DNA of 64,000 nt. Origin: Natronorubrum tibetense GA33 (GTDB lineage Archaea > Halobacteriota > Halobacteria > Halobacteriales > Natrialbaceae). Where the stretch lies: positions 813,133 to 877,132 of the forward strand of contig NZ_KB913017.1 of assembly GCF_000383975.1 (NCBI RefSeq). The letters run 5' to 3'. The notes under the pieces were generated by a model. The model was not told where the DNA came from and did not search any database. It saw nothing but the letters and a program-made list of their open reading frames with translations. The position numbers and the translations under genes are program-made. Positions 1-64,000 of the stretch are shown here, piece after piece (positions within the stretch are counted from its first letter, which is position 1; each line of letters begins with the position of its first letter).

Positions 1-2
1 CC

Positions 3-767
3 GAAGGGATCGAGAAGGAGAAAGACCGCAAAGAGATTCAGTCGGACGTCACGTCGGCGGTCCGTGAGTCTATCCATGAGACGGTCGAGGAGAACGACGC
101 GAAGGAGTCGGTTCAAGCGTTGGCCGGGGAGGTCTCCGAGGGGAGCGGTCTCGAGGGGGTCCTCGAGAGCGATGACGAACCCGAGAGCGAGGCCGAGAGT
201 GAAGATGACGCCGAGGAGTCCGAGAGTAAAGCGGACGATGCGAAATCGGCCGTCGCGTCGGCCGCTGAGGATGTCGGTGACGCTAGTGGAATCAGCGATA
301 TGCTCGAGGGCGACGAAGAGAGGGAGGAGTCGGACGACGGTGACTCCGAAGCGGAACCAGGAGACGAGGCTGAGAAAGAAGACGAGGGAGAAACGGACGA
401 AGCGGAAGATGAGGCCGAAGCAGACGAAACGGAAGACGAGGCTGAGGAAGAAGACGAGGCCGAAGCAGACGAAGAGCAAGCAGAGGAAGCCGATAGCGAG
501 GAGCAGACGGAGTCGGAATCCGAAGGCGAAGGGACTGGCGACGACTCTGAGCCGTCGGTGGAAGACATCGAGGATCTCCGACAGGACACCCTCGAGGACT
601 TCCTTGGCGTCATGTCCTACGAGGACCTCCAGTCGGTGGCCAAAGACGTCGACGTGAAGGCGAACCTTAGCCGCGAGGAGATGACGGAAGAGATCATCGC
701 GGCGGTGACGGACGAGGACGACGAGTCCAACGACGAGAACTCGGAAGCGGAAGCCGAAGCCACGTAA
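3..767 (+). CDS. Acidic low-complexity protein with C-terminal SAP/Rho-N-like motif (5' partial)
   Basis: The reading frame is open from the first bases of the window, so the true start lies upstream. The visible part begins with a helical stretch, passes through roughly 120 residues dominated by Glu, Asp, Ala and Ser, and ends with a compact segment encoded at about 560-700 (DLQSVAKDVDVKANLSREEM and flanks). That segment resembles the short two-helix SAP or Rho-N fold, a nucleic-acid-binding motif, although its acidity argues for caution. The next gene starts 90 bases downstream and is equally acidic, so the two may be co-transcribed. Family not recognised and function unknown. Confidence 0.75.
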   Translation, partial: EGIEKEKDRKEIQSDVTSAVRESIHETVEENDAKESVQALAGEVSEGSGLEGVLESDDEPESEAESEDDAEESESKADDAKSAVASAAEDVGDASGISDMLEGDEEREESDDGDSEAEPGDEAEKEDEGETDEAEDEAEADETEDEAEEEDEAEADEEQAEEADSEEQTESESEGEGTGDDSEPSVEDIEDLRQDTLEDFLGVMSYEDLQSVAKDVDVKANLSREEMTEEIIAAVTDEDDESNDENSEAEAEAT

Positions 768-857
768 CCGACCGTCGTCCTTCGGGCGTTCACTGTCCGA
801 GATCACCGGTACTGCGAACCGACGGCCGAAGCTGATCGACAGCGACAGAGAGACACT

Positions 858-1955
858 ATGAGCCAGGACCTCCACGAACGGGTGAGCGAGATACTGCACG
901 ACGCCGAAACAGCGAGCGGTTCGATGATCACCGACGACGAGTCGGACGGTCCCGATTTGCTCGAGACCGCCGAGCGGGCGAGCGACCTTCTCGAGTCGTC
1001 CGACCCGGACGATCTCCTCGAGGCGGTCGAACTGGACGAACTGCCGGACGGCAGCGAACCCGATTCGCTTCCGGCGGCCATCGCACAGGGTGACCCAGAA
1101 CAGGTCGAAGAACTACAGCGGCTGCTCCACCTCGGGAATCTCGCCGACGGGGACGACGGCGGTGCGCTCGAGGGTGCAGTCGGGGCGATACAGCAGTCGA
1201 TCGACGACGGAGAGGGCGAGGAGGCGGACGAGTCTGAGACGGCGGACGACGATGGGGGTGAACCCGACGATGTGCCGGAGGCTGACGAAGAGGCCGGCGA
1301 CGAGGACGCGGACGAGTCCGAGAGCGAAGGTGGAGTCGTCCAGAAGGCGGTCGAGTCGGTCACCGGCGACGGTGACAGCGACGCATCGGCTGACGGCGAG
1401 GAGGAAACCGAGTCCGAAAGTAAGAGTGGTGGGGCTCGAGAGGCCGTCGAATCGGTCGCCGAAGGCGCTAGTGAGGCACTCGGAGGGGAAGATACGGACG
1501 AGTCTGAAAGCGGAGACGAAGACGAGGGTGGTGTTCGAGAGACGGTCGAGTCGGTCGCCGACGGTGCCAGTGAGGCCCTCGGAAGTGAGGAGGAAGCGGA
1601 GACGGAATCAGACGACGCCGATGCGGGCGATTCCATCGGCGACAAGCTTCGATCGACGATGGAGTCGACGTTCTCGGACATCGGCGACGACCTCGAGGGG
1701 CTACAGGAGCGACTGCAGGATCGGTCTGCCAGTTCCGTCGGCGGCGAGACCGACGACGCAGACGATGCAGAAGCCGACGAGGAGGACGCGGAGGACGAAG
1801 ACGACGGACTGCTCGGATCGGGACTCGGCTCGGATCAGGATCGCGGGACGTCGTCCGGCGGGGCGACGCGCCACTCCACGATGGCGCCACCACCCTCGGA
1901 GCGCGCCGATATGAAAGGCACCACCCGTCACTCGACGATGCCCGACAAACACTGA
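858..1955 (+). CDS. Highly acidic repeat protein with twin TRHSTM C-terminal motifs
   Basis: A 365-residue protein starting at ATG 858. Residues 1-110 are helical and carry ordinary hydrophobic residues (LLETAERASDLLE, VEELQRLLHLGNLADG). Residues 115-330 are acidic low complexity with about three degenerate copies of a unit like AVESVAEGASEALG. The final 35 residues switch to basic and neutral composition and carry TRHSTM twice (337-342 and 356-361), separated by PPPSERADMKG. The conserved tail looks like a short linear binding motif or targeting tag. No catalytic motif is visible. Paired with the preceding acidic gene; function unknown. Confidence 0.8.
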   Translation: MSQDLHERVSEILHDAETASGSMITDDESDGPDLLETAERASDLLESSDPDDLLEAVELDELPDGSEPDSLPAAIAQGDPEQVEELQRLLHLGNLADGDDGGALEGAVGAIQQSIDDGEGEEADESETADDDGGEPDDVPEADEEAGDEDADESESEGGVVQKAVESVTGDGDSDASADGEEETESESKSGGAREAVESVAEGASEALGGEDTDESESGDEDEGGVRETVESVADGASEALGSEEEAETESDDADAGDSIGDKLRSTMESTFSDIGDDLEGLQERLQDRSASSVGGETDDADDAEADEEDAEDEDDGLLGSGLGSDQDRGTSSGGATRHSTMAPPPSERADMKGTTRHSTMPDKH

Positions 1956-2042
1956 TCGTCGCTCGAGTCATACCTCACACCGCCTGTAGCCGGCACAGGA
2001 CCGCTGAACGCTTATCCGGTATCCCGCCGTTTCCGTTCGTAT

Positions 2043-2519
2043 ATGAGACACGTTAGCGAGACGCAGGTCCGCGAGTGGCTGGACGAGACGGCGATTCGCG
2101 ACGTGACCGCCCACACCGACGAGGAGACGGCGTTCAATCTGCAGGTCGAACTCTCACAGCTTCCGGTCCACGTGATCAAGGAAGACGAGTGGGGTCCCGT
2201 CCGAATCGTCGGTCGGAGCGGCTTCGACACCGAGCGGACGAAAGACCTCCTCCGGGACGACCAGCGGCGAAGCGAACTCCTCGAGTATGTCGGGCCGATG
2301 CTGGCGGCGACGCCCGGCTTTTATACGTTTCTCGACTCGGCAGGGGAGTCCTGCCGGCTTCGACGTGCCGAGACCGTCCAGGTCGAGTACCGGCTCTACC
2401 CCGACGGGGCCAGCCAGCAGGCCCTGATGGACGCCGTGATGGCGATCGCGACGAGCATGCGCTACGTCAGAAACGTCGTTGCGGTCATTGGCGCTCGAGC
2501 GCCCGCAGACGACGAGTGA
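2043..2519 (+). CDS. Conserved haloarchaeal protein, possible secretion-chaperone-like fold
   Basis: A 158-residue soluble protein starting at ATG 2043. It reads as a mixed alpha/beta domain: an N-terminal helix (VREWLDETAI), paired strands (FNLQVELSQLPVHVI, PVRIVGRSGF), a helical middle and a C-terminal helix (QQALMDAVMAIATSMRYVRN). The helix-strand-helix plan and length recall the YbjN/type III-chaperone-like archaeal DUF2299 group, but that is a resemblance of pattern only. No catalytic residues, signal peptide or membrane segment. It is followed on the opposite strand by a small membrane protein. Confidence 0.75.
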   Translation: MRHVSETQVREWLDETAIRDVTAHTDEETAFNLQVELSQLPVHVIKEDEWGPVRIVGRSGFDTERTKDLLRDDQRRSELLEYVGPMLAATPGFYTFLDSAGESCRLRRAETVQVEYRLYPDGASQQALMDAVMAIATSMRYVRNVVAVIGARAPADDE

Positions 2520-2547
2520 CTGGTAACCTGAGTCTCGGCGGGTCGGA

Positions 2548-2766
2548 TCACTCGTCTTGCTTCCAGTCGTCGATGAAGAGCCGAACTCCCATGATAGGGA
2601 TGAACAGGAAAAACGCGAGCATCATCGCGCCGACGAACACGGCGTTGACGAATCGTGGAGAGAGTTCGAGCGAGACGGTCCCCCATGCGATGAGAAATCC
2701 GCCGCCAAGCGAGACAGCCACGAGGACGAGCAGATCCGTCCGATTTACCGGGACTTCCTCGGTCAT
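2548..2766 (-). CDS. Small two-helix membrane protein
   Basis: A 72-residue protein with two predicted membrane helices (LLVLVAVSLGGGFLIAWGTV and FVGAMMLAFFLFIPIMGV) and an acidic tail WKQDE. Two in-frame ATGs exist, at 2790 and 2766; the downstream one is chosen because it gives a typical short cytosolic N-terminus (MTEEVPVN) before the first helix. It converges with the preceding unknown gene and diverges from the universal stress protein gene. Function unknown. Confidence 0.65.
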   Translation of the reverse strand: MTEEVPVNRTDLLVLVAVSLGGGFLIAWGTVSLELSPRFVNAVFVGAMMLAFFLFIPIMGVRLFIDDWKQDE

Positions 2767-2883
2767 ACCTGCGCCTACGTCCCGCGACATATAGTGCTAT
2801 GAGGTTTCGTCCGAACCGCGCGGTCGCGCCGTCCTGTCCGCATCGGGCGTAGGGTTTTGGTTCAGCGGGGGGAACGGAAGGGC

Positions 2884-3324
2884 ATGTACGATTCGATCCT
2901 CGTCGCGACGGACGGGAGCGAGACGGCGACCGTAGCCGCCGAGCACGCGATCGAACTCGCTCGACAGGTCGACGGCACGGTGGACGTGATCGCCGTCCTC
3001 GAGAGCCGAACCGAGTACGATAACGCCATCGTCGATCCGGCCGAGGTCGATCGACGACGCCGGGAGCAGGCCACGGCTGCGCTCGAGGATATCTCGGAAT
3101 CGGCAGCCGATGCCGACGTCCCGGTCGAGACGGAGATCCGAACCGGCGTGCCGTCCGAGGAAATCGTCGCCTACGCCGACGAGCAGGGTATTGACGCGAT
3201 CGTTATCGGAGCGCGCGGCCGCTCGTCGCTCCGCGGCGCGCTCCTCGGAAGCACCGTCGACCGAGTCGTTAGAACCGCGGCGCAGCCGGTCCTGGTAGTT
3301 GGCGGAGCCGAACCCAGCCAGTAG
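2884..3324 (+). CDS. Universal stress protein (UspA family), ATP-binding type
   Basis: A 146-residue single Usp domain. The opening strand and loop MYDSILVATDGSE and the C-terminal G-2X-G-9X-G(S/T) nucleotide-binding signature (G109, G112, G122-S123 within GARGRSSLRGALLGS) are both intact, so this copy should bind ATP. The start is placed at ATG 2884 because the Usp fold begins immediately there. It is the first of three Usp genes flanking the acetate block, and the second follows after 59 bases. Likely role: an ATP-binding regulator or chaperone-like stress factor. Confidence 0.9.
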   Translation: MYDSILVATDGSETATVAAEHAIELARQVDGTVDVIAVLESRTEYDNAIVDPAEVDRRRREQATAALEDISESAADADVPVETEIRTGVPSEEIVAYADEQGIDAIVIGARGRSSLRGALLGSTVDRVVRTAAQPVLVVGGAEPSQ

Positions 3325-3352
3325 CGCCTCGACTCGTTGTCGGAGGCCGAAC

Positions 3353-3359
3353 ATTTACC
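3353..3359 (+). promoter_or_regulatory. TATA-like box for the second Usp gene
   Basis: An A/T-rich ATTTACC centred about 28 bases before the ATG at 3384 in an otherwise GC-rich gap. The spacing suits a haloarchaeal TATA element driving a leaderless transcript that starts at or next to the start codon. Confidence 0.4.
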
Positions 3360-3383
3360 TCGAGTGTCGTCCCAGATACTGGT

Positions 3384-3878
3384 ATGACGTTACTCGTTCC
3401 GTTCGATGCATCGCCGCTCGCGAGCAAAGCGCTCGAAAAAGCCTCGACGTTCGGCGACCTCCTCGACGAGGAACTCGTCGTGCTGACGGTGATCCCCGAC
3501 GACGCGGAGTACGCGAGAGATCGAGGATGGATTACGGAGGGAGAGCCGTTCACCCCCGACGCCATCGAAACGGGAATTCGGGACCGGGCCAGCGAGATTG
3601 CACCGGAAGCGACCTACCGGACGGAGCGCGTCAGCTCCGACGAACCCACGGCGACATCGACGACGAACGTGGTCCGAGAAATCCGCCGTATCGCCGCCGA
3701 AATCGGTGCCTCGGTGGTGTTCATCGGCTCGGAGAACGCCGGCTCGGTGATCGCCCCGCAGTCGAGCGTCGGCAACCCCGTCGCCAGCGACCACCGGTAC
3801 GACGTGTACGTCGTCCGCGAACCCGGCGAGGAGATCGATCCCGCGGAGCTGGCCGACATCGACTCGACGATCGAGTGA
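3384..3878 (+). CDS. UspA-like protein with degenerate nucleotide-binding loop
   Basis: A 164-residue protein opening with the Usp strand TLLVPFDASPLASKAL and a Rossmann-like alternation. The place where ATP-binding Usps carry G-2X-G-9X-G(S/T) reads FIGSENAGSVIAPQSSVGNP, so the glycine spacing is lost and ATP binding is unlikely. This matches the non-ATP-binding UspA subclass. It lies between an intact Usp gene and the first acetyl-CoA synthetase and probably belongs to the same regulatory neighbourhood. Confidence 0.85.
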   Translation: MTLLVPFDASPLASKALEKASTFGDLLDEELVVLTVIPDDAEYARDRGWITEGEPFTPDAIETGIRDRASEIAPEATYRTERVSSDEPTATSTTNVVREIRRIAAEIGASVVFIGSENAGSVIAPQSSVGNPVASDHRYDVYVVREPGEEIDPAELADIDSTIE

Positions 3879-4017
3879 GCAGTGCGGCGACTGGCGCATC
3901 CACCGAGAACCGTTCTCGGTCGAGAAAAAACGGCGGCCAGAAATCGGACGCTGTCAGCCAAGATCCACGGACGGGAGGAACGTTTATTCCCCTGACTGTC
4001 CTCGATCGGAACGTACT

Positions 4018-5994
<1,977 letters not shown>

Positions 5995-6103
5995 GTGGGC
6001 GGCGATCTCGTTTCGCTCTTTCAAATGAAGCGAAACGGCATAGCGGGGCGGTAACGGCGGAACAATAGCGTTCCGAGTTGTAATCGCCGGGAGCGTCGAT
6101 AGA

Positions 6104-6110
6104 ATTATAT
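6104..6110 (+). promoter_or_regulatory. TATA-like box for the BAT-like regulator
   Basis: ATTATAT is centred 28 bases upstream of the ATG at 6135. The spacing implies transcription starting at the start codon. The position also supports 6135, not the in-frame TTG at 6120, as the true start. Confidence 0.5.
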
Positions 6111-6134
6111 TCGCGGCACTTGAACGAGCGAACA

Positions 6135-8429
6135 ATGAGTCTCGAGGAGCCGGACTCGGCGGCGCTCTCGCGGAGCCAGTACGAGTCGCTCCTCGACGCC
6201 GCCGAAACCTACCGCGAGGCGCTCGTCGTCCGCCTCTGTGGCGACGTCGGGCTTCGGCCGACGGAGCTCGCAGAACTCACCGTCGACGACATTGAACAGG
6301 TCCGCATCGATCCCCCGCGGTACCTGATTCGGGTGCCGGCCGTCGACGACGGCTCCGGACGGACCGCCTATCTGCCGACCCAGGTCGAGCGAGAACTGCG
6401 CCGGTACGCCCGGAGCAACGGGCTGACGACCGACGACCGGATCTTTCCCGTCACGGCTCGTCGACTCCAGATGCTGGTATCTGAGGTCGCCGATCGGGCC
6501 GCCGAGTTCCTCGACCAGCCGACGCTCGCCAACGTCTCGACGAGCGACCTCCGGCAGTACTTCGCTCGAACCGCGCTCGTCGACCACGCGGTCAACCCGC
6601 GCGTCGTCAAGACCGTCGGCGGCTGGCGGAGTTTCGAGGCCCTCGAGCCCTACCTGCCCGAGCCAACCGACGCGGAGATCGTCGACGCCTTCGACGCCGC
6701 GGAACGACCGTCGGGACCCGGTCGCGGCGGATCGGGAGCCGAAACCGGGCCGATGGTGAGCGACGACAGCGTTATTCGCCTGCTGCTCGCCGCGAGCGAC
6801 CGGTATGCCCTCTTGCGACTCGACGCCGACGGCTACGTCGAACGCTGGAATCGAAGTGCGGCCGCCATGTTCGGCTACCGAGCCGGCGAGATCGTCGGCA
6901 CGCATATTTCGACGTTCTACACCGACGAGGCCGTCGACGACGGCGTTCCCGAGCGGACGCTCACCGCGGCGCTCGAGGACTCCGGCACCGAGACCGACGG
7001 CTGGCGCATTCACGAGGACGGCACGCGGTTCCGGGCGACCGAAGTCGTCTCGCCGCTACGAGACGAGCAGGGCCGCCACCGCGGGTTCGCCGTCTTCGTC
7101 CGCGACGCCTCGGCCGTCCACGAGGAGATCGAGTCGGTCCGAGCGCGCCGGGACGAACTCGAGGGCCGCTACGCGGTCGCGACGGCTCACCGTTCGGTCA
7201 CCCGATCGCTGTTCGAATCGACCGACCACGAGGAGATCGAGACGGAGACCTGCGCCGCGCTGGCGGACGGCCGAGCCTACGAATGCGCCTGGATCGACCG
7301 GGCAACGCACTCGAACCAGCGCCGGGAGTGGCGGGTCTCGAGCGGGATCGAACCCGACGCCGTCGACCGGCTGGTTCCGGAGCGGTGGCTCGAGGGATCG
7401 ACGACTGACGATCTCGTCGACAAACAGACGGGTGATGAGAGCGGAGCGGCGGGCGACGAGCGCGAACTGACGGGTGGCGAACGCGAGATGGCAGTCTCGA
7501 TCGCGACCGACGTTTCGCTCACGACCGAGCGCGACGACAGCGATGAGTCGAGCGACGAGCGAGGTGCTCTCGCACGCGTCCCGCTAGTCTACGGCGACAC
7601 GGTGTACGGAACCCTCTCCGTCGCAACGGAGCGTGCGGGGGCGTTCGACGCTGACGAACGACAGTGGCTCGAGACCATCGGCCGGCAGGTCGGCTACGCG
7701 ATCGCCGCGACCCGACGGCGGAACCTCCTGCTCTCGGACAACGTCGTCGAACTCGAGTTCGACTGTCGCGACGCCGACTCCGTCTTCGTCGCTGCCTCGC
7801 GGCGATTCGGCTGTCGGTTCGAACTCGACTCGCTCGTCCCGATCTCGGAGTCGACACAGCTGTACTACCTGCGTCTCGAGGGCGCATCGCCGGCCGACGT
7901 CTTCGAACTCGCCGCGGACGATCCCGGCGTCGCCGACTGTCGGCTGGTCGAAACCGACGAGGAGGGCTGGCGCGTCGAGTTCGTCGTCTGTGGCTCGTCC
8001 CCGGCGCTGACGCTCACCGAGTACGGCGTCACCGTCGTCGATGCCGTCACCGAAGCGGGCGTGACGACGCTGACCGCCGAGTGTGCGGCCGACGCGGACC
8101 TGCGGACCATCGTCACCGGGCTTCGGGCCGCGTTCCCCGACTCCGAACTGGTCGGCAAACGCGAGGTCGAACGGACGGTCCAGACCGCCCACGAGTTCCG
8201 CGAGGGGCTCGAAGACCGACTGACCGACCGCCAGGAGGCGTCGCTTCGGGCGGCGTACTCCGGTGGCTACTACGACTGGCCGCGAGAGAGTACGGCCGAG
8301 GAGATTGCCGACGCGATGGGGATCTCCTCACCGACGCTCCACAACCATCTGCGAAAGGGCCAACACGAACTTTTGCGAACGTTCTTCGACGACCCGACCG
8401 AAGACGACGGATCGGAAAACACCACGTAA
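6135..8429 (+). CDS. BAT-type HTH-10 regulator with PAS, GAF and N-terminal tyrosine-recombinase-like domain
   Basis: A 764-residue one-component sensor-regulator. Residues 1-180 follow the catalytic-domain plan of tyrosine recombinases: GLRPTEL with R41 in the first arginine position, SDLRQYFA with R140 in the second, then VGGW (162-164) and Y173. Both catalytic histidines of the family appear replaced (S137 and G163), so strand exchange is unlikely and a DNA-binding or dimerising role is inferred. A PAS domain (about 215-330) and a GAF domain (about 350-535) follow, then the bacterioopsin-activator domain and a C-terminal HTH-10 (from about 696, LTDRQEASLRAAY). Sitting between two acetyl-CoA synthetase genes, it probably regulates acetate metabolism. 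Confidence 0.88.
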   Translation: MSLEEPDSAALSRSQYESLLDAAETYREALVVRLCGDVGLRPTELAELTVDDIEQVRIDPPRYLIRVPAVDDGSGRTAYLPTQVERELRRYARSNGLTTDDRIFPVTARRLQMLVSEVADRAAEFLDQPTLANVSTSDLRQYFARTALVDHAVNPRVVKTVGGWRSFEALEPYLPEPTDAEIVDAFDAAERPSGPGRGGSGAETGPMVSDDSVIRLLLAASDRYALLRLDADGYVERWNRSAAAMFGYRAGEIVGTHISTFYTDEAVDDGVPERTLTAALEDSGTETDGWRIHEDGTRFRATEVVSPLRDEQGRHRGFAVFVRDASAVHEEIESVRARRDELEGRYAVATAHRSVTRSLFESTDHEEIETETCAALADGRAYECAWIDRATHSNQRREWRVSSGIEPDAVDRLVPERWLEGSTTDDLVDKQTGDESGAAGDERELTGGEREMAVSIATDVSLTTERDDSDESSDERGALARVPLVYGDTVYGTLSVATERAGAFDADERQWLETIGRQVGYAIAATRRRNLLLSDNVVELEFDCRDADSVFVAASRRFGCRFELDSLVPISESTQLYYLRLEGASPADVFELAADDPGVADCRLVETDEEGWRVEFVVCGSSPALTLTEYGVTVVDAVTEAGVTTLTAECAADADLRTIVTGLRAAFPDSELVGKREVERTVQTAHEFREGLEDRLTDRQEASLRAAYSGGYYDWPRESTAEEIADAMGISSPTLHNHLRKGQHELLRTFFDDPTEDDGSENTT

Positions 8430-8657
8430 CGGTCCGGCGTCGACTGCCGCCGAATCGACACTACACCTCTAGAGCGGTGCCCTCGCATCTACGTAGTCAC
8501 ACGTATTGTTTGCCCGACCGGCTCGCGGCTGGTCCGCGCCGCCGCGTCGCGCGGCCGCCCAGCGGGGGATCGACCCCCAATATAACCGACTATAGTATCC
8601 TAATACAGTCAATACACCCTAGTTATTCGACCTGATTTTGCACAGCTAGATGCCGGC

Positions 8658-8666
8658 TTTACTATA
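8658..8666 (+). promoter_or_regulatory. TATA-like box in an AT-rich leader before acs paralogue 2
   Basis: TTTACTATA lies about 31 bases before the ATG at 8693, within an unusually AT-rich 110-base stretch (8580-8690) that contrasts with the GC-rich surroundings. The gap from 8430 to 8692 holds no gene; its AT-rich part is the best candidate here for a regulator-controlled promoter. Confidence 0.45.
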
Positions 8667-8692
8667 CCGGTTGTCTATTGAGTTGGTGTATC

Positions 8693-10669
8693 ATGTCACA
8701 GGAGGATGCCAACCTCGAGGCCCGTCTCGAGGAACAGGAGACGTTCGAGCCCCCCGAGTCGTTCGTCGAACAGGCGAACGTCTCGGACCCGGGGATTTAC
8801 GAAGAGTTCGAAGAGAACTGGCCCGACTGCTGGGAGCGGGCCGCCGACCTGCTGTCGTGGGAGGAGGAGTACGACACCGTTCTCGACGACGACGACGCGC
8901 CGTTCTACGAGTGGTTCACGAACGGGCGGCTGAACGCCTCGTACAACTGTATCGACCGCCACGTCGAGGGCGACCGCGCCGACGAGGTCGCGATCGAGTG
9001 GGAAGGCGAACTCGGCGAGACGCGCAGCTACACCTATAACGAACTGCTCGAGGAAGTCGAAGAGTTCGCTGCGACGCTCCGTGAGCTCGGCGTCGAGGAG
9101 GACGACATCGTCACCCTCTACCTGCCGATGATCCCGGAGCTCCCGATCGCGATGCTCGCGTGTGCCCGAATCGGTGCCCCACACGCGGTCGTCTTCGCGG
9201 GCTTCTCCGCGGACGCGCTCGCGACGCGAATGAACGCCGGCGAGAGTGAGTATCTCGTCACCTGCGACGGCTACTACCGGCGCGGGGACGCGCTCGATCA
9301 CATCTCGAAGGCCAACGAGGGCCTCGAAGGCGTCGACCACGAGGTTTCGGACGTCGTGGTCGTCGACCGACTGGGCGACGATCTCGAGCACGATCTCGCG
9401 GACAACCAGCACGACTACGACGACCTCGTCGCCGAACAGGCAGGCGCGAGCGTGGATCCGGTCTCGAGAGACGCCGAGGACATGCTGTTCCTGATGTACA
9501 CGTCGGGAACGACCGGCAAGCCGAAGGGCGTCAAACACACGACCGGTGGCTATCTGGCTTACACCGCCTGGACGAGCCACGCCGTGCTCGATGTCGAGCC
9601 CGACGACACCTACTGGTGTGCGGCCGACATCGGCTGGATTACCGGCCACTCCTACATCGTCTACGGGCCGCTCGCGCTCGGGACCACGACGATGATGTAC
9701 GAGGGGACGCCGGACTATCCCGAGAAGGACCGAATGTGGGAACTCGTCGAGAAGAATTCGGTCGACATCTTCTACACCGCGCCGACGGCCATCCGCGCGT
9801 TCATGAAGTGGGGAGAGCAGTACCCCGCCGAACACGACCTATCGTCGCTCCGCTTGCTCGGAACCGTCGGTGAGCCGATCAACCCGCGGGCGTGGAAGTG
9901 GTACTACAAGCACATCGGCGGCGAGAACTGCCCCATCGTCGACACCTGGTGGCAGACCGAAACTGGCGGCATGATGATCACGACGCTTCCGGGGATCAAC
10001 GAGATGAAACCCGGCTCCGCCGGACCGCCGCTGCCGGGAATCGACGCCCGGATCGTCGACGCACAGGGTGAGGAGATCTCGGCCGGTGAGGCCGGTTACG
10101 TCACGATCAACAACCCGTGGCCCGGGATGCTCCGGACGCTGTACAACAACGACGAGCGGTTCATCAACGAGTACTGGTCGGAGTACTCCGACGAGGAGGC
10201 CGACGAGTGGGTCTACTTCCCTGAAGACGGCGCGAAGATCGACGAAGACGGCTTCATCACCGTCCTCGGCCGGGTCGACGACGTGATCAACGTCTCCGGC
10301 CACCGGCTCGGAACGATGGAGATCGAGTCGGCCGTCGTCGGCGTTGAAGGAATCGCCGAAGCCGCCGTCGTCGGCGGCGACCACGAGGTCAAAGGCGAGG
10401 CCGTCTACGTCTACGCCATTTCCGAAGACGGCTACGAAACCGGCGACGAACTCGAGGAACGCGTCATGCAGGGCGTACTGGATTCGATCGGCCCGATCGC
10501 GAAACCGGAGGAGATCATCTTCACGCCGGAACTGCCGAAGACGCGCTCGGGCAAAATCATGCGGCGGTTGCTGGAGAACATCGCGAGCGGCGACGAGTTG
10601 GGTAACACCTCCACGCTGCGGAATCCGGAGGTCGTCGACGAGATCGCCGAACAGGTCGACATCGACTGA
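8693..10669 (+). CDS. acs: Acetyl-CoA synthetase (AMP-forming), paralogue 2
   Basis: A 658-residue Acs with fully canonical motifs: YTSGTTGKPKG, DTWWQTETGG, NVSGHRLGT and the acetylatable lysine in TRSGKIMRR near the C-terminus. Start ATG 8693 gives MSQEDANLEARLEEQ before the conserved PPESFVEQANVSDPGIY segment shared with paralogue 1. Downstream at short distance are the two symporter genes, so uptake and activation of acetate are probably transcribed together. With standard motifs throughout, this is likely the main acetate-activating enzyme. Confidence 0.95.
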   Translation: MSQEDANLEARLEEQETFEPPESFVEQANVSDPGIYEEFEENWPDCWERAADLLSWEEEYDTVLDDDDAPFYEWFTNGRLNASYNCIDRHVEGDRADEVAIEWEGELGETRSYTYNELLEEVEEFAATLRELGVEEDDIVTLYLPMIPELPIAMLACARIGAPHAVVFAGFSADALATRMNAGESEYLVTCDGYYRRGDALDHISKANEGLEGVDHEVSDVVVVDRLGDDLEHDLADNQHDYDDLVAEQAGASVDPVSRDAEDMLFLMYTSGTTGKPKGVKHTTGGYLAYTAWTSHAVLDVEPDDTYWCAADIGWITGHSYIVYGPLALGTTTMMYEGTPDYPEKDRMWELVEKNSVDIFYTAPTAIRAFMKWGEQYPAEHDLSSLRLLGTVGEPINPRAWKWYYKHIGGENCPIVDTWWQTETGGMMITTLPGINEMKPGSAGPPLPGIDARIVDAQGEEISAGEAGYVTINNPWPGMLRTLYNNDERFINEYWSEYSDEEADEWVYFPEDGAKIDEDGFITVLGRVDDVINVSGHRLGTMEIESAVVGVEGIAEAAVVGGDHEVKGEAVYVYAISEDGYETGDELEERVMQGVLDSIGPIAKPEEIIFTPELPKTRSGKIMRRLLENIASGDELGNTSTLRNPEVVDEIAEQVDID

Positions 10670-10738
10670 GTCGACCGACTTCTTTCACACGAAACCACAG
10701 TCACGAAAACACAGACAGCGACACACGGACAACACCAC

Positions 10739-11146
10739 ATGTCAGACAATAGCTCTCAAGGTTCGGAGCCGACCGCCGAAACGGACGGCGGTGTCACGAC
10801 GGAAGCGTACCTCGATAAGGAAATAAATATATTCAAGCCAGCGACGCCGTTCATGCGAGATCATCTGCGGGTGATCTGGCTCTCGTTTGTCGCATGGATA
10901 CTCGTCGTCTTCGGCCCGACGACGGCGACGCTGCTGGCGCCGGATCTCATGACCGGGACGACGATTCTGGGCGGGTTTCCGCTGCACTTCTTCCTCGCAG
11001 CGATCTTTACGCCCCTCGCGGCCTTGCTGCTCTCGGTCGCCTACGCCATGCAGCGCGACCGCCTCGACAGCAAGTACGACATCTCTCACGACGAGGAAAC
11101 CGAGTCCGGCAGCGCCGTCGCCGCGGACGGAGGTGAGTCCGAATGA
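10739..11146 (+). CDS. Small subunit of sodium:solute symporter (DUF4212-like)
   Basis: A 135-residue membrane protein with a long acidic N-terminus, a short motif before the first helix (FMRDHLRVIWLSFVAWILVV) and a second helix (FFLAAIFTPLAALLLSVAYA). This layout matches the small companion subunit found directly upstream of acetate-permease-like SSS transporters. Its stop codon overlaps the start of the symporter gene (ATGA at 11143-11146), so the two are translationally coupled. Confidence 0.85.
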   Translation: MSDNSSQGSEPTAETDGGVTTEAYLDKEINIFKPATPFMRDHLRVIWLSFVAWILVVFGPTTATLLAPDLMTGTTILGGFPLHFFLAAIFTPLAALLLSVAYAMQRDRLDSKYDISHDEETESGSAVAADGGESE

Positions 11147-12807
11147 TCGAGGCGGTCGATCCGGTGATCCTCCAGGAAACTGCCCTCGACGTCGGTGAGT
11201 TCAAACTGGTGCCGGCGCTCACAGTCGCCGCGATGCTGGCGCTGTTCCTCGGCGTCGGCTACTTTTTCCGGGTCGCCGCGGTTGACGAGCTGTGGGTCGC
11301 CGGACGATCCATCGGCTCGATCGAGAACGGGATGGCGATCGGTGCCAACTGGATGAGCGCCGCGTCGTACCTCGGTGTCGCGGCGCTCGTCGCGACGGCG
11401 GGCTACTTCGGCCTGGCGTACGTCGTCGGCTGGACGACGGGCTACTTCATCCTGCTCATCTTCCTGGCCGCCCAGTTCCGCCGATTCGGGAAGTACACGG
11501 CTCCCGACTTCGTCGGTGACCGGTTCTACTCCGACTGGGCGCGCGGGATCGCGGCGTTCACCACGCTCGCGATTGCGTTCACCTACGCGATCGGCCAGGC
11601 AAGCGGGATGGGACTGATGGCCCAGTACATCTTCGGCATCTCCTATGAGGCCGGCGTCATCCTGCTGATGGCCGTCACCATCGGCTACGTCGCCCTCTCG
11701 GGCATGCTGGGGACGACGAAGAATATGGCCATCCAGTACGTCATCCTCATCGTCGCCTTTACCCTCGGCCTGTACGCCACCGGCTGGACCCAGGGTTGGT
11801 CCACTGCGCTGCCGTACTTAGAAGCCGGGCCGCAGGTCGCCGAGGCGGCGAGCATCGAGGCCCAGTTCGTCGAGCCGTTCGCGAACGCGAGCTACTACGC
11901 CTGGATCGCCCTGGCGTTCAGTCTGATCGTGGGGACCTGTGGACTGCCACACGTCCTCGTGCGGTTCTACACGGTCGACAACGAGCGCACCGCGCGCTGG
12001 TCGACCGTCTGGGGCCTGTTCTTCATCTGCCTGCTGTACTGGGGAACGGCCACCTACGCCGCGTTCGGTGGACTCCTCTACGACAGTGAGGTTAGCGGTG
12101 GCGAGGGCTTCACCGGCATGGCCGGCTCCGAGGCCGACGCACTGGTCGTGTTGACCGCCCAACTCGCCGACCTGCCAACGTGGCTCGTCGGACTGGTCGC
12201 CGCCGGTGCCGTCGCCGCGGCGCTCGCGACGACGGCTGGGCTGTTCATCACCGCCTCTTCGGCGGCAGCCCACGACATCTACACGAACCTCTACAAGGAG
12301 GACGCGACCCAGCGCGAGCAGATGCTCGTCGGCCGCGCGACGATCGTCGGAATCGGTATCCTCGTCGCACTCATCGGCCTGAACCCGCCGGCGCTGATCG
12401 GCGAACTCGTCGCGATGTCCTTCGCGATCGCCGGCACCGTCTTCTTCCCCGTGTTCTTCCTCGGACTCTGGTGGGAGAACACGACTCGAGAGGGTGCCCT
12501 CTCGGGGATGATCGTCGGCATCCTGATCTCGTTCGGCGCGATCCTGAACGATACCGCGATCCCGATGTACACTGGCGTCGAAGAGGCGGTTCTCCCCGGA
12601 CTCGCGACCTACCTTCCGGGGACCTCTTCGGCACTCATTGGCGTTCCGGTCGTCTTTGCGACCATCATCGTCGTCTCGGTGCTCACGGACGAGCCCCCAG
12701 AAGACATTAAACGCCTCGTTCGACAGTGCCACAGCCCAGAACCGATGAGCCAAATGGAATCGGCCGAAGACGCCGCCGCTGACGGCGGCGCACCAGCAGA
12801 CGACTAA
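11143..12807 (+). CDS. Sodium:solute symporter, acetate/organic-acid permease type
   Basis: A 554-residue polytopic protein of the SSS family with about 13 hydrophobic segments. Family hallmarks include the early ELWVAGRSIGSIENGMAIGA and NWMSAASYLG segments and the central GTCGLPHVLVRFYTV, close to ActP-type permeases. Overlap with the small-subunit gene and adjacency to acetyl-CoA synthetase support short-chain carboxylate uptake driven by sodium. The C-terminal tail is acidic and cytosolic. Substrate assignment is by context. Confidence 0.9.
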   Translation: MIEAVDPVILQETALDVGEFKLVPALTVAAMLALFLGVGYFFRVAAVDELWVAGRSIGSIENGMAIGANWMSAASYLGVAALVATAGYFGLAYVVGWTTGYFILLIFLAAQFRRFGKYTAPDFVGDRFYSDWARGIAAFTTLAIAFTYAIGQASGMGLMAQYIFGISYEAGVILLMAVTIGYVALSGMLGTTKNMAIQYVILIVAFTLGLYATGWTQGWSTALPYLEAGPQVAEAASIEAQFVEPFANASYYAWIALAFSLIVGTCGLPHVLVRFYTVDNERTARWSTVWGLFFICLLYWGTATYAAFGGLLYDSEVSGGEGFTGMAGSEADALVVLTAQLADLPTWLVGLVAAGAVAAALATTAGLFITASSAAAHDIYTNLYKEDATQREQMLVGRATIVGIGILVALIGLNPPALIGELVAMSFAIAGTVFFPVFFLGLWWENTTREGALSGMIVGILISFGAILNDTAIPMYTGVEEAVLPGLATYLPGTSSALIGVPVVFATIIVVSVLTDEPPEDIKRLVRQCHSPEPMSQMESAEDAAADGGAPADD

Positions 12808-12809
12808 CC

Positions 12810-13268
12810 ATGTACGACACGATACTCGTTCCCACTGACGGCAGCGACGTTGCAGCGAACGCGGTCGATCACGCGATCGACCTCGCCGAAAAGTACGACG
12901 CCGTCGTCCACGCGCTGTACGTCATCGACACCAGCGCGATGGACATCAGCCTCGGCACCGAACAGGTCGACCGCATCCGACAGGGCAAGTACGACGAGAT
13001 GCCCGAGATACAGGAGCGCGCCAACAAGGCGACCGGTAACGTCGCCAGCCAGGCGCGCGAACGCGGTCTCGAGGTGACCGAATCGGTCATCGCCGGCCAA
13101 CCGCACAGTCGGATCGCGGACTACGCCGACGACCACGACGTCGACCTCATCGTCATGGGGTCGGCCGGTCGCGGCGGCGTCAAACGCGTCCTGCTCGGCA
13201 GCGTCGCCGAGCGAACGCTGCGGACGACCGACATTCCGGTCCTCGTGGTCGACATCCGAGAGGACTGA
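12810..13268 (+). CDS. Universal stress protein (UspA family)
   Basis: A 152-residue Usp domain starting two bases after the symporter stop, so it is part of that operon. MYDTILVPTDGSDV opens the fold, and the ATP-binding signature GSAGRGGVKRVLLGSV keeps the exact G-2X-G-9X-GS spacing. Usp genes next to transporters often act as ATP-sensing partners, and a role in modulating the acetate permease is a reasonable inference. Confidence 0.92.
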   Translation: MYDTILVPTDGSDVAANAVDHAIDLAEKYDAVVHALYVIDTSAMDISLGTEQVDRIRQGKYDEMPEIQERANKATGNVASQARERGLEVTESVIAGQPHSRIADYADDHDVDLIVMGSAGRGGVKRVLLGSVAERTLRTTDIPVLVVDIRED

Positions 13269-13380
13269 GACGCGGCCCCCCTACGGTGCCGCGACTCGAG
13301 TCGGGGTCCACCTCCTGTGACCGCTCGACTCGCTCTTTTGGTGCAGCGCACTCGTTTCAGGAGCGGTGAGTCCGCCGCGA

Positions 13381-13596
13381 TTAGCGTTCCGAGGTCGCCA
13401 ACTCGAGGCTCATAAAGAAGAGAAAGTAGGCGGCGATTCCGGCGAGCATGAACAGGTAGTAGGCCCAGTCGGGGCCCTGGAGGACGCGAAAGATGAGATC
13501 GACGACCGTCACCCAGGCGATCGCGAACACCAGATCGACGAGCAGTCCCCAGCGGTCCTCGCGGGCCTCCTGGATCCACTCGCGAACGCTCGTCAT
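13381..13596 (-). CDS. Small two-helix membrane protein
   Basis: A 71-residue protein starting at ATG 13596 (MTSVREWIQEAREDRWG). Two hydrophobic helices (LVDLVFAIAWVTVVDLIFRV and YYLFMLAGIAAYFLFF) are joined by LQGPDWA. The frame stays open further upstream as a longer ORF, but only this part has membrane-protein composition. No known family recognised. Confidence 0.7.
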   Translation of the reverse strand: MTSVREWIQEAREDRWGLLVDLVFAIAWVTVVDLIFRVLQGPDWAYYLFMLAGIAAYFLFFMSLELATSER

Positions 13597-13685
13597 CGCC
13601 CGGTCACCCACCGGCGTGCGAGATCGGTCATTGCGTGATCCTTTCGCAGGGGACCGAAAAAGCTTATCGACGACCGGAGCGCCAG

Positions 13686-14168
13686 TTACTCGTCCCAGTA
13701 GTCCACGTCGTCGTCGATTCGGTAGTAGCCGTCGAACGTCCGTTCGTCGCGGCCGCCCGGCGGTGAGCCGACGAAGACGCCGAACTTCTCCATCTCGGGG
13801 TAGACGGTGATATCTGGTTCGTTCATCGTCGAGACCATCAGGTATCGGAGCGACTCCTCGCTGTCGTTGACGATTCGATGGCCGCCGCTTACGTCCGCCG
13901 GGAGGGTGACGAAGTCGCCGGCCGTCAGCGACGCCTCGCCGTCCGCAGTTCGGAGCAGCCCCGTCCCCGAGAGGACGTACAACGCCTCCTCGTTGGCCGT
14001 GTGGTAGTGATACGGCCACGAGCGCATCCCCGGCGGGAGTTCGTACAGGCTACAGCCGAGTTCGTCGGCGTCGACGGCGCTCGAGAGCTCCTTGCGCCGG
14101 AACGCGGTGTCTTTAGGATTGGGGTCGTACTCGGTCCACGCGAGGTCGGACTCGTTTACCTTCTCCAT
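13686..14168 (-). CDS. Cupin-domain protein
   Basis: A 160-residue protein with a single conserved cupin barrel. The metal-binding motif 1 reads YHYHTANEEALYVLSGTG (H54, H56 and a glutamate at 60 or 61), and a motif 2 histidine is at H97 (SGGHRIVN). The C-terminus DDVDYWDE follows a GYYRIDDD segment typical of haloarchaeal cupins. Start ATG 14168 is chosen because the upstream extension lacks protein-like composition. Substrate unknown: it could be a sugar-binding, dioxygenase-like or isomerase-type cupin. Confidence 0.88.
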   Translation of the reverse strand: MEKVNESDLAWTEYDPNPKDTAFRRKELSSAVDADELGCSLYELPPGMRSWPYHYHTANEEALYVLSGTGLLRTADGEASLTAGDFVTLPADVSGGHRIVNDSEESLRYLMVSTMNEPDITVYPEMEKFGVFVGSPPGGRDERTFDGYYRIDDDVDYWDE

Positions 14169-14378
14169 ACTGTAACACGACAAGAGTTCAAATATATAAG
14201 ATTTTGCCGGAACCGACGCGGGCGTCGAACGTTCGGCACGTGTGGTAACCGGTTTTACTGCGGCCAACACCACGAGCCTGCAAACGGACCCGCAACGACG
14301 CCACGGTTGCCGGTTCGCTCGAGGTGCGGGCGGCCCGAAAACGAAACCCCCTAACCTCGCCCGGGAGTCCACTCGAGC

Positions 14379-14927
14379 ATGCACGACGACAGCGAGGTCG
14401 CCGTCCTCCGACTCGGCCACCGGCCCGGCCGAGACGAGCGGATGACGACCCACGTCGGCCTAACCGCGCGGGCGCTGGGTGCCGACCGCGTCTGGGTCCC
14501 CGACAACGCCGGCCAGTCAAGAGATACCGTCGCGGACATCACCGACCGATTCGGGGGTCCCTTCGAGGTCGATTTGACCGACTCGCCGCAGGGAATCATC
14601 CGCAACTGGGAGGGACGGGTCGTCCACCTCACGATGTACGGCGAGCAGGTACAGGACGTCGAGCGCGACATTCGAGCGGCCCACCGCGAGGACGGCGACC
14701 CCATCCTCGTCGTCGTCGGGGCCGAGAAGGTCCCGTTCGATGTCTACGAGGAAGCCGACTGGAACGTCGGCGTCACCAACCAGCCCCACTCCGAGGTCGC
14801 CGGCCTGGCCGTCTTTCTCGACCGGCTGTTCGAAGGTCGCGAACTCGAGCGCGAGTGGGAGGGCGCGGACCGAGAAGTGATTCCGATGGAAACGGGCAAG
14901 CGCGTCGAGTCGACGGACGAGGAGTAA
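14379..14927 (+). CDS. trm56: tRNA (cytidine(56)-2'-O)-methyltransferase (aTrm56)
   Basis: A 182-residue SPOUT-class methyltransferase specific to Archaea. The N-terminal VLRLGHRPGRDERMTTHVG and the knot-forming region around PILVVVGAEKVPFDVYE, followed by NVGVTNQPHSEVAGLAVFLD, are hallmarks of the family, which methylates the 2'-OH of C56 in the T-loop of tRNAs. It starts at ATG 14379 and converges with the following membrane protein gene. Confidence 0.92.
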   Translation: MHDDSEVAVLRLGHRPGRDERMTTHVGLTARALGADRVWVPDNAGQSRDTVADITDRFGGPFEVDLTDSPQGIIRNWEGRVVHLTMYGEQVQDVERDIRAAHREDGDPILVVVGAEKVPFDVYEEADWNVGVTNQPHSEVAGLAVFLDRLFEGRELEREWEGADREVIPMETGKRVESTDEE

Positions 14928-14937
14928 CGAACCGGAC

Positions 14938-15606
14938 TCAACCGGACGGCCGGAACAGACGAAACGGGCGGAGCACTCGCCCGCCGACCGTCCGAACGAC
15001 GTGTCGAACCATCGCGACGGCCCCCATCTCGTTCTCGTCGATCACGTAGCCGTTGCCGACCCGTTCGATCGGCCCCGACTCGCCGTGAGTCTCGAGGAGG
15101 CGCTCGAAGTCGGATTCGGTCAGCCCCGTCCGCGACTGGATCTCGTCGGCGGTGAGCGGTCGATCGGCCTCGCGAAGCGTCTCGACCAGCCAGCGGTTGT
15201 GCTCCCCGATCAGGAGCAGTTCGTCGTTCGAGATGTCCGCCTCGTCCTCGCTCCCCTCGTCAGGAGGATTGCCGTTTCGCCACACGTCGATCCCGTCGAG
15301 TACGATCCAGGCACCGACGACGGTGAGCGCCGGGCCGAGCCAGGAGCCGTCGGTCAGGACACCGTAGCCGCCGGCGGCGAGGACGATCGAGCCGAGGAGG
15401 ACGGTCGCGAGCGCGGGTTCGCTGTCGAGTCCCGCGGCATCAGCGACCGCGCGAACGAGCGGTGCGCCGACGACGATTCCGAGGCCGAGCGCGATCGCGG
15501 TGGACTCGAGGCCGAGCGCGTAGAGCACGCCGAGGAGGACGACCGCACCGACGAGATCCGTCGTATCGATTTCCTCGCGAAGTCGTGCTGCGAACTGGTG
15601 GCCCAT
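14938..15606 (-). CDS. Membrane-anchored winged-helix protein
   Basis: A 222-residue protein. The N-terminal half holds three to four hydrophobic segments (VGAVVLLGVLYALGL, AIALGLGIVVGAPLV, ATVLLGSIVLAAGGYGV, LGPALTVVGAWIVLDGI). The C-terminal half is soluble and resembles a winged helix (LLLIGEHNRWLVETLREA, LTADEIQSRTGLTESDFERL, GPIERVGNGYVID). The predicted topology places the DNA-binding-like domain after the membrane part. It may be a membrane-tethered regulator; ligand and target unknown. Confidence 0.75.
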   Translation of the reverse strand: MGHQFAARLREEIDTTDLVGAVVLLGVLYALGLESTAIALGLGIVVGAPLVRAVADAAGLDSEPALATVLLGSIVLAAGGYGVLTDGSWLGPALTVVGAWIVLDGIDVWRNGNPPDEGSEDEADISNDELLLIGEHNRWLVETLREADRPLTADEIQSRTGLTESDFERLLETHGESGPIERVGNGYVIDENEMGAVAMVRHVVRTVGGRVLRPFRLFRPSG

Positions 15607-15811
15607 TTGTAGTATTGTAGATACTACCGCTCTTAACGCTATCGAGGAAACGTGGCCGTCCCCGTTCTCGAGAATCGATGTGGAGCGGTTCTCCCTATCG
15701 ATCGGGAGATCTGCTCGCCGGTCGGCCCGCAGTACCAGCGACCCGAATGGATCGCGGCCCGAACGACCGACGAAGGGCTAGCTTTTCAGCGCCTGCGAAC
15801 GCAGCAGGCAT

Positions 15812-16045
15812 ATGGACTCAGACTCGCCGCTGCCCAGGACCCCGATCGAGTGGTTCATGCTCGCCCCGGCGCTCGCCGTCCTCAACGGAGTCGTCCTGCT
15901 CGCGACCGGCCACACGCTTTTCGAATCGATCGCGATGGGCGTCTTCTACGGGTTCGCGATGGCGTTCGTCGTCTTGCTTCTCGCCGTCACCTGGAACGTG
16001 CTCCGGAACAGAAACGATGCGTCGGATGCGGATTCGGCGGAGTAA
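15812..16045 (+). CDS. Small two-helix membrane protein
   Basis: A 77-residue protein with two predicted helices (WFMLAPALAVLNGVVLLATG and FYGFAMAFVVLLLAVTWNVL) and a charged C-terminus ending DASDADSAE. The start at ATG 15812 follows a GC-rich 205-base gap. Function not recognised. Confidence 0.65.
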   Translation: MDSDSPLPRTPIEWFMLAPALAVLNGVVLLATGHTLFESIAMGVFYGFAMAFVVLLLAVTWNVLRNRNDASDADSAE

Positions 16046-16083
16046 CGGTACAGTCGCCTGAGGTCGGCTGGCGAGGGACCACC

Positions 16084-17076
16084 TCACCGCATTCGATAGT
16101 ATCGCACGCCGTCCTCGAGATCGTACGTTACGGTGTCCCGACTCTCGAGCGTCCCGAGCGCCCCCATCGTATCCAACACGGGGGCCATGTAGCGAACGCT
16201 ACCGGCCCGCTCCTCCGCGACCGACAGCGGCGTCGCGGGTTCGATTGCGGCGAGCGCCGCTTCGGTCTCCGCGACCAGGCTATTGAGTCGCTCTCGCGTG
16301 AGGCCGACGACCCGATGGGGATCCTCGAACGTCGGCCCGTGGCCGGGGAAGGCGTGGGTCGCCGTCGTCTCCAGCAGCCGATCCATCGCGTCGTAGTATC
16401 GGTCGACGCCGTCGTAGGTGTCCCAGTCGATACCGGCGTGGAACGTCCCGGCGCGGAAGGGCTCGATCAGGGCGTCGCCGGAGAGGAGGACGGTCGCCCC
16501 TTCGAGTGCCGTCTCGAAACTCAGGTGGTTCAGTTCGTGACCCGGCGTCGCCAGCGATCGAAACTCGCGGTCACCGACCGAAAACGTGGCGTTCGGGTCG
16601 ATCGGCTCGGTACTCGCCGGGTCGAGCAGGTCGACGTCGCGCCGCAGCGACTCGAGTTCCTCGTCGACGATCTCTTCGCCCTTTTCGTCGGCGTACCCCA
16701 CCGACCGCGCGGTTTCGCGTACCGTCTCGCGGACCGTCTCGGGGTCCCGCTCGAGTCGCTCGAGGGCCGCCCGCGGCGCGTGAATCGTCGCGCCGGCGTC
16801 CCGCAGCGTGCCGGCCTGTCCGAGATGGTCGCTGTGGGCGTGTGTGACGAGCACGTGGTCGATATCGCGAACGGCGTAGCCGGCGCGTTCGAGTTCGTTC
16901 TCGAGTTCGGATTCGCCAGCATCGGTCGGCGTGCCGGCGTCGACCAGGATCGGTTCGGGCCCGTCGATCACGTACGCGGCGACGTGTTTCGGGGGCCACG
17001 GCACGTCGAACTCGAGGCGATGAATCGTCGAAAAAACCCGATCGCTCCGACAGGCGCCTTCGGCGTCGGTATCCAT
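16084..17076 (-). CDS. MBL-fold metallo-hydrolase
   Basis: A 330-residue metallo-beta-lactamase-superfamily protein. Metal ligands are visible in order: THAHSDHLG (H79, H81, D83, H84), H180 in LATPGHELNH, D201 in LLSGDALIE, and H246 in FPGHGPTFEDP. The C-terminal part (ESRDTVTYDLEDGVRYY) resembles the winged-helix tail of the LACTB2/glyoxalase II-like branch. Likely a thioester, lactone or nuclease-type hydrolase; the substrate cannot be told from the sequence. Confidence 0.9.
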   Translation of the reverse strand: MDTDAEGACRSDRVFSTIHRLEFDVPWPPKHVAAYVIDGPEPILVDAGTPTDAGESELENELERAGYAVRDIDHVLVTHAHSDHLGQAGTLRDAGATIHAPRAALERLERDPETVRETVRETARSVGYADEKGEEIVDEELESLRRDVDLLDPASTEPIDPNATFSVGDREFRSLATPGHELNHLSFETALEGATVLLSGDALIEPFRAGTFHAGIDWDTYDGVDRYYDAMDRLLETTATHAFPGHGPTFEDPHRVVGLTRERLNSLVAETEAALAAIEPATPLSVAEERAGSVRYMAPVLDTMGALGTLESRDTVTYDLEDGVRYYRMR

Positions 17077-17139
17077 TGACTCGAAGACGGCGGTCCGGAA
17101 AGGTGAATGTTACTCTCTATATAAGAAGTAGCGCGAGTA

Positions 17140-17161
17140 CCCCGACCCACCGTGGTCGGGG
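17140..17161 (+). repeat. Left-end hairpin of the TnpB element
   Basis: An 8-base perfect stem CCCCGACC / GGTCGGGG with the loop CACCGT, about 54 bases before the transposase start. IS200/IS605-type elements carry subterminal imperfect palindromes rather than terminal inverted repeats, and this one is well placed to mark the left end. Confidence 0.6.
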
Positions 17162-17214
17162 GTGAAGCGCGTCTAACCCGTACTTTATCAATCACTGAAC
17201 CGTACCCGAATACA

Positions 17215-18555
17215 GTGCAGTCGTCCAAACTCACCCAAACCCTGTCGTTCGGATTAGACATTGACACGGGGAGTGCCGACGACTTGCAAGACAGCTGTCT
17301 CGAAGCCCGACGCATCCGTAACGAAACCAACCGCCTCGATAAACAAGGCTGGGACTGGAAAGAACTCAAATCTGTCGTCGTGGACAATGCGGATCACGTT
17401 AAAAACACCAGTCAACTCATCGTAGACAAAGCCCTCGGTGAAATCGAAACCTACCACGACAACAAAGACAACAATTGGGGCCGACCATACCCATACATCG
17501 ACGGACTGTACCCGATGGTCATGAACCATAAAGAAGGGTACCGACTTTTCCTCGAAGATGATGATACGATTCGGTTCCGTATCAGTGCTGCCCCACGCAA
17601 CCACGTCAAAGGCGAACTTCGTGGTAATCCAGAGCATTTCGACCGGGTGCGAACCGCCCTCACATACGATGACTGGCGCGTTGGAACCGCTGAAGTCATC
17701 TACAAACATGACGAATGGCGACTGCATGTCACCGTCACACACGAATACCACAAAGTCGCCAGTAAAACAGATGCAGACACAATCGTTGGTGTGGATGTGA
17801 ACGAGGATTGCGTTGCTCTTGCTGCGATGAATCGAAACGGCTCAGTAATGGACTCAGTGGTGATTGAATACCCTGAAATCAAAGAACAACGCCACGAGTT
17901 CTTCACAAAACGGAAGCGGATGCAGAAAGTCGGACAGACAGCATTTGATTTGGTCGTGCAGACCGAGGAACGCGACTATGTTCACGACTGTCTGCACAAG
18001 GTGTCGCGTCAGGTAGTTAATTGGGTGTCGCAGTTCACGGACCCGATTATTGTCTTTGAAGACCTCAAAGACATGCGAGACTCAATCGACTACGGAACGC
18101 GAATGAACCGCCGCCTACACAGCCTGCCCTTCGCCGCACTCCGAGATATGGTGTCGTATAAAGCCGCATGGAACGGTATTCCGTCGGATGATGTTGACCC
18201 GGAATATACGAGTCAGCAGTGTCCACGGACTGAGTGTCAGCATACCTCTCGGTCGAACCGTTATAAGAAGCGGTTTAAATGCGGTGAGTGTGGATTTCAG
18301 GATCATGCTGATCGGAAGGCGGCGGTTTGTGTAGTGCAGGAGTGGTTTGGAAAGCAAGATGGAAATGTGCCGTCTCTCGAAACCCTTCCACGGGTGTGGA
18401 AGGTGAGATGGGCGGCATCGGGTCGTGGTGGAGCGACCGACTCTCACGGACCTGTTTTGGGTTCGGGTGTTCACCGACACGGAACGTCGGCGCAAGACTC
18501 GCAGAGTCGAGTGCGAGAGGAATTAAAGTCCGTTGCGCCAGCAGTACAGGACTAA
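17215..18555 (+). CDS. tnpB: TnpB-family RNA-guided endonuclease / IS1341-type transposase
   Basis: A 446-residue protein if started at GTG 17215 (MQSSKLTQTLSFGLDI). An in-frame GTG at 17152 would extend it through the left-end palindrome and is less likely. RuvC-like catalytic acids are in place: D194 in GVDVNEDC, E282 in VFEDLKD and D366 in HADRKAA, with a CxxxxC/CxxC zinc ribbon (CPRTEC ... CGEC) before the last. About 80 residues follow D366, far more than typical TnpBs carry, and they overlap the DNA expected to encode the guide (omega) RNA. Such elements use the RNA to cut DNA and promote their own retention. Confidence 0.85.
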   Translation: MQSSKLTQTLSFGLDIDTGSADDLQDSCLEARRIRNETNRLDKQGWDWKELKSVVVDNADHVKNTSQLIVDKALGEIETYHDNKDNNWGRPYPYIDGLYPMVMNHKEGYRLFLEDDDTIRFRISAAPRNHVKGELRGNPEHFDRVRTALTYDDWRVGTAEVIYKHDEWRLHVTVTHEYHKVASKTDADTIVGVDVNEDCVALAAMNRNGSVMDSVVIEYPEIKEQRHEFFTKRKRMQKVGQTAFDLVVQTEERDYVHDCLHKVSRQVVNWVSQFTDPIIVFEDLKDMRDSIDYGTRMNRRLHSLPFAALRDMVSYKAAWNGIPSDDVDPEYTSQQCPRTECQHTSRSNRYKKRFKCGECGFQDHADRKAAVCVVQEWFGKQDGNVPSLETLPRVWKVRWAASGRGGATDSHGPVLGSGVHRHGTSAQDSQSRVREELKSVAPAVQD

Positions 18556-18566
18556 ACACGGACGCC

Positions 18567-18586
18567 CCGCGCCACCGTGCGCGCGG
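18567..18586 (+). repeat. Right-end hairpin of the TnpB element
   Basis: CCGCGC pairs with GCGCGG around the loop CACCGTGC. The loop shares CACCGT with the left-end palindrome, which supports both belonging to the same element. Confidence 0.5.
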
Positions 18587-18603
18587 TACTTCACCGCAAG
18601 ACG

Positions 18604-18631
18604 GCACGCCGGGTCGAACCGGGCGCCGTGC
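18604..18631 (+). repeat. Second hairpin downstream of tnpB
   Basis: GCACG and CGTGC bracket an inner CCGG...CCGG pairing. It may be the outermost right-end structure or a transcription stop between tnpB and tfe. Confidence 0.35.
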
Positions 18632-18649
18632 GCGGAGCAGTTGACAAGC

Positions 18650-18656
18650 TTTAATG
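18650..18656 (+). promoter_or_regulatory. TATA-like box for tfe
   Basis: TTTAATG is centred 28 bases before the tfe ATG at 18681, consistent with a leaderless tfe mRNA and with the mobile element not having removed the promoter. Confidence 0.45.
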
Positions 18657-18680
18657 GCTCCATGCCGTTACACGTAGGTA

Positions 18681-19205
18681 ATGGCTTTTGAGGACCTGCT
18701 CGAGGATCCAGTCATCCAGAAGTACTTGCACGAGCTGGTCGGTCCCAAGGGGATGCCCGTCGCGGCCGCGCCGCCTGACGGGGAAGTGACCGACGAGGAG
18801 CTTGCGGAGGATCTGGATCTCGAGTTGAACGACGTGCGGCGGGCGCTGTTTATCCTGTACGAGAACGATCTGGCCACCTACCGGCGGCTGCGCGACGAGG
18901 ATTCGGGGTGGCTCACCTATCTCTGGACGTTCGAGTACGGCAACATCCCGGAGAATCTCGAGGAGGAGATGTATCGGCTCCACGACGCCTTAGAAGACCG
19001 TCGGGAGTACGAGCGAAACCACGAATTCTACCTCTGTGAGATCTGTTCCATCCGCTTCGAGTTCGGCGAGGCGATGGACTTCGGCTTCGAATGCCCCGAG
19101 TGTGGCTCGCCGCTGGAATCGATGGACAACGACCGCCTCGTCAACTCGATGGACGACCGCCTCGACTCGCTCGAGGACGAACTTAACATCGACGCGGACG
19201 CCTAA
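18681..19205 (+). CDS. tfe: Transcription factor E, alpha subunit
   Basis: A 174-residue archaeal TFE. The N-terminal extended winged helix spans roughly 1-95 (DPVIQKYLHELVG, LDLELNDVRRALFILYENDL). The C-terminal zinc ribbon has C119, C122, C138 and C141 (LCEICS, FECPECGS). TFE assists promoter melting and stabilises the transcription bubble with RNA polymerase. Its stop overlaps the next gene's ATG (TAATG), an arrangement kept in haloarchaea. Confidence 0.95.
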   Translation: MAFEDLLEDPVIQKYLHELVGPKGMPVAAAPPDGEVTDEELAEDLDLELNDVRRALFILYENDLATYRRLRDEDSGWLTYLWTFEYGNIPENLEEEMYRLHDALEDRREYERNHEFYLCEICSIRFEFGEAMDFGFECPECGSPLESMDNDRLVNSMDDRLDSLEDELNIDADA

Positions 19206-19900
19206 TGGTAGTTCTCGCAACCAAACTCTATATCGAAGGCGACGCTCGCGATCGCGCGCTGGACTCGCTGCGCTCGCTCGTGAACAACGAAATTGGCGAT
19301 CTCGACGTCGAGTTCGAGATCGGTATCCGCCACGACGACTTTCCGAGCGTCACGATCGAAGGGGAGGACGCCACCGTCGCGCGCAACGTCCTCCGCGAGG
19401 AGTTCGGCGAGATCGTCCCCGACCTAGAGCCCGGCGAGACCTACGTTGGCACGCTCGAGACGTGGGACGAGGACGGCTTCGTGCTCGACGCCGGCCAGGG
19501 CGAGGGCGTCCGGATTCCGGCCGAGGAACTCGGCCTGGGTCCGGGCTCGCCGATCCAGATCCGCGAACGGTACGGACTGGTTCAGCACCTGCCGCTGCGG
19601 TTCGTCTACGGCACCGGTAACGGCGACGACGGCGGCGACCCGCCGCGACTCGCCGAGGAAGAACAGGACCGCCTCTACGAGTGGACCCGCGGAAACGGCC
19701 GACTCAATGTCAACAGCGCGACCCGCGCGGAGGTTCGGGCGACGCTCAATCGTGCCGGCCACGCCCAGGACTACGTCACGGTCGAGCGGCTCGGACTCCT
19801 CGAGCAGAGTGTAATCTGCCCCGAGGACACCGACCCACCTGGCCTGCTGGCGAGCGTCGGCGAGTACCTCCCGGCGGAACTCCGCTGTGTCGTCCCATAA
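19205..19900 (+). CDS. DUF2110-like conserved archaeal protein
   Basis: A 231-residue protein translationally coupled to tfe. It has three apparent parts: an N-terminal ferredoxin-like or KH-like segment (TKLYIEGDARDRALDSLRSLV), a small beta-barrel resembling an S1/OB-type domain (GETYVGTLETWDEDGFVLDAG), and a C-terminal helical region (LNVNSATRAEVRATLNRAGHA). DUF2110 genes commonly neighbour tfe in Euryarchaeota. An RNA- or transcription-linked role is inferred from this linkage and the OB-like segment only. Confidence 0.8.
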   Translation: MVVLATKLYIEGDARDRALDSLRSLVNNEIGDLDVEFEIGIRHDDFPSVTIEGEDATVARNVLREEFGEIVPDLEPGETYVGTLETWDEDGFVLDAGQGEGVRIPAEELGLGPGSPIQIRERYGLVQHLPLRFVYGTGNGDDGGDPPRLAEEEQDRLYEWTRGNGRLNVNSATRAEVRATLNRAGHAQDYVTVERLGLLEQSVICPEDTDPPGLLASVGEYLPAELRCVVP

Positions 19901-19901
19901 T

Positions 19902-20675
19902 ATGAATCGACGGCTCGTTCTCGCGGTGCTCGCGGTCGGCTTGCTCGTCGGCCTAGCCGGTTGCTCGATGGTCTTCGGCGGTATCTCCGACGAGGACCTC
20001 GACCAAGAGCAGGAGTACGACGATCTCCGGGATAGCGACGCCGACGTCGCTATCGACCTCGAGAGCGGGAGCCTGATCAGCAGTGGCGAGTTTCGCGCGG
20101 TCTACGACTTAGAAGACAGAGAGTCGCTCTCGCTGTACAGATCCAACATCTACAGCGATCGGGCGCTCGACATCCACAGCGTCCGCTACTGGTATCCTAA
20201 CGGGACGGAGGTGACGGGCTCGGAGTTGGACGTCGATCAGAGCCAGACGAGTACCGATATCCGGGTTCCGGACGGCAACGGAACGATCGCGTTCTCGGGC
20301 GACGCCGACCGCAAGTCGTTCACGCTGCCGGCCTACGTCGAGGGTTCCTACGAGGTGACGATTCCCGAAGGGCACCGGACCACCGCCTTCCTCTTCGGCG
20401 ATGTCAATCCTAGCGGCTACGAACGGGAAGTCGTCGACGACCGGGAACGACTCACCTGGGACGAAGTGGATAGTACGCTCAACTTGCAGTACTACCTCAC
20501 CCGCGACATCCCGCTGTTCATCGGTCTGGTGGCGGTCGTCACCACCGTCGGCGGCATCGGGATCGCGTACTACTACCGGAAGGTCAAGCGACTCCGGGAA
20601 CAGCGCGAGGAGATGGGGTTAGACGTCGACATCGACGACGATTCCAACGACGGGCCGCCGCCGGGCATGAAGTGA
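19902..20675 (+). CDS. Membrane-anchored lipoprotein (DUF5803-like)
   Basis: A 257-residue protein starting at ATG 19902. The signal peptide ends in a lipobox (GLLVGLAGCS, Cys about residue 24), so it is a lipid-anchored exported protein. The extracellular part is beta-rich and acidic, and a C-terminal membrane helix (PLFIGLVAVVTTVGGIGIAYYY) precedes a charged cytosolic tail. Placement after tfe and DUF2110 is conserved in haloarchaea as far as recalled. Function unknown. Confidence 0.8.
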   Translation: MNRRLVLAVLAVGLLVGLAGCSMVFGGISDEDLDQEQEYDDLRDSDADVAIDLESGSLISSGEFRAVYDLEDRESLSLYRSNIYSDRALDIHSVRYWYPNGTEVTGSELDVDQSQTSTDIRVPDGNGTIAFSGDADRKSFTLPAYVEGSYEVTIPEGHRTTAFLFGDVNPSGYEREVVDDRERLTWDEVDSTLNLQYYLTRDIPLFIGLVAVVTTVGGIGIAYYYRKVKRLREQREEMGLDVDIDDDSNDGPPPGMK

Positions 20676-20761
20676 GTCCGGCGACCCACCCGTCACTTCG
20701 TTCGGTACCGACGTGAACCGACTCGGCCTACTTTCCCAGTACACAGCTCCGATGACGAGCG

Positions 20762-21220
20762 TTAGCCGTGAATTGCCTGCTCGTCGAGCCAGATAACGTC
20801 CTCGCCGTCGATCTCGAGGTGTCCCTTGACGTGGGGCATATGGCCTCCCATTCGCGTCGGCTCGAGATCGCTCGGCTGGATCGTCCGCGTGATGTCGACA
20901 TCATCGACGAGCCAGCCGTAGTAGGCGTCGTCGACGTCGGTAACGCGAAAGACGAGCAGTTTCGGCTCCGCGACGCGAGCCGTCGTTCGAGCCGACGAGG
21001 CAAACGCCCGCGGGAGGTCGACGACCCGCACTCGCTCGCGGCCGACCGAGACCGACCCGGCGTTCCACGGGTCGTCCGCCGTCGCCATAGACTCGTCGTC
21101 CGCCACGCCGAAGACGGATGCGACGGCGTCGGCTCTGACGCAGTATCGGTCGTCCTCGAGATCGAAGGTAAGAACGGTAACGGGGTCGTCGGAATCGTCG
21201 GGCGTTGTCGCCGATGCCAT
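20762..21220 (-). CDS. cheW2: CheW-domain chemotaxis adaptor
   Basis: A 152-residue single CheW-like domain: VTVLTFDLEDDRYCVRADAV opens the fold, RVRVVDLPRAFA and LLVFRVTDVDDAYYGWLVDDV are its strands, and EDVIWLDEQAI closes it. Start ATG 21220 is chosen because the upstream extension is non-protein-like. It is transcribed away from the main che operon from a shared intergenic region (21221-21367). CheW proteins couple receptors to CheA, and a second copy may serve a different receptor set. Confidence 0.85.
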   Translation of the reverse strand: MASATTPDDSDDPVTVLTFDLEDDRYCVRADAVASVFGVADDESMATADDPWNAGSVSVGRERVRVVDLPRAFASSARTTARVAEPKLLVFRVTDVDDAYYGWLVDDVDITRTIQPSDLEPTRMGGHMPHVKGHLEIDGEDVIWLDEQAIHG

Positions 21221-21367
21221 GCTGCTACGAAATTTAGCAGCGGTAAAATAAACAGTTCGGGTTCGCCGATCCGGAACGAGTAGTCGTGTGGTGACGACAA
21301 CCAGCGCGGTGTGACGCGCCGTGGGAGTCAACGTTTTAGTGTTGGAATGTGATGGACGAGCAAGAAC

Positions 21368-22168
21368 ATGGTACCGGATCTCTCCGAAAAACTTCTCGGA
21401 ATCGATATCGACGACGCCGACGACCCTGATCGTCGGAACGCGAACGGCCCGGACGAGGAGCAAGAGGAACTCGAACAGTTCGTCTACTTCGGGCTAGGTG
21501 AACACCGATTCGCGCTGCCGGTCGACGCGGTTCGAACGCTCGCCAACGTCTCCGAACAGGTAACGCGGGTCCCGCGGTCCCCCGACGCCGTCGAGGGCAT
21601 GATCGACCTTCGGGGAGAGATCACTGCCGTGATCGACCCACACGTTCACTTTCCGGGTCTCGCGACCGACGATCAGGTCGGACGGGAACGGCTGTTGGTG
21701 TTCGACCGGCCGGCCGATCAGCAGTCAGTGGCGATCCGGGTCGACGACGTGATGGGCGTCGAAACGGTTCCCGTGAGCGACGTTCACGACGAAGAGTCGC
21801 TAGAGGAATCCCCGCTTTCGGGCGATGCACTCGCCCACCCGCTCGTGGTGGCCCTCATCGAACAGGAACGCGAGGCGACCCCCGACGTCGACCGACTCGT
21901 CTCCTCGAGTCAGCCGGAGACGTCCGTTGGGTCCAAAACCGGCGGCGAGCCCGATTCTGGCGGTGTCACCACACTGTCGCCACCGGACGGAGAGTCACAG
22001 AACGGTCCCGGATCCGCCGTCGGGGAGACTTTCGAACTCGAGACCGACGAGTCGGCCCCGCCGGAGCCAGCCGAGGTCGGCGACGGACCGACCCGGGAAG
22101 TCGTCGTCGACGGCACGCCGCTACTCGACGTCGAGACTCTGCTGTTGGCGTCCGGACAGCGACCGTAG
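21368..22168 (+). CDS. cheW1: CheW adaptor with long disordered insertion
   Basis: A 266-residue protein. Residues 35-150 are a CheW core (FVYFGLGEHRFALPVDAVRTL, GMIDLRGEITAVIDPHVHF). A linker of roughly 80 residues rich in Ser, Pro and Gly follows, and the last strand of the CheW fold appears at the very end (REVVVDGTPLLDVETLLLAS). The insertion therefore splits the CheW domain, which is unusual against the 140-160-residue family norm. It is the first gene of the chemotaxis operon. Confidence 0.85.
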   Translation: MVPDLSEKLLGIDIDDADDPDRRNANGPDEEQEELEQFVYFGLGEHRFALPVDAVRTLANVSEQVTRVPRSPDAVEGMIDLRGEITAVIDPHVHFPGLATDDQVGRERLLVFDRPADQQSVAIRVDDVMGVETVPVSDVHDEESLEESPLSGDALAHPLVVALIEQEREATPDVDRLVSSSQPETSVGSKTGGEPDSGGVTTLSPPDGESQNGPGSAVGETFELETDESAPPEPAEVGDGPTREVVVDGTPLLDVETLLLASGQRP

Positions 22169-22310
22169 TCGACTGAGGTCGAAATAGCGCTTTCACGAGG
22201 TCGTCGTCTGAACGGGTTCTTTGCCCCGTATTCAACGTTTATCATGACTGATAATCGAGAGACAGCATTTATGGTAGTTGTATTTCTATCAGCGTTTGGT
22301 GTACTACTGA

Positions 22311-22673
22311 ATGTCGACAGGGGTGCTCATCGTGGACGATTCTCATTTTATGCGGAATCTTCTGAGCCAAATTTTGGAACAGGATTACCGCATTCTCGGA
22401 GAAGCGTCCAACGGCGCCGAAGCAGTCAAACTGTACAAAGAACACGACCCCGATATCGTGATGATGGACATCGTGATGCCCAAGTGCAACGGCATCAAGG
22501 CGACCGCAGCGATCAAGAAGATCGATCCGGACGCCCGAGTCATCATGTGTACGAGCGTCGGGCAGCGTGAGAAAATGAAACTTGCCGTGAAAGCTGGTGC
22601 GGACGGCTACGTGACGAAACCGTTCGAAGAACCCAGCGTCAGAAAGGCTCTCACAGACGTCGCGACTGCATGA
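22311..22673 (+). CDS. cheY: Chemotaxis response regulator CheY
   Basis: A 120-residue receiver domain with the acidic pocket at D9-D10, the phospho-acceptor D53 (MMDIVMP), T81 and the conserved K103 (VTKPFEEP). It is phosphorylated by CheA and signals to the motility motor. The 140 bases before it are AT-rich and probably hold a separate promoter. Its stop overlaps the cheB start (ATGA). Confidence 0.95.
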   Translation: MSTGVLIVDDSHFMRNLLSQILEQDYRILGEASNGAEAVKLYKEHDPDIVMMDIVMPKCNGIKATAAIKKIDPDARVIMCTSVGQREKMKLAVKAGADGYVTKPFEEPSVRKALTDVATA

Positions 22674-23917
22674 CGCGAGTACTCGTTGTCGACGACTCAC
22701 AGTTCATGCGGACAGTCGTCGGCAACGCACTCACGGAGGCTGGCTACGACGTTGAGACCGCGACGAACGGGTCGGAAGCGATCGAAACGGCCGCCGCGTA
22801 CGATCCGGACATCGTCACGATGGACGTCGAGATGCCCGAACTGGGCGGTATCGACGCTGTCGAGCGAATTATGGCGACGAACCCGACGCTGATCCTCATG
22901 CTGAGCGTTCATACTGAGCAGGGAACGGAGACGACGCTCGATGCTCTCGAGCGGGGCGCGATCGATTTCCTCCACAAACCCGACGGCTCCGACGGGCGAA
23001 CGCTCACCGAACTCAGCAGTGAGGTCGTCGCGAAGGTCGACGAACTCGCGGACGCGAACGTGTCCTCGATCGCACTCGCTCGTGCTTCCGCGTCCGCGTA
23101 CGCGACGCGAACGAACCGAGCGGACCGCGACGTGGCCACGGGACGGGCAGTCGCCGGAGCCGGAGCCGACTCGCGAGGCGGCCTCGAGGTCGGTAGCGGA
23201 TCGACGACGAATCGACCGGCCGGTCCCGATGCCCGGCGCTCGTTCGGTCCGGGATCCCGAGCCGGCAGTGAGAGTGAACCCGACGACGATCCGGGACCGA
23301 TCGAACTCGAGGGCGACTACGCGGACGATCCGACCCTCGTCCTCGGGGCCTCGACCGGCGGCCCGAAGATCGTCGAGGGGCTGTTCGAGCGACTCCCTGC
23401 CGATCTCGGGGCGAAAGTGCTGGTCGTCCAGCACATGCCCGAGGGCTTTACCGAACGGTTCGCCGAGCGCCTCAATCGGCTCAGCGAATACGACGTTCGC
23501 GAAGCAGGCGACAGAGAGTCGGTTCGCGCCGGCGAGGCGACGATCGCTCCCGGCAACGCCCATCTCGAGGTCGTCAACAACGTCGGCGGCCGCCTCCGCG
23601 TTCGACTCGACGACGGCGAGCGGATCCACGGCGTGCGGCCGGCGATCGATGTAACGATGCAGTCGGCAGCCGAGAAGGCCGTCGACCCGCTCTGTGGCGT
23701 CGTGCTGACCGGTATGGGCCGTGACGGAGCCGCGGGAATCGAGGCGATCAAGACCGCCGGCGGGCACACCATCGCACAGGACGAAGCGACGAGTCCGGTC
23801 TTTGGCATTCCCTGTCAGGCTATTCAGACGGGCTATGTCGACGATATCGCACCCGCAACCGAACTCGTCGAGACGATCGTCGACGCGTTCGACACGGACG
23901 GTGAGACCGATGAGTGA
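22670..23917 (+). CDS. cheB: Chemotaxis methylesterase/deamidase CheB
   Basis: A 415-residue protein. The N-terminal receiver has D52 as phosphorylation site (VTMDVEMP). An unusually long Ser/Arg/Gly-rich linker of about 90 residues follows. The C-terminal methylesterase carries the serine triad: S228 in LGASTGGPK, H255 in VQHMPEG and D352 in GMGRDGAAG. It removes methyl groups from receptors during adaptation. Overlaps cheY upstream and cheA downstream. Confidence 0.95.
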   Translation: MTRVLVVDDSQFMRTVVGNALTEAGYDVETATNGSEAIETAAAYDPDIVTMDVEMPELGGIDAVERIMATNPTLILMLSVHTEQGTETTLDALERGAIDFLHKPDGSDGRTLTELSSEVVAKVDELADANVSSIALARASASAYATRTNRADRDVATGRAVAGAGADSRGGLEVGSGSTTNRPAGPDARRSFGPGSRAGSESEPDDDPGPIELEGDYADDPTLVLGASTGGPKIVEGLFERLPADLGAKVLVVQHMPEGFTERFAERLNRLSEYDVREAGDRESVRAGEATIAPGNAHLEVVNNVGGRLRVRLDDGERIHGVRPAIDVTMQSAAEKAVDPLCGVVLTGMGRDGAAGIEAIKTAGGHTIAQDEATSPVFGIPCQAIQTGYVDDIAPATELVETIVDAFDTDGETDE

Positions 23918-26900
23918 TTATCTAACCGACTTCGTTCAGGAGAGCGAAGAACGAATTACGGAGCTGAACAACGCGTTGCTCACGCTCGAGCGTGATCCGA
24001 CCGACGACGACGCGATGGAGAACATTTTCCGGGTCGCACACACGCTCAAGGGCAACTGTGGCGCGATGGGACTCGAGTCGGCGAGCGATCTCGCACACGC
24101 GATCGAGGACCTCCTCGACGCCGTCCGGCGGGACGAACTCGAGGTGACGCCCGAACTGATGGACGTTATCTTCGACGCCGTCGACGAACTCGAGACGATG
24201 GTCGACGAGGTGTCGGCCGACGGCGAGATCGACACCGACCCGACGGCGACGATCGAGGCGCTCCGCGAGCACCTCGACGACGGCATCGATTCGGCCGGGA
24301 TCGGCATCCCGACGACGAGCGAAATCGAAGCCGTCCTCGAGCGGTTCGAGCCGCCGGCCGACGACGAACACGACGCCTACCTGGTCCGACTCGATATCGC
24401 GGACCGCGAGGGCGTCAACAACGGCGAACTCGTCGTCGACGCGCTGATCGACGCGTTCGATCTCATCGGCACCGAGCCACCGCGCGCGGAGATCGAAGCC
24501 GACGCGTACGGCGGACAGTTCGACGCCGTCTTCGGCAGCGCCGTCGGCGAGACCGCGATTACCTCCGGTCTCGAGCCGGTCGAGGAGGTCGACGAGTTCG
24601 AACTCGTCAACGTGACCGAGCAGTTCGAACGCGTTGCTGCCGCAGCGAGCGCGGCCGACGCGGAGTCGGGCGGCGACGGACTGTCTGCCCAGCCTGGTGA
24701 GGCGATTTCTTCGGAAGAAGCCCAGGATCTCGAGGTCGACGAACTCCTCGACGAGTTCGACGAGTTCGACGACTTAGACGAGATGGTCGAGGACGTCGGT
24801 GACGACGAACTCGACGCATTCGACGATATGGGCGACGCCGGGACGTTCGACGACCTCCTCGAGGACGATCTGGCCGTCGACGACGAGCCGGCAACCGAGT
24901 CGACCGTCGAAGCCAGCGCGGAGCCGGATCCGGGAACCGAATCCGAAGATTCGGCCGCACCGGCCGACGAAGAAGATGTCGACGACGCGAACGCCGTCTT
25001 CAACGAACTCAAAAACGAAGTCGAGATGGTCGGCTTCGACGAACTGCAGGACGAACTCGACGAGCTCGAGTTCGACGAGTTCGACGACGACGACGAGGTC
25101 GAGATGGACGAACTCATCGGCGACGAGGTCGACATCGATGACACCTCGTTCCTCGACGACGAGGAGCCGACCGAGGCTGCCATCGACGACATGCTGGTCG
25201 AGTCGGATGACGAGTCCGACTCGGCAGTTGTGACGCCGGAAGCGACGACGGCGGAGGACGAGGGCGATTCGTCGCCAGCGGACGATGCGACGGAGACCGA
25301 CCTCGAGAGCCATACTGGTCTCGAGTCCGACGACAGCGATATCGCAGTCGACGACGGATCGACACCGGAGTCGGAGCCAACAGATTCGGAGCCGCCAGTC
25401 GAAGCCGAACCAGCAGCCGGCCTCGAGGCGGACGCCGTCGCCGAATCCGAGATCGATTCCGATTCGGATACCGAATTCGTGGACGACGAACTCGAGGCGG
25501 CTGCCGACGCTGAATCGGAGATCGAAGTTGAATCCGAGATAGATGCAGACGCCGAATCGGACACCGAATCCGAGACCGCTGTCGGTTCCGAACCGGACGC
25601 TACGTTCGACGATGGAGACGAGAGCGAATCCAACGTGGCTACCGAAACCGAATCGCCACCGTTGGAGTCGGAAGCAACCGAATCAGTCGACGTATCCGAC
25701 GACGCCCCGTCCTCGGTCGAGGCGGGCGACGAAGAGCCAATCGGCACAGCGGACGACGGCGAAGCTATCACCGCCGACGCTGCGGACGGACTCGACGACG
25801 CGGACGCGACAGCCGAATCGGACCAAGAAACCGAGGTCGAGGACGACTTTGGGACCGCTCTCGAGGACGACTTCGATTCGACGATGTCGTTCGACGACGG
25901 CTCGGACGCGGATCCGTTCGCCGACGACGAGTTGGACAGCGACGTGTTCGACGATGATGCGTTCGACGACGAGTTGGACAGCGACGTGTTCGACGATGAC
26001 GCGTTCGACGACGCCTTCGGCGACGATGCCGACTTCGCCGATGCGGACGACGGTGACCCGTTCGGTGACATCTCGGCGACACCGGTCGACGATACGTTCG
26101 GCAGCGACGACGAATTCGATGCGACAGCGTCGAGTTCGTCGGAGAGCGAGACGACGGCCACCTCGTTCGACGACGCTGCCGCCGAGACTGATGCCGACGC
26201 GGACGAGGACGTCGTCCGTCGGGTCGACGAACCGACGCTCGAGGTACCGGAGCTTTCGATTCCGGAGACGGACCAGCGAGCCGACGCCGACGAGCAGACC
26301 GACGAGATACAATCCGTTCGCGTCGATGTCGAACAGATCGACTCGCTGCTCACGCTCGTCGAAGGGTTGGTCACGAGTCGGGTTCGGCTCCGACACGCGG
26401 TGACCGAGAGCGAAGACACCGGGGCACTCGAGACGGAACTCGACGACCTGGAGGATCTGACGACGGAGCTCCAAGAGACCGTGATGGACGTCCGACTCGT
26501 CCCGCTGCAGACGGTGACGAACCGCCTGCCGCGAGTCGTCCGGGACATCGCACGCGATCAGGACAAGGAGGTCGAATTCGAGATCTCCGGCGAGGACATC
26601 GAACTCGACCGGAGTATCCTCGATCGGATCGGCGATCCACTGATCCACCTGGTTCGCAACGCCGTCGATCACGGTGTTGAACCACCGGAAGCGCGTGAGG
26701 CCGCAGACAAGCCCCGTGACGGGGCTGTCGAGGTCAACGCCACTCGGTCGCGCGACCGCGTGACGATCACGGTCGAAGACGACGGCAGTGGGCTCGATCC
26801 CGACCGCCTCCGCTCGGAGGCCGTCGAAGCCGAGATCCTCACCGAAGACGAAGCCGCCGAGCTTCCGGACCAAGAGGCCTATGAACTGATCTTCCACCCT

Positions 26901-27440
26901 GGGCTCACGACGGCCGACGAGGTGACCGACGTCAGCGGCCGCGGGGTCGGGATGGACGTCGTCAAACGGACGATCGAGGACCTCGAGGGGACCGTCGCGA
27001 TCGATAGCGAGGCCGGCGAGGGAACGAGCGTCACGATGACGCTTCCCGTGTCGGTCGCGATCGACGACATCCTGTTCGTCGAGTGCGGCGGCGAGGAGTT
27101 CGGCGTCCCGACGAAGACCGTCCTGGACATCGAACCCGCGGACCGACTGAAGACGGTCGATGGCGAACCCGTCCTGGCCGACGGTACCGACGAGTACCCG
27201 GTCGTTCGCCTCGACGAGACTCTCGAGACGCCTCGAGCCGGTGCGAACGGGGACGGCATGCTCGTCCGCATTCGAAACGACGTTCGGCCGGTCGCGCTCC
27301 ACTGCGATCACGTCCACGGCCAACAGGAAGTCGTCGTCAAACCCTTCGAAGGGTTCATGAGCGACATTCCGGGGCTCAGCGGAGCGACGGTACGGGGACG
27401 GGGGGAAGTAGTCAATATTCTTGACGTGACGACACTATAA
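23910..27440 (+). CDS. cheA: Chemotaxis histidine kinase CheA with giant acidic linker
   Basis: A 1176-residue kinase, roughly twice the usual haloarchaeal size. The HPt domain carries the phospho-accepting H44 (VAHTLKGNCGAMG). A P2-like domain occupies about 145-240. Residues about 250-795 are a disordered Asp/Glu/Ser-rich linker. Dimerisation then starts near 800 (VRVDVEQIDSLLTLVEGL), followed by the ATPase with N917 (LVRNAVDHG), DDGSGLD and GRGVGMDVV, and a CheW-like domain at the end. ATG 23910 overlaps cheB by eight bases and gives the standard N-terminus MSDYLTDFVQESEERI. The linker contains a tandem 42-base repeat. Confidence 0.95.
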   Translation: MSDYLTDFVQESEERITELNNALLTLERDPTDDDAMENIFRVAHTLKGNCGAMGLESASDLAHAIEDLLDAVRRDELEVTPELMDVIFDAVDELETMVDEVSADGEIDTDPTATIEALREHLDDGIDSAGIGIPTTSEIEAVLERFEPPADDEHDAYLVRLDIADREGVNNGELVVDALIDAFDLIGTEPPRAEIEADAYGGQFDAVFGSAVGETAITSGLEPVEEVDEFELVNVTEQFERVAAAASAADAESGGDGLSAQPGEAISSEEAQDLEVDELLDEFDEFDDLDEMVEDVGDDELDAFDDMGDAGTFDDLLEDDLAVDDEPATESTVEASAEPDPGTESEDSAAPADEEDVDDANAVFNELKNEVEMVGFDELQDELDELEFDEFDDDDEVEMDELIGDEVDIDDTSFLDDEEPTEAAIDDMLVESDDESDSAVVTPEATTAEDEGDSSPADDATETDLESHTGLESDDSDIAVDDGSTPESEPTDSEPPVEAEPAAGLEADAVAESEIDSDSDTEFVDDELEAAADAESEIEVESEIDADAESDTESETAVGSEPDATFDDGDESESNVATETESPPLESEATESVDVSDDAPSSVEAGDEEPIGTADDGEAITADAADGLDDADATAESDQETEVEDDFGTALEDDFDSTMSFDDGSDADPFADDELDSDVFDDDAFDDELDSDVFDDDAFDDAFGDDADFADADDGDPFGDISATPVDDTFGSDDEFDATASSSSESETTATSFDDAAAETDADADEDVVRRVDEPTLEVPELSIPETDQRADADEQTDEIQSVRVDVEQIDSLLTLVEGLVTSRVRLRHAVTESEDTGALETELDDLEDLTTELQETVMDVRLVPLQTVTNRLPRVVRDIARDQDKEVEFEISGEDIELDRSILDRIGDPLIHLVRNAVDHGVEPPEAREAADKPRDGAVEVNATRSRDRVTITVEDDGSGLDPDRLRSEAVEAEILTEDEAAELPDQEAYELIFHPGLTTADEVTDVSGRGVGMDVVKRTIEDLEGTVAIDSEAGEGTSVTMTLPVSVAIDDILFVECGGEEFGVPTKTVLDIEPADRLKTVDGEPVLADGTDEYPVVRLDETLETPRAGANGDGMLVRIRNDVRPVALHCDHVHGQQEVVVKPFEGFMSDIPGLSGATVRGRGEVVNILDVTTL
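25923..26006 (+). repeat. Tandem 42-bp repeat inside cheA
   Basis: Two adjacent 42-base units (25923-25964 and 25965-26006) differ at one base and each encode DDELDSDVFDDDAF. The near identity points to a recent in-frame duplication within the acidic linker. Confidence 0.9.
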
Positions 27441-27464
27441 CAATGAACGAATACCCATACCCAC

Positions 27465-27469
27465 GGAGG
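27465..27469 (+). promoter_or_regulatory. Shine-Dalgarno site for cheC
   Basis: GGAGG ends five bases before the ATG at 27475. It decides this start over the in-frame ATG at 27484 and shows that cheC is translated from a leadered, operon-internal site. Confidence 0.7.
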
Positions 27470-27474
27470 AACCA

Positions 27475-28080
27475 ATGACGCTAATGGTTGACATTCGAAA
27501 GCTGAGTTTCATCAACGAAATGGCAAAGGTCGGGACGAACGGCGTCGCCGATAACATGAGTAAACTAACCGGCGAGAACGCCCAGATGGAGGTGACGAAG
27601 ACGAACTTCGTCGACGTCGACGACATCGAGTCCCAACTCGACGCCGGCAAACGCGTCGGCGTTCGCGTTCGATTGCTCGATCCGCCACACGGGCACATTC
27701 TCATCCTCTTCCCCGAAGCGAGCGCGAAGAAGATCACGGCGATCATGCTGCGCGACGTCGTCGACGATATGAGCGACGTCTCGGGCAAGATGGCCCGAAG
27801 TGCCGTCGAGGAGATGGGGAACATGATGGCGAGTGGCTTCATCGACGGCTGGGCGGACGTCCTCGGCCGCGCGATCGACATCGCGGCTCCACAGCTCGTC
27901 TACGCACCGACGGGAGACATCGTCACTCGGACGGCCGGGCTCGGCGGCGACGATCTCGCACTGTTCTTCGACTCGGATCTGACCGTTCCGAGCTACCAGA
28001 TCGAGGCCGAAATCTACGCGTTCCCCGATCTCGAGGAGTTCGTCGAAATGGTCAACGGCATCGAAGTCCAACCCGCATGA
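27475..28080 (+). CDS. cheC1: CheY-P phosphatase / adaptation protein CheC
   Basis: A 201-residue CheC/CheX/FliY-family protein. The helix signature appears once (SAVEEMGNMMASGFIDGWADVL), carrying the Glu-Asn pair that attacks CheY-P. The second signature helix that canonical CheC has is not obvious. The start is set by the Shine-Dalgarno at 27465. Its stop overlaps the following tandem-CheC gene (ATGA). Confidence 0.9.
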   Translation: MTLMVDIRKLSFINEMAKVGTNGVADNMSKLTGENAQMEVTKTNFVDVDDIESQLDAGKRVGVRVRLLDPPHGHILILFPEASAKKITAIMLRDVVDDMSDVSGKMARSAVEEMGNMMASGFIDGWADVLGRAIDIAAPQLVYAPTGDIVTRTAGLGGDDLALFFDSDLTVPSYQIEAEIYAFPDLEEFVEMVNGIEVQPA

Positions 28081-29336
28081 AACTCGACGTCAACGCACTC
28101 GGAACGTTCTATCGAATGGCCCGGGAAGGTGCCGGGCTAGCCGCGGGTCGACTGACCCACATGACGGAGGTCGAGACACAGGTCGGCGTTACGAAGCTCA
28201 ACTTCATGCGCGGCCGCGAGATTCGTCGCGATTTCGAGGACGCAAACGAGAAAGTCGCCGTCCGCGTCAAGCTCACCGGCGCTATCGAGGGCTACTCGAT
28301 GGTCGTCTTCGAGCGCGAGAACGCGCTTCGAGTCGTCGAAACACTGCTCGCGGAATCCGATTCGAAGACCGATATCGACGTCGAAGCGGGCGAGTTCGAC
28401 GAGATGACACAGAGCGCTGTCACCGAAGTCGGCCACATCATGAACAGTGGGTTCATCGACGGCTGGGCCGACGTCTTAGAGACCGTCATCGACGTCTCGA
28501 CGCCCGAGTTCGTCGAGGGCGTCACGGCCGAGCCCTTCTTCGCCGACATCGACGAGACGCCGGACCAGGACGATCTCGCCTTGCTCTTCCAGAGCAGCAT
28601 CGAGACCGTCGGCACCGAAGTCGGCTTCAGCCACTACCTCTTCCCGAAGCGAGAGTCGATGGCCGCACTCCTCGAGCGCCTGCGGACCAGCGGCGGTATC
28701 GAGTACGACAAACTCGACGGCTTCGACCGAATGGCCGAACGCGGTGCCGAGGAGGTCGCCAAGACGGCGACGACGCTGACCGGCATCGACACCAGCGTCG
28801 AGATTCGACGATTGAACTTCGTCTCGCTCGAGGCGATTCCGGAACAGGTCGCAGACGAGACGCTGGTCGGCGTCGCCTTCGAGTTCGACGGGATGCCCAG
28901 CGGCTATCTGCTCTTCCTGTTCGACGAGGAGTCCGCTCACGAGATCGTCGACGCGATGGTTCCCATGGAGGTCGACGAAGACGGCTTCGGCGAGATGGGA
29001 ACGAGCGCGATCAAGGAACTGGGCAACATCATGGCGAGTGGCTTCCTCGACGGCTGGGCGAACGTCCTCGACACGACGATCGACCACTCGACGCCGGAAT
29101 TCATCCACGATATGGGTGCCGCAGCGGTCGACCCCGTGATCATCCAGCTCGGGGAGAATCAGGAGTTCGCGTTCGTCTTCGACACGGTCGTGATGGCCGA
29201 CGGTCGAGAGTTCGACTGTGAGGTGTACGCGATCCCCGACGAAAACGACCTCGAACGTGCGCTGAACAACCTCGATGTCGATCGGATCGAAGAGACGCCG
29301 ACGACGGCAGAATTCCAGGAACTCGAGAACTCATGA
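28077..29336 (+). CDS. cheC2: Tandem-domain CheC-family protein
   Basis: A 419-residue protein made of two CheC domains in a row. Signature helices are SAVTEVGHIMNSGFIDGWADVL in the first domain (His where cheC1 has Asn) and SAIKELGNIMASGFLDGWANVL in the second, so only the second keeps the Glu-Asn pair. One half may be structural or regulatory and the other catalytic. It overlaps cheC1 upstream and cheD downstream, consistent with CheC-CheD interaction. Confidence 0.88.
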   Translation: MKLDVNALGTFYRMAREGAGLAAGRLTHMTEVETQVGVTKLNFMRGREIRRDFEDANEKVAVRVKLTGAIEGYSMVVFERENALRVVETLLAESDSKTDIDVEAGEFDEMTQSAVTEVGHIMNSGFIDGWADVLETVIDVSTPEFVEGVTAEPFFADIDETPDQDDLALLFQSSIETVGTEVGFSHYLFPKRESMAALLERLRTSGGIEYDKLDGFDRMAERGAEEVAKTATTLTGIDTSVEIRRLNFVSLEAIPEQVADETLVGVAFEFDGMPSGYLLFLFDEESAHEIVDAMVPMEVDEDGFGEMGTSAIKELGNIMASGFLDGWANVLDTTIDHSTPEFIHDMGAAAVDPVIIQLGENQEFAFVFDTVVMADGREFDCEVYAIPDENDLERALNNLDVDRIEETPTTAEFQELENS

Positions 29337-29854
29337 AGACGTACGGATCCGAACCGGGCGCGCCGACGCCGGTCCAGGTCGGCATCTCCGAACTGGTCGT
29401 CAGCGAAGGTGACGATACGCTGAAATCCTACGGGCTGGGCTCGTGTCTCGCGGTTGCACTGTACGATCCGGACAGCGACATCGGCGGGTTGGCCCACGTC
29501 ATGCTGCCGGACGGCGACGCCGCCGATAACAGCGACCGGAAACCGGGCAAGTACGCCGATACGGCGATCCGTGCGCTGCTGCGACGGATGGTCGAACAGG
29601 GTGCCAGCTACACCACCGTCGAGTCGAAGATCGCGGGCGGCAGTGACATGTTCGAGTTCGAGAGCTTCGGCGACGGCGTCGGACAGCGAAATATCGTCGC
29701 TGCGAAGGAGGAACTCGAGAAACTCGGCGTTCCCCTTGTCGCCGAAGACGTCGGCGGCGAGTACGGGCGAACCGTCGAGTTCACCCCAGGTACGGGATCG
29801 CTCGTCGTCAAAACCGCCGACGAACGCGCCGAGAACGGAGTGACGGAACTGTGA
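29333..29854 (+). CDS. cheD: Chemoreceptor glutamine deamidase CheD
   Basis: A 173-residue CheD. The nucleophilic C38 sits in YGLGSCLAVALYD and the catalytic H55 in GLAHVMLPDG. CheD deamidates receptor glutamines and binds CheC, whose phosphatase activity it stimulates. ATG 29333 overlaps the stop of the tandem-CheC gene. Confidence 0.95.
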   Translation: MKTYGSEPGAPTPVQVGISELVVSEGDDTLKSYGLGSCLAVALYDPDSDIGGLAHVMLPDGDAADNSDRKPGKYADTAIRALLRRMVEQGASYTTVESKIAGGSDMFEFESFGDGVGQRNIVAAKEELEKLGVPLVAEDVGGEYGRTVEFTPGTGSLVVKTADERAENGVTEL

Positions 29855-30699
29855 CCGACGACGCGTTCGATGCCCTCCTCACGTTCGTCGAGGACGAACT
29901 GGCGTTCGCGACGAGCCACTACAACGACAGCTACCTCGATAGACGCGTCTCCTCGCGCATGCGCCGGACCCGAAGCGATACCTACGCCGACTACCTCGAA
30001 CTGCTGCGGGCCGATGCCGACGAACAGCAGGCCCTGCTCGAAGCGATGAGCATCAACGTCACCGGTTTCTTCCGAAATCCAGATGTCTGGGCCGGGATCC
30101 GCGAGGTCCTCCAGTCGCTCACCGAGTCCAACGAGACGGTCCGCGTCTGGAGTGCGGCCTGTGCCGACGGTCGCGAACCGTACTCCGTCTCGATGCTCGC
30201 ACACGATGATCCCGACATCGACGAGTCATCCATCCGGGTCCTCGGCACCGACATCAGCGAACCCGCACTCGAGACGGCCCGAAACGGCGTCTACGAGGAG
30301 TCCCGAACCGTTGACTTCGACGATCAGCTCTCGTTTCTCGACGAGTATACCGATTACGTCGAACAGGACGACCGAATCTACCGGATCGCAGAGGAGGTCA
30401 AAGGGACCGTAGAGTTCGAGCGCCACGACCTGATCAACGACGACCCGAAGACGGGATTCGATCTCGTCATCTGTCGGAACCTGTTCATCTACATCGACAA
30501 CGAGTACAAAGAGCCGATGCTCCGAACGATCGCCAGATCGCTTCGGGAGGACGGCTACCTCGTCATCGGTAAGGCAGAGACGATCCCACCGACCCTGAAG
30601 TCCGCTTTTTCCGTTCGTGACGCCCGACTTCGGATCTACCACCGAGAGCCCCTGGAGACGAATCGACTCTCGCGGGAGCAATCGCAGTCCAATACGTAA
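29851..30699 (+). CDS. cheR: Chemotaxis methyltransferase CheR
   Basis: A 282-residue SAM-dependent methyltransferase that methylates receptor glutamates. The N-terminal helical domain recognises receptors (SSRMRRTRSDTYADYLELL). The SAM-binding loop reads SAACADGREPYSVSML, and the domain continues with VLGTDISEPAL and LVICRNLFIYIDNEYKEPML. It starts at GTG 29851 overlapping the cheD stop, closing the chemotaxis operon. Confidence 0.94.
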   Translation: MTDDAFDALLTFVEDELAFATSHYNDSYLDRRVSSRMRRTRSDTYADYLELLRADADEQQALLEAMSINVTGFFRNPDVWAGIREVLQSLTESNETVRVWSAACADGREPYSVSMLAHDDPDIDESSIRVLGTDISEPALETARNGVYEESRTVDFDDQLSFLDEYTDYVEQDDRIYRIAEEVKGTVEFERHDLINDDPKTGFDLVICRNLFIYIDNEYKEPMLRTIARSLREDGYLVIGKAETIPPTLKSAFSVRDARLRIYHREPLETNRLSREQSQSNT

Positions 30700-30816
30700 C
30701 TGTCGGCTACCGCACCGACCAACTCGACCGCGTTTCGGCCGCTCGTGGTGGGCGACGTTCCGGCCACTGAAAGACACACGGATGCTTACATACCGGTACG
30801 CCGAATACCACCGTAG

Positions 30817-32124
30817 ATGAGTGTACTCGATCTCGACGCGTACGTCACCCGGTCACGTGCGCTCGTTGACTCGACGCCGCCGTCGACGCGTCGGGAAACG
30901 CGCACCTGGCTCGTCGATCCCCTCCTCGAGACGCTGGGTTGGGACGTCCACGCCGACTCGTGTCTGACCGATACGATCGTCGACGGGACCCGTCTCGAGT
31001 ACGTCTGTTCGGTCGACGGCGTGCCCGCGATGCTCGTCGCCGTCGATCCCTTCGGTGACTCCCTCGAGAAGTCTCGCGCCGTCGCCTTGCTCGAGACGAT
31101 GGCGTGGACGGGGATCGACCGGGCGATCTACACCGACGGCCGCGACTACCTCCTGCTCGCCGGGACGACCGACGTCGAACGGCTGGCCTGTCGGCTCTCC
31201 TCTCTGTCGGATCACGAATCGGCCATCGCTCACTACACGCACGACGCCGTCGGTCGGTCCCTTGAGCGCCACTCTCGGGAGTTCGTCGCTCGCCAACTCG
31301 CTATCGAACGATCGAATCTGGCCGAGGCGATCGTCGACGAGTTGACGGACGCTACCGAACAAGGTGAGGCCTACGCGAGCGAGTTCGAGTCCGCAGCCGA
31401 TCGCTTTCTCGAGCAACTCGTCGCCTCGTTCGCGGACGGAGGGTCCGGCGGTGCCGTCGCGGAACTCGACTCGGCCGGCAGCGACGATGTCTCGGTCGAA
31501 TTCTCCGATCCATCGGCTTCGGGAGCCAAGCCGGACGGGTCGACTGGCGAACGCTCGACATCGCTGGGCGAGGGCTACATACAGCGTGACCGAACCGACG
31601 AGTCGACGTCATCGGGGGAAGCCGACGAGGCACGGACCGACGGGACGGACTCGAGGGCAGCCGACGCGACCGAGTCCGACTCCGTAGCCGACGCCGGAGC
31701 CAGCACGGAGTCCGAACCCACCGACTCAGATGTGGCGCACTCGTCCGACGATACGGACGACAAAACCGAGTCCGAAGGCGACGGTGAGTACGTCGTTCGG
31801 TTCTTCAACGACCGCGGCTCGGTCGGCGCGATCGGTCACTCGAGTGCGGACCAAGCGCTCGTCGCCACCGCGGAGTACCTCTTCCAGCGGGGGCTCTCGG
31901 GCGTCACCGTCCCCTGGCATCCCGACGAAGATGAAGACGAACGCGCCGTCCTGCATGAGTCGCCGACTCACCCCGACGGGACGCCCATGTCCGAGCCACA
32001 GCAGCTATCGAACGGACTCTACCTCGAGACGGCCGGCGACACCGACGAGCGTGCGGCGCGTGTCGACGCGCTGGTGGCTCGAGCCGGCTTGCGGGCGATG
32101 TTGACCGGTGACTGGGAGGAGTGA
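30817..32124 (+). CDS. HsdR_N-like domain protein with acidic linker
   Basis: A 435-residue protein. The first 135 residues resemble the type I restriction HsdR_N fold (RRETRTWLVDPLLETLGWDV, then YVCSVDGVPAMLVAVDPFG and GRDYLLLAG), but a full nuclease motif is not evident. A helical segment, an acidic Ser/Asp linker (about 216-320) and a compact C-terminal domain (YVVRFFNDRGSVGAIG, LSNGLYLETAGD) follow. No restriction or methylase gene lies nearby; it stands between the che operon and the convergent pilus operon. Role unknown. Confidence 0.75.
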   Translation: MSVLDLDAYVTRSRALVDSTPPSTRRETRTWLVDPLLETLGWDVHADSCLTDTIVDGTRLEYVCSVDGVPAMLVAVDPFGDSLEKSRAVALLETMAWTGIDRAIYTDGRDYLLLAGTTDVERLACRLSSLSDHESAIAHYTHDAVGRSLERHSREFVARQLAIERSNLAEAIVDELTDATEQGEAYASEFESAADRFLEQLVASFADGGSGGAVAELDSAGSDDVSVEFSDPSASGAKPDGSTGERSTSLGEGYIQRDRTDESTSSGEADEARTDGTDSRAADATESDSVADAGASTESEPTDSDVAHSSDDTDDKTESEGDGEYVVRFFNDRGSVGAIGHSSADQALVATAEYLFQRGLSGVTVPWHPDEDEDERAVLHESPTHPDGTPMSEPQQLSNGLYLETAGDTDERAARVDALVARAGLRAMLTGDWEE

Positions 32125-32158
32125 GGTTGGCTCGAGCAGTCTGAAAAGGGTCTCGAGA

Positions 32159-32965
32159 TCAGAACGCAATTTCAGTTTCGACGATTGTTACGACAAGTCG
32201 GTCGATGCCATCGCACGTCCCCTCGTCTTCATCGTCGTCCCACTCCCAGCCGTTACTCTTGAGAGCGGATTCCCACGCAGTGTCGTACTGACCGTCCGCA
32301 CTGTTGGCCTCGATCGAGATCGCATCGCCATCATCAACGTCAATAACGGTGGAATATCTCTCATCGACGCTCATCGTGACGCCGAGTCCCTCGCTACTCC
32401 GTATCGAGTGGTCTCCACCGGTGATACTGACCAGTGAAATGATCGCCGTCCCGTCATCCTCTTCGTTTCCGTTACAGGTGATTCGTGGCTGTTTTAGGAC
32501 GGCGCTCCCGGTCTCATCCGCACGGACGAGTCCGCCACCCTCGTAGGCGACCGATTCGCCGCCGTCGTGGTATCTGAACTCGCCCAGATTGATCAGATCA
32601 TTGTCGGGGTTGTACTCATCTAATTGGTCCACGACCGGATCGTCGTCAATTGTTATATTGAGCGTCGTCCCGTCACCACTCGTCGTCACCGTTCCCTCCC
32701 GCATCGAAATCTCGCCGTAGCGCTGATCGACGCCGCTGTAGCGCAGCACGTCGTTGAAATTGTCCGAGAGCGCGTCCATCGCTCGCTCGGCATTTTTGAG
32801 CTGTTCGTTCTCCTGATAGTCGTGCATCGCCTGAAAGCCGACGGTGTACAGTAGCCCGACCGAGACGAGGATCATCCCGAAGACGAGCACGAACGCGACC
32901 ACTTCGGAAACGCCTCGATCGTCGAATCGCGTGTTCGGACTCGAACCGTCTCGCCGATCGATCAT
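32159..32965 (-). CDS. Pilin-like protein with DRG signal (DUF7289-like)
   Basis: A 268-residue protein. A short charged N-terminus ends in DRG and runs directly into a 25-residue hydrophobic helix (VSEVVAFVLVFGMILVSVGLL), the layout of archaeal class III prepilin signals cut by PibD. The rest is an acidic, beta-rich extracellular domain. It is the last gene of the pilus operon and overlaps its upstream neighbour (ATGA). Probably a minor pilin or pilus-tip adhesin. Confidence 0.8.
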   Translation of the reverse strand: MIDRRDGSSPNTRFDDRGVSEVVAFVLVFGMILVSVGLLYTVGFQAMHDYQENEQLKNAERAMDALSDNFNDVLRYSGVDQRYGEISMREGTVTTSGDGTTLNITIDDDPVVDQLDEYNPDNDLINLGEFRYHDGGESVAYEGGGLVRADETGSAVLKQPRITCNGNEEDDGTAIISLVSITGGDHSIRSSEGLGVTMSVDERYSTVIDVDDGDAISIEANSADGQYDTAWESALKSNGWEWDDDEDEGTCDGIDRLVVTIVETEIAF

Positions 32966-33453
32966 CGGTCACCACCAGCGAGCGTGATTCCATCGTCACT
33001 ATCGTACGTGATCTCAATCGATCCACCCGTTACCGAATTCCCTTCGAGTTCTCTTTCGACCGCAATTGGGACGTGGACCGTCACGTCGACATCGTGTGAT
33101 GACAGCTCGAGGCAAGGTCTACTATTGTGGATGAGGGGAGCCTCGTCGTCGCGACAGTTCTCGAGTAACTCGACGGTATACTGAGAGTTCGAAATCGTTC
33201 GCGGATGGTCCGCGACGAGGGTCACGTCGTCATTTTCGTCTGCCGCAATCCGGTCGACATTGTCGATTTCACCGGCGAGTCGCTCGCCGACGGTCTCGAG
33301 CGAAGTTTCGGTCGATCGCTCCGTTTGCGAATCCAGCATCGCATTACCGGCCAGCAGCAGCATCGCGATAAGGATCGTCGTGATCGCGATCGTCAGGACG
33401 TGAGTGAGCGCAACGGACATCCCGCGGTCGGTCTCGCGTGCTGGACCGATCAT
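32962..33453 (-). CDS. Pilin-like protein with DRG signal (DUF7266-like)
   Basis: A 163-residue protein beginning MIGPARETDRG and followed by a hydrophobic helix (THVLTIAITTILIAMLLLAG) and a beta-rich acidic domain with two cysteines (ENCRDDEA, SRPCLEL) that could form a disulphide outside the cell. ATG 33453 overlaps the previous stop, which decides the start over a GTG nine bases upstream. Confidence 0.78.
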   Translation of the reverse strand: MIGPARETDRGMSVALTHVLTIAITTILIAMLLLAGNAMLDSQTERSTETSLETVGERLAGEIDNVDRIAADENDDVTLVADHPRTISNSQYTVELLENCRDDEAPLIHNSRPCLELSSHDVDVTVHVPIAVERELEGNSVTGGSIEITYDSDDGITLAGGDR

Positions 33454-33914
33454 GATGGGCACCCCGCTTCGATCGTCCGATTCTGCTCGTAACTGAGATC
33501 AGTTGAGTCGTACGTTATATCGACTGTCGCATTTTCTCCGGGATAGATATCACCTTCGGTAACATCGATATGTACTGCTGTTGGACTCGAATGAGCTGTC
33601 GAATTCTGGTACGTTCCCGCAAATGCCGTGATGTTCTCTTCGACTTGGCTACTGTCCCCTTCTGTCTTCTCGAGAAGACAACCGATTCCCTGGGTAATCT
33701 CGAGTTCGGTCTTCTCTGCCGTAGTCGCACTTTGACCCGTATCGGCCGACGAGAGCGTCTCAGTGTAGAGGACGCCGTTGAAGATGACGACAACGCCGAG
33801 GATAATGAACGCGAGTGTGATGGCACCGATGAGAATTACCTGACCGCGGTCCGGTGTGTCGTCTGTCTGCTGATCATTATTGCATCTCGGCGTGAACGAA
33901 TCATCACTCACCAT
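33450..33914 (-). CDS. Pilin-like protein with DRG signal (DUF7261-like)
   Basis: A 154-residue protein. Residues 1-23 are polar and end in DRG, then comes the helix VILIGAITLAFIILGVVVIF. The remaining domain is beta-rich and has several N-x-S/T sites (for example NITAF and NSTAH), suggesting N-glycosylation, which is common on haloarchaeal pilins. It overlaps the genes on both sides. Confidence 0.78.
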   Translation of the reverse strand: MVSDDSFTPRCNNDQQTDDTPDRGQVILIGAITLAFIILGVVVIFNGVLYTETLSSADTGQSATTAEKTELEITQGIGCLLEKTEGDSSQVEENITAFAGTYQNSTAHSSPTAVHIDVTEGDIYPGENATVDITYDSTDLSYEQNRTIEAGCPS

Positions 33915-34543
33915 ATTGATATACGGACCTCCACGACGTTGTAGATCACAGCGTCTTCGTCATCGTTCGCTGGGGGAATTGGATAGTTCGCGTCTTCATC
34001 ACTGATGTTCATATTGGAATCTGTGGTCAAACTATCGTTTTCGTACAGTGTAACGGTGTAGCTCGCCGTTACGGACTCTGATTCACCCTGGTAGACGAGA
34101 TCCTCACTTTCATACTCACCCTGGCTCCCGTTCCAGTAGACGAGTTCGACGTTGTAGCTCATGCCACTCTCTGTGAATCGATCGACCATAATCTCGCCAA
34201 GCACGAACTCGTCGTAAAATTCCGAGTCAGAATCACTAGTTGCTTGATAGTCTCCTTGACCGTTATCGTCGGCATTCTGGAACTCCTCATCTTCGTGATC
34301 CCAGTAGCGGATCATTTCGGAGAGATTCTTCTTGTCCTCGTCCGCCGTTGCAGCGATCATCAGCGCGTCCTGGGTCTCCTGTTGCATCTGCGCTTCGACC
34401 GTCCGATCTGCTAGTCCGCCTGTTGTCGGCGTGATGACGATCGATTGTAGCGCGAACAGGAGTGCCATCAGAACAACCATCGCGCTAATGAATCCCTCGA
34501 GGGTGTAGGCCTGTCCACGATCAGTTGTAGTGTTGTCTCGCAT
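33908..34543 (-). CDS. Pilin-like protein with DRG signal (DUF7288-like)
   Basis: A 211-residue protein starting MRDNTTTDRG, with the hydrophobic stretch FISAMVVLMALLFALQSIVI right after. The ectodomain is rich in Asp, Asn and Tyr. ATG 34543, four bases after the previous stop, is preferred over an upstream start that would add 21 polar residues and hide the signal. Confidence 0.78.
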   Translation of the reverse strand: MRDNTTTDRGQAYTLEGFISAMVVLMALLFALQSIVITPTTGGLADRTVEAQMQQETQDALMIAATADEDKKNLSEMIRYWDHEDEEFQNADDNGQGDYQATSDSDSEFYDEFVLGEIMVDRFTESGMSYNVELVYWNGSQGEYESEDLVYQGESESVTASYTVTLYENDSLTTDSNMNISDEDANYPIPPANDDEDAVIYNVVEVRISIW

Positions 34544-34547
34544 GATA

Positions 34548-35075
34548 TCACCAGATCCGTACGACGAGTCGACACGCTGGCTCGCACTTGTCAGGGCCGT
34601 CCTCAACCGTCACGATCCGAGCCGAACTGGCCGCCGACTGGTCGTCGTACTCAGGTCCGAACCCGAAGCCCTCAATCGTCGTACTCCCGTTAAGCGATTG
34701 CAAACTCACGTTCACCCGTTCGATGGAGTCATTGTCCTGATTCGTCCTGAGACCGAGTCGTTCGACTTGATCGTCTTCGAGGCCGTCGGCATCATTCCAG
34801 CTTATTTCGTTCGGTGTCTCGGATACCGAAAGGTTGTGTACGACCCGATCCGCAACCCGATCGGCCTGTGCCGTCTGCCCACCACTCGTCGACGAATCGA
34901 ACGGCGTCAGCATCGTCGGGAGAAACGAGAACACGAACGCGACGGCGAGGATGAACACGCCGATCCCGACGATGAAATCCTGCGTGGTCTGCCCGCGGTC
35001 ACGCAGCGAGAGCGACACCGTCCGTGGCCGGGGATCTCGAGTTCGTGTCCGAGTGGGTCGTCGATCTCGAGTCAT
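34548..35075 (-). CDS. Pilin-like protein with DRG signal (DUF7287-like)
   Basis: A 175-residue protein. An arginine-rich N-terminus (MTRDRRPTRTRTRDPRPR and onward) ends in LRDRG, then TTQDFIVGIGVFILAVAFVF forms the helix. The ectodomain ends with two cysteines near the C-terminus (DKCEPACRL). It starts one base after the pilC stop, so co-translation is likely. Confidence 0.78.
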   Translation of the reverse strand: MTRDRRPTRTRTRDPRPRTVSLSLRDRGQTTQDFIVGIGVFILAVAFVFSFLPTMLTPFDSSTSGGQTAQADRVADRVVHNLSVSETPNEISWNDADGLEDDQVERLGLRTNQDNDSIERVNVSLQSLNGSTTIEGFGFGPEYDDQSAASSARIVTVEDGPDKCEPACRLVVRIW

Positions 35076-35076
35076 C

Positions 35077-37149
35077 TTAGGCCACCAGTGTCCAGCCGAC
35101 GAGGGCGATCGTCGCCAGTCCAACGGAGTACTTCAGGCCGCTCAAGATGTCGGCGTCCCGGATGTAGCCGCAGATGAACCCGGAAATGATCGCCTGCATC
35201 GTGACGGCGTGGAAGAACAACACCGCCAGCATATCGACCTGAATGTTCTCGCTCAGGTCAGCATCCGCGAGTTCTCCACCGCCAGCACCACCGGCATCTG
35301 CGGCGTCAGCATCCCCACTACCGGCTTCCAGTCCCGCCATCGTATCGATGAACTGCGTCTTGAGGATCGCGATCACGGCGAGGACGGTCAGGAACGTCAT
35401 GATGATAATCACGACCTGCATCCGGGTTCGGGACTTCCGTTCCCGTTCGATATCGTCGTGATTCTCGCTGGCGCGTGCGGCCGTTCGGAGCACGTCCGAA
35501 ATCTGGTTCGACGCCTCTTGGGCTTCGGTGATCAGACGAGTCGTCCGGGCGAGTCGGGGGATGTGGTACTTGTTGTTGAACTCGAGAAGCGCGTCCTTCA
35601 GGCTCGTCCCGTAGTTGACCTTCGTGTGCATCATCTCGAACTCGCGAGCCAGTTTGCCGCTCGTCGTGTCCGAGACGGCCTTGAGCGACTCGAGCAAGGT
35701 CAGCCCGGTGTCGTTCGAACTCGAGAGTTTGCGCAGGTCCTCGGACAGCTGACTGACGACGGCGTTTCGGTGGCGAACGTTCCACTCGCGGAAGACCGCA
35801 AGCGGAATCGCGATGACGTACAGCGGGACGTAGATGTAGAGGAACGTCCCCCAGATGGGGTTGTCGAGGAGTTGCTCCCACGAGAGCGGTGCCGAGCCGT
35901 TCATCATGGCGGTCGCGATGATCACGAGCGACGCCGGCAGCGTCAACGCGAGCGTGAACAGGGGGTTGTCCCGGAAGAAGATGTGTGGCTTCTGAAGGAC
36001 TTCCATCGTCTCGTAGGTCCCCTCGCGGTTCTTGATGCGGTCGAAGACGCTGTGTTCGCCCGTGAACTGCTCGACGAGCCCGAGGTTGAGCAGCCCCTGA
36101 TCGCGCGGGGTTTCGATGCGGCGATCCTCACCGCCCATCGAGAGGTAGCCGTCGCCCGGCTCGTCGTGTTTGACCGTCGAAACCAGCACCAGAAACCCGA
36201 TTCCGGTCAGCGGAATCAGGCCGTAGACGGTCATATACAGCATCTGGTTCGAGACCTCCGCGTCCGGAATCATCTGCATGACGACCATGATGATGATCAA
36301 GAGCAGCGGGAACAGCGACAGGGTCATGTACATCTCGCCGAACAGTTCGAGCGTCTCGAGCGTGAGCTCCTGTTCCTGCTTGGCGGTTCGCATGTGCTTT
36401 TCCTTTTTGTCCTCGAGGAAGTTCTCCATGTCACCGCCGCTGTTGACAATCGAGAGCATGTCCGTCAGGAACTGAGAAAGTTCGTCGCTCGGCGTCTCGA
36501 GTGCCTGTGTTCGGATCGCGGTTCGGTAGTCGACATCGAAGTACTCGGTCTCCTTGACGATGCTCTGGAACTCCTTTGCGACTTCACCGTAGGTGTCGTC
36601 GGCCTCCGCCATCGCCTCGATAATCTCGAGCTGATTGAGGCCGCCGACCGACAGCGCGTACATGAACGAGACCGAGTCAGTCATCAGCATGTTGATCTCG
36701 CGCTTGCGGGCGGATGCGCGGGAGTACGGAATCGCGACTAGCGAGCCAAAACCGAGGGCGAAACCGATCGAGCCGAAGATGAGTCCGGTGACGAAGACGA
36801 GCGCCGGCACCCGAAGCAGTTCGATGATTTCGAGGGCCAGTTCGCTGCTGACCGGGAACCCGAGGATAGTGTCGACCTGAATGAGACCGGTCGCAAAGAG
36901 GGTGTATCCGAGGAGGAGTCCGAGTAGCCACAGTGCCAATCCGCTGATGAAGCCGATCCCGAGCGCTCGAGAGAGATACAGTTCGACCGTATCAGTCATC
37001 CGAGCCTGGGCGAGTTTCGTCTCGACGTCAGTGACGAACTCGCTGTCCTCGCTGAACAGCCGGTCGTACAGGGGATAGAACGTATCGCCCAGGACGTCGG
37101 AGCTACCCGACACGCCACCGGAGCCCCCGCCGCCGGTTTGTAAGCTCAT
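35077..37149 (-). CDS. pilC: Type IV pilus membrane platform protein PilC/TadC-like
   Basis: A 690-residue polytopic protein with two type II secretion F (GspF) domains: one around residues 165-300 (FMYALSVGGLNQLEIIEAM, VNSGGDMENFLEDKKEKH) and one around 460-600 (LSSSNDTGLTLLESLKAV, TKVNYGTSLKDALLEF), each followed by membrane helices. It anchors pilus assembly and partners the PilB ATPase, whose stop it overlaps. Absence of the KaiC-like ArlH and of archaellins favours a pilus over an archaellum platform. Confidence 0.9.
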   Translation of the reverse strand: MSLQTGGGGSGGVSGSSDVLGDTFYPLYDRLFSEDSEFVTDVETKLAQARMTDTVELYLSRALGIGFISGLALWLLGLLLGYTLFATGLIQVDTILGFPVSSELALEIIELLRVPALVFVTGLIFGSIGFALGFGSLVAIPYSRASARKREINMLMTDSVSFMYALSVGGLNQLEIIEAMAEADDTYGEVAKEFQSIVKETEYFDVDYRTAIRTQALETPSDELSQFLTDMLSIVNSGGDMENFLEDKKEKHMRTAKQEQELTLETLELFGEMYMTLSLFPLLLIIIMVVMQMIPDAEVSNQMLYMTVYGLIPLTGIGFLVLVSTVKHDEPGDGYLSMGGEDRRIETPRDQGLLNLGLVEQFTGEHSVFDRIKNREGTYETMEVLQKPHIFFRDNPLFTLALTLPASLVIIATAMMNGSAPLSWEQLLDNPIWGTFLYIYVPLYVIAIPLAVFREWNVRHRNAVVSQLSEDLRKLSSSNDTGLTLLESLKAVSDTTSGKLAREFEMMHTKVNYGTSLKDALLEFNNKYHIPRLARTTRLITEAQEASNQISDVLRTAARASENHDDIERERKSRTRMQVVIIIMTFLTVLAVIAILKTQFIDTMAGLEAGSGDADAADAGGAGGGELADADLSENIQVDMLAVLFFHAVTMQAIISGFICGYIRDADILSGLKYSVGLATIALVGWTLVA

Positions 37150-40100
37150 GAATCCGTCTCCTCGCTATCGTCGAACAGCGATCCGTCATCGCCGTCGTCG
37201 TTTTCGTCCCGTTCAGTGTCGTCGGGTTGCTTGAAGATCGAATCGTCCGTCTCAGTTTGCCCGGCGTCGCCGAACAGCGATCCGTCGTCGCCGTCCGGCA
37301 CGTCGTCATCGTCGTCGGCGAAGATGGGATCGGCGTCGTTTTCGAATATCGATTCCGACTGGTCGACGTGCTCTCCGTCCGGTTCGCCGGACGATTCCGC
37401 CGCTGGTTCGTCGGGTGCATCGCGAGATTCGTCGTCCAGCGACTCGGAGGGGTGGTCATCTACCGACGGCTCCACGTTCTGATCGCTGTCAACCGTGGCT
37501 CCGCGCTCGTCCGTCGCCTGCTCATCACTGCGGCTGTCGTCAACAGCTCGTGCCGTGTCGGGTTCGTTCGAGTCCTCGAGTTCGTTCTCTGCCGTCTCGT
37601 CCGCCGACGGCACGTCCAGTTCGATCGTCGGCGCCTCGACACTCTCGGCGTCATCCGAATCGTCGGTCATCTCCGGCGCCGAGTCGTCGGTTTCCGCCGC
37701 CGTTGCGTCGTCAGTGGCCTCGATCTGGTCGCTGAAGTCGCCTGCCGCTTCGTCGGACGCGTCGGGATCGAAGATCGACTCGAGGTCGTCCCCGGGAAAC
37801 ATCGAGTCGAAGTCGGAGGTATCGGGAGTCGCCTCCGACACGGATCCGTCCGCCGGAGACGTCGTCTCACCGGCGTCGAGTCGATCGATCGTCTCGCCCA
37901 TGTCGTCGAACAATCCGCCCATATCACCGTCTTCGGGGTCGTCGGTGGGGAGGACTGTGGTGTCGTCGTCCGACTGTGAGACGGCCGACGCCGATTCGGT
38001 CTCCGAACTGGTCGTCGCAGCGGGTGGCGATTCGGTTTCGGCCGGCTCTTGGCTAGCCGTGTCGAGGCCACCCGTTTCCGCACGCCGATCGGCGCCACTC
38101 GCGGACGAACCAACGGCGGAATCGGCGGCCGTTGCTTCGGCAGCCGTCCCGCCGGTGGCACTCGCGCTTCCGTCGTCCGACCCGATATCGAAGCCGGTGT
38201 CGTCACTGAGCCACGCCGGTTCGGCGTCTCCCTCCTGCGAGCCGGCCCCGAACCCGCTCGAGCCGTCGCCGAGTTCCCACTCGTCGTCCTCGATGGTCTC
38301 GTCGACCTCGCCGGCGAACTCGAACTCGTCGGCGTCGGCGCGGTCGACCTCGATCGGGTCTGCCTCCTCGACCTCGCCGAGCGAGCTCGCGAGTCCGCTC
38401 GGCACCTTGCCACGGTACTCCTCGAACAGCGACTCCTCGGCTCGCTCGAGAATGTCCATCGAGAGGTTGTACGTCTCGTCGCTCGCGTCCGGGCGGGGGA
38501 CGAGCTCTTCTTTTTCGGGGTCGACGTCGATCAGGACGCTCTCCATCTCCCGGAGGTCCTCGAGACTGTCCTCGAGTTGGCCGTTCGCGATGAGCGTCAG
38601 GATCGTGTCCGGGTCGTTGATAAAGGCCTGGGCGGTCGCCGCGACCTCGGCGTACGTGTTCAACCCGTTCTTGATGAGGTAGGCGAGGATGACCTCTCGT
38701 TTGAACAACTCTTCTTCGAGTTTCTCGTTGCTCCAGCCGCGGTCGAACTGGATCTCCTCTAAAGTGTTCGAGTCCCCCATCTTGAGGTACTCGTCGGTCT
38801 CGGCCTGCCACTGGTAGACGTCCTGTACGTTAATTTCGTCGTGTTCGGCCTCGTAGTGGTTAATCTCCGTGAGGGATTTGTTTCGCCGAACCTTCCGGCC
38901 CTGCACGCGGGTCTGGGTCTGGATCGAGACCAGATCCAGCGCGGTGAACATCGTCTTCGAGACGTTGATCGGGTCCGTCGTGAAGCGCTTGAGGACTTCG
39001 TCCACGGAGTCGGCGTGGAACGTCGTGTAGGTGGTGTGACCGGTCGACATGACCTGAAAGAGCGTCCGACCCTCCTCACCACGAATCTCACCCATCACGA
39101 TGTAGTCGGGCCGCTGACGCAGTGCGGCCTCGAGCAGGTCGAACTCGTCGACGTCACCCTGCTCGTCGTCCGAGAACGAGGGTCGAGTGACGCTCGCGAT
39201 CCAGTTTCGCTGCGGAAGCTCGACCTCGCGGGTGTCCTCGATGGAGACGATCTTCGCGCTACTCGGGATGAACAGCGAGACGGCGTTCAGCGAGGTCGTC
39301 TTCCCGGATGCGGTACCGCCAGCGAAGATCAGGCTCTTATGGTTCTCGATGCAGAGCCAGAGGAAGGCCATCTCGTCTAAGCTAAAGGTGTTCCAGTTGA
39401 TGAGGTCGATCGGAGTAAAGGGGACGTCCTTGAACTGACGGATGGTGTAGTTGGTCCCGTGGTCGGACACCTCCTTTCCCAGCGTCAACTGCGCACGCGA
39501 GCCGTCGGGCAACGTCGCGTCGACCTGCGGGAGCCGTTTACTAATCCCCTTACCCGAGCGCTGGGCGAGTTTGACGACGAAGTCGTCGAGTTCGTCCTCG
39601 CCGTGGTAGATGTTCGAGATGATCTGCTCGTACTCCGAGTGGTAGACGAAGACCGGCGAGTTGTAGCCGTCGACGGAGATGTCCTCCACGTTGATGTCGT
39701 GTTTGATCCCGTCAATGCGCTCGTAGCCGATGAAGTTCCGTTTGAGCTGGTAGAGCAGCTTCTCGACCTGGTACTCGTTTAAGGTATCCGGGTCGTCCGC
39801 GAGAATCGCCGGCTCCGGTCGAACCTCGATCCCCTCGAGCTGTGTCGGTCCCGACGCTTCCTCATCTTCCTCGTCGCTGTCGAGCAAGTTCTGAAGCGTC
39901 TCGAGGATGCCCTCCTGTGTGCTCCCGGAGGTCTTCTCGAAGAGGTCGTACCGTTTCAGCAGGCGCCGTGTTTCGTCTTCGATGACGACCCGCCGGCCGT
40001 CCTCAGTCGCTTTCTCCTTGATTCCGTCGTCGGAGTACTTGATCGCCGTCCTGAGTTTACCCGAGAGGAACTCCTGGAGTTCGATCTCGATTTCGTTCAG

Positions 40101-40952
40101 GTACGGCTCGATCATGTAGTACTTCTTTTCGTTTTCTTTCTCCGAATGGAAGATGATCACGTACGCGTAGGGTTTGTTCACCCAGTAGCGCTCGACCTCA
40201 CGGAAGTGGGTCTTCTTGTCCATCGGGACCGCCTTCTCGAGGTCGTAGCGGTTCGAGACGGTGGTGTTGCCGTCGGCCGTCGAGAAGAACTCGTCTTCCT
40301 CGATATCGTCCTGAATATTGACGGTCCGCTCCTCGACGAGTTCGTCCAGTTCCATCGCGACTTCGTCACCGGCGAAGAGTCGCTGCTCTAAGGTGTCTGG
40401 ATCGAATCCGAGATCATCCTCTTTATCGTGGCGAACGATTTCGCCGTCACCATCGCGCGGCCGGGAGCCATCCTCCTCGTAGTAGTACTCCCACTTGTGA
40501 TGTTCCCACGTCCAGACGTCTTTGGTGACTGGCGTCGTCTCCGGATCGACATAGTCGAGAAAGGTCTCCTGAAGTACGTCGGCGTTGTCGCCGGCGACTG
40601 GCAGTAGCTTCGATCGTAGATCGTCCGGTTGAAAGCCGAGATAGGCCGCCGGATCGAACTCGACCTGTTCCCAGTCGTCCCCGCTCGGAACAGTCTGTCC
40701 TGCCGATTCGTCGGTCTCGAGCCCGAGTTGATCATCACCCGTGGGTTCGTCGGGATACAGCGTCGAAATCTCGTCGCCGTACCCGTGCTCATCCATGAAC
40801 TCTTCCCACGTGTATTCGCCGACGCGAGCGCCGGGACTCGAATCCGAGTCCGCACTCGACGCGTGAGACCGGTTGTCCGCCGACCCAGGGTCGGATGCCC
40901 CCTCATCAGAAAAGTCCCCGGCATCCGACTGGTCGGCCTCGTCAATAGCCAT
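37146..40952 (-). CDS. pilB: Type IV pilus ATPase PilB-like with long acidic tail
   Basis: A 1268-residue secretion ATPase. The GspE/VirB11 core has Walker A GGTASGKTTS with K551 and the Walker B region VMGEIRGEEGRT with E622, followed by STGHTTYTTFHAD. The N-terminal 150 residues are acidic, and about 410 residues after position 855 form an acidic disordered tail with repeated phenylalanine motifs (SIF, SLF, DPIF). Such a tail is not typical of PilB or ArlI. ATG 40952 is preferred over the GTG at 40961 and lies about 30 bases from an A/T run at 40978-40987. Confidence 0.9.
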   Translation of the reverse strand: MAIDEADQSDAGDFSDEGASDPGSADNRSHASSADSDSSPGARVGEYTWEEFMDEHGYGDEISTLYPDEPTGDDQLGLETDESAGQTVPSGDDWEQVEFDPAAYLGFQPDDLRSKLLPVAGDNADVLQETFLDYVDPETTPVTKDVWTWEHHKWEYYYEEDGSRPRDGDGEIVRHDKEDDLGFDPDTLEQRLFAGDEVAMELDELVEERTVNIQDDIEEDEFFSTADGNTTVSNRYDLEKAVPMDKKTHFREVERYWVNKPYAYVIIFHSEKENEKKYYMIEPYLNEIEIELQEFLSGKLRTAIKYSDDGIKEKATEDGRRVVIEDETRRLLKRYDLFEKTSGSTQEGILETLQNLLDSDEEDEEASGPTQLEGIEVRPEPAILADDPDTLNEYQVEKLLYQLKRNFIGYERIDGIKHDINVEDISVDGYNSPVFVYHSEYEQIISNIYHGEDELDDFVVKLAQRSGKGISKRLPQVDATLPDGSRAQLTLGKEVSDHGTNYTIRQFKDVPFTPIDLINWNTFSLDEMAFLWLCIENHKSLIFAGGTASGKTTSLNAVSLFIPSSAKIVSIEDTREVELPQRNWIASVTRPSFSDDEQGDVDEFDLLEAALRQRPDYIVMGEIRGEEGRTLFQVMSTGHTTYTTFHADSVDEVLKRFTTDPINVSKTMFTALDLVSIQTQTRVQGRKVRRNKSLTEINHYEAEHDEINVQDVYQWQAETDEYLKMGDSNTLEEIQFDRGWSNEKLEEELFKREVILAYLIKNGLNTYAEVAATAQAFINDPDTILTLIANGQLEDSLEDLREMESVLIDVDPEKEELVPRPDASDETYNLSMDILERAEESLFEEYRGKVPSGLASSLGEVEEADPIEVDRADADEFEFAGEVDETIEDDEWELGDGSSGFGAGSQEGDAEPAWLSDDTGFDIGSDDGSASATGGTAAEATAADSAVGSSASGADRRAETGGLDTASQEPAETESPPAATTSSETESASAVSQSDDDTTVLPTDDPEDGDMGGLFDDMGETIDRLDAGETTSPADGSVSEATPDTSDFDSMFPGDDLESIFDPDASDEAAGDFSDQIEATDDATAAETDDSAPEMTDDSDDAESVEAPTIELDVPSADETAENELEDSNEPDTARAVDDSRSDEQATDERGATVDSDQNVEPSVDDHPSESLDDESRDAPDEPAAESSGEPDGEHVDQSESIFENDADPIFADDDDDVPDGDDGSLFGDAGQTETDDSIFKQPDDTERDENDDGDDGSLFDDSEETDS

Positions 40953-41217
40953 TGTCGTCACCCAAACGCTTACCCTTCAAAAAATTCATCCACACATTAC
41001 CACTTCTGATAACTCCGCGCACAGGGCTGTGTGCCCGTTGTATCGCCACGTGTATGTTTGTTGCCATTACTGTAGACACAGTACGATCACTCCGGTTGAT
41101 TACCCCTACTTCTCTGACGATACTATTTATAATGTTGGACGAAATTATCGATCGAGTCGACTCGAGCGCACGATCGATTCGCCCCCGACTGGGTGAACGG
41201 GTGCGGCCGGGGAGAAC

Positions 41218-41224
41218 ACATATG
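41218..41224 (+). promoter_or_regulatory. TATA-like box before the small ORF at 41251
   Basis: ACATATG is centred 30 bases upstream of the ATG at 41251. A second, stronger box TATTTATAA is at 41124-41132. Together they mark 40953-41250 as the divergent promoter region of the pilus operon and the SDR gene. Confidence 0.35.
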
Positions 41225-41250
41225 CGGCCGGCACCAGTATCGATCGACCG

Positions 41251-41358
41251 ATGAACACAACGCAGCAACCGGCTCGAACAGCCGAGGAACACCGTCGAAG
41301 CGCGTCCACCCTGCGGGACGAAACGGACCCGTCGCCTGAACGGGTGAGCACACGATGA
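41251..41358 (+). CDS. Small ORF (35 aa) coupled to the SDR gene
   Basis: A 36-codon frame (MNTTQQPARTAEEHRRSAS and onward) that ends by overlapping the SDR start as ATGA (41355-41358). The composition is polar and basic-acidic mixed without a membrane segment. The overlap is the same coupling used by real operon genes in this window. It could be a leader peptide or a small protein; its conservation is unknown. Confidence 0.35.
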   Translation: MNTTQQPARTAEEHRRSASTLRDETDPSPERVSTR

Positions 41359-42122
41359 CCGAGCAGTTCAGCCTCGAGGGGCGGGTCGCGATCGTTACCG
41401 GCGGTGGACGCGGCATCGGCCGGGCGATTGCGCTTGGACTCGCGGACGCCGGCGCCGCGGTGGTGCCGTCGGCGCGCTCGGCCGACGAAATCGAAGGCGT
41501 CGCGGACGAGATCGAGGCAAACGGCGGCGATGCGATGGCCGTCCCCGCCGATGTCACGGATTCGGACGCCGTCACCGACGTGATCGAGCGGGCCGACGAC
41601 GCGTTCGGCGGCGTCGACGTCGTCGTCAACAACGCCGGCTTCAACCCCGACGACGCGCTCGGCCGGCCCGAGGACGTCGCCACTGAGAGCCTCGACCGCG
41701 TCCTCGACGTCAACCTCAACGGCGCCTACGAAGTGACGGCCGCGGCGGCCGACCACCTCCACGAAAGCGACGGCGGATCGGTGATCAACGTCGCGAGCGT
41801 CGGCGGTCTCGTCGGTCTCCCCCGACAACATCCCTACGTCGCGTCGAAACACGGCCTCGTCGGTCTCACGAAGAGTCTCTCTCTCGACTGGGCACCCGAG
41901 GTCCGGGTCAACGCCGTCGCGCCGGGCTACGTCTCGACGGAGCTGACCGAGGACCTCGAGTCAAACGACCGTCTCAGACAGTCGATCATCGATCGAACGC
42001 CGCTGGACCGATTCGCCGAACCCGACGAGATCGCCGGCCCGGTCGTCTTCCTCGCCAGCGACGCCGCGAGCTACGTGACGGGGGGCTGTCTCGCGGTCGA
42101 CGGCGGCTGGACGTCGCGGTAG
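41355..42122 (+). CDS. Short-chain dehydrogenase/reductase (3-oxoacyl-ACP reductase type)
   Basis: A 255-residue classical SDR. The NAD(P) loop TGGGRGIG is at 15-22, NNAG follows in VVVNNAGFNPDDAL, and the catalytic Y161-K165 are in HPYVASKHG. The C-terminal FLASDAASYVTGGCLAVDGG is typical of FabG-like enzymes. It precedes an acyl-CoA dehydrogenase gene on the same strand, which suggests oxidation of acyl or hydroxyacyl substrates. Confidence 0.9.
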   Translation: MTEQFSLEGRVAIVTGGGRGIGRAIALGLADAGAAVVPSARSADEIEGVADEIEANGGDAMAVPADVTDSDAVTDVIERADDAFGGVDVVVNNAGFNPDDALGRPEDVATESLDRVLDVNLNGAYEVTAAAADHLHESDGGSVINVASVGGLVGLPRQHPYVASKHGLVGLTKSLSLDWAPEVRVNAVAPGYVSTELTEDLESNDRLRQSIIDRTPLDRFAEPDEIAGPVVFLASDAASYVTGGCLAVDGGWTSR

Positions 42123-42301
42123 TCTGCGGACCAGCCCGCCGAGCTGCAATTTCCCTTCCACCAGTAGCCTGGGTATCAGTTTCCACAACCAGTGTATCCA
42201 TTCACCCGGTGCCAGTGAAGCATCGTAAATGTATTTGGGAAGGTTCCACACGCACGGGAATTCTCTCCCACACCTATCGTACGGCCGCGCGAAGGACCTG
42301 T

Positions 42302-43543
42302 ATGCAGTACTCCGACTCGGAGCAAGCACAAGAGCTCGCCAGCCGCGCCCACGAACTGATGGAAGAGGTCGTTCTCCCGCTCGAGCGCGACCGACCGGGC
42401 GGGATGGCCGTCTCGAGTGGCACCGTCGCGGACCTCCGCGAATCGGCCCGCGAGTACGGCGTCTACGCACCCCAGATCCCCGAAAAGTACGGCGGAATGG
42501 GGATGAGCTTTCGCGACGCGCTGCCCGTCTTCGAGGAGGCTGGTCGCAGCCTGCTTGGCGCCGCCGCGATGCGCGTCGACGCCCCCGATGAGGGCAACAT
42601 GCACCTGCTGGAACTCGTGGGCGACGAGATTCAGAAGGAGACCTACCTCGAGCCCCTCGTGCAGGGAGAGATCGCGTCCGGCTTCTCGATGACCGAACCG
42701 CTGCAGGGGGCCGGCTCGGACCCGAAGATGATCCAGACGACCGCCGAAAAAATCGGCGACGAGTGGGTCATCAACGGCCACAAGTGGTGGACCTCCAACG
42801 GCGTCGAGGCCGATGTCCTGATCGTCCTCGCACGAACCGATCCCGACGCCCACCCCTACGAGGGCTGTTCGCTCTTTCTCGTCCCGGCCGATGCCGACGG
42901 TGTCGACGTCGTTCGTGACGTTCCCCACATGGGCGGCGGGCCCCGCGGTGCCTCCCACGCCGAGATTCTCTACGAAGACGTCCGCGTGCCCGAGGAACAC
43001 CTGCTCGGCGAACTGAATCAGGGGTTTACTCACGCTCAGGAACGACTCGGCCCCGCCCGGCTCACCCACTGTATGCGCTTTTCGGGAATGGCCCAGCGCT
43101 CCCTCGAGATCGCGAAAGCCTACACCAGCGAGCGCGAGGGCTTTGGGTCGACGCTCTCGGACAAGCAGTCGCTGCGCTACCGGATCGCCGACGCCGAAAC
43201 TCGACTGCACGTGGCTCGGACAGCGATCCGTGATGCGGCCGACCGGATCGATGCGGGCGAGGACGCACGCATCCCCGTCTCGATGTGCAAGGTCTTCACC
43301 GCGAACGTCACGCAGGAGGCGATCGATCTCGCGGTCCAGTGCTGTGGTGCCAACGGTATCGGGAAGGATCTCCCGCTCGCCGACTTCTACGAAGCCGTCC
43401 GCAAGTTCCGAATCGTCGACGGCGCCGACGAAGTCCACCGGCGCGTCATCGCGCGCGACGCGTTCGAAGACACGCACGACGAGGAACTCGAGCCCCTGAC
43501 CCGCTTCGGCGAGCCGAACACGCAGAGCGCCGGCGGCCACTGA
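42302..43543 (+). CDS. Acyl-CoA dehydrogenase (ACAD10/11-like branch)
   Basis: A 413-residue FAD-dependent acyl-CoA dehydrogenase. ASGFSMTEPLQGAGSD and WVINGHKWWTSNG are FAD and substrate motifs, and CCGANGIGKDLPLADFYEAV follows in the C-terminal domain. At the usual catalytic-base site the chain reads RIVDGADEVHRR with D373, as in ACAD10/11-type enzymes, instead of the YEG glutamate of MCAD. ATG 42302 is chosen because the upstream extension is Arg/Cys-rich and non-conserved in style. Confidence 0.92.
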   Translation: MQYSDSEQAQELASRAHELMEEVVLPLERDRPGGMAVSSGTVADLRESAREYGVYAPQIPEKYGGMGMSFRDALPVFEEAGRSLLGAAAMRVDAPDEGNMHLLELVGDEIQKETYLEPLVQGEIASGFSMTEPLQGAGSDPKMIQTTAEKIGDEWVINGHKWWTSNGVEADVLIVLARTDPDAHPYEGCSLFLVPADADGVDVVRDVPHMGGGPRGASHAEILYEDVRVPEEHLLGELNQGFTHAQERLGPARLTHCMRFSGMAQRSLEIAKAYTSEREGFGSTLSDKQSLRYRIADAETRLHVARTAIRDAADRIDAGEDARIPVSMCKVFTANVTQEAIDLAVQCCGANGIGKDLPLADFYEAVRKFRIVDGADEVHRRVIARDAFEDTHDEELEPLTRFGEPNTQSAGGH

Positions 43544-43725
43544 CTCGCGGCTCACGACCGGCGGACTGTTGCCGTTTCCTTCATCGATCCTGTTTTAAGA
43601 CGCGTCGCTCGAGTCGATCGATGGGCTGCCGACTCGAGTACCTTCCTGATGGCCAGTCTCGAGGGTGAGAGGGCCGAGCCACCGTTCGCAGGAAAGCTGG
43701 TGTGGCGGAGGACGTGAGGAGCAGA

Positions 43726-43795
43726 CGGGCGTGTGGGATTCGAACCACGGTCGTTCCGCTTCGCTCCACTCCCTGATTCGAATCCCGTCGTGCCG
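43726..43795. repeat. tRNA-Arg 3'-end remnants in inverted arrangement
   Basis: At 43726-43746 the sequence repeats the 3' end of the neighbouring tRNA gene in the same orientation (CGGGCGTG, then GGGATTCGAACC), differing only by T for AC between the blocks. At 43775-43788 GATTCGAATCCCGT copies the same T-arm end in the opposite orientation. The two copies form an imperfect inverted repeat around about 28 bases. Partial tRNA ends of this kind are commonly scars of tRNA-targeted integration. The rest of the 43544-43834 gap holds no gene. Confidence 0.6.
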
Positions 43796-43834
43796 GTTCG
43801 CTCGACGACTCGTTTCACTCGTCGTCTCGCTGCA

Positions 43835-43907
43835 CGGGCGTGACGGGATTCGAACCCGCGATCAGAAGGTTAGGAACCTCCTGCCCTCTCCGCTAGGCCA
43901 CACGCCC
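43835..43907 (-). tRNA. tRNA-Arg (anticodon CCU)
   Basis: A 73-nt cloverleaf on the minus strand. The acceptor stem GGGCGTG/CACGCCC has discriminator G and no encoded CCA. The D arm is GCC...GGGC. The anticodon stem GGAGG/CCTTC has loop TTCCTAA, giving anticodon CCU for AGG codons. The T arm is GCGGG-TTCGAAT-CCCGT. No intron is present. It lies 13 bases beyond the tatA stop. Confidence 0.95.
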
Positions 43908-43920
43908 CGTCAGAAAAGCG

Positions 43921-44247
43921 TTAGTTCGATTCCGTTTCGGTCTCTTCCTCGGTAACCGGCTCCGTGTCGACGAAGTCGTCGTCGGAGTCGGTGTCGAGTT
44001 CACCTTCGGCCTTGGCGGCGGCGAACTCTTCTTCTTCACCCTCCTCGAACCCTGCTTCGCGCATCTCCTCGAGTTCTGTTTCAACTTTTTCACGACCCTT
44101 CTGGAACTCGCCCATGGCCTCTCCGGTCGACCGGGCCAGCTTCGGGATCTTGTTCGCCCCGAAGAGCAGAATGGCGATGAAAAGGATGATCAGTAGTTCC
44201 GGACCCCCTGGAATAGGGGCAAACAGCGGTGCGATTTCGACTACCAT
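43921..44247 (-). CDS. tatA: Twin-arginine translocase subunit TatA-like
   Basis: A 108-residue protein with an N-terminal membrane helix ending in the FG hinge (PELLIILFIAILLFGANKIP), an amphipathic helix (KLARSTGEAMGEFQKGREKV) and a long acidic tail, the classic TatA plan. Haloarchaea rely on the Tat pathway for folded protein export. The start at ATG 44247 coincides with the predicted transcription start. Confidence 0.92.
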   Translation of the reverse strand: MVVEIAPLFAPIPGGPELLIILFIAILLFGANKIPKLARSTGEAMGEFQKGREKVETELEEMREAGFEEGEEEEFAAAKAEGELDTDSDDDFVDTEPVTEEETETESN

Positions 44248-44564
44248 CTCTATGCGTGGCTAGTCCGCTGGCAATTATAACCTTTTTGGACCACTTAGAA
44301 AAACAAGTATCGGCGAAAGTCCGTTTGAGAGCGGTTTTCGAGCTAATTGTAGGATCCTGGGGCCGTAATATAGTTTCGGTTTTCGAACTGACCCAACGCG
44401 TCGGCCGGTCGCCAAACGGAGCGACACACTGCAGTATCGGCCGTAAAGCGACAGGTTCGGTCGGCTCGAGGGCGAACGATCGCGCCAAAATTCGCGCCCG
44501 CGGTCACCAGTGATCCGTTCCGCGAACGAAACTGTCTTTCCGAGTTACCGTCAAACAACGGGTG
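44248..44564. other. Divergent intergenic region between tatA and peroxiredoxin
   Basis: No coding signal is visible over these 317 bases. The tatA-proximal end is AT-rich and holds a TATA box; the rest has moderate GC. A few A/T-rich patches (around 44366-44373 and 44485-44492) could serve the peroxiredoxin promoter, but none stands at the usual distance from its ATG. Confidence 0.5.
44273..44280 (-). promoter_or_regulatory. TATA box for tatA
   Basis: TTATAATT on the minus strand is centred 29 bases from the tatA ATG at 44247, one of the clearest archaeal TATA elements in the window, and implies a leaderless tatA mRNA. Confidence 0.55.
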
Positions 44565-45044
44565 ATGCCAGAAACCGGAGACGCAGCACCCGACTTCACT
44601 GCACCGCTCGCGAACGGCGACGTCGACTCGTTTACCCTCTCGGATCGCCTCGCGGACGAGGCCCCGATCGTTCTCGCCTTCTTCCCCGGCGCGTTCACCA
44701 GCGTCTGTACGACCGAGATGTGTGCGTTCCAGGACCGTCTCGCGAACTTCAACGACCTCGACGCCAGCGTCTACGGCGTCAGCCGCGACTCGCCGTTTAC
44801 GCTCAACGAGTTCCGCGACCAGAACGACCTCGAGTTCGGTCTCATTAGCGACTACAACAAGGAAGTCATCGACGACTACGGCATCGCGATGGACTTCGCG
44901 GACCTCGGCGTCTACGGCGTCGCCAAGCGCTCGGTGTTCGTCATCGACGCCGACGGCGAGATCACCTACGCGTGGGTCAGCGACGACCCCGGCGTCGAAC
45001 CCGACTACGACGAGGTCGAGGCCGCCGTCGAAAACGCAGCCTGA
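44565..45044 (+). CDS. Peroxiredoxin (AhpC/TSA family)
   Basis: A 159-residue thioredoxin-fold peroxidase. The peroxidatic cysteine C48 is in FFPGAFTSVCTTEMC with a second cysteine at C53, matching the BCP/AhpE-like group. VYGVAKRSVFVIDADGEITY is the usual C-terminal strand. ATG 44565 is preferred over the adjacent GTG at 44562. It reduces hydrogen peroxide and organic peroxides and complements KatG further along the window. Confidence 0.92.
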   Translation: MPETGDAAPDFTAPLANGDVDSFTLSDRLADEAPIVLAFFPGAFTSVCTTEMCAFQDRLANFNDLDASVYGVSRDSPFTLNEFRDQNDLEFGLISDYNKEVIDDYGIAMDFADLGVYGVAKRSVFVIDADGEITYAWVSDDPGVEPDYDEVEAAVENAA

Positions 45045-45105
45045 GCGGATCGGTCGATCGTATCCGAAGGCACCCTATCGATCATCGAACTCCCTCGTCG
45101 CAGGG

Positions 45106-45113
45106 CTTTTTTA
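45106..45113 (+). promoter_or_regulatory. CTTTTTTA box: TATA for the HD gene or oligo-T terminator of peroxiredoxin
   Basis: A T6 run (45107-45112) sits 26 bases before the ATG at 45135 and 60 bases after the peroxiredoxin stop. Either reading is possible: haloarchaeal termination uses oligo-T, and the spacing also fits a TATA element. Confidence 0.4.
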
Positions 45114-45134
45114 GTCGGCAGCCGACGTTCGCGT

Positions 45135-45950
45135 ATGAGCGATTCTGCAGGCGACGACGCCGGGCGTCGCGTCTACCGTCCTGATGCCGACCATCACTTC
45201 CCCGACACCAAACTGAACCGCGTCCTCGAGTTCGTGCTCGAGGACGAGGAGATTCAGACCTATCTCGAGGCCCAGAACGTCAACGCGGTCGACCGGATGC
45301 AGTACAACGACCACGGCGCGAAACACATCGAGATCGTCCGTAACCGCGCACTGTGTCTCTACGATCTCCTCAAAGCTGGGAACGTCGATTTCAACGGCGC
45401 GCGCCAGCAGGGACTCGAGGAGGAAGACGAGTCGGTGATCATCGCGCTCGCGGCGACGCTCCACGATATCGGCCACGTCGTCCACCGCGACGAGCACGCT
45501 TACTACTCGATTCCTCTCGCGGCGGACGTCCTCGAGCGCGTTCTCCCCGAGTTCTACGGCGTAGCCGAAACCGTCCGGATGAAAGGCGAGGTGCTCCACG
45601 CGATCCTCTGTCACCACCGGACCGAGACGCCGCTGACGACCGAGGCCGGCGTGATCCGCGTCGCGGACGCCCTGGACATGGAACGCGGGCGCTCGCGGAT
45701 CCCCTACGAACACGGTGGCCGGGGCATCAACACGCTCTCGAGTCAGGCGATCAGCCACGTCACCCTGCAGGAAGGCGACAGCAGCCCCGTCATGGTCGAG
45801 ATTGCCATGACCAACGCCGCCGGCGTCTACCAGGTCGACAACCTGCTCAAAGCGAAGCTTCAGGGCTCCGGCCTCGAGGATCAGATCCGGATCGTCGCGG
45901 TCAACACGAACGAGAACCGCGAGCAGTTGGTCGAACGGATCGAGCTATAA
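45135..45950 (+). CDS. HD-domain phosphohydrolase
   Basis: A 271-residue protein. Metal-binding HD residues are H110-D111 in AATLHDIGHVVHRDEH, with H64 (GAKHIEIV) upstream and an aspartate in VADALDMERGRSRIP downstream. Haloarchaeal members of this group are soluble phosphohydrolases of unknown nucleotide substrate. It starts at ATG 45135, and two hairpins follow the stop. Confidence 0.88.
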   Translation: MSDSAGDDAGRRVYRPDADHHFPDTKLNRVLEFVLEDEEIQTYLEAQNVNAVDRMQYNDHGAKHIEIVRNRALCLYDLLKAGNVDFNGARQQGLEEEDESVIIALAATLHDIGHVVHRDEHAYYSIPLAADVLERVLPEFYGVAETVRMKGEVLHAILCHHRTETPLTTEAGVIRVADALDMERGRSRIPYEHGGRGINTLSSQAISHVTLQEGDSSPVMVEIAMTNAAGVYQVDNLLKAKLQGSGLEDQIRIVAVNTNENREQLVERIEL

Positions 45951-45968
45951 AACGAACTTTTACTCTGC

Positions 45969-45987
45969 GGTGCGCCTTCGGCGCACC
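45969..45987 (+). terminator. Hairpin downstream of the HD gene
   Basis: A perfect 8-bp stem with TTC loop (GGTGCGCC-TTC-GGCGCACC), 18 bases after the HD stop codon. It is a plausible 3'-end structure, although no strong oligo-T run follows directly. Confidence 0.35.
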
Positions 45988-46027
45988 TCGGTAAAACTTC
46001 GATGAAAAGCACTCCTCCCTCCGTTTC

Positions 46028-46044
46028 GTGACGCTCAGCGTCAC
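46028..46044. repeat. Short palindrome GTGACGCT-C-AGCGTCAC
   Basis: A perfect inverted repeat with a one-base centre in the 260-base gap between the HD gene and the convergent winged-helix gene. No gene is visible in that gap. It could be a shared bidirectional terminator stem or a protein-binding palindrome. Confidence 0.4.
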
Positions 46045-46210
46045 TCCACATCGGTCGTCGGCCCGCTCGTTCGCCCTACGGGCTCACTCGCGGTGACTGT
46101 CGTTGGATCGCCAGCCCTCCCCCGGATCGCGGAAGCGCCGCAGATCGCGGTGCTTCCGCTCTCGGCCGTCGAAATCGGATAACGAACGGGGTCGTCGTTC
46201 AAAATTGGAC

Positions 46211-46435
46211 TCAGACGATCTCGAACCCGGAATCCGTCCGCTCGAGGTACCCTCGCTCACGAAGCGTGCCGGTGATCGAGAGCACGGTGCCCTTCTTGAC
46301 GTTGAGATCGTCACAGAGACGCTCGATCGTCGCGCCGTCGGTCGTCACAACGTACAGATAGACCAGTTTCGCCCGCGGTGACTCGAGATCGTCTGGGACC
46401 GGTATCGTCGACTTGAGTTGTCCGTCTGCGTGCAT
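46211..46435 (-). CDS. Small winged-helix transcriptional regulator
   Basis: A 74-residue DNA-binding protein made almost only of a winged helix: SPRAKLVYLYVVTTDGATIE, then LCDDLNVKKGTVLSITGTL as helix-turn-helix and RGYLERTDSGFEIV as wing. It resembles the TrmB/MarR-like small regulators common in haloarchaea. ATG 46435 gives MHADGQLKSTIPVPDD, the usual N-terminus for this group. Target unknown. Confidence 0.82.
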   Translation of the reverse strand: MHADGQLKSTIPVPDDLESPRAKLVYLYVVTTDGATIERLCDDLNVKKGTVLSITGTLRERGYLERTDSGFEIV

Positions 46436-46576
46436 ACGCCAGCGTCTATTTTCGACGATATTAAAACTGAGTATCGTCATCTGTCGAACATCGAGCGGCT
46501 GAAAACGTCAAACCGGAAGCGAAGCGGCGGGGGCGAGTCAGAGCGCTTTTTGGTATCGACCGTCTCCTCACCGCTC

Positions 46577-46771
46577 ATGAATCTCCAACTCATCCTCTTG
46601 GGACTGCTAACCGGGACGCTCACCGGTGCGTTCTTCGCGCTTTTCGACGTCCCAATTCCGGCACCGCCGGAGCTCCCGGGACTCATGGGAATCGTCGGTA
46701 TCTATCTCGGCTACAAACTCGTCCAGCATCTAGGCGTCAGCGTCGACGTCCTCGAGTCGGTCGGTTTTTGA
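46577..46771 (+). CDS. XapX-domain small membrane protein
   Basis: A 64-residue protein with two membrane helices (LQLILLGLLTGTLTGAFFAL, GLMGIVGIYLGYKLVQHLG) joined by a proline-rich loop PIPAPPELPGL. Helix-loop-helix with PxPxPPxLPG matches the XapX family. The start at ATG 46577 is chosen because the frame upstream lacks membrane character. Role unknown. Confidence 0.85.
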   Translation: MNLQLILLGLLTGTLTGAFFALFDVPIPAPPELPGLMGIVGIYLGYKLVQHLGVSVDVLESVGF

Positions 46772-46816
46772 CGAGAACCGTCACGTCGGTTGTCGAACGG
46801 GTTGTGATGTGTGGTA

Positions 46817-48121
46817 TCAGGGCGCAGCATCGAGGTCCGCAGCGAACTCGCGAGCCCGCGCTCTGATCGCCGCGGCGTCCACGACGAGCACGTCGCCATC
46901 TCGCATCAGGACGTCGCCGTCGACCATCGTAAACTGCACGTCGTCGCCGTGAGCGGCGAACACCAGGTGCGAAAGCACGTCGTGAATCGGCGTGGCGCGG
47001 GTGATATCGGTCTCGAGGCCGACGATATCGGCCTTCCACCCCTCACGAAGCGCCCCGACTCGATCGAACCCCGCCGCGCGGGCCCCGTTGATCGTCGCCA
47101 TCTCGAACACCGTCTGTGCGGGAAGGGCCTGGGGCTCGAGCCGATCGACCTTCTGGAGCAGACTGGCCTGACGCATTTCCGTGAACGGATCGAGCGTGTT
47201 GTTACACGGCGGGCCGTCGTTGCCCAGTCCCACGTTGATTCCCCGGTCCAGATAGTCGAGCACCGGCGCCACGCCGCTTGCGAGTTTCATGTTCGAGGAC
47301 GGGCAGTAAGTGACGTGCGTTCCCGTCTCCGCGAGCAGTTCGCGCTCCGATTCGTCCGTCCAGACGCAGTGGGCGAGCACGACATCCTCGCCGGTCAGCC
47401 CGACCTCGTCGAGCCAGTGGATGTTCCGCCGGCCGGTCTCGTCCTCCACCGACTGGATCTCACCGCGGTTCTCGCTTGCGTGCGTGTGAATCCGCACGCC
47501 GTCGTAGGCGTCCGCGAGCTCTCGACTGCCGCGGAGACACTCCTCCGTACAGCTCACGGCGAACCGCGGTGTCACGGCGTACTGAATGCGGCCGTCCTCG
47601 ATCCCGTGATACTGCTGAATCAGCCGTTCGCTCTCCGTGAGGGCCTCGTCGGTGTCCTCTAACAGCCCCGGCGGCGCTTCCTTGTCCATCATCACCTTCC
47701 CGAGTCGACCGCGAATCCCCAGTTCTCGAGCGGCCTCGAAGGCCTCCTCCGCGTGGGCGACCGAGAGGTGATCGACACAGCCCGTCGTCCCGCTCTCGAT
47801 CATCTCGAGGTAGCCGAGTTCGGCCGCGGCGCCCATTGCCTCCGGCGACAGCGACGCCTCCATCGGGAGGACGTACTCGAAGAGCCAGTCGAGGAGTTCG
47901 GTGTCGTCGGCGATGCCGCGGCCGAGACTCTGGACCGAGTGGACGTGCGCGCCGACGGTTCCCGGCGCGAGGATGTCGTACGAATCCCGCTCGTGGTCCG
48001 GATACTGCTCGAGACAGGTCGACCGATCGCCGACGGCGACGATGCGGTCGTCCTCGACGACGACCGCCCCGTCGTGAATTACGGTTTCAGCGTCAACGAC
48101 GACGGTTCCCGACAACAACAT
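46817..48121 (-). CDS. Amidohydrolase of the nucleoside deaminase type (MTA/SAH/5'-deoxyadenosine deaminase)
   Basis: A 434-residue TIM-barrel amidohydrolase. Metal ligands: H59 and H61 in GAHVHSVQS, the histidine of GVRIHTHASENRGE, LAHCVWTDE, and the aspartate in GLGNDGPPCNN. The last motif and THVTYCPSSNMKLASGVAPV are typical of S-adenosylhomocysteine/methylthioadenosine deaminases, which recycle nucleoside by-products. A related aminohydrolase activity (guanine or chlorohydrolase type) cannot be excluded. Confidence 0.88.
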   Translation of the reverse strand: MLLSGTVVVDAETVIHDGAVVVEDDRIVAVGDRSTCLEQYPDHERDSYDILAPGTVGAHVHSVQSLGRGIADDTELLDWLFEYVLPMEASLSPEAMGAAAELGYLEMIESGTTGCVDHLSVAHAEEAFEAARELGIRGRLGKVMMDKEAPPGLLEDTDEALTESERLIQQYHGIEDGRIQYAVTPRFAVSCTEECLRGSRELADAYDGVRIHTHASENRGEIQSVEDETGRRNIHWLDEVGLTGEDVVLAHCVWTDESERELLAETGTHVTYCPSSNMKLASGVAPVLDYLDRGINVGLGNDGPPCNNTLDPFTEMRQASLLQKVDRLEPQALPAQTVFEMATINGARAAGFDRVGALREGWKADIVGLETDITRATPIHDVLSHLVFAAHGDDVQFTMVDGDVLMRDGDVLVVDAAAIRARAREFAADLDAAP

Positions 48122-48164
48122 ATCGAGACTCGATAGCCGGCGGCGGCCCTTATCTCTGTGGATC

Positions 48165-48353
48165 TCAGGACGATCTAAGCGACATCGACAGCTGCGAGAG
48201 TCCCCACGCGAGCGAGATGAGCACGGCGAACGTGAGGTAGCCGACGCCGAGCGGCAGGAGAATCAACGGCAGGTAGTCGGCGAAGAGGTAGAACGTGACC
48301 GCGAGCACCGGAACGAGAACGAGATTCAGCCGGACGAATCGCTCGATACCCAT
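48165..48353 (-). CDS. Small two-helix membrane protein
   Basis: A 62-residue protein starting MGIERFVRLNLVLV, with two helices (VLVPVLAVTFYLFADYLPL and GVGYLTFAVLISLAWGL) and a polar tail. It lies between the deaminase and the sdh operon on the same strand. Family not recognised. Confidence 0.65.
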   Translation of the reverse strand: MGIERFVRLNLVLVPVLAVTFYLFADYLPLILLPLGVGYLTFAVLISLAWGLSQLSMSLRSS

Positions 48354-48452
48354 TACGTGAGGGAAACTGGACTGGACATTTAGCCTTGCTGGTGTCGGTC
48401 GAGAACGTAGTCGACGGGAGCCGGCCATCGGAAAACGGTCCGCAGTGAGCCG

Positions 48453-50291
48453 TCAGTAGCTGCGGTCTTTCGGCTCGTAGGTCTTGTCCTCGCCCTCGAG
48501 GATGACCGGGCGGTAAAAGATCTTCGGCTCGCCCTCTTCCCAGGAGATGAGCGTGTGCTTGAGCCAGTTTTCGTCGTCGCGGATCTGGTTCTCCTGGCGC
48601 CAGTGGGCACCGCGGAACTCGTTGCGCACGAGCGCGCCGAGCGCGATGGTCTCGGCGACGTCGATCAGGTTGCGCGTCTCGATGGTCTGCTGGAGGTCAG
48701 TGTTGAACGTTCGCGAGGGATCGTCGACGTAGACGTCCTGATACTCCTCGCGGCACTCGCGAATGAGTCGCAGGGCTTTCTTGACGCCCTCCTCGGTCCG
48801 GAAGACGTTCACGTAGTCCGTCATCGCGTTCTGGAGCTTCTGTCGGATCTCGGCGTGTTGGACGCCGGTATCCTTCTCCATCAGGTAGTCGACGTGCTCG
48901 CGGGCGCTTTCGACCTGGCGCTCGAGGATGCCCTCGGCGTCAGCCGTCATTCCGCCGTCCGCAGCGACGCCGCCGCTGCTGTCGAGACCGGCGCTACCGG
49001 GCTGGACGGGCAGTTCGGTTTCGGTTTCGTCCTCGACGTCGTCACCGTAGCCGGTCCGGATCTGGGGCTCGCCGAGGTCGTCGCCAGCGGCGTGGCGTCC
49101 GGCGCGCTTGCCGAAGACGATCAGTTCCGGCAGGGCGTTGCCGCCGAGTCGGTTGCCGCCGTGGACGGAGACGCAGGCACATTCGCCGGCCGCGTAGAGA
49201 CCGTTGATACAGGTCTGTCCGTTCTCGTCGACCTCGATGCCGCCCATCGCGTAGTGCTGGCCGGGTTTGACCGGCATCGGTTCGATGAGGCCGTCGACGC
49301 CCTCGAAGTCCTCCGCGAGGTGGAGGATGTTCTCGAGGCGGTCCAGAATGCGCTCCTCGCCGAGGTGGCGCATGTCGAGGTGGACGTACTCGTCGTTGAC
49401 GCCGCGACCCTCCTGGACTTCGGTCAGTTCGGCTCGCGCGACGACGTCGCGGGAGGCGAGTTCGCCATCGTTGTTCGCGTAGCCGTGCTCGAACATGAAC
49501 CGCTCGCCATCGTTGTTGTAGAGGATCCCGCCTTCACCGCGGACACCCTCACTGATGAGGACACCCGTCGAGGGGAGGGAGGTCGGGTGGAACTGGATGA
49601 ACTCCATGTCCTCGAGCGGCGCGCCCGCGCGATAGGCCATCGCGTGGCCGTCGCCGGTACAGGAGACGGCGTTCGTGGTGTGATCGAAGGCCTGACCGGG
49701 ACCGCCGGTCGCGAGGATAACGCCGTCGTTCGCCTTGAACCCTTCAACCTTCCCGGACTGGACGTCGTAGGCGACGACCCCGTGACACTCGCGCTCGTTG
49801 GGGTCGTCCTCGTCGGTCGTCGCCAGATCCATGACGTACCACTCGTCGTAGACCTGAATGCCGCGTTTGACGACCTGCTCGTACATCACGTGCAGCAGGT
49901 GGTGACCCGTCTCCGCGCCCGCGTAGGTGGTCCGCGGGAACGAAAGTCCGCCGAAGGGACGCTGGGAGACGCGGCCGTCCTCCTCGCGGGAGAACGGCAT
50001 CCCCCAGTGCTCGAGCGTGATCGTGTCTTCGGGGGAGTCCTGCGTGAGGGTCTCGACTGCCGGCGCGTCGGCCAGGTAGTCCGACCCCTTCATCGTGTCG
50101 TAGGCGTGGAGTTCCCAGTCGTCGCCCTCGCGGAGCGCGGCGTTAATTCCACCCTCCGCTGCACCCGTGTGACTGCGAACCGGGTGGAGTTTCGAGACGA
50201 GTGCGACGTCCGCACCCGCCTCGTCCGCTGCGACCGCAGCACGGAGACCGGCGCCGCCGGCGCCGACCACGATAACGTCGTGTTCGTACAT
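48453..50291 (-). CDS. sdhA: Succinate dehydrogenase flavoprotein subunit SdhA
   Basis: A 612-residue FAD protein that oxidises succinate to fumarate. FAD-binding VVGAGGAGLRAAVAADEAG opens it. The covalent FAD histidine is in RSHTGAAEGGINA. QFHPTSLPSTG, VRGEGGILYNNDGERFM and the active-site HYAMGGIEVDENG and GGNRLGGNALPE regions follow. It is the last gene of sdhCDBA, two bases after the sdhB stop. Confidence 0.97.
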   Translation of the reverse strand: MYEHDVIVVGAGGAGLRAAVAADEAGADVALVSKLHPVRSHTGAAEGGINAALREGDDWELHAYDTMKGSDYLADAPAVETLTQDSPEDTITLEHWGMPFSREEDGRVSQRPFGGLSFPRTTYAGAETGHHLLHVMYEQVVKRGIQVYDEWYVMDLATTDEDDPNERECHGVVAYDVQSGKVEGFKANDGVILATGGPGQAFDHTTNAVSCTGDGHAMAYRAGAPLEDMEFIQFHPTSLPSTGVLISEGVRGEGGILYNNDGERFMFEHGYANNDGELASRDVVARAELTEVQEGRGVNDEYVHLDMRHLGEERILDRLENILHLAEDFEGVDGLIEPMPVKPGQHYAMGGIEVDENGQTCINGLYAAGECACVSVHGGNRLGGNALPELIVFGKRAGRHAAGDDLGEPQIRTGYGDDVEDETETELPVQPGSAGLDSSGGVAADGGMTADAEGILERQVESAREHVDYLMEKDTGVQHAEIRQKLQNAMTDYVNVFRTEEGVKKALRLIRECREEYQDVYVDDPSRTFNTDLQQTIETRNLIDVAETIALGALVRNEFRGAHWRQENQIRDDENWLKHTLISWEEGEPKIFYRPVILEGEDKTYEPKDRSY

Positions 50292-50292
50292 G

Positions 50293-51171
50293 TTACCAGA
50301 ACTTCAGGTTTTTCTTGACCGCTTCCCGCTTGAGCTCCTGAATGTGCTCGGTGAGCGGGATGTCTTTCGGACACACCTCGGTACAGGAGAACTGGGTCTG
50401 GCAGCGCCAGACGCCGTGTTCCTGCTCGATGATGCGGAGTCGGTGCTCTTTGACTTCCTCGTCCTCGCGGTCGTCCATCGCGAAGCGGTAGGCCTTGTTG
50501 ATCGCGGCCGGACCGAGATACTCGTTGTCGCCCGCGGCGATGTTACACGAGGACATACACGCGCCACACCAGATACAGCGCGTGGACATCTTGATCTTCT
50601 CGCGGTTCTCTCGGGATTGGCGCTGTTCCTCCAGATCGCCCGTCGGGAGGTCGTCCTGCTGGAGGTAGGGCTCGACGGTGTGCATCTGGTCGTAGAAGTG
50701 GTCCATATCGACGACCAGGTCCTTGACGACCTCCTGGTGGGGCAGCGGCTCGATCCGAACCGGGTGCTCGAGATCGGCCATCTGCGTCTTACAGCCCAGT
50801 CGCTGCTTGCCGTTGACGAAGAAGGCGTCCGATCCACAGACGGCCTGCCGACAGGAGTGTCGGAAGGTCAGCGACGAGTCGTAGTGGTCCCGCGCGTACA
50901 TCACGGCGTCGAGGACCGTCATCCCCTTCTCGAAGGGGACGTGGAACTCGTCGAAGCGTGGTTCCTGTTTGTCCGCGACCTCGGGGTCGTAGCGGAAGAC
51001 CTTGATGAGGACCGTCTCCCCATCGAGTTCGCCGTCGTCGGCCGTCCTTTGATCGATCTCGCCGGTTTCTTTCTCTTTCTCGTCGACCGGCGACTCGGCC
51101 CCCTTCATTTCGGGGTCTTGCGGTGCCTCCTGACTCTCCGGCTGTTCGGGTTTCTGCTGTTGAGTACTCAT
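50293..51171 (-). CDS. sdhB: Succinate dehydrogenase iron-sulfur subunit SdhB
   Basis: A 292-residue protein. The acidic N-terminal extension (about 50 residues) is longer than in bacteria. The 2Fe-2S cysteines are in FRHSCRQAVCGSDA and LGCKT. CIWCGACMSSCN and CQTQFSCTEVCPKDI provide the 4Fe-4S and 3Fe-4S clusters. ATG 51171 overlaps the sdhD stop. It passes electrons from SdhA to the membrane anchor and quinone. Confidence 0.96.
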   Translation of the reverse strand: MSTQQQKPEQPESQEAPQDPEMKGAESPVDEKEKETGEIDQRTADDGELDGETVLIKVFRYDPEVADKQEPRFDEFHVPFEKGMTVLDAVMYARDHYDSSLTFRHSCRQAVCGSDAFFVNGKQRLGCKTQMADLEHPVRIEPLPHQEVVKDLVVDMDHFYDQMHTVEPYLQQDDLPTGDLEEQRQSRENREKIKMSTRCIWCGACMSSCNIAAGDNEYLGPAAINKAYRFAMDDREDEEVKEHRLRIIEQEHGVWRCQTQFSCTEVCPKDIPLTEHIQELKREAVKKNLKFW

Positions 51172-51539
51172 ATGATCACCACCCCTGCCATAGCCATTGC
51201 AACGATGATTCCCTGCACGATGAGTGCCACGCTCGCGATGACAAGCACTGCGAGCACGACCTTCTTCTGCGTTCCCTTCAGGCCCTGATTGACCAGCGCG
51301 TTGTAGACGCCGTTGACACCGTGGAACGTCCCGGCGATCAGGAACAGCACCATCGTCAGGAAGTAACCGACGTTCTCCATGCGAGCCTGCGTGCCCGCGA
51401 ACGTGACATCGGCCGCGTGATTCACGAAGTGTAGCTGGAAGAAGTGGAAGGCGAGAACGACGACCAGAAACGCCGCCGTGATCCGCTGGAGCAGCCATCC
51501 GGTGCCGCCGGGCGTGAACGAGGAGTATCGTTCCGCCAT
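51168..51539 (-). CDS. sdhD: Succinate dehydrogenase membrane anchor SdhD
   Basis: A 123-residue protein with three helices (LLQRITAAFLVVVLAFHFFQ, YFLTMVLFLIAGTFHGVNGV, VVLAVLVIASVALIVQGII). Histidines in FHFFQLHFVNH and GTFHGVNG are candidate haem or quinone ligands. It overlaps sdhC and sdhB by single codons. Confidence 0.92.
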   Translation of the reverse strand: MAERYSSFTPGGTGWLLQRITAAFLVVVLAFHFFQLHFVNHAADVTFAGTQARMENVGYFLTMVLFLIAGTFHGVNGVYNALVNQGLKGTQKKVVLAVLVIASVALIVQGIIVAMAMAGVVII

Positions 51540-51967
51540 TAGAGGGCCACCCCGTCCATGAAGGTTGGGACGCTCGCAACGGTGATGATTGCCGTCAGCA
51601 CCAGCGAGGCGTAGAAACTCTTGTCCTGTGCGTCCAGCCCGACGCCGAGATCGACCATCAGCAGTCGAAGCCCGTTCAGGATGTGGAACACAGCTACGGC
51701 GAGGAGACCGACCTCGAGCACGCGGACGATGAACAGCGACTCGAGTCCCTGAATCGTCGTCGTGTAGATGTCATCGCCCGATGCAACCAGCGAGGCGTCG
51801 CCGCTCGCTGCGCCGACGGCTGTACTCAGCACGGCGATGTGGGTGAACAGATAGCCGATTAACATCCACCCGGTGAACTTGTGGAAGATCCACGCCCACA
51901 TGCCGGCCGAGAACTCCTTCCATCGGCCGAAGTCCTCGATGAGACCGCGATTGTAAGACTGACTCAT
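51539..51967 (-). CDS. sdhC: Succinate dehydrogenase cytochrome b subunit SdhC
   Basis: A 142-residue membrane subunit starting [16 protein letters not shown]. It has three helices, with [19 protein letters not shown] early and [16 protein letters not shown] late; the histidine of the latter is the likely haem b ligand. It is the first gene of the operon. An A/T-rich element around 51996-52018 is the probable promoter. Confidence 0.93.
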
Positions 51968-52191
51968 ACGCTCATGTGCACCGTTAGACCGTGGGGGTAT
52001 AGAAGTTACTTTTATCGCTTCTATCTTGTCTTTCGCGCGAACATGAGTGGGGCGAAACAAACCAGATTTGGCGACCGATCCCGAACAGGTTCGCAACCCG
52101 AGCAGCGGTGTGGCCGTCGGTCGTCACGTGCGCCGTCAACTCGGGGCCGGTTGTCGCGGGCCTCGTCGACCGCCGGTCCCGCCTCCGTGCG

Positions 52192-53298
52192 CTATCCGTT
52201 TTCGGTCTCCTCGTCGCCGGTCGGCCGGAGTTCGGAACGCGAACTCGCTTTGGTTCGTTCGCGCTCGAGTGCCGTTCGAGTATCCGGCGAAAGCCCGACG
52301 AGATGGCACAGCGGGTTCCCCGGGTAGACCACCGGGTTCTCGAGGACGCCGACGATGAGCCCGGTAAAGGGAGCCTCGACGGTGACGATGTCGTCTTCCT
52401 CCTTGAACGGGTTCGTGATCGCACAGATCACCTCGCCCTCGCGGACGAACTCCCCGCGACCGCGTTTCATGTCGACGATTCCGCCGGCGTCCGCGCGGAT
52501 CCAGGTCTTCTCGTTGTCGTCGTCGATGACGGTCCGCCACCCCGGCCAGTGGACCGAAGACTCCCGGTGGAGCCCGAACTCGGCGAGGACGCTCGCGACG
52601 CCGGTTAGCGCGCGATCGATCAGGCGGCGTTGGAATCGGTGGGCTTCGCCCATCTCCACGGTGATCGTCGGAACGTCCTCTTGCGTGGCCTCCCGTCGGA
52701 GCGTTCCGGAGGGCCCCTCGCCGGCGATGATGACGTTCGAACTGAACGACTTCGCGAGACGCTCGACGATGGGCTTGTCCATATTAGCCCGCACGTGCAG
52801 CATGTTGGTCCGCCCGCGCGTGGAGGTATGAAAGTCGATTCCGAGGTCGCAGGGCTCGATGAAGTTCGTGAAAATTCGGTGGGCCATCCGCCGGGCGCTG
52901 GTCGACCCCTCGCGGCCGGGAAACGACCGGTTCAGGTCCCGGTCGTAGATCGGCAGGTAGCGTTCCTGGGCGAGAAAGCCCGGCACGTTCATCACCGGGA
53001 GACAGACCAGCGTACCGTGGAGCATCGAGTGGTCCCAGTCGTGGGCGACCTCGCGGACGACCTCGATACCGTTGAGTTCGTCCCCGTGGGCCGCCGCCGA
53101 GAGACAGACCGTCGGGCCGGGATATTTGCCGTTGATCACCGTTACGGGGATTCGTACCGGGTCTCCGAGGTACGTCTCGCTGATGCCGTACCGGATGTTG
53201 GCCGACTCGCCGGGATCGACCCGTCCGCCGTTATACGTAAACGCCTCGGCCGGGTCGGACGAACCGTCGTCGGGCGGTTCGTCGTTCTCGTCGTTCAT
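52192..53298 (-). CDS. Succinylglutamate desuccinylase/aspartoacylase-family hydrolase
   Basis: A 368-residue zinc carboxypeptidase-fold enzyme. H71 and E74 in AAHGDELNG and the histidine of LGIDFHTSTRGRTNM are the zinc ligands, and the catalytic-site region reads TITVEMGEAH. A C-terminal barrel (GGIVDMKRGRGEFV, VEAPFTGLIVGVLENP) resembles the M14 AGTO/ectoine-hydrolase-like group. Start ATG 53298 (MNDENDEPPDDG). It probably deacylates an N-acyl amino acid; substrate unknown. Confidence 0.88.
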   Translation of the reverse strand: MNDENDEPPDDGSSDPAEAFTYNGGRVDPGESANIRYGISETYLGDPVRIPVTVINGKYPGPTVCLSAAAHGDELNGIEVVREVAHDWDHSMLHGTLVCLPVMNVPGFLAQERYLPIYDRDLNRSFPGREGSTSARRMAHRIFTNFIEPCDLGIDFHTSTRGRTNMLHVRANMDKPIVERLAKSFSSNVIIAGEGPSGTLRREATQEDVPTITVEMGEAHRFQRRLIDRALTGVASVLAEFGLHRESSVHWPGWRTVIDDDNEKTWIRADAGGIVDMKRGRGEFVREGEVICAITNPFKEEDDIVTVEAPFTGLIVGVLENPVVYPGNPLCHLVGLSPDTRTALERERTKASSRSELRPTGDEETENG

Positions 53299-53510
53299 AC
53301 CAGTGTCTCCGCGGGAAGCAATGTGAATGTTCTCCTGTCGCCGCGAGAGAGGCCCCGTTCGGTCCGCAGATGTCGGCGAATACTCACTACGCACCGTTCA
53401 CGCAGACGAGTATCCGATGTCACCGAAACCCCCTCGTTCCGCGGACAGAAGTCCGGGAAAAACTGACCTCGTGGGCATACGTTTTGTACGAGGGCATGGT
53501 ACTAGTGGCT

Positions 53511-54260
53511 ATGGAGATTCGTGAAGCGACCGACGACGACATCGACACCATTCGATCGATCGCCCACCGCTCGCTCGAGTCGACCTACACCGATTTCCTC
53601 GACGAGGAAACTGTCGACGACGCTATCCACCAGTGGTACGGCGAGTCGTTCGCCGAAGAACTCGCGGACGACCACTCGCTCGTCCTCGTGATCGAACGCG
53701 ACGACGAGGTTGTCGGCTTCTCTCAGAACGACCTGATCGGCCAGCGCTACGACACCGGGCGGATCCTGTGGCTCCACATCGACCCCGACGCCCGCGGCGG
53801 CGGGACGGGCGTCCGCCTGCTCGTTCGGACCCGCGAGAAACTGCTGGAGAACGGTGCCGACCACGTTCAGGCGCTCGTCCTCGAGGACAACGAGGGGGGC
53901 AACGAGTTCTACCAGGACCACGGCTTCGAACGGGCCGGCCAACGCGATGTCGAGATCGGCGACGAGACCTTCACGGAGAACGTCTACGCCGAAGGCAAGA
54001 TCGGCGACGAGGGCTGGGGGGCCGTCGACGAACTCGAGATCGACGGCGAGACCGTCTACGTGAGCTACGGCGAGGCTGCCCGCGGCGAGAAGTCGCCGTT
54101 CTACGGCGCCTACAAGACCGAAGATCAGGAGGAGCTCTACGCCTGGTTCTGCGGCAACTGCGACTCGCTGGACAACACGATGGACACGATGGGGCGAATC
54201 GAGTGTAACGTCTGTGGCAACCGACGGAAAGCGACGCGCTGGGACGCGTCCTACCTCTAA
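53511..54260 (+). CDS. GNAT acetyltransferase fused to a C-terminal zinc ribbon
   Basis: A 249-residue protein. Residues 1-150 form a GNAT domain with the acetyl-CoA loop DARGGGTGVRLL (93-104) and HVQALVLEDNEGGNEFYQDH. After a linker that contains EVYVSY-like strands, C214, C217, C232 and C235 (FCGNCDSL, ECNVCGNR) make a zinc ribbon. ATG 53511 is preferred over upstream starts because GNAT begins directly (MEIREATDDDID). It could acetylate a protein or tRNA-linked substrate. Confidence 0.85.
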   Translation: MEIREATDDDIDTIRSIAHRSLESTYTDFLDEETVDDAIHQWYGESFAEELADDHSLVLVIERDDEVVGFSQNDLIGQRYDTGRILWLHIDPDARGGGTGVRLLVRTREKLLENGADHVQALVLEDNEGGNEFYQDHGFERAGQRDVEIGDETFTENVYAEGKIGDEGWGAVDELEIDGETVYVSYGEAARGEKSPFYGAYKTEDQEELYAWFCGNCDSLDNTMDTMGRIECNVCGNRRKATRWDASYL

Positions 54261-54582
54261 CCCAACACCGACGGGACTGCTCGGTTGAGAGTCGTCTCCG
54301 GAGACCGGTCGTGTCGACTCCGAGCGCGAGTCGGTTCCAAGTACGTTCGGCTTACCGTTTCGGCCGCGGTTTCTCTTCACTCCTCGAGTCGGAAATCGGT
54401 CCGGGCGACGCATCGCCGGCGTATCAGTCGATTGGCACTGTAGCTGAACGTTTCACGACCAGTATCGCGACCGTACGCCGTTTGTCTCCGCATTACAATT
54501 GCCGGATCAGTCCACCGAACAACTACGTCGGTCCTCCGGCCGATCGGTCGCCGAAGCCACCACGTCGTCCAACGGAGTTCGA
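54261..54582. other. Intergenic region before the flippase gene
   Basis: No coding signal is convincing in these 322 bases. A relatively AT-rich patch near 54488-54505 (ATTACAATTG) could be part of the flippase promoter. No repeats or tRNA-like structures are seen. Confidence 0.4.
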
Positions 54583-56052
54583 ATGAGTAGACAGGAGCAC
54601 ATCGTCCACGGGTTCAAAGCAACGTTAGTCGCTCGAGCAGTCTACATGCTCTCGAGCGCGCTGTTGATGTTCGTTCTGGCGCGGTATCTCCTCGATACCG
54701 ACGGATACGGAACGCTGTACTGGGTGATCGGCATTCTGGCGATGGTGCAGTTGATCGCCGACCTCGGGATCGGAAAATCCGCCGCCCGGTACATCTCGGA
54801 GTACAGCGAGAAGGATCCGGGACAGATCCCCTACTTGATCAGGTCGACGATCACGATCAAGCTCATCGCGATCACGTTCGTCGTCTACCTCCTCTTGCTG
54901 TTTCACGAGCAGATCGCCACCGCGCTGGGCAACCCCGAAGCCGCGCCGTTTCTCGCGGCCGGCGTGATCTACATCGCCGTCTTCTCCTTTAGCGGCTTCA
55001 CACAGATCGCCTTCCAGGGGTTCAACAATCTCACCTACAGTGCCGGCGTACAGGCTCTCAGTGGGTTCGCACGGCTGATCTTCGCCGTCGGATTCACTCT
55101 GATGGGACTGGGTGCGCTCGGCGCGTTCTTCGGCTACATCGTCGGCTACGCGATTTCGGCCGCCGTCGGGTTAGCACTGCTTTACTACACGTACTACGCG
55201 CCGTACGACTCCGCGGAGTCGTACGAGGACGGCCTGTCGCGACGGCTCCTCGAGTACAGCGTGCCGCTGACGGCGACGCGCAGCGCGAACGTCGTCGACA
55301 AACAGATCGACACCGTCCTCGTCGGCGTCTTCCTGACGCCCACCGCGGTTGCGTTCTACACGATCGCAAAGCAGATCACCGACTTCGTGCTCTCGCCCGC
55401 GGAGGCGCTCGGCTTCACCATCTCGCCGAACTTCGGCGAGCAGAAGGCTTCGGGACAGCTCGCGGAGGCCCGACAGATCTACGAGACGGCGCTGACGAAT
55501 ACGATGTTGCTCTACATCCCCGCGGCCGCCGGACTGGCGATCGTCGCGGGTCCGTTCATCACGATGATCATCGGCGAGAACTACGCGGGTGCGGTGCCCG
55601 TCCTCCAGATCCTCGCCGGCTTCGTCGTGTTGCAGGCGATTACGAACCTGACCAGCGACAGTCTGGACTACCTCGGTCGTGCTCGCCATCGGGCGATCGC
55701 GAAGGGCGGAACGGCCGCGGCCAACTTCGGGCTGAACATCGTCCTCATTCCGACGATGGGCGTCGTCGGCGCTGCGGCGGCGACGGTCGCCACACACACG
55801 GTCTACGTCGCGGTGAACCTCTACATCGTCCACCTGGAACTCGATCTCAATCTGTTGCGCCTCGGTCGATCGATCGGGTTGATCTGTGCCATCACGGGCG
55901 TGATGGCCGTCGCCGTGTTGGTCGTGATGCCGATGGTCTCGAGCGTTGCGGTACTGTTCGGCGCGATCGCACTCGGCGCGGCCACGTGGGCCGTCCTCGC
56001 CGTCGCGAGCGGACTGGTGGATCCGGGGGAAGTTCGCGCAGCGATCACGTGA
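54583..56052 (+). CDS. Polysaccharide/lipid-linked sugar flippase (Wzx/MATE-like)
   Basis: A 489-residue membrane protein with 12-14 hydrophobic segments. The start MSRQEHIVHGFKATLVAR and the early LARYLLDTDGYGTLYWVIG match the polysaccharide-transport flippases that translocate lipid-linked glycans, as used for surface glycan or S-layer N-glycosylation. No glycosyltransferase lies next to it, so the substrate is unspecified. ATG 54583 is chosen because the upstream part has no membrane or domain features. Confidence 0.88.
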   Translation: MSRQEHIVHGFKATLVARAVYMLSSALLMFVLARYLLDTDGYGTLYWVIGILAMVQLIADLGIGKSAARYISEYSEKDPGQIPYLIRSTITIKLIAITFVVYLLLLFHEQIATALGNPEAAPFLAAGVIYIAVFSFSGFTQIAFQGFNNLTYSAGVQALSGFARLIFAVGFTLMGLGALGAFFGYIVGYAISAAVGLALLYYTYYAPYDSAESYEDGLSRRLLEYSVPLTATRSANVVDKQIDTVLVGVFLTPTAVAFYTIAKQITDFVLSPAEALGFTISPNFGEQKASGQLAEARQIYETALTNTMLLYIPAAAGLAIVAGPFITMIIGENYAGAVPVLQILAGFVVLQAITNLTSDSLDYLGRARHRAIAKGGTAAANFGLNIVLIPTMGVVGAAAATVATHTVYVAVNLYIVHLELDLNLLRLGRSIGLICAITGVMAVAVLVVMPMVSSVAVLFGAIALGAATWAVLAVASGLVDPGEVRAAIT

Positions 56053-56149
56053 CGAACTCTCGGAAAATCGAACAGAAACCGGGTATATCGGTCACCTTCC
56101 ATCGTTCGATGACAGTATACTTTTCCCCCACCTCAACATCTACCGTAGT

Positions 56150-57493
56150 ATGGCCGTCGACGATCCTGTCACAGTTGGAGTATTAAGTCTACACACGAGC
56201 AAGGAGACGAAGGCGATTTTGAACGCCGTCGAAGGACTCGGTCACGAGACCGAGTGGCTCCGTTCCGAGAATACGTCGATCAGCGTCAGCGACGGTAGCG
56301 TCGTCTTAGAACCCGACGTCGACGTCATCGCGAACCGAATGCTGCTCTCGAACACCGAACAGCCCGCCGAGGAACTCGGGCTGGCAAACACCTTCGCACA
56401 GCTGGTTCCGACGCTCAACGAGCCGTCGACGGTGCTGACGGCGATCCACAAGCTCGCGACGGCGACGACACTCGCAGCCAACGACGTCAGAACGCCCGAC
56501 GTCACTCTCGCGCTGAGCAGCGAGAAGTTGAACGCCGCTCGCGAACAGTACGGCGAGGAGGCCGTCTACAAGACGGCGATCGGGACCCATGGCGGCGGGA
56601 CGTGGAAAGTCAGCGGTGACGATCCGGTCAACGCCAAAGTCGGCAACCGATACGCCTTCCTGCAGGAACTCATCGACCGCGACGACGACCGCCACTTCGA
56701 CGCTCGCGTCTACGTCGTCGACGGAGAGATCATCAGCGCGATGTACCGCTACGCGCCGGACAACGACTGGCGAACGAACGTCGCCCTCGGCGGCGACGTC
56801 GAGGACGCGACCGACGACCTCCCCGAGGAGGCGCGGGATATGGCCCGCCGAGCGTCGACCGCGATCGGCCTCGACTACGCCGGCGTCGACCTCGTCGAAG
56901 GCGACGAGGGCTGGTTCGTCCTCGAGGTCAACCCGACCGCCGGATTCAAGGGACTCTACGAGGCCACGCACGTGAGTCCGGCGCCATACATCGCCAAACT
57001 CGCGATCGAAGAGGCCGGCGGCGAGGTCGACGACGACCGCGTCAGCGACCTCGCGAACGTCCTCGACGACTCCCGACCGACGGCCCAGCCCGTCGAGACG
57101 ACGTCGATGGAGACGGAATCCGCAATCATCGGCTACACCGAAGAGATCGTCCTGTCGGGAACCAGCGGCTCGAAATCCGTCCTCGCGAAGTCCGACACCG
57201 GTGCGACGCGGACGAGTATCGACACCAGTCTCGCGGCCGACATCGGAGCCGGCCCGATCAAATCCATCACGCGCATCCGCTCGGGCAGCAGCAAAACGGC
57301 CAAGAGCCGGCCCGTCGTCGACGTCGTCGTCGGCGTCGGCGGCAACCAGCACACCGTCACCGCGAGCGTCGAAGACCGCAGTCACATGGACTACCCGGTC
57401 ATCCTCGGCCGGGATATCCTCGGTAACTACCAGGTCGACGTGGGTCGGCGAGCCGACAAGGACGTTCCCGACACCCCCGAAGAAGAGGAGTAA
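56150..57493 (+). CDS. RimK-type ATP-grasp ligase fused to a retropepsin-like (RimB) domain
   Basis: A 447-residue fusion. Residues 1-290 are a RimK-like ATP-grasp enzyme (AIGTHGGGTWKV at 143-154, metal-binding FVLEVNPTAGFKGL at 256-269) that joins amino acids through peptide-like bonds. Residues 320-430 are an aspartyl-protease-like domain with the DTGA motif at D349 (AKSDTGATRTSID) and DYPVILGRDIL. Such domains occur as separate RimB-type partners elsewhere. Ligation and cleavage in one chain suggests addition and removal of a peptide tag. Starts 98 bases after the flippase. Confidence 0.85.
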   Translation: MAVDDPVTVGVLSLHTSKETKAILNAVEGLGHETEWLRSENTSISVSDGSVVLEPDVDVIANRMLLSNTEQPAEELGLANTFAQLVPTLNEPSTVLTAIHKLATATTLAANDVRTPDVTLALSSEKLNAAREQYGEEAVYKTAIGTHGGGTWKVSGDDPVNAKVGNRYAFLQELIDRDDDRHFDARVYVVDGEIISAMYRYAPDNDWRTNVALGGDVEDATDDLPEEARDMARRASTAIGLDYAGVDLVEGDEGWFVLEVNPTAGFKGLYEATHVSPAPYIAKLAIEEAGGEVDDDRVSDLANVLDDSRPTAQPVETTSMETESAIIGYTEEIVLSGTSGSKSVLAKSDTGATRTSIDTSLAADIGAGPIKSITRIRSGSSKTAKSRPVVDVVVGVGGNQHTVTASVEDRSHMDYPVILGRDILGNYQVDVGRRADKDVPDTPEEEE

Positions 57494-60039
<2,546 letters not shown>

Positions 60040-60126
60040 CGACTCGAGTCCCGACACCGATCTCTCTGTTACCCGTTCTTTGCGGACATCGCGCGACGCC
60101 ACGGCGGTCGTGATCGACCAGCGTCG

Positions 60127-61428
60127 TCACTCGACGTGCTCGTCGCCGCCTCTGTGCTGGATGATTACCTCGTCGTCGGTGATCTCGTTGATCTCTGAAC
60201 TCTCGACGGGATAATCGTCGTCACCGTGGCCGCCCCAGTTCAGTCGCGCTTTGAGCCGATCCGTCAGGCCCGGCTCGGGGTCGATATAGGCGGTCTGGCC
60301 CTCGACCTCCGCGACGATGCCGATCTGCTCGCCCCGCTCGTCGACGACGTCTTTCCCCTGATCGTCCGCCGAGAGTTCGACCGGTCCGGTGTCGACTGCC
60401 GGCGTGTCGGTCCCCGCCTCGGCTTCGGTGGCGCTCTCTCCCATCGTCGCACCACCGCCTGCACCGGCAGCGCTGGACTCGGCCGGCGAATCGATCTCGC
60501 CGTACTCTTCGACGTCGATGATCTCGCCCTCGAGGAGGTCGCTGCCGACAACCTCGGACTCGAGCAGTTCGGTCTCCTCGAGCGCGAAGCGCATCTGGCT
60601 TCGCTCGTCGATCCGCTCCTCGATGGTGCGGCGCTCGAGCAGTTCGCTCCGGACGGTGTCGCCTTCGCCGCGCTTGCTCTGGACGACCTCTCGGTCGACG
60701 ACATCGTCGGTAGCGACGTCCGTACGCACGACGTCGCTGTCGAGGATCGATCGCTGGACGCTTTCGAGTTCGACGTTCGTCTCGACTTCGTCGTGCTCGA
60801 CCTCGTCGTGCTGTTCGATGTCGACGTCGACCACCCGGCTCTCGATCGTGTAGCGTTCGACCTCTTCGACCGTCTCGAGGCGAGACTCGTCGGTCGTCAC
60901 CTCGATGAGGTCCGCGCTGACGAACTCGGTGTCGACGATTTCTCGGGAGAGGAGTTCCGAGTCGACGACGGTACGTTCGGCGAGTTCGGTGTCAACGACC
61001 TCGCTCTCGATCGTGTCGCGTTCGACGACTTCGGTCTCGACGACCTGCGTCTCGACGATCTCGGTCGTCACCGTCTTTCCCTCCCGGAGCTGGTCCTCGA
61101 GTTCGCTCCGACCGAGTGACGCGCGGTCGAACGCGGCCTCGCGCTCGACGATTTCGAAGTGGCCCAGCCCCTCGTCGGCGGGTTCGTCCTCGTGGTAGAC
61201 GAACACCAGGTTCTCGTTGTCGAACGTCTCCGTGAACTCATCCCAGGTGTACTCCTCGTGGTCCTCCTCGAGGTGACCCTGATGGGCAAAGGAGTGACCG
61301 TGATCGTCACTGTCGCGGACCGTGACGGGAACGGCGTCGCGGGCTTGCGCCCACTCGCGGATCCGTTCGGGATCGGTTGTCATCCGTCGCTGTTCGGGGC
61401 CGTCGTCTACGGGTGGTTCGTTTGCCAT
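60127..61428 (-). CDS. PRC-barrel protein with long five-residue repeat array
   Basis: A 433-residue protein. Residues 1-110 form a small domain related to short stress-associated proteins (EWAQARDAVPVTV, EYTWDEFTETFDNENLVFVY). Residues 121-309 are an array of five-residue units such as TEIVE-TQVVE-TEVVE: two hydrophobic positions followed by an acid, in slipping register. After an Ala/Gly-rich linker, residues 350-425 are a PRC-barrel (GKDVVDERGEQIGIVAEVEG, NEITDDEVIIQH). The repeat may form a solenoid or a long charged coil. Not recognised as a described architecture; probably stress- or surface-linked by analogy. Confidence 0.78.
   Translation of the reverse strand: MANEPPVDDGPEQRRMTTDPERIREWAQARDAVPVTVRDSDDHGHSFAHQGHLEEDHEEYTWDEFTETFDNENLVFVYHEDEPADEGLGHFEIVEREAAFDRASLGRSELEDQLREGKTVTTEIVETQVVETEVVERDTIESEVVDTELAERTVVDSELLSREIVDTEFVSADLIEVTTDESRLETVEEVERYTIESRVVDVDIEQHDEVEHDEVETNVELESVQRSILDSDVVRTDVATDDVVDREVVQSKRGEGDTVRSELLERRTIEERIDERSQMRFALEETELLESEVVGSDLLEGEIIDVEEYGEIDSPAESSAAGAGGGATMGESATEAEAGTDTPAVDTGPVELSADDQGKDVVDERGEQIGIVAEVEGQTAYIDPEPGLTDRLKARLNWGGHGDDDYPVESSEINEITDDEVIIQHRGGDEHVE
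60502..61068 (-). repeat. Pentad-repeat coding region
   Basis: DNA encoding residues 121-309 of the PRC-barrel protein. Units of 15 bases are diverged at DNA level but keep the amino-acid pattern (polar, acid, hydrophobic, hydrophobic, acid), so it is an old, protein-selected repeat and not a recent DNA expansion. Confidence 0.75.
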
Positions 61429-61715
61429 CTCGTTTCCAATCCCGCCCGGATCGTACTTGAGTCGGCATGGCCGTCTCGTCGGTCAGTATCTCGTTTCTCG
61501 AGACGCCCCGTTCAGACTGTATCGTCGGGGGCGTAATCGTCCGTTGTCCAGCCGGGACCGCCGACCCTCGGAACGGGGGTCGGTGACAGTACCGGATTAC
61601 CGTAGCCGACCGACCGAAACCGTCGCGACCGGCGACCGTTTCACTCCGTTTCCCCTCGGAAACTCGTGTTTGTGCGCCGATTCCCGGAGTATCCGCGAGC
61701 CGCCACCCGTGCCCG

Positions 61716-62309
61716 CTATCCCGATTCGTACTCGGCCCAGATGAACCGCGTTGCGACGCTTCGGTACGGCCGCCACGCCTCGGCGATCTCGCGCATCTCC
61801 GGCCGCGTCAGCTCTTCGTCGCCGTTCCCGTACAGCTGCTCGATGCCGCGGCGAACGGCGAGATCGCCGAGCGGGAGAACGTCCGGTCGCTCGAGAACGA
61901 ACAGGAGGTACATCCGGGCCGTCCAGTCACCGATTCCCTTGATTTCGGTGAGCAGGTCGATCACGTCGTCGTTCGAGTGGTCGGCCAGCCCCTCCCTGGT
62001 GTAGTCGCCCTCCTGAAACGCGCGGGCCGCGTTTCGGACGTACTCGATTTTCTGTCGCGAGAGTCCAGCCGATCGAAGCGCGTCGTCCTCCGCTGCGAGG
62101 ACGGTCTCGGGCGTGACGCGGCCGTCCAACAGCTCGAAGAATCGCTCGCGAACGGCGGTCGCGCTCGCTGTCGACAGCTGCTGGTTGATGATCGAGATAC
62201 ACAGCCGTTCGAACTCGCTCCAGTTCGGTTCGACGTACGGGTCGTGTCGCTCGACGAGTTCCGCCATCACGGGGTCCTGCCGGAGAACCGGCTCGGCGTC
62301 TGCTAACAT
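61716..62309 (-). CDS. DNA-3-methyladenine glycosylase II (AlkA-like)
   Basis: A 197-residue HhH-GPD glycosylase that removes alkylated bases. The helix-hairpin-helix LTEIKGIGDWTARM is at 120-133 and the catalytic aspartate D149 is in LPLGDLAVRRGI. It lacks the N-terminal domain of AlkA, as in other archaeal short forms, and has no 4Fe-4S cysteines. The 287-base gap before the next gene, 61429-61715, has no visible feature. Confidence 0.92.
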   Translation of the reverse strand: MLADAEPVLRQDPVMAELVERHDPYVEPNWSEFERLCISIINQQLSTASATAVRERFFELLDGRVTPETVLAAEDDALRSAGLSRQKIEYVRNAARAFQEGDYTREGLADHSNDDVIDLLTEIKGIGDWTARMYLLFVLERPDVLPLGDLAVRRGIEQLYGNGDEELTRPEMREIAEAWRPYRSVATRFIWAEYESG

Positions 62310-62394
62310 CTGTGTGGTTCGAATGGGAAGCGCGAAGCGTCAAAGGCGTCTCGGTGACGGTCACCGATCGGCAGAACCCGATCGATGGGCAGCG

Positions 62395-64000
62395 TTATTC
62401 GAGGTGGTGATAGTCGAGTTCGTGATTCTCGTCTATGGCCGCTCTGACCGCATCCGACGGATCGGCAACGCCGCGTCGCCGGATTCTGAGGCCGCCCTCG
62501 TCGGCCGAGAGGACGAGGTTCACTCGCCAGTCCGAGTCGGTCTCGGGGAAGTCGGTTCGGTAGTGAGCCCCCCGAGATTCGGTTCGCTCGAGTGCGGTCC
62601 GAAGCATCGTCTCCGCGACCGTGAGACTGAACGAGAGGTCGACGGCGTACTCGAACGATTCGGACGTCCGATCGCCGTCGACGCGGAGGTCGGCGGTCCG
62701 CGCTCGAAGTTCGGCGACGGCCGCCAGCCCCTCGCGGAGCGACTCCTCGTCGCGAAGAATGCCGGCGGTATCCCAGAGTACGTCGCCGAGTTCCTCGAGG
62801 AGTTCGATCGGGCGAACGCTGCCCTCGGCCGCGGCGAGGTCGTCGAGCCCCCGAAACTCCCGTTCGGCGAGAGCCTGCTGTGCGTTGGTGACGGTGGGAA
62901 CGCGGTCCCTGCTGGTAACCGCGTTCGCCACGTGGCCACCGACGAGCTTCCCGATGGCGACGGTCTCCGCCAGGGAGTTGCCGCCGAGCCGGTTCGCGCC
63001 GTGGACGCCCGCGACGGTCTCACCGACGGCGTACAGCCCATCGACGCCCGTCTCACCGGTTCGGAAGTCGATGTCGACGCCGCCCATCGTGTAGTGGGCG
63101 GTCGGTGCGACCTCCATCGGTTCTCTCGTGATGTCGACCCCGAGCCCCTCGAAGCGCTCGACCATCGTCGGCAGGCGCTCGCGGATGTAGTCGGGATCGC
63201 GGTGAGAGATGTCGAGGTAGACGCCGCCGTGGTCCGTACCGCGGCCCTCGCGGACTTCCTGTGCGATCGCTCGCGCGACGACATCCCGCGCGTCGAGTTC
63301 CATCTGGTTCGGCGAGTAGCGCTCCATGAATCGCTCGCCCTCGGCGTTGAACAGCCGCCCGCCCTCGCCGCGGACCGCCTCGGTCACGAGTCGGCCGTCC
63401 CACTCCTCGCCGTAGCGTTCGCCGACCATCCCCGTCGGGTGGAACTGGACGAACTCGAGATCCATCAGCCGAGCGCCCGCCTCGAGGGCCAGCGCCTGGC
63501 CGTCGCCGTTGTTCTCGTCGTCCCGCGAGGAGTGACGGTGGTACAGCGCGGAGAACCCGCCCGCGGCGAGCACGACGTGGTTCGTGCGGAACAACAGCCC
63601 CTCGCCGGTCTCCATGTCGAAGCCCACGGCGCCGTCAACGCGCTCACCGTCCGAGAGCAACCGGGTGATCATCACGTTGTCGCGGTAGGGGATCTCGAGC
63701 GCTTTGGCGCGGTCGATCAGCGTCTCGAGCATGGCCTCCCCCGTCCGGTCGCCGACGAAGCAGGTTCGGCGGGAGGACTGTGCACCGAAGTAGCGCTGGT
63801 TAATCGCGCCCTCTTCGGTCCGATCGAAGGACATTCCCCACTCGTCGAGTTCGTGAATGCGGTCCGGCATGTGCTTCGCGGTCAGTTCGACGGCCTCGGG
63901 GTCGTTCAAGTGGTGGCCCTCGTTCAGCGTGTCCGCTGCGTGAATCGTCCAGTCGTCCTCGTCGAGCGAGCCGAGTGCGGCGTTGATCCCGCCCGCGGCC
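62395..64000 (-). CDS. FAD flavoprotein of the SdhA/FrdA/L-aspartate oxidase family (5' partial)
   Basis: The frame is open to the window edge, and its first visible residues AAGGINAALGSLDEDD are the FAD-pocket segment, so about 45-50 residues are missing. FAD and active-site motifs follow: QFHPTGMVGERYG, VRGEGGRLFNAEGERFM, HYTMGGVDIDFRTG, GANRLGGNSLAETVA. It is clearly paralogous to SdhA at 48453-50291 but lacks the covalent-FAD histidine context (AAGG instead of AAEGG) in the visible part. A fumarate reductase or L-aspartate oxidase role is possible; neighbouring genes outside the window would decide. Confidence 0.85.
   Translation of the reverse strand, partial: AAGGINAALGSLDEDDWTIHAADTLNEGHHLNDPEAVELTAKHMPDRIHELDEWGMSFDRTEEGAINQRYFGAQSSRRTCFVGDRTGEAMLETLIDRAKALEIPYRDNVMITRLLSDGERVDGAVGFDMETGEGLLFRTNHVVLAAGGFSALYHRHSSRDDENNGDGQALALEAGARLMDLEFVQFHPTGMVGERYGEEWDGRLVTEAVRGEGGRLFNAEGERFMERYSPNQMELDARDVVARAIAQEVREGRGTDHGGVYLDISHRDPDYIRERLPTMVERFEGLGVDITREPMEVAPTAHYTMGGVDIDFRTGETGVDGLYAVGETVAGVHGANRLGGNSLAETVAIGKLVGGHVANAVTSRDRVPTVTNAQQALAEREFRGLDDLAAAEGSVRPIELLEELGDVLWDTAGILRDEESLREGLAAVAELRARTADLRVDGDRTSESFEYAVDLSFSLTVAETMLRTALERTESRGAHYRTDFPETDSDWRVNLVLSADEGGLRIRRRGVADPSDAVRAAIDENHELDYHHLE

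Follow-up and report, generated by a model that had tools for sequence, protein, structure and literature searches.

The product of one gene in Natronorubrum tibetense GA33 begins like a tyrosine recombinase (TR) and ends like a transcription regulator. The question is how a DNA-cutting enzyme came to be part of a sensor protein and what it could do there. The window, meaning the whole stretch of DNA analysed, is 64,000 nucleotides long. An open frame from 6120 (TTG) or 6135 (ATG) to 8429 on the plus strand was confirmed in the ORF list. ATG 6135 is most likely the better start, as judged from the sequence, because the conserved reading frame begins there and TTG 6120 falls within a conserved operator-like dyad. 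Residues are numbered from this ATG.

6135 to 8429, plus strand: TR-PAS-GAF-BAT-HTH_10 regulator, 764 amino acids from the ATG (ORF, Pfam, alignment, full-length model)
6171 to 6704, plus strand: TR catalytic domain, residues 13-190 (Pfam, profile search, AlphaFold2, Foldseek)
6255, 6543, 6552, 6624 and 6651, plus strand: TR-domain codons of R41, S137, R140, W164 and Y173, respectively
6804 to 7106, plus strand: PAS domain, residues about 224-324 (Pfam, full-length model)
7110 to 7217, plus strand: predicted long linker helix, residues 326-361 (full-length model)
7227 to 7733, plus strand: GAF domain, residues about 365-533 (Pfam for the C-terminal part only, extent from the model)
7740 to 8174, plus strand: BAT domain (PF15915), residues about 536-680 (Pfam, full-length model)
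8220 to 8375, plus strand: HTH_10 DNA-binding domain (PF04967), residues about 696-747 (Pfam, full-length model)

Pfam placed Phage_integrase at residues 11-173, followed by PAS, GAF, BAT and HTH_10. HTH_10 scored 67.1 bits (cut-off 23.1) and BAT 170.9 bits (cut-off 25.8), both above the Pfam thresholds. The order in the full-length model was TR 13-190, PAS 224-324, helix 326-361, GAF 365-533, BAT 536-680 and HTH 685-751; at a pTM of 0.53 the domain boundaries of this model are usable but the mutual arrangement of the domains is not. No structured-RNA family scored above its own cut-off in an Rfam scan of window positions 1-20000.

Recombinase Domain and Active Site

Residues 13-190 were confirmed as a TR catalytic domain (PF00589/DNA_BRE_C) and the match is not due to chance. 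A sequence-only reading of this DNA had proposed the fold for residues 1-180, and Pfam, profile search, AlphaFold2 and Foldseek all bore it out. The domain alone matched Phage_integrase (PF00589) at E=1.2e-9 with 38.6 bits against the Pfam cut-off of 27.1. The match to the NCBIfam archaeal XerA model was 3e-13, short of its equivalog cut-off. When searched against the PDB, a profile from 46 relatives matched the archaeal XerA-type structure 4a8e at 4.7e-18 and a second archaeal XerA structure at 1e-9. The AlphaFold2 model of the domain had a pLDDT of 91.4. The suggested comparison of folds was made with this model in Foldseek, and it matched TRs including XerA, Cre and XerH. The search gave 57 PDB chains at E<=0.001; the 50 matches listed were all TRs, headed by XerA and followed by Cre, integron integrase, Tn1549 Int and XerH. 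The TR profile also gave weak HMM hits at the HTH end of the protein, which were put down to chance.

R41, S137, R140, G163 and Y173 lay where the sequence-only reading had located them, and alignment agreed that the two catalytic arginines, R41 and R140, are kept. The distance from R140 to Y173, described as near the XerD spacing, is indeed 33 residues; it is 32 in XerD, which implies a one-residue insertion. G163 had been equated with XerD H270, and this pairing was wrong, since both profile alignments pair W164 with the XerA histidine. The claim that both catalytic histidines are replaced holds for S137, which is non-catalytic, but not for the second position, where W164 is an accepted H/W-box residue. 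W164 and Y173 are nine residues apart. The same H/W-to-Tyr spacing occurs in XerD (H270-Y279) and Cre (W315-Y324). No lysine was present in the hairpin at residues 53-80, so the catalytic beta-hairpin lysine is missing, a loss that had gone unmentioned. The active site is degenerate as claimed, with the HxxR histidine (S137) and the beta-hairpin lysine as its losses in the window protein, while the H/W box is intact and Y173 is present. The protein shares with XerA, XerD and Cre the catalytic-domain fold, R41, R140, W164 (H/W box as in Cre) and Y173. It differs from them in having no core-binding domain, catalytic lysine or catalytic histidine and in being fused to a sensor-regulator.

Distribution and Relatives

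The same fusion was found across Halobacteria when haloarchaea were searched for it. TR-domain matches were present in 220 of the 292 Halobacteria genomes searched; among the matches listed most were in frames of more than 500 amino acids (fusions) and some were standalone proteins of about 200 amino acids. In a phylum-wide search strong matches were confined to the class Halobacteria, with weak matches in short frames only outside it, as ordinary TRs would give. Genomes of Natronorubrum, Natrinema and related genera had close orthologues at 25 loci. Rather than a local curiosity, the fusion is an old family of Halobacteria, class-wide and essentially single-copy. One genome (G234) had two acs-regulator-acs clusters on different contigs (L096 and L097), one of them strongly diverged (acs identity 58-59%). 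Locus L083 was rejected as a standalone TR. It is a fused gene with acs adjoining, at about 5888-7800, that is broken by a frameshift or a sequencing error just after the TR domain.

The architecture is already published as the archaeal TR family fam30-04, Phage_integrase with BAT and HTH_10 and in some members GAF_2 (Badel et al. 2021, PMC8371274). The window protein matches it and was assigned to the family by its combination of Pfam domains; the survey defines membership by an identity of 30% or more to listed proteins across 60% of the length (PMC8371274). The portion of the survey text that bears on fam30-04 lists the Pfam combination only, without the active-site decay, acs context, dyads or standalone sister clade reported here (PMC8371274). 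No paper on the active site, context, DNA sites or function of the fusion was found in the open-access literature. The decayed active site, the fixed gene neighborhood and the paired sites seem undescribed.

The nearest relatives of the domain that were found are the standalone haloarchaeal TRs. This is a large family (L072-L082, L162, L163 and L189-L238) of about 200 amino acids with no core-binding domain and with two palindromes upstream of the gene, a feature shared with the fused regulator. They differ from the window protein in their complete pentad R-K-HxxR-W-Y, in lacking sensor and HTH_10 domains and in having no acs neighbor. They are frequent on haloarchaeal plasmids, such as H. salinarum pHS4 and Har. 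marismortui pNG200, where they are annotated as 'site-specific integrase'. A multimer-resolution or self-control module is a possible role. Phage records searched with a standalone relative yielded a single match, at 31%. A 147-bp 'mupB' resistance gene is recorded in PLSDB at L162 positions 3057-3203 on H. salinarum pHS4; this is most likely a false annotation.

Decay of the active site extends across the fused copies. Among 40 aligned sequences R140 and W164 were each kept in 40 and R41 in 37. The HxxR histidine (H137) was present in 2 of the 40 and absent in 38. The nucleophile Y173 was present in 30, with F, H, L, S or D in the remaining 10. No fused copy (0/40) had a lysine aligned with the hairpin lysines of the standalone proteins. 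R41-H137-R140-W164-Y173 was complete in 6 of 6 standalone TRs, and the standalone alignment (8 rows) had lysines in GKD...GGKPRD. Simple text patterns for residue states missed the HxxR of L225 and the R of L191, both standalone.

In a maximum-likelihood tree the standalone rows formed one side of a branch with support of 100/100. The labels standalone and fused required two changes for three groups, the minimum possible. The tree is not securely rooted, its bootstrap had not settled and the sole outgroup row is very long. The direction would be from active standalone proteins to fused and dead ones, because regaining a full active site is implausible. Most simply, a plasmid-type TR consisting of the catalytic domain only would have been fused to a PAS/GAF-BAT-HTH_10 regulator once, in an ancestor within Halobacteria. 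The sequence-only reading had spoken of an integrase recruited into a sensor. Tree and residue states support this, the nearest relatives found being intact standalone TRs, many of them plasmid-borne. Its suggestion that the TR domain is a DNA-binding or oligomerising arm remains likely.

Gene Neighborhood

The regulator is flanked by two genes of the acs (acyl-CoA synthetase) type.

4018 to 5994, plus strand: acsUP, upstream acs-type gene, AMP-forming acyl-CoA synthetase, 658 amino acids (ORF; orthologue at all evaluable fused loci)
8693 to 10669, plus strand: acsDOWN, second acs-type gene (ATG 8693 by conservation; frame open from TTG 8678)

At every evaluable fused locus the regulator lay between two same-strand acs genes. 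The sample comprised 24 close relatives and 28 loci from other genera and families; one more locus ends upstream at a contig edge. Among 20 genomes without a TR match, from 14 genera, 19 had one close acs gene and no such regulator adjoining. In the exception (L143, 3603-5654) the single acs gene has nearby a Bat-like PAS/GAF/BAT/HTH_10 protein that lacks a TR domain and differs in its N-terminal architecture. The regulator and the second acs gene tend to be gained and lost together, since fused loci have two acs genes and genomes without the fusion have one.

A phage integrase or provirus at the locus was rejected, given the position of the gene between acs genes at all evaluable loci. Canonical Bat, the bop activator, was also rejected as the identity of the protein, the neighbors being acs and not bop/brp and the TR domain being extra. 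The protein has in common with Bat, NarO and DmsR a C-terminal HTH_10 and a one-component design, and with Bat also BAT, GAF and PAS domains. The published domain descriptions found for Bat give PAS, GAF and HTH and no TR domain, and the window gene lies with acs rather than with bop/brp or denitrification genes. By its context the gene appears to encode a dedicated regulator of the acs pair and not Bat itself.

Upstream Sites

Paired dyads and two promoter-like elements were found around the regulator.

6010 to 6036, no strand: dyad P1, GTTTCG-N15-CGAAAC, with an exact TTCG-N15-CGAA core at 6012 to 6034 (alignment, counts)
6097 to 6113, plus strand: putative promoter, TATA-like element CGATAGAATTATATTCG (conserved across Natrialbaceae)
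6110 to 6132, no strand: dyad P2, TTCG-N15-CGAA, between the TATA-like element and the ATG (alignment, counts)
8636 to 8664, plus strand: TTTTGCACAGCTAGA-N8-TTTACTA-type element before acsDOWN, candidate activator site plus TATA

TTCG-N(k)-CGAA was counted in the gap between acsUP and the regulator at 54 loci. The count peaked at k=15 (57 sites) and k=16 (38 sites), and no other k from 0 to 29 had more than 8. The 95 sites at k=15-16 compare with 0.26 expected from mononucleotide shuffles. No N15/N16 peak appeared in the two other intergenic regions, 5' of acsUP and ahead of acsDOWN. At least one exact dyad was present at 51 of the 54 loci and two at 43. Many of these loci are close relatives; the 28 distant ones outside that set carry the independent weight, and 25 of them had one exact dyad or more. 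L087, L095 and L105, the three loci of the 54 without one, had near matches by eye. The spacing was N15 in all 25 Natrialbaceae and N16 in most other families. The dyads were palindromic and invariant at the outer four to five bases only. The order P1-promoter-P2 was identical in all loci read. The centres of P1 and P2 were 95-98 bp apart in the close-relative set, 158 bp in L111 and 77-141 bp elsewhere. Helical phasing of these distances looks non-random with kinship ignored and was not used as evidence.

Within the window TTCG-N15-CGAA occurred 7 times against 3.5 expected, which is not significant, and the case rests on conservation. Upstream of 20 HTH_10-only genes of the same genome there was no TTCG-N15/16-CGAA peak (N15 0, N16 1). 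TTTCG-N15/16-CGAAA was found 0 times in 207 kb of acs loci without the regulator. Across the whole genome (4.9 Mb) TTTCG-N15-CGAAA occurred at 12 places, compared to 2 for a reversed control pattern. Eleven of the places are outside the locus and may include further targets; no regulon is claimed.

Standalone TR genes carried clade-specific palindromes at two places, one about -112 to -143 and the other immediately in front of the start codon. Among 17 non-redundant genes 59% reached 8/9 arm pairs at about -155 to -85 compared to 5% of shuffles, and the second palindrome, at -50 to 0, showed weak enrichment only; palindromes were in excess in no other upstream interval. The arms are longer than those of the fused dyads and their sequence varies between clades. 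One standalone gene carries TTCG-N17-CGAA. The conserved paired dyads are the first evidence bearing on a DNA-binding or oligomerising role of the TR domain.

A different element was conserved 5' of acsDOWN in Natrialbaceae, TTTTGYACAnCTAGA followed by a TTTACTA-type TATA box. It was found within two mismatches at 8 of the 28 distant loci versus 0.12 expected. It was absent from acs loci without the regulator and seen only at fused-regulator loci. A similar ACTAG core is part of the bop upstream activator sequence.

Proposed Mechanism and Alternatives

The gene product is probably a one-component transcription regulator dedicated to the flanking acs (acyl-CoA/acetyl-CoA synthetase) pair, with the dead TR as its DNA-reading and dimerising arm at its own promoter, HTH_10 at acsDOWN and GAF/PAS for sensing. 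The TR domain would have lost DNA cutting and kept dimerisation on palindromic sites, and would serve as an autoregulatory DNA-reading arm. A TR dimer at P2 should block transcription of the regulator, because P2 lies past the TATA-like element and ahead of the ATG. A complex of P1 and P2 could loop about 97 bp. GAF and PAS would sense a metabolic or redox signal. HTH_10 would act on the conserved element just 5' of the acsDOWN TATA box, as Bat does upstream of bop. In a more elaborate form the protein would be a sequence-specific repressor gated by a signal. Its TR dimers, bound at P1 and P2, would synapse as in recombination but without cutting, looping about 97 bp round their own promoter, HTH_10 would switch acsDOWN, the ligand state of GAF/PAS would decide and the paired-site control region would have been brought by the plasmid recombinase. 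This fuller version is unlikely.

It is also possible, if somewhat doubtful, that HTH_10 reads the TTCG dyads in autoregulation and that the TR domain serves as a scaffold for dimerisation or ligand binding, held off the DNA. The TTCG/CGAA half-sites resemble the haloarchaeal denitrification motif CGAAYATDKTYG, which is associated with Bat-like regulators and may be read by HTH_10 regulators (PMC11218638), and the dyads could therefore be HTH_10 sites. With half-sites 19-20 bp apart two HTH domains would sit on the same side of the DNA, and a TR domain without catalytic residues may have lost DNA binding too. The short arms of the fused dyads compared to the longer, clade-specific standalone palindromes, and the weak P2 signal of the latter, may also count against DNA reading by the TR domain. 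However, HTH_10-only genes lack the TTCG-N15/16-CGAA peak, though a common site is not expected of all of them. A similar palindrome pair, similarly placed, precedes the genes of the standalone TRs, and these proteins lack HTH_10. R140 and GGW164, at the DNA-facing active site of the fold, are kept in essentially all fused copies, and the different element at acsDOWN suits HTH_10.

Two further explanations leave the dyads without a regulatory TR domain or make the protein an enzyme. It is quite improbable that the dyads are a terminator or processing hairpin of acsUP or the site of an unrelated regulator, with the TR domain as a passenger. P1 does lie directly after the acsUP stop codon, but there are two copies and not one, the second at the regulator start codon; within a clade the spacing never changes whereas the inner sequence does, and acs loci without the regulator have no such dyads. 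Regulation by rearrangement, with a still active recombinase inverting, excising or topologically relaxing DNA at P1/P2, is hardly credible. Missing lysine (40/40), histidine (38/40) and tyrosine (10/40) in the fused sequences argue against it, as does the unvarying P1-promoter-P2 order in all loci read, even though the window protein has R41, R140, W164 and Y173 and P1/P2 form a pair of sites.

If the preferred reading, a dead TR as the DNA-reading arm of an acs-dedicated regulator, is true, prokaryotes would have a clear example of a recombinase converted into a domain of a transcription regulator, with presumed still-active plasmid relatives in the same organisms. TR genes have also been turned to host use in the Crypton-derived domesticated TRs of eukaryotes (Kojima and Jurka 2011, PMC3212892). 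Those cases are independent and eukaryotic, and the parallel drawn is one of function. A literature text search found no described regulator of acetate/acyl-CoA activation in haloarchaea, and the protein would be a candidate for that role. The route from cutting enzyme to regulator would become testable, because intact and decayed forms, DNA sites and presumed targets can be read in many genomes.
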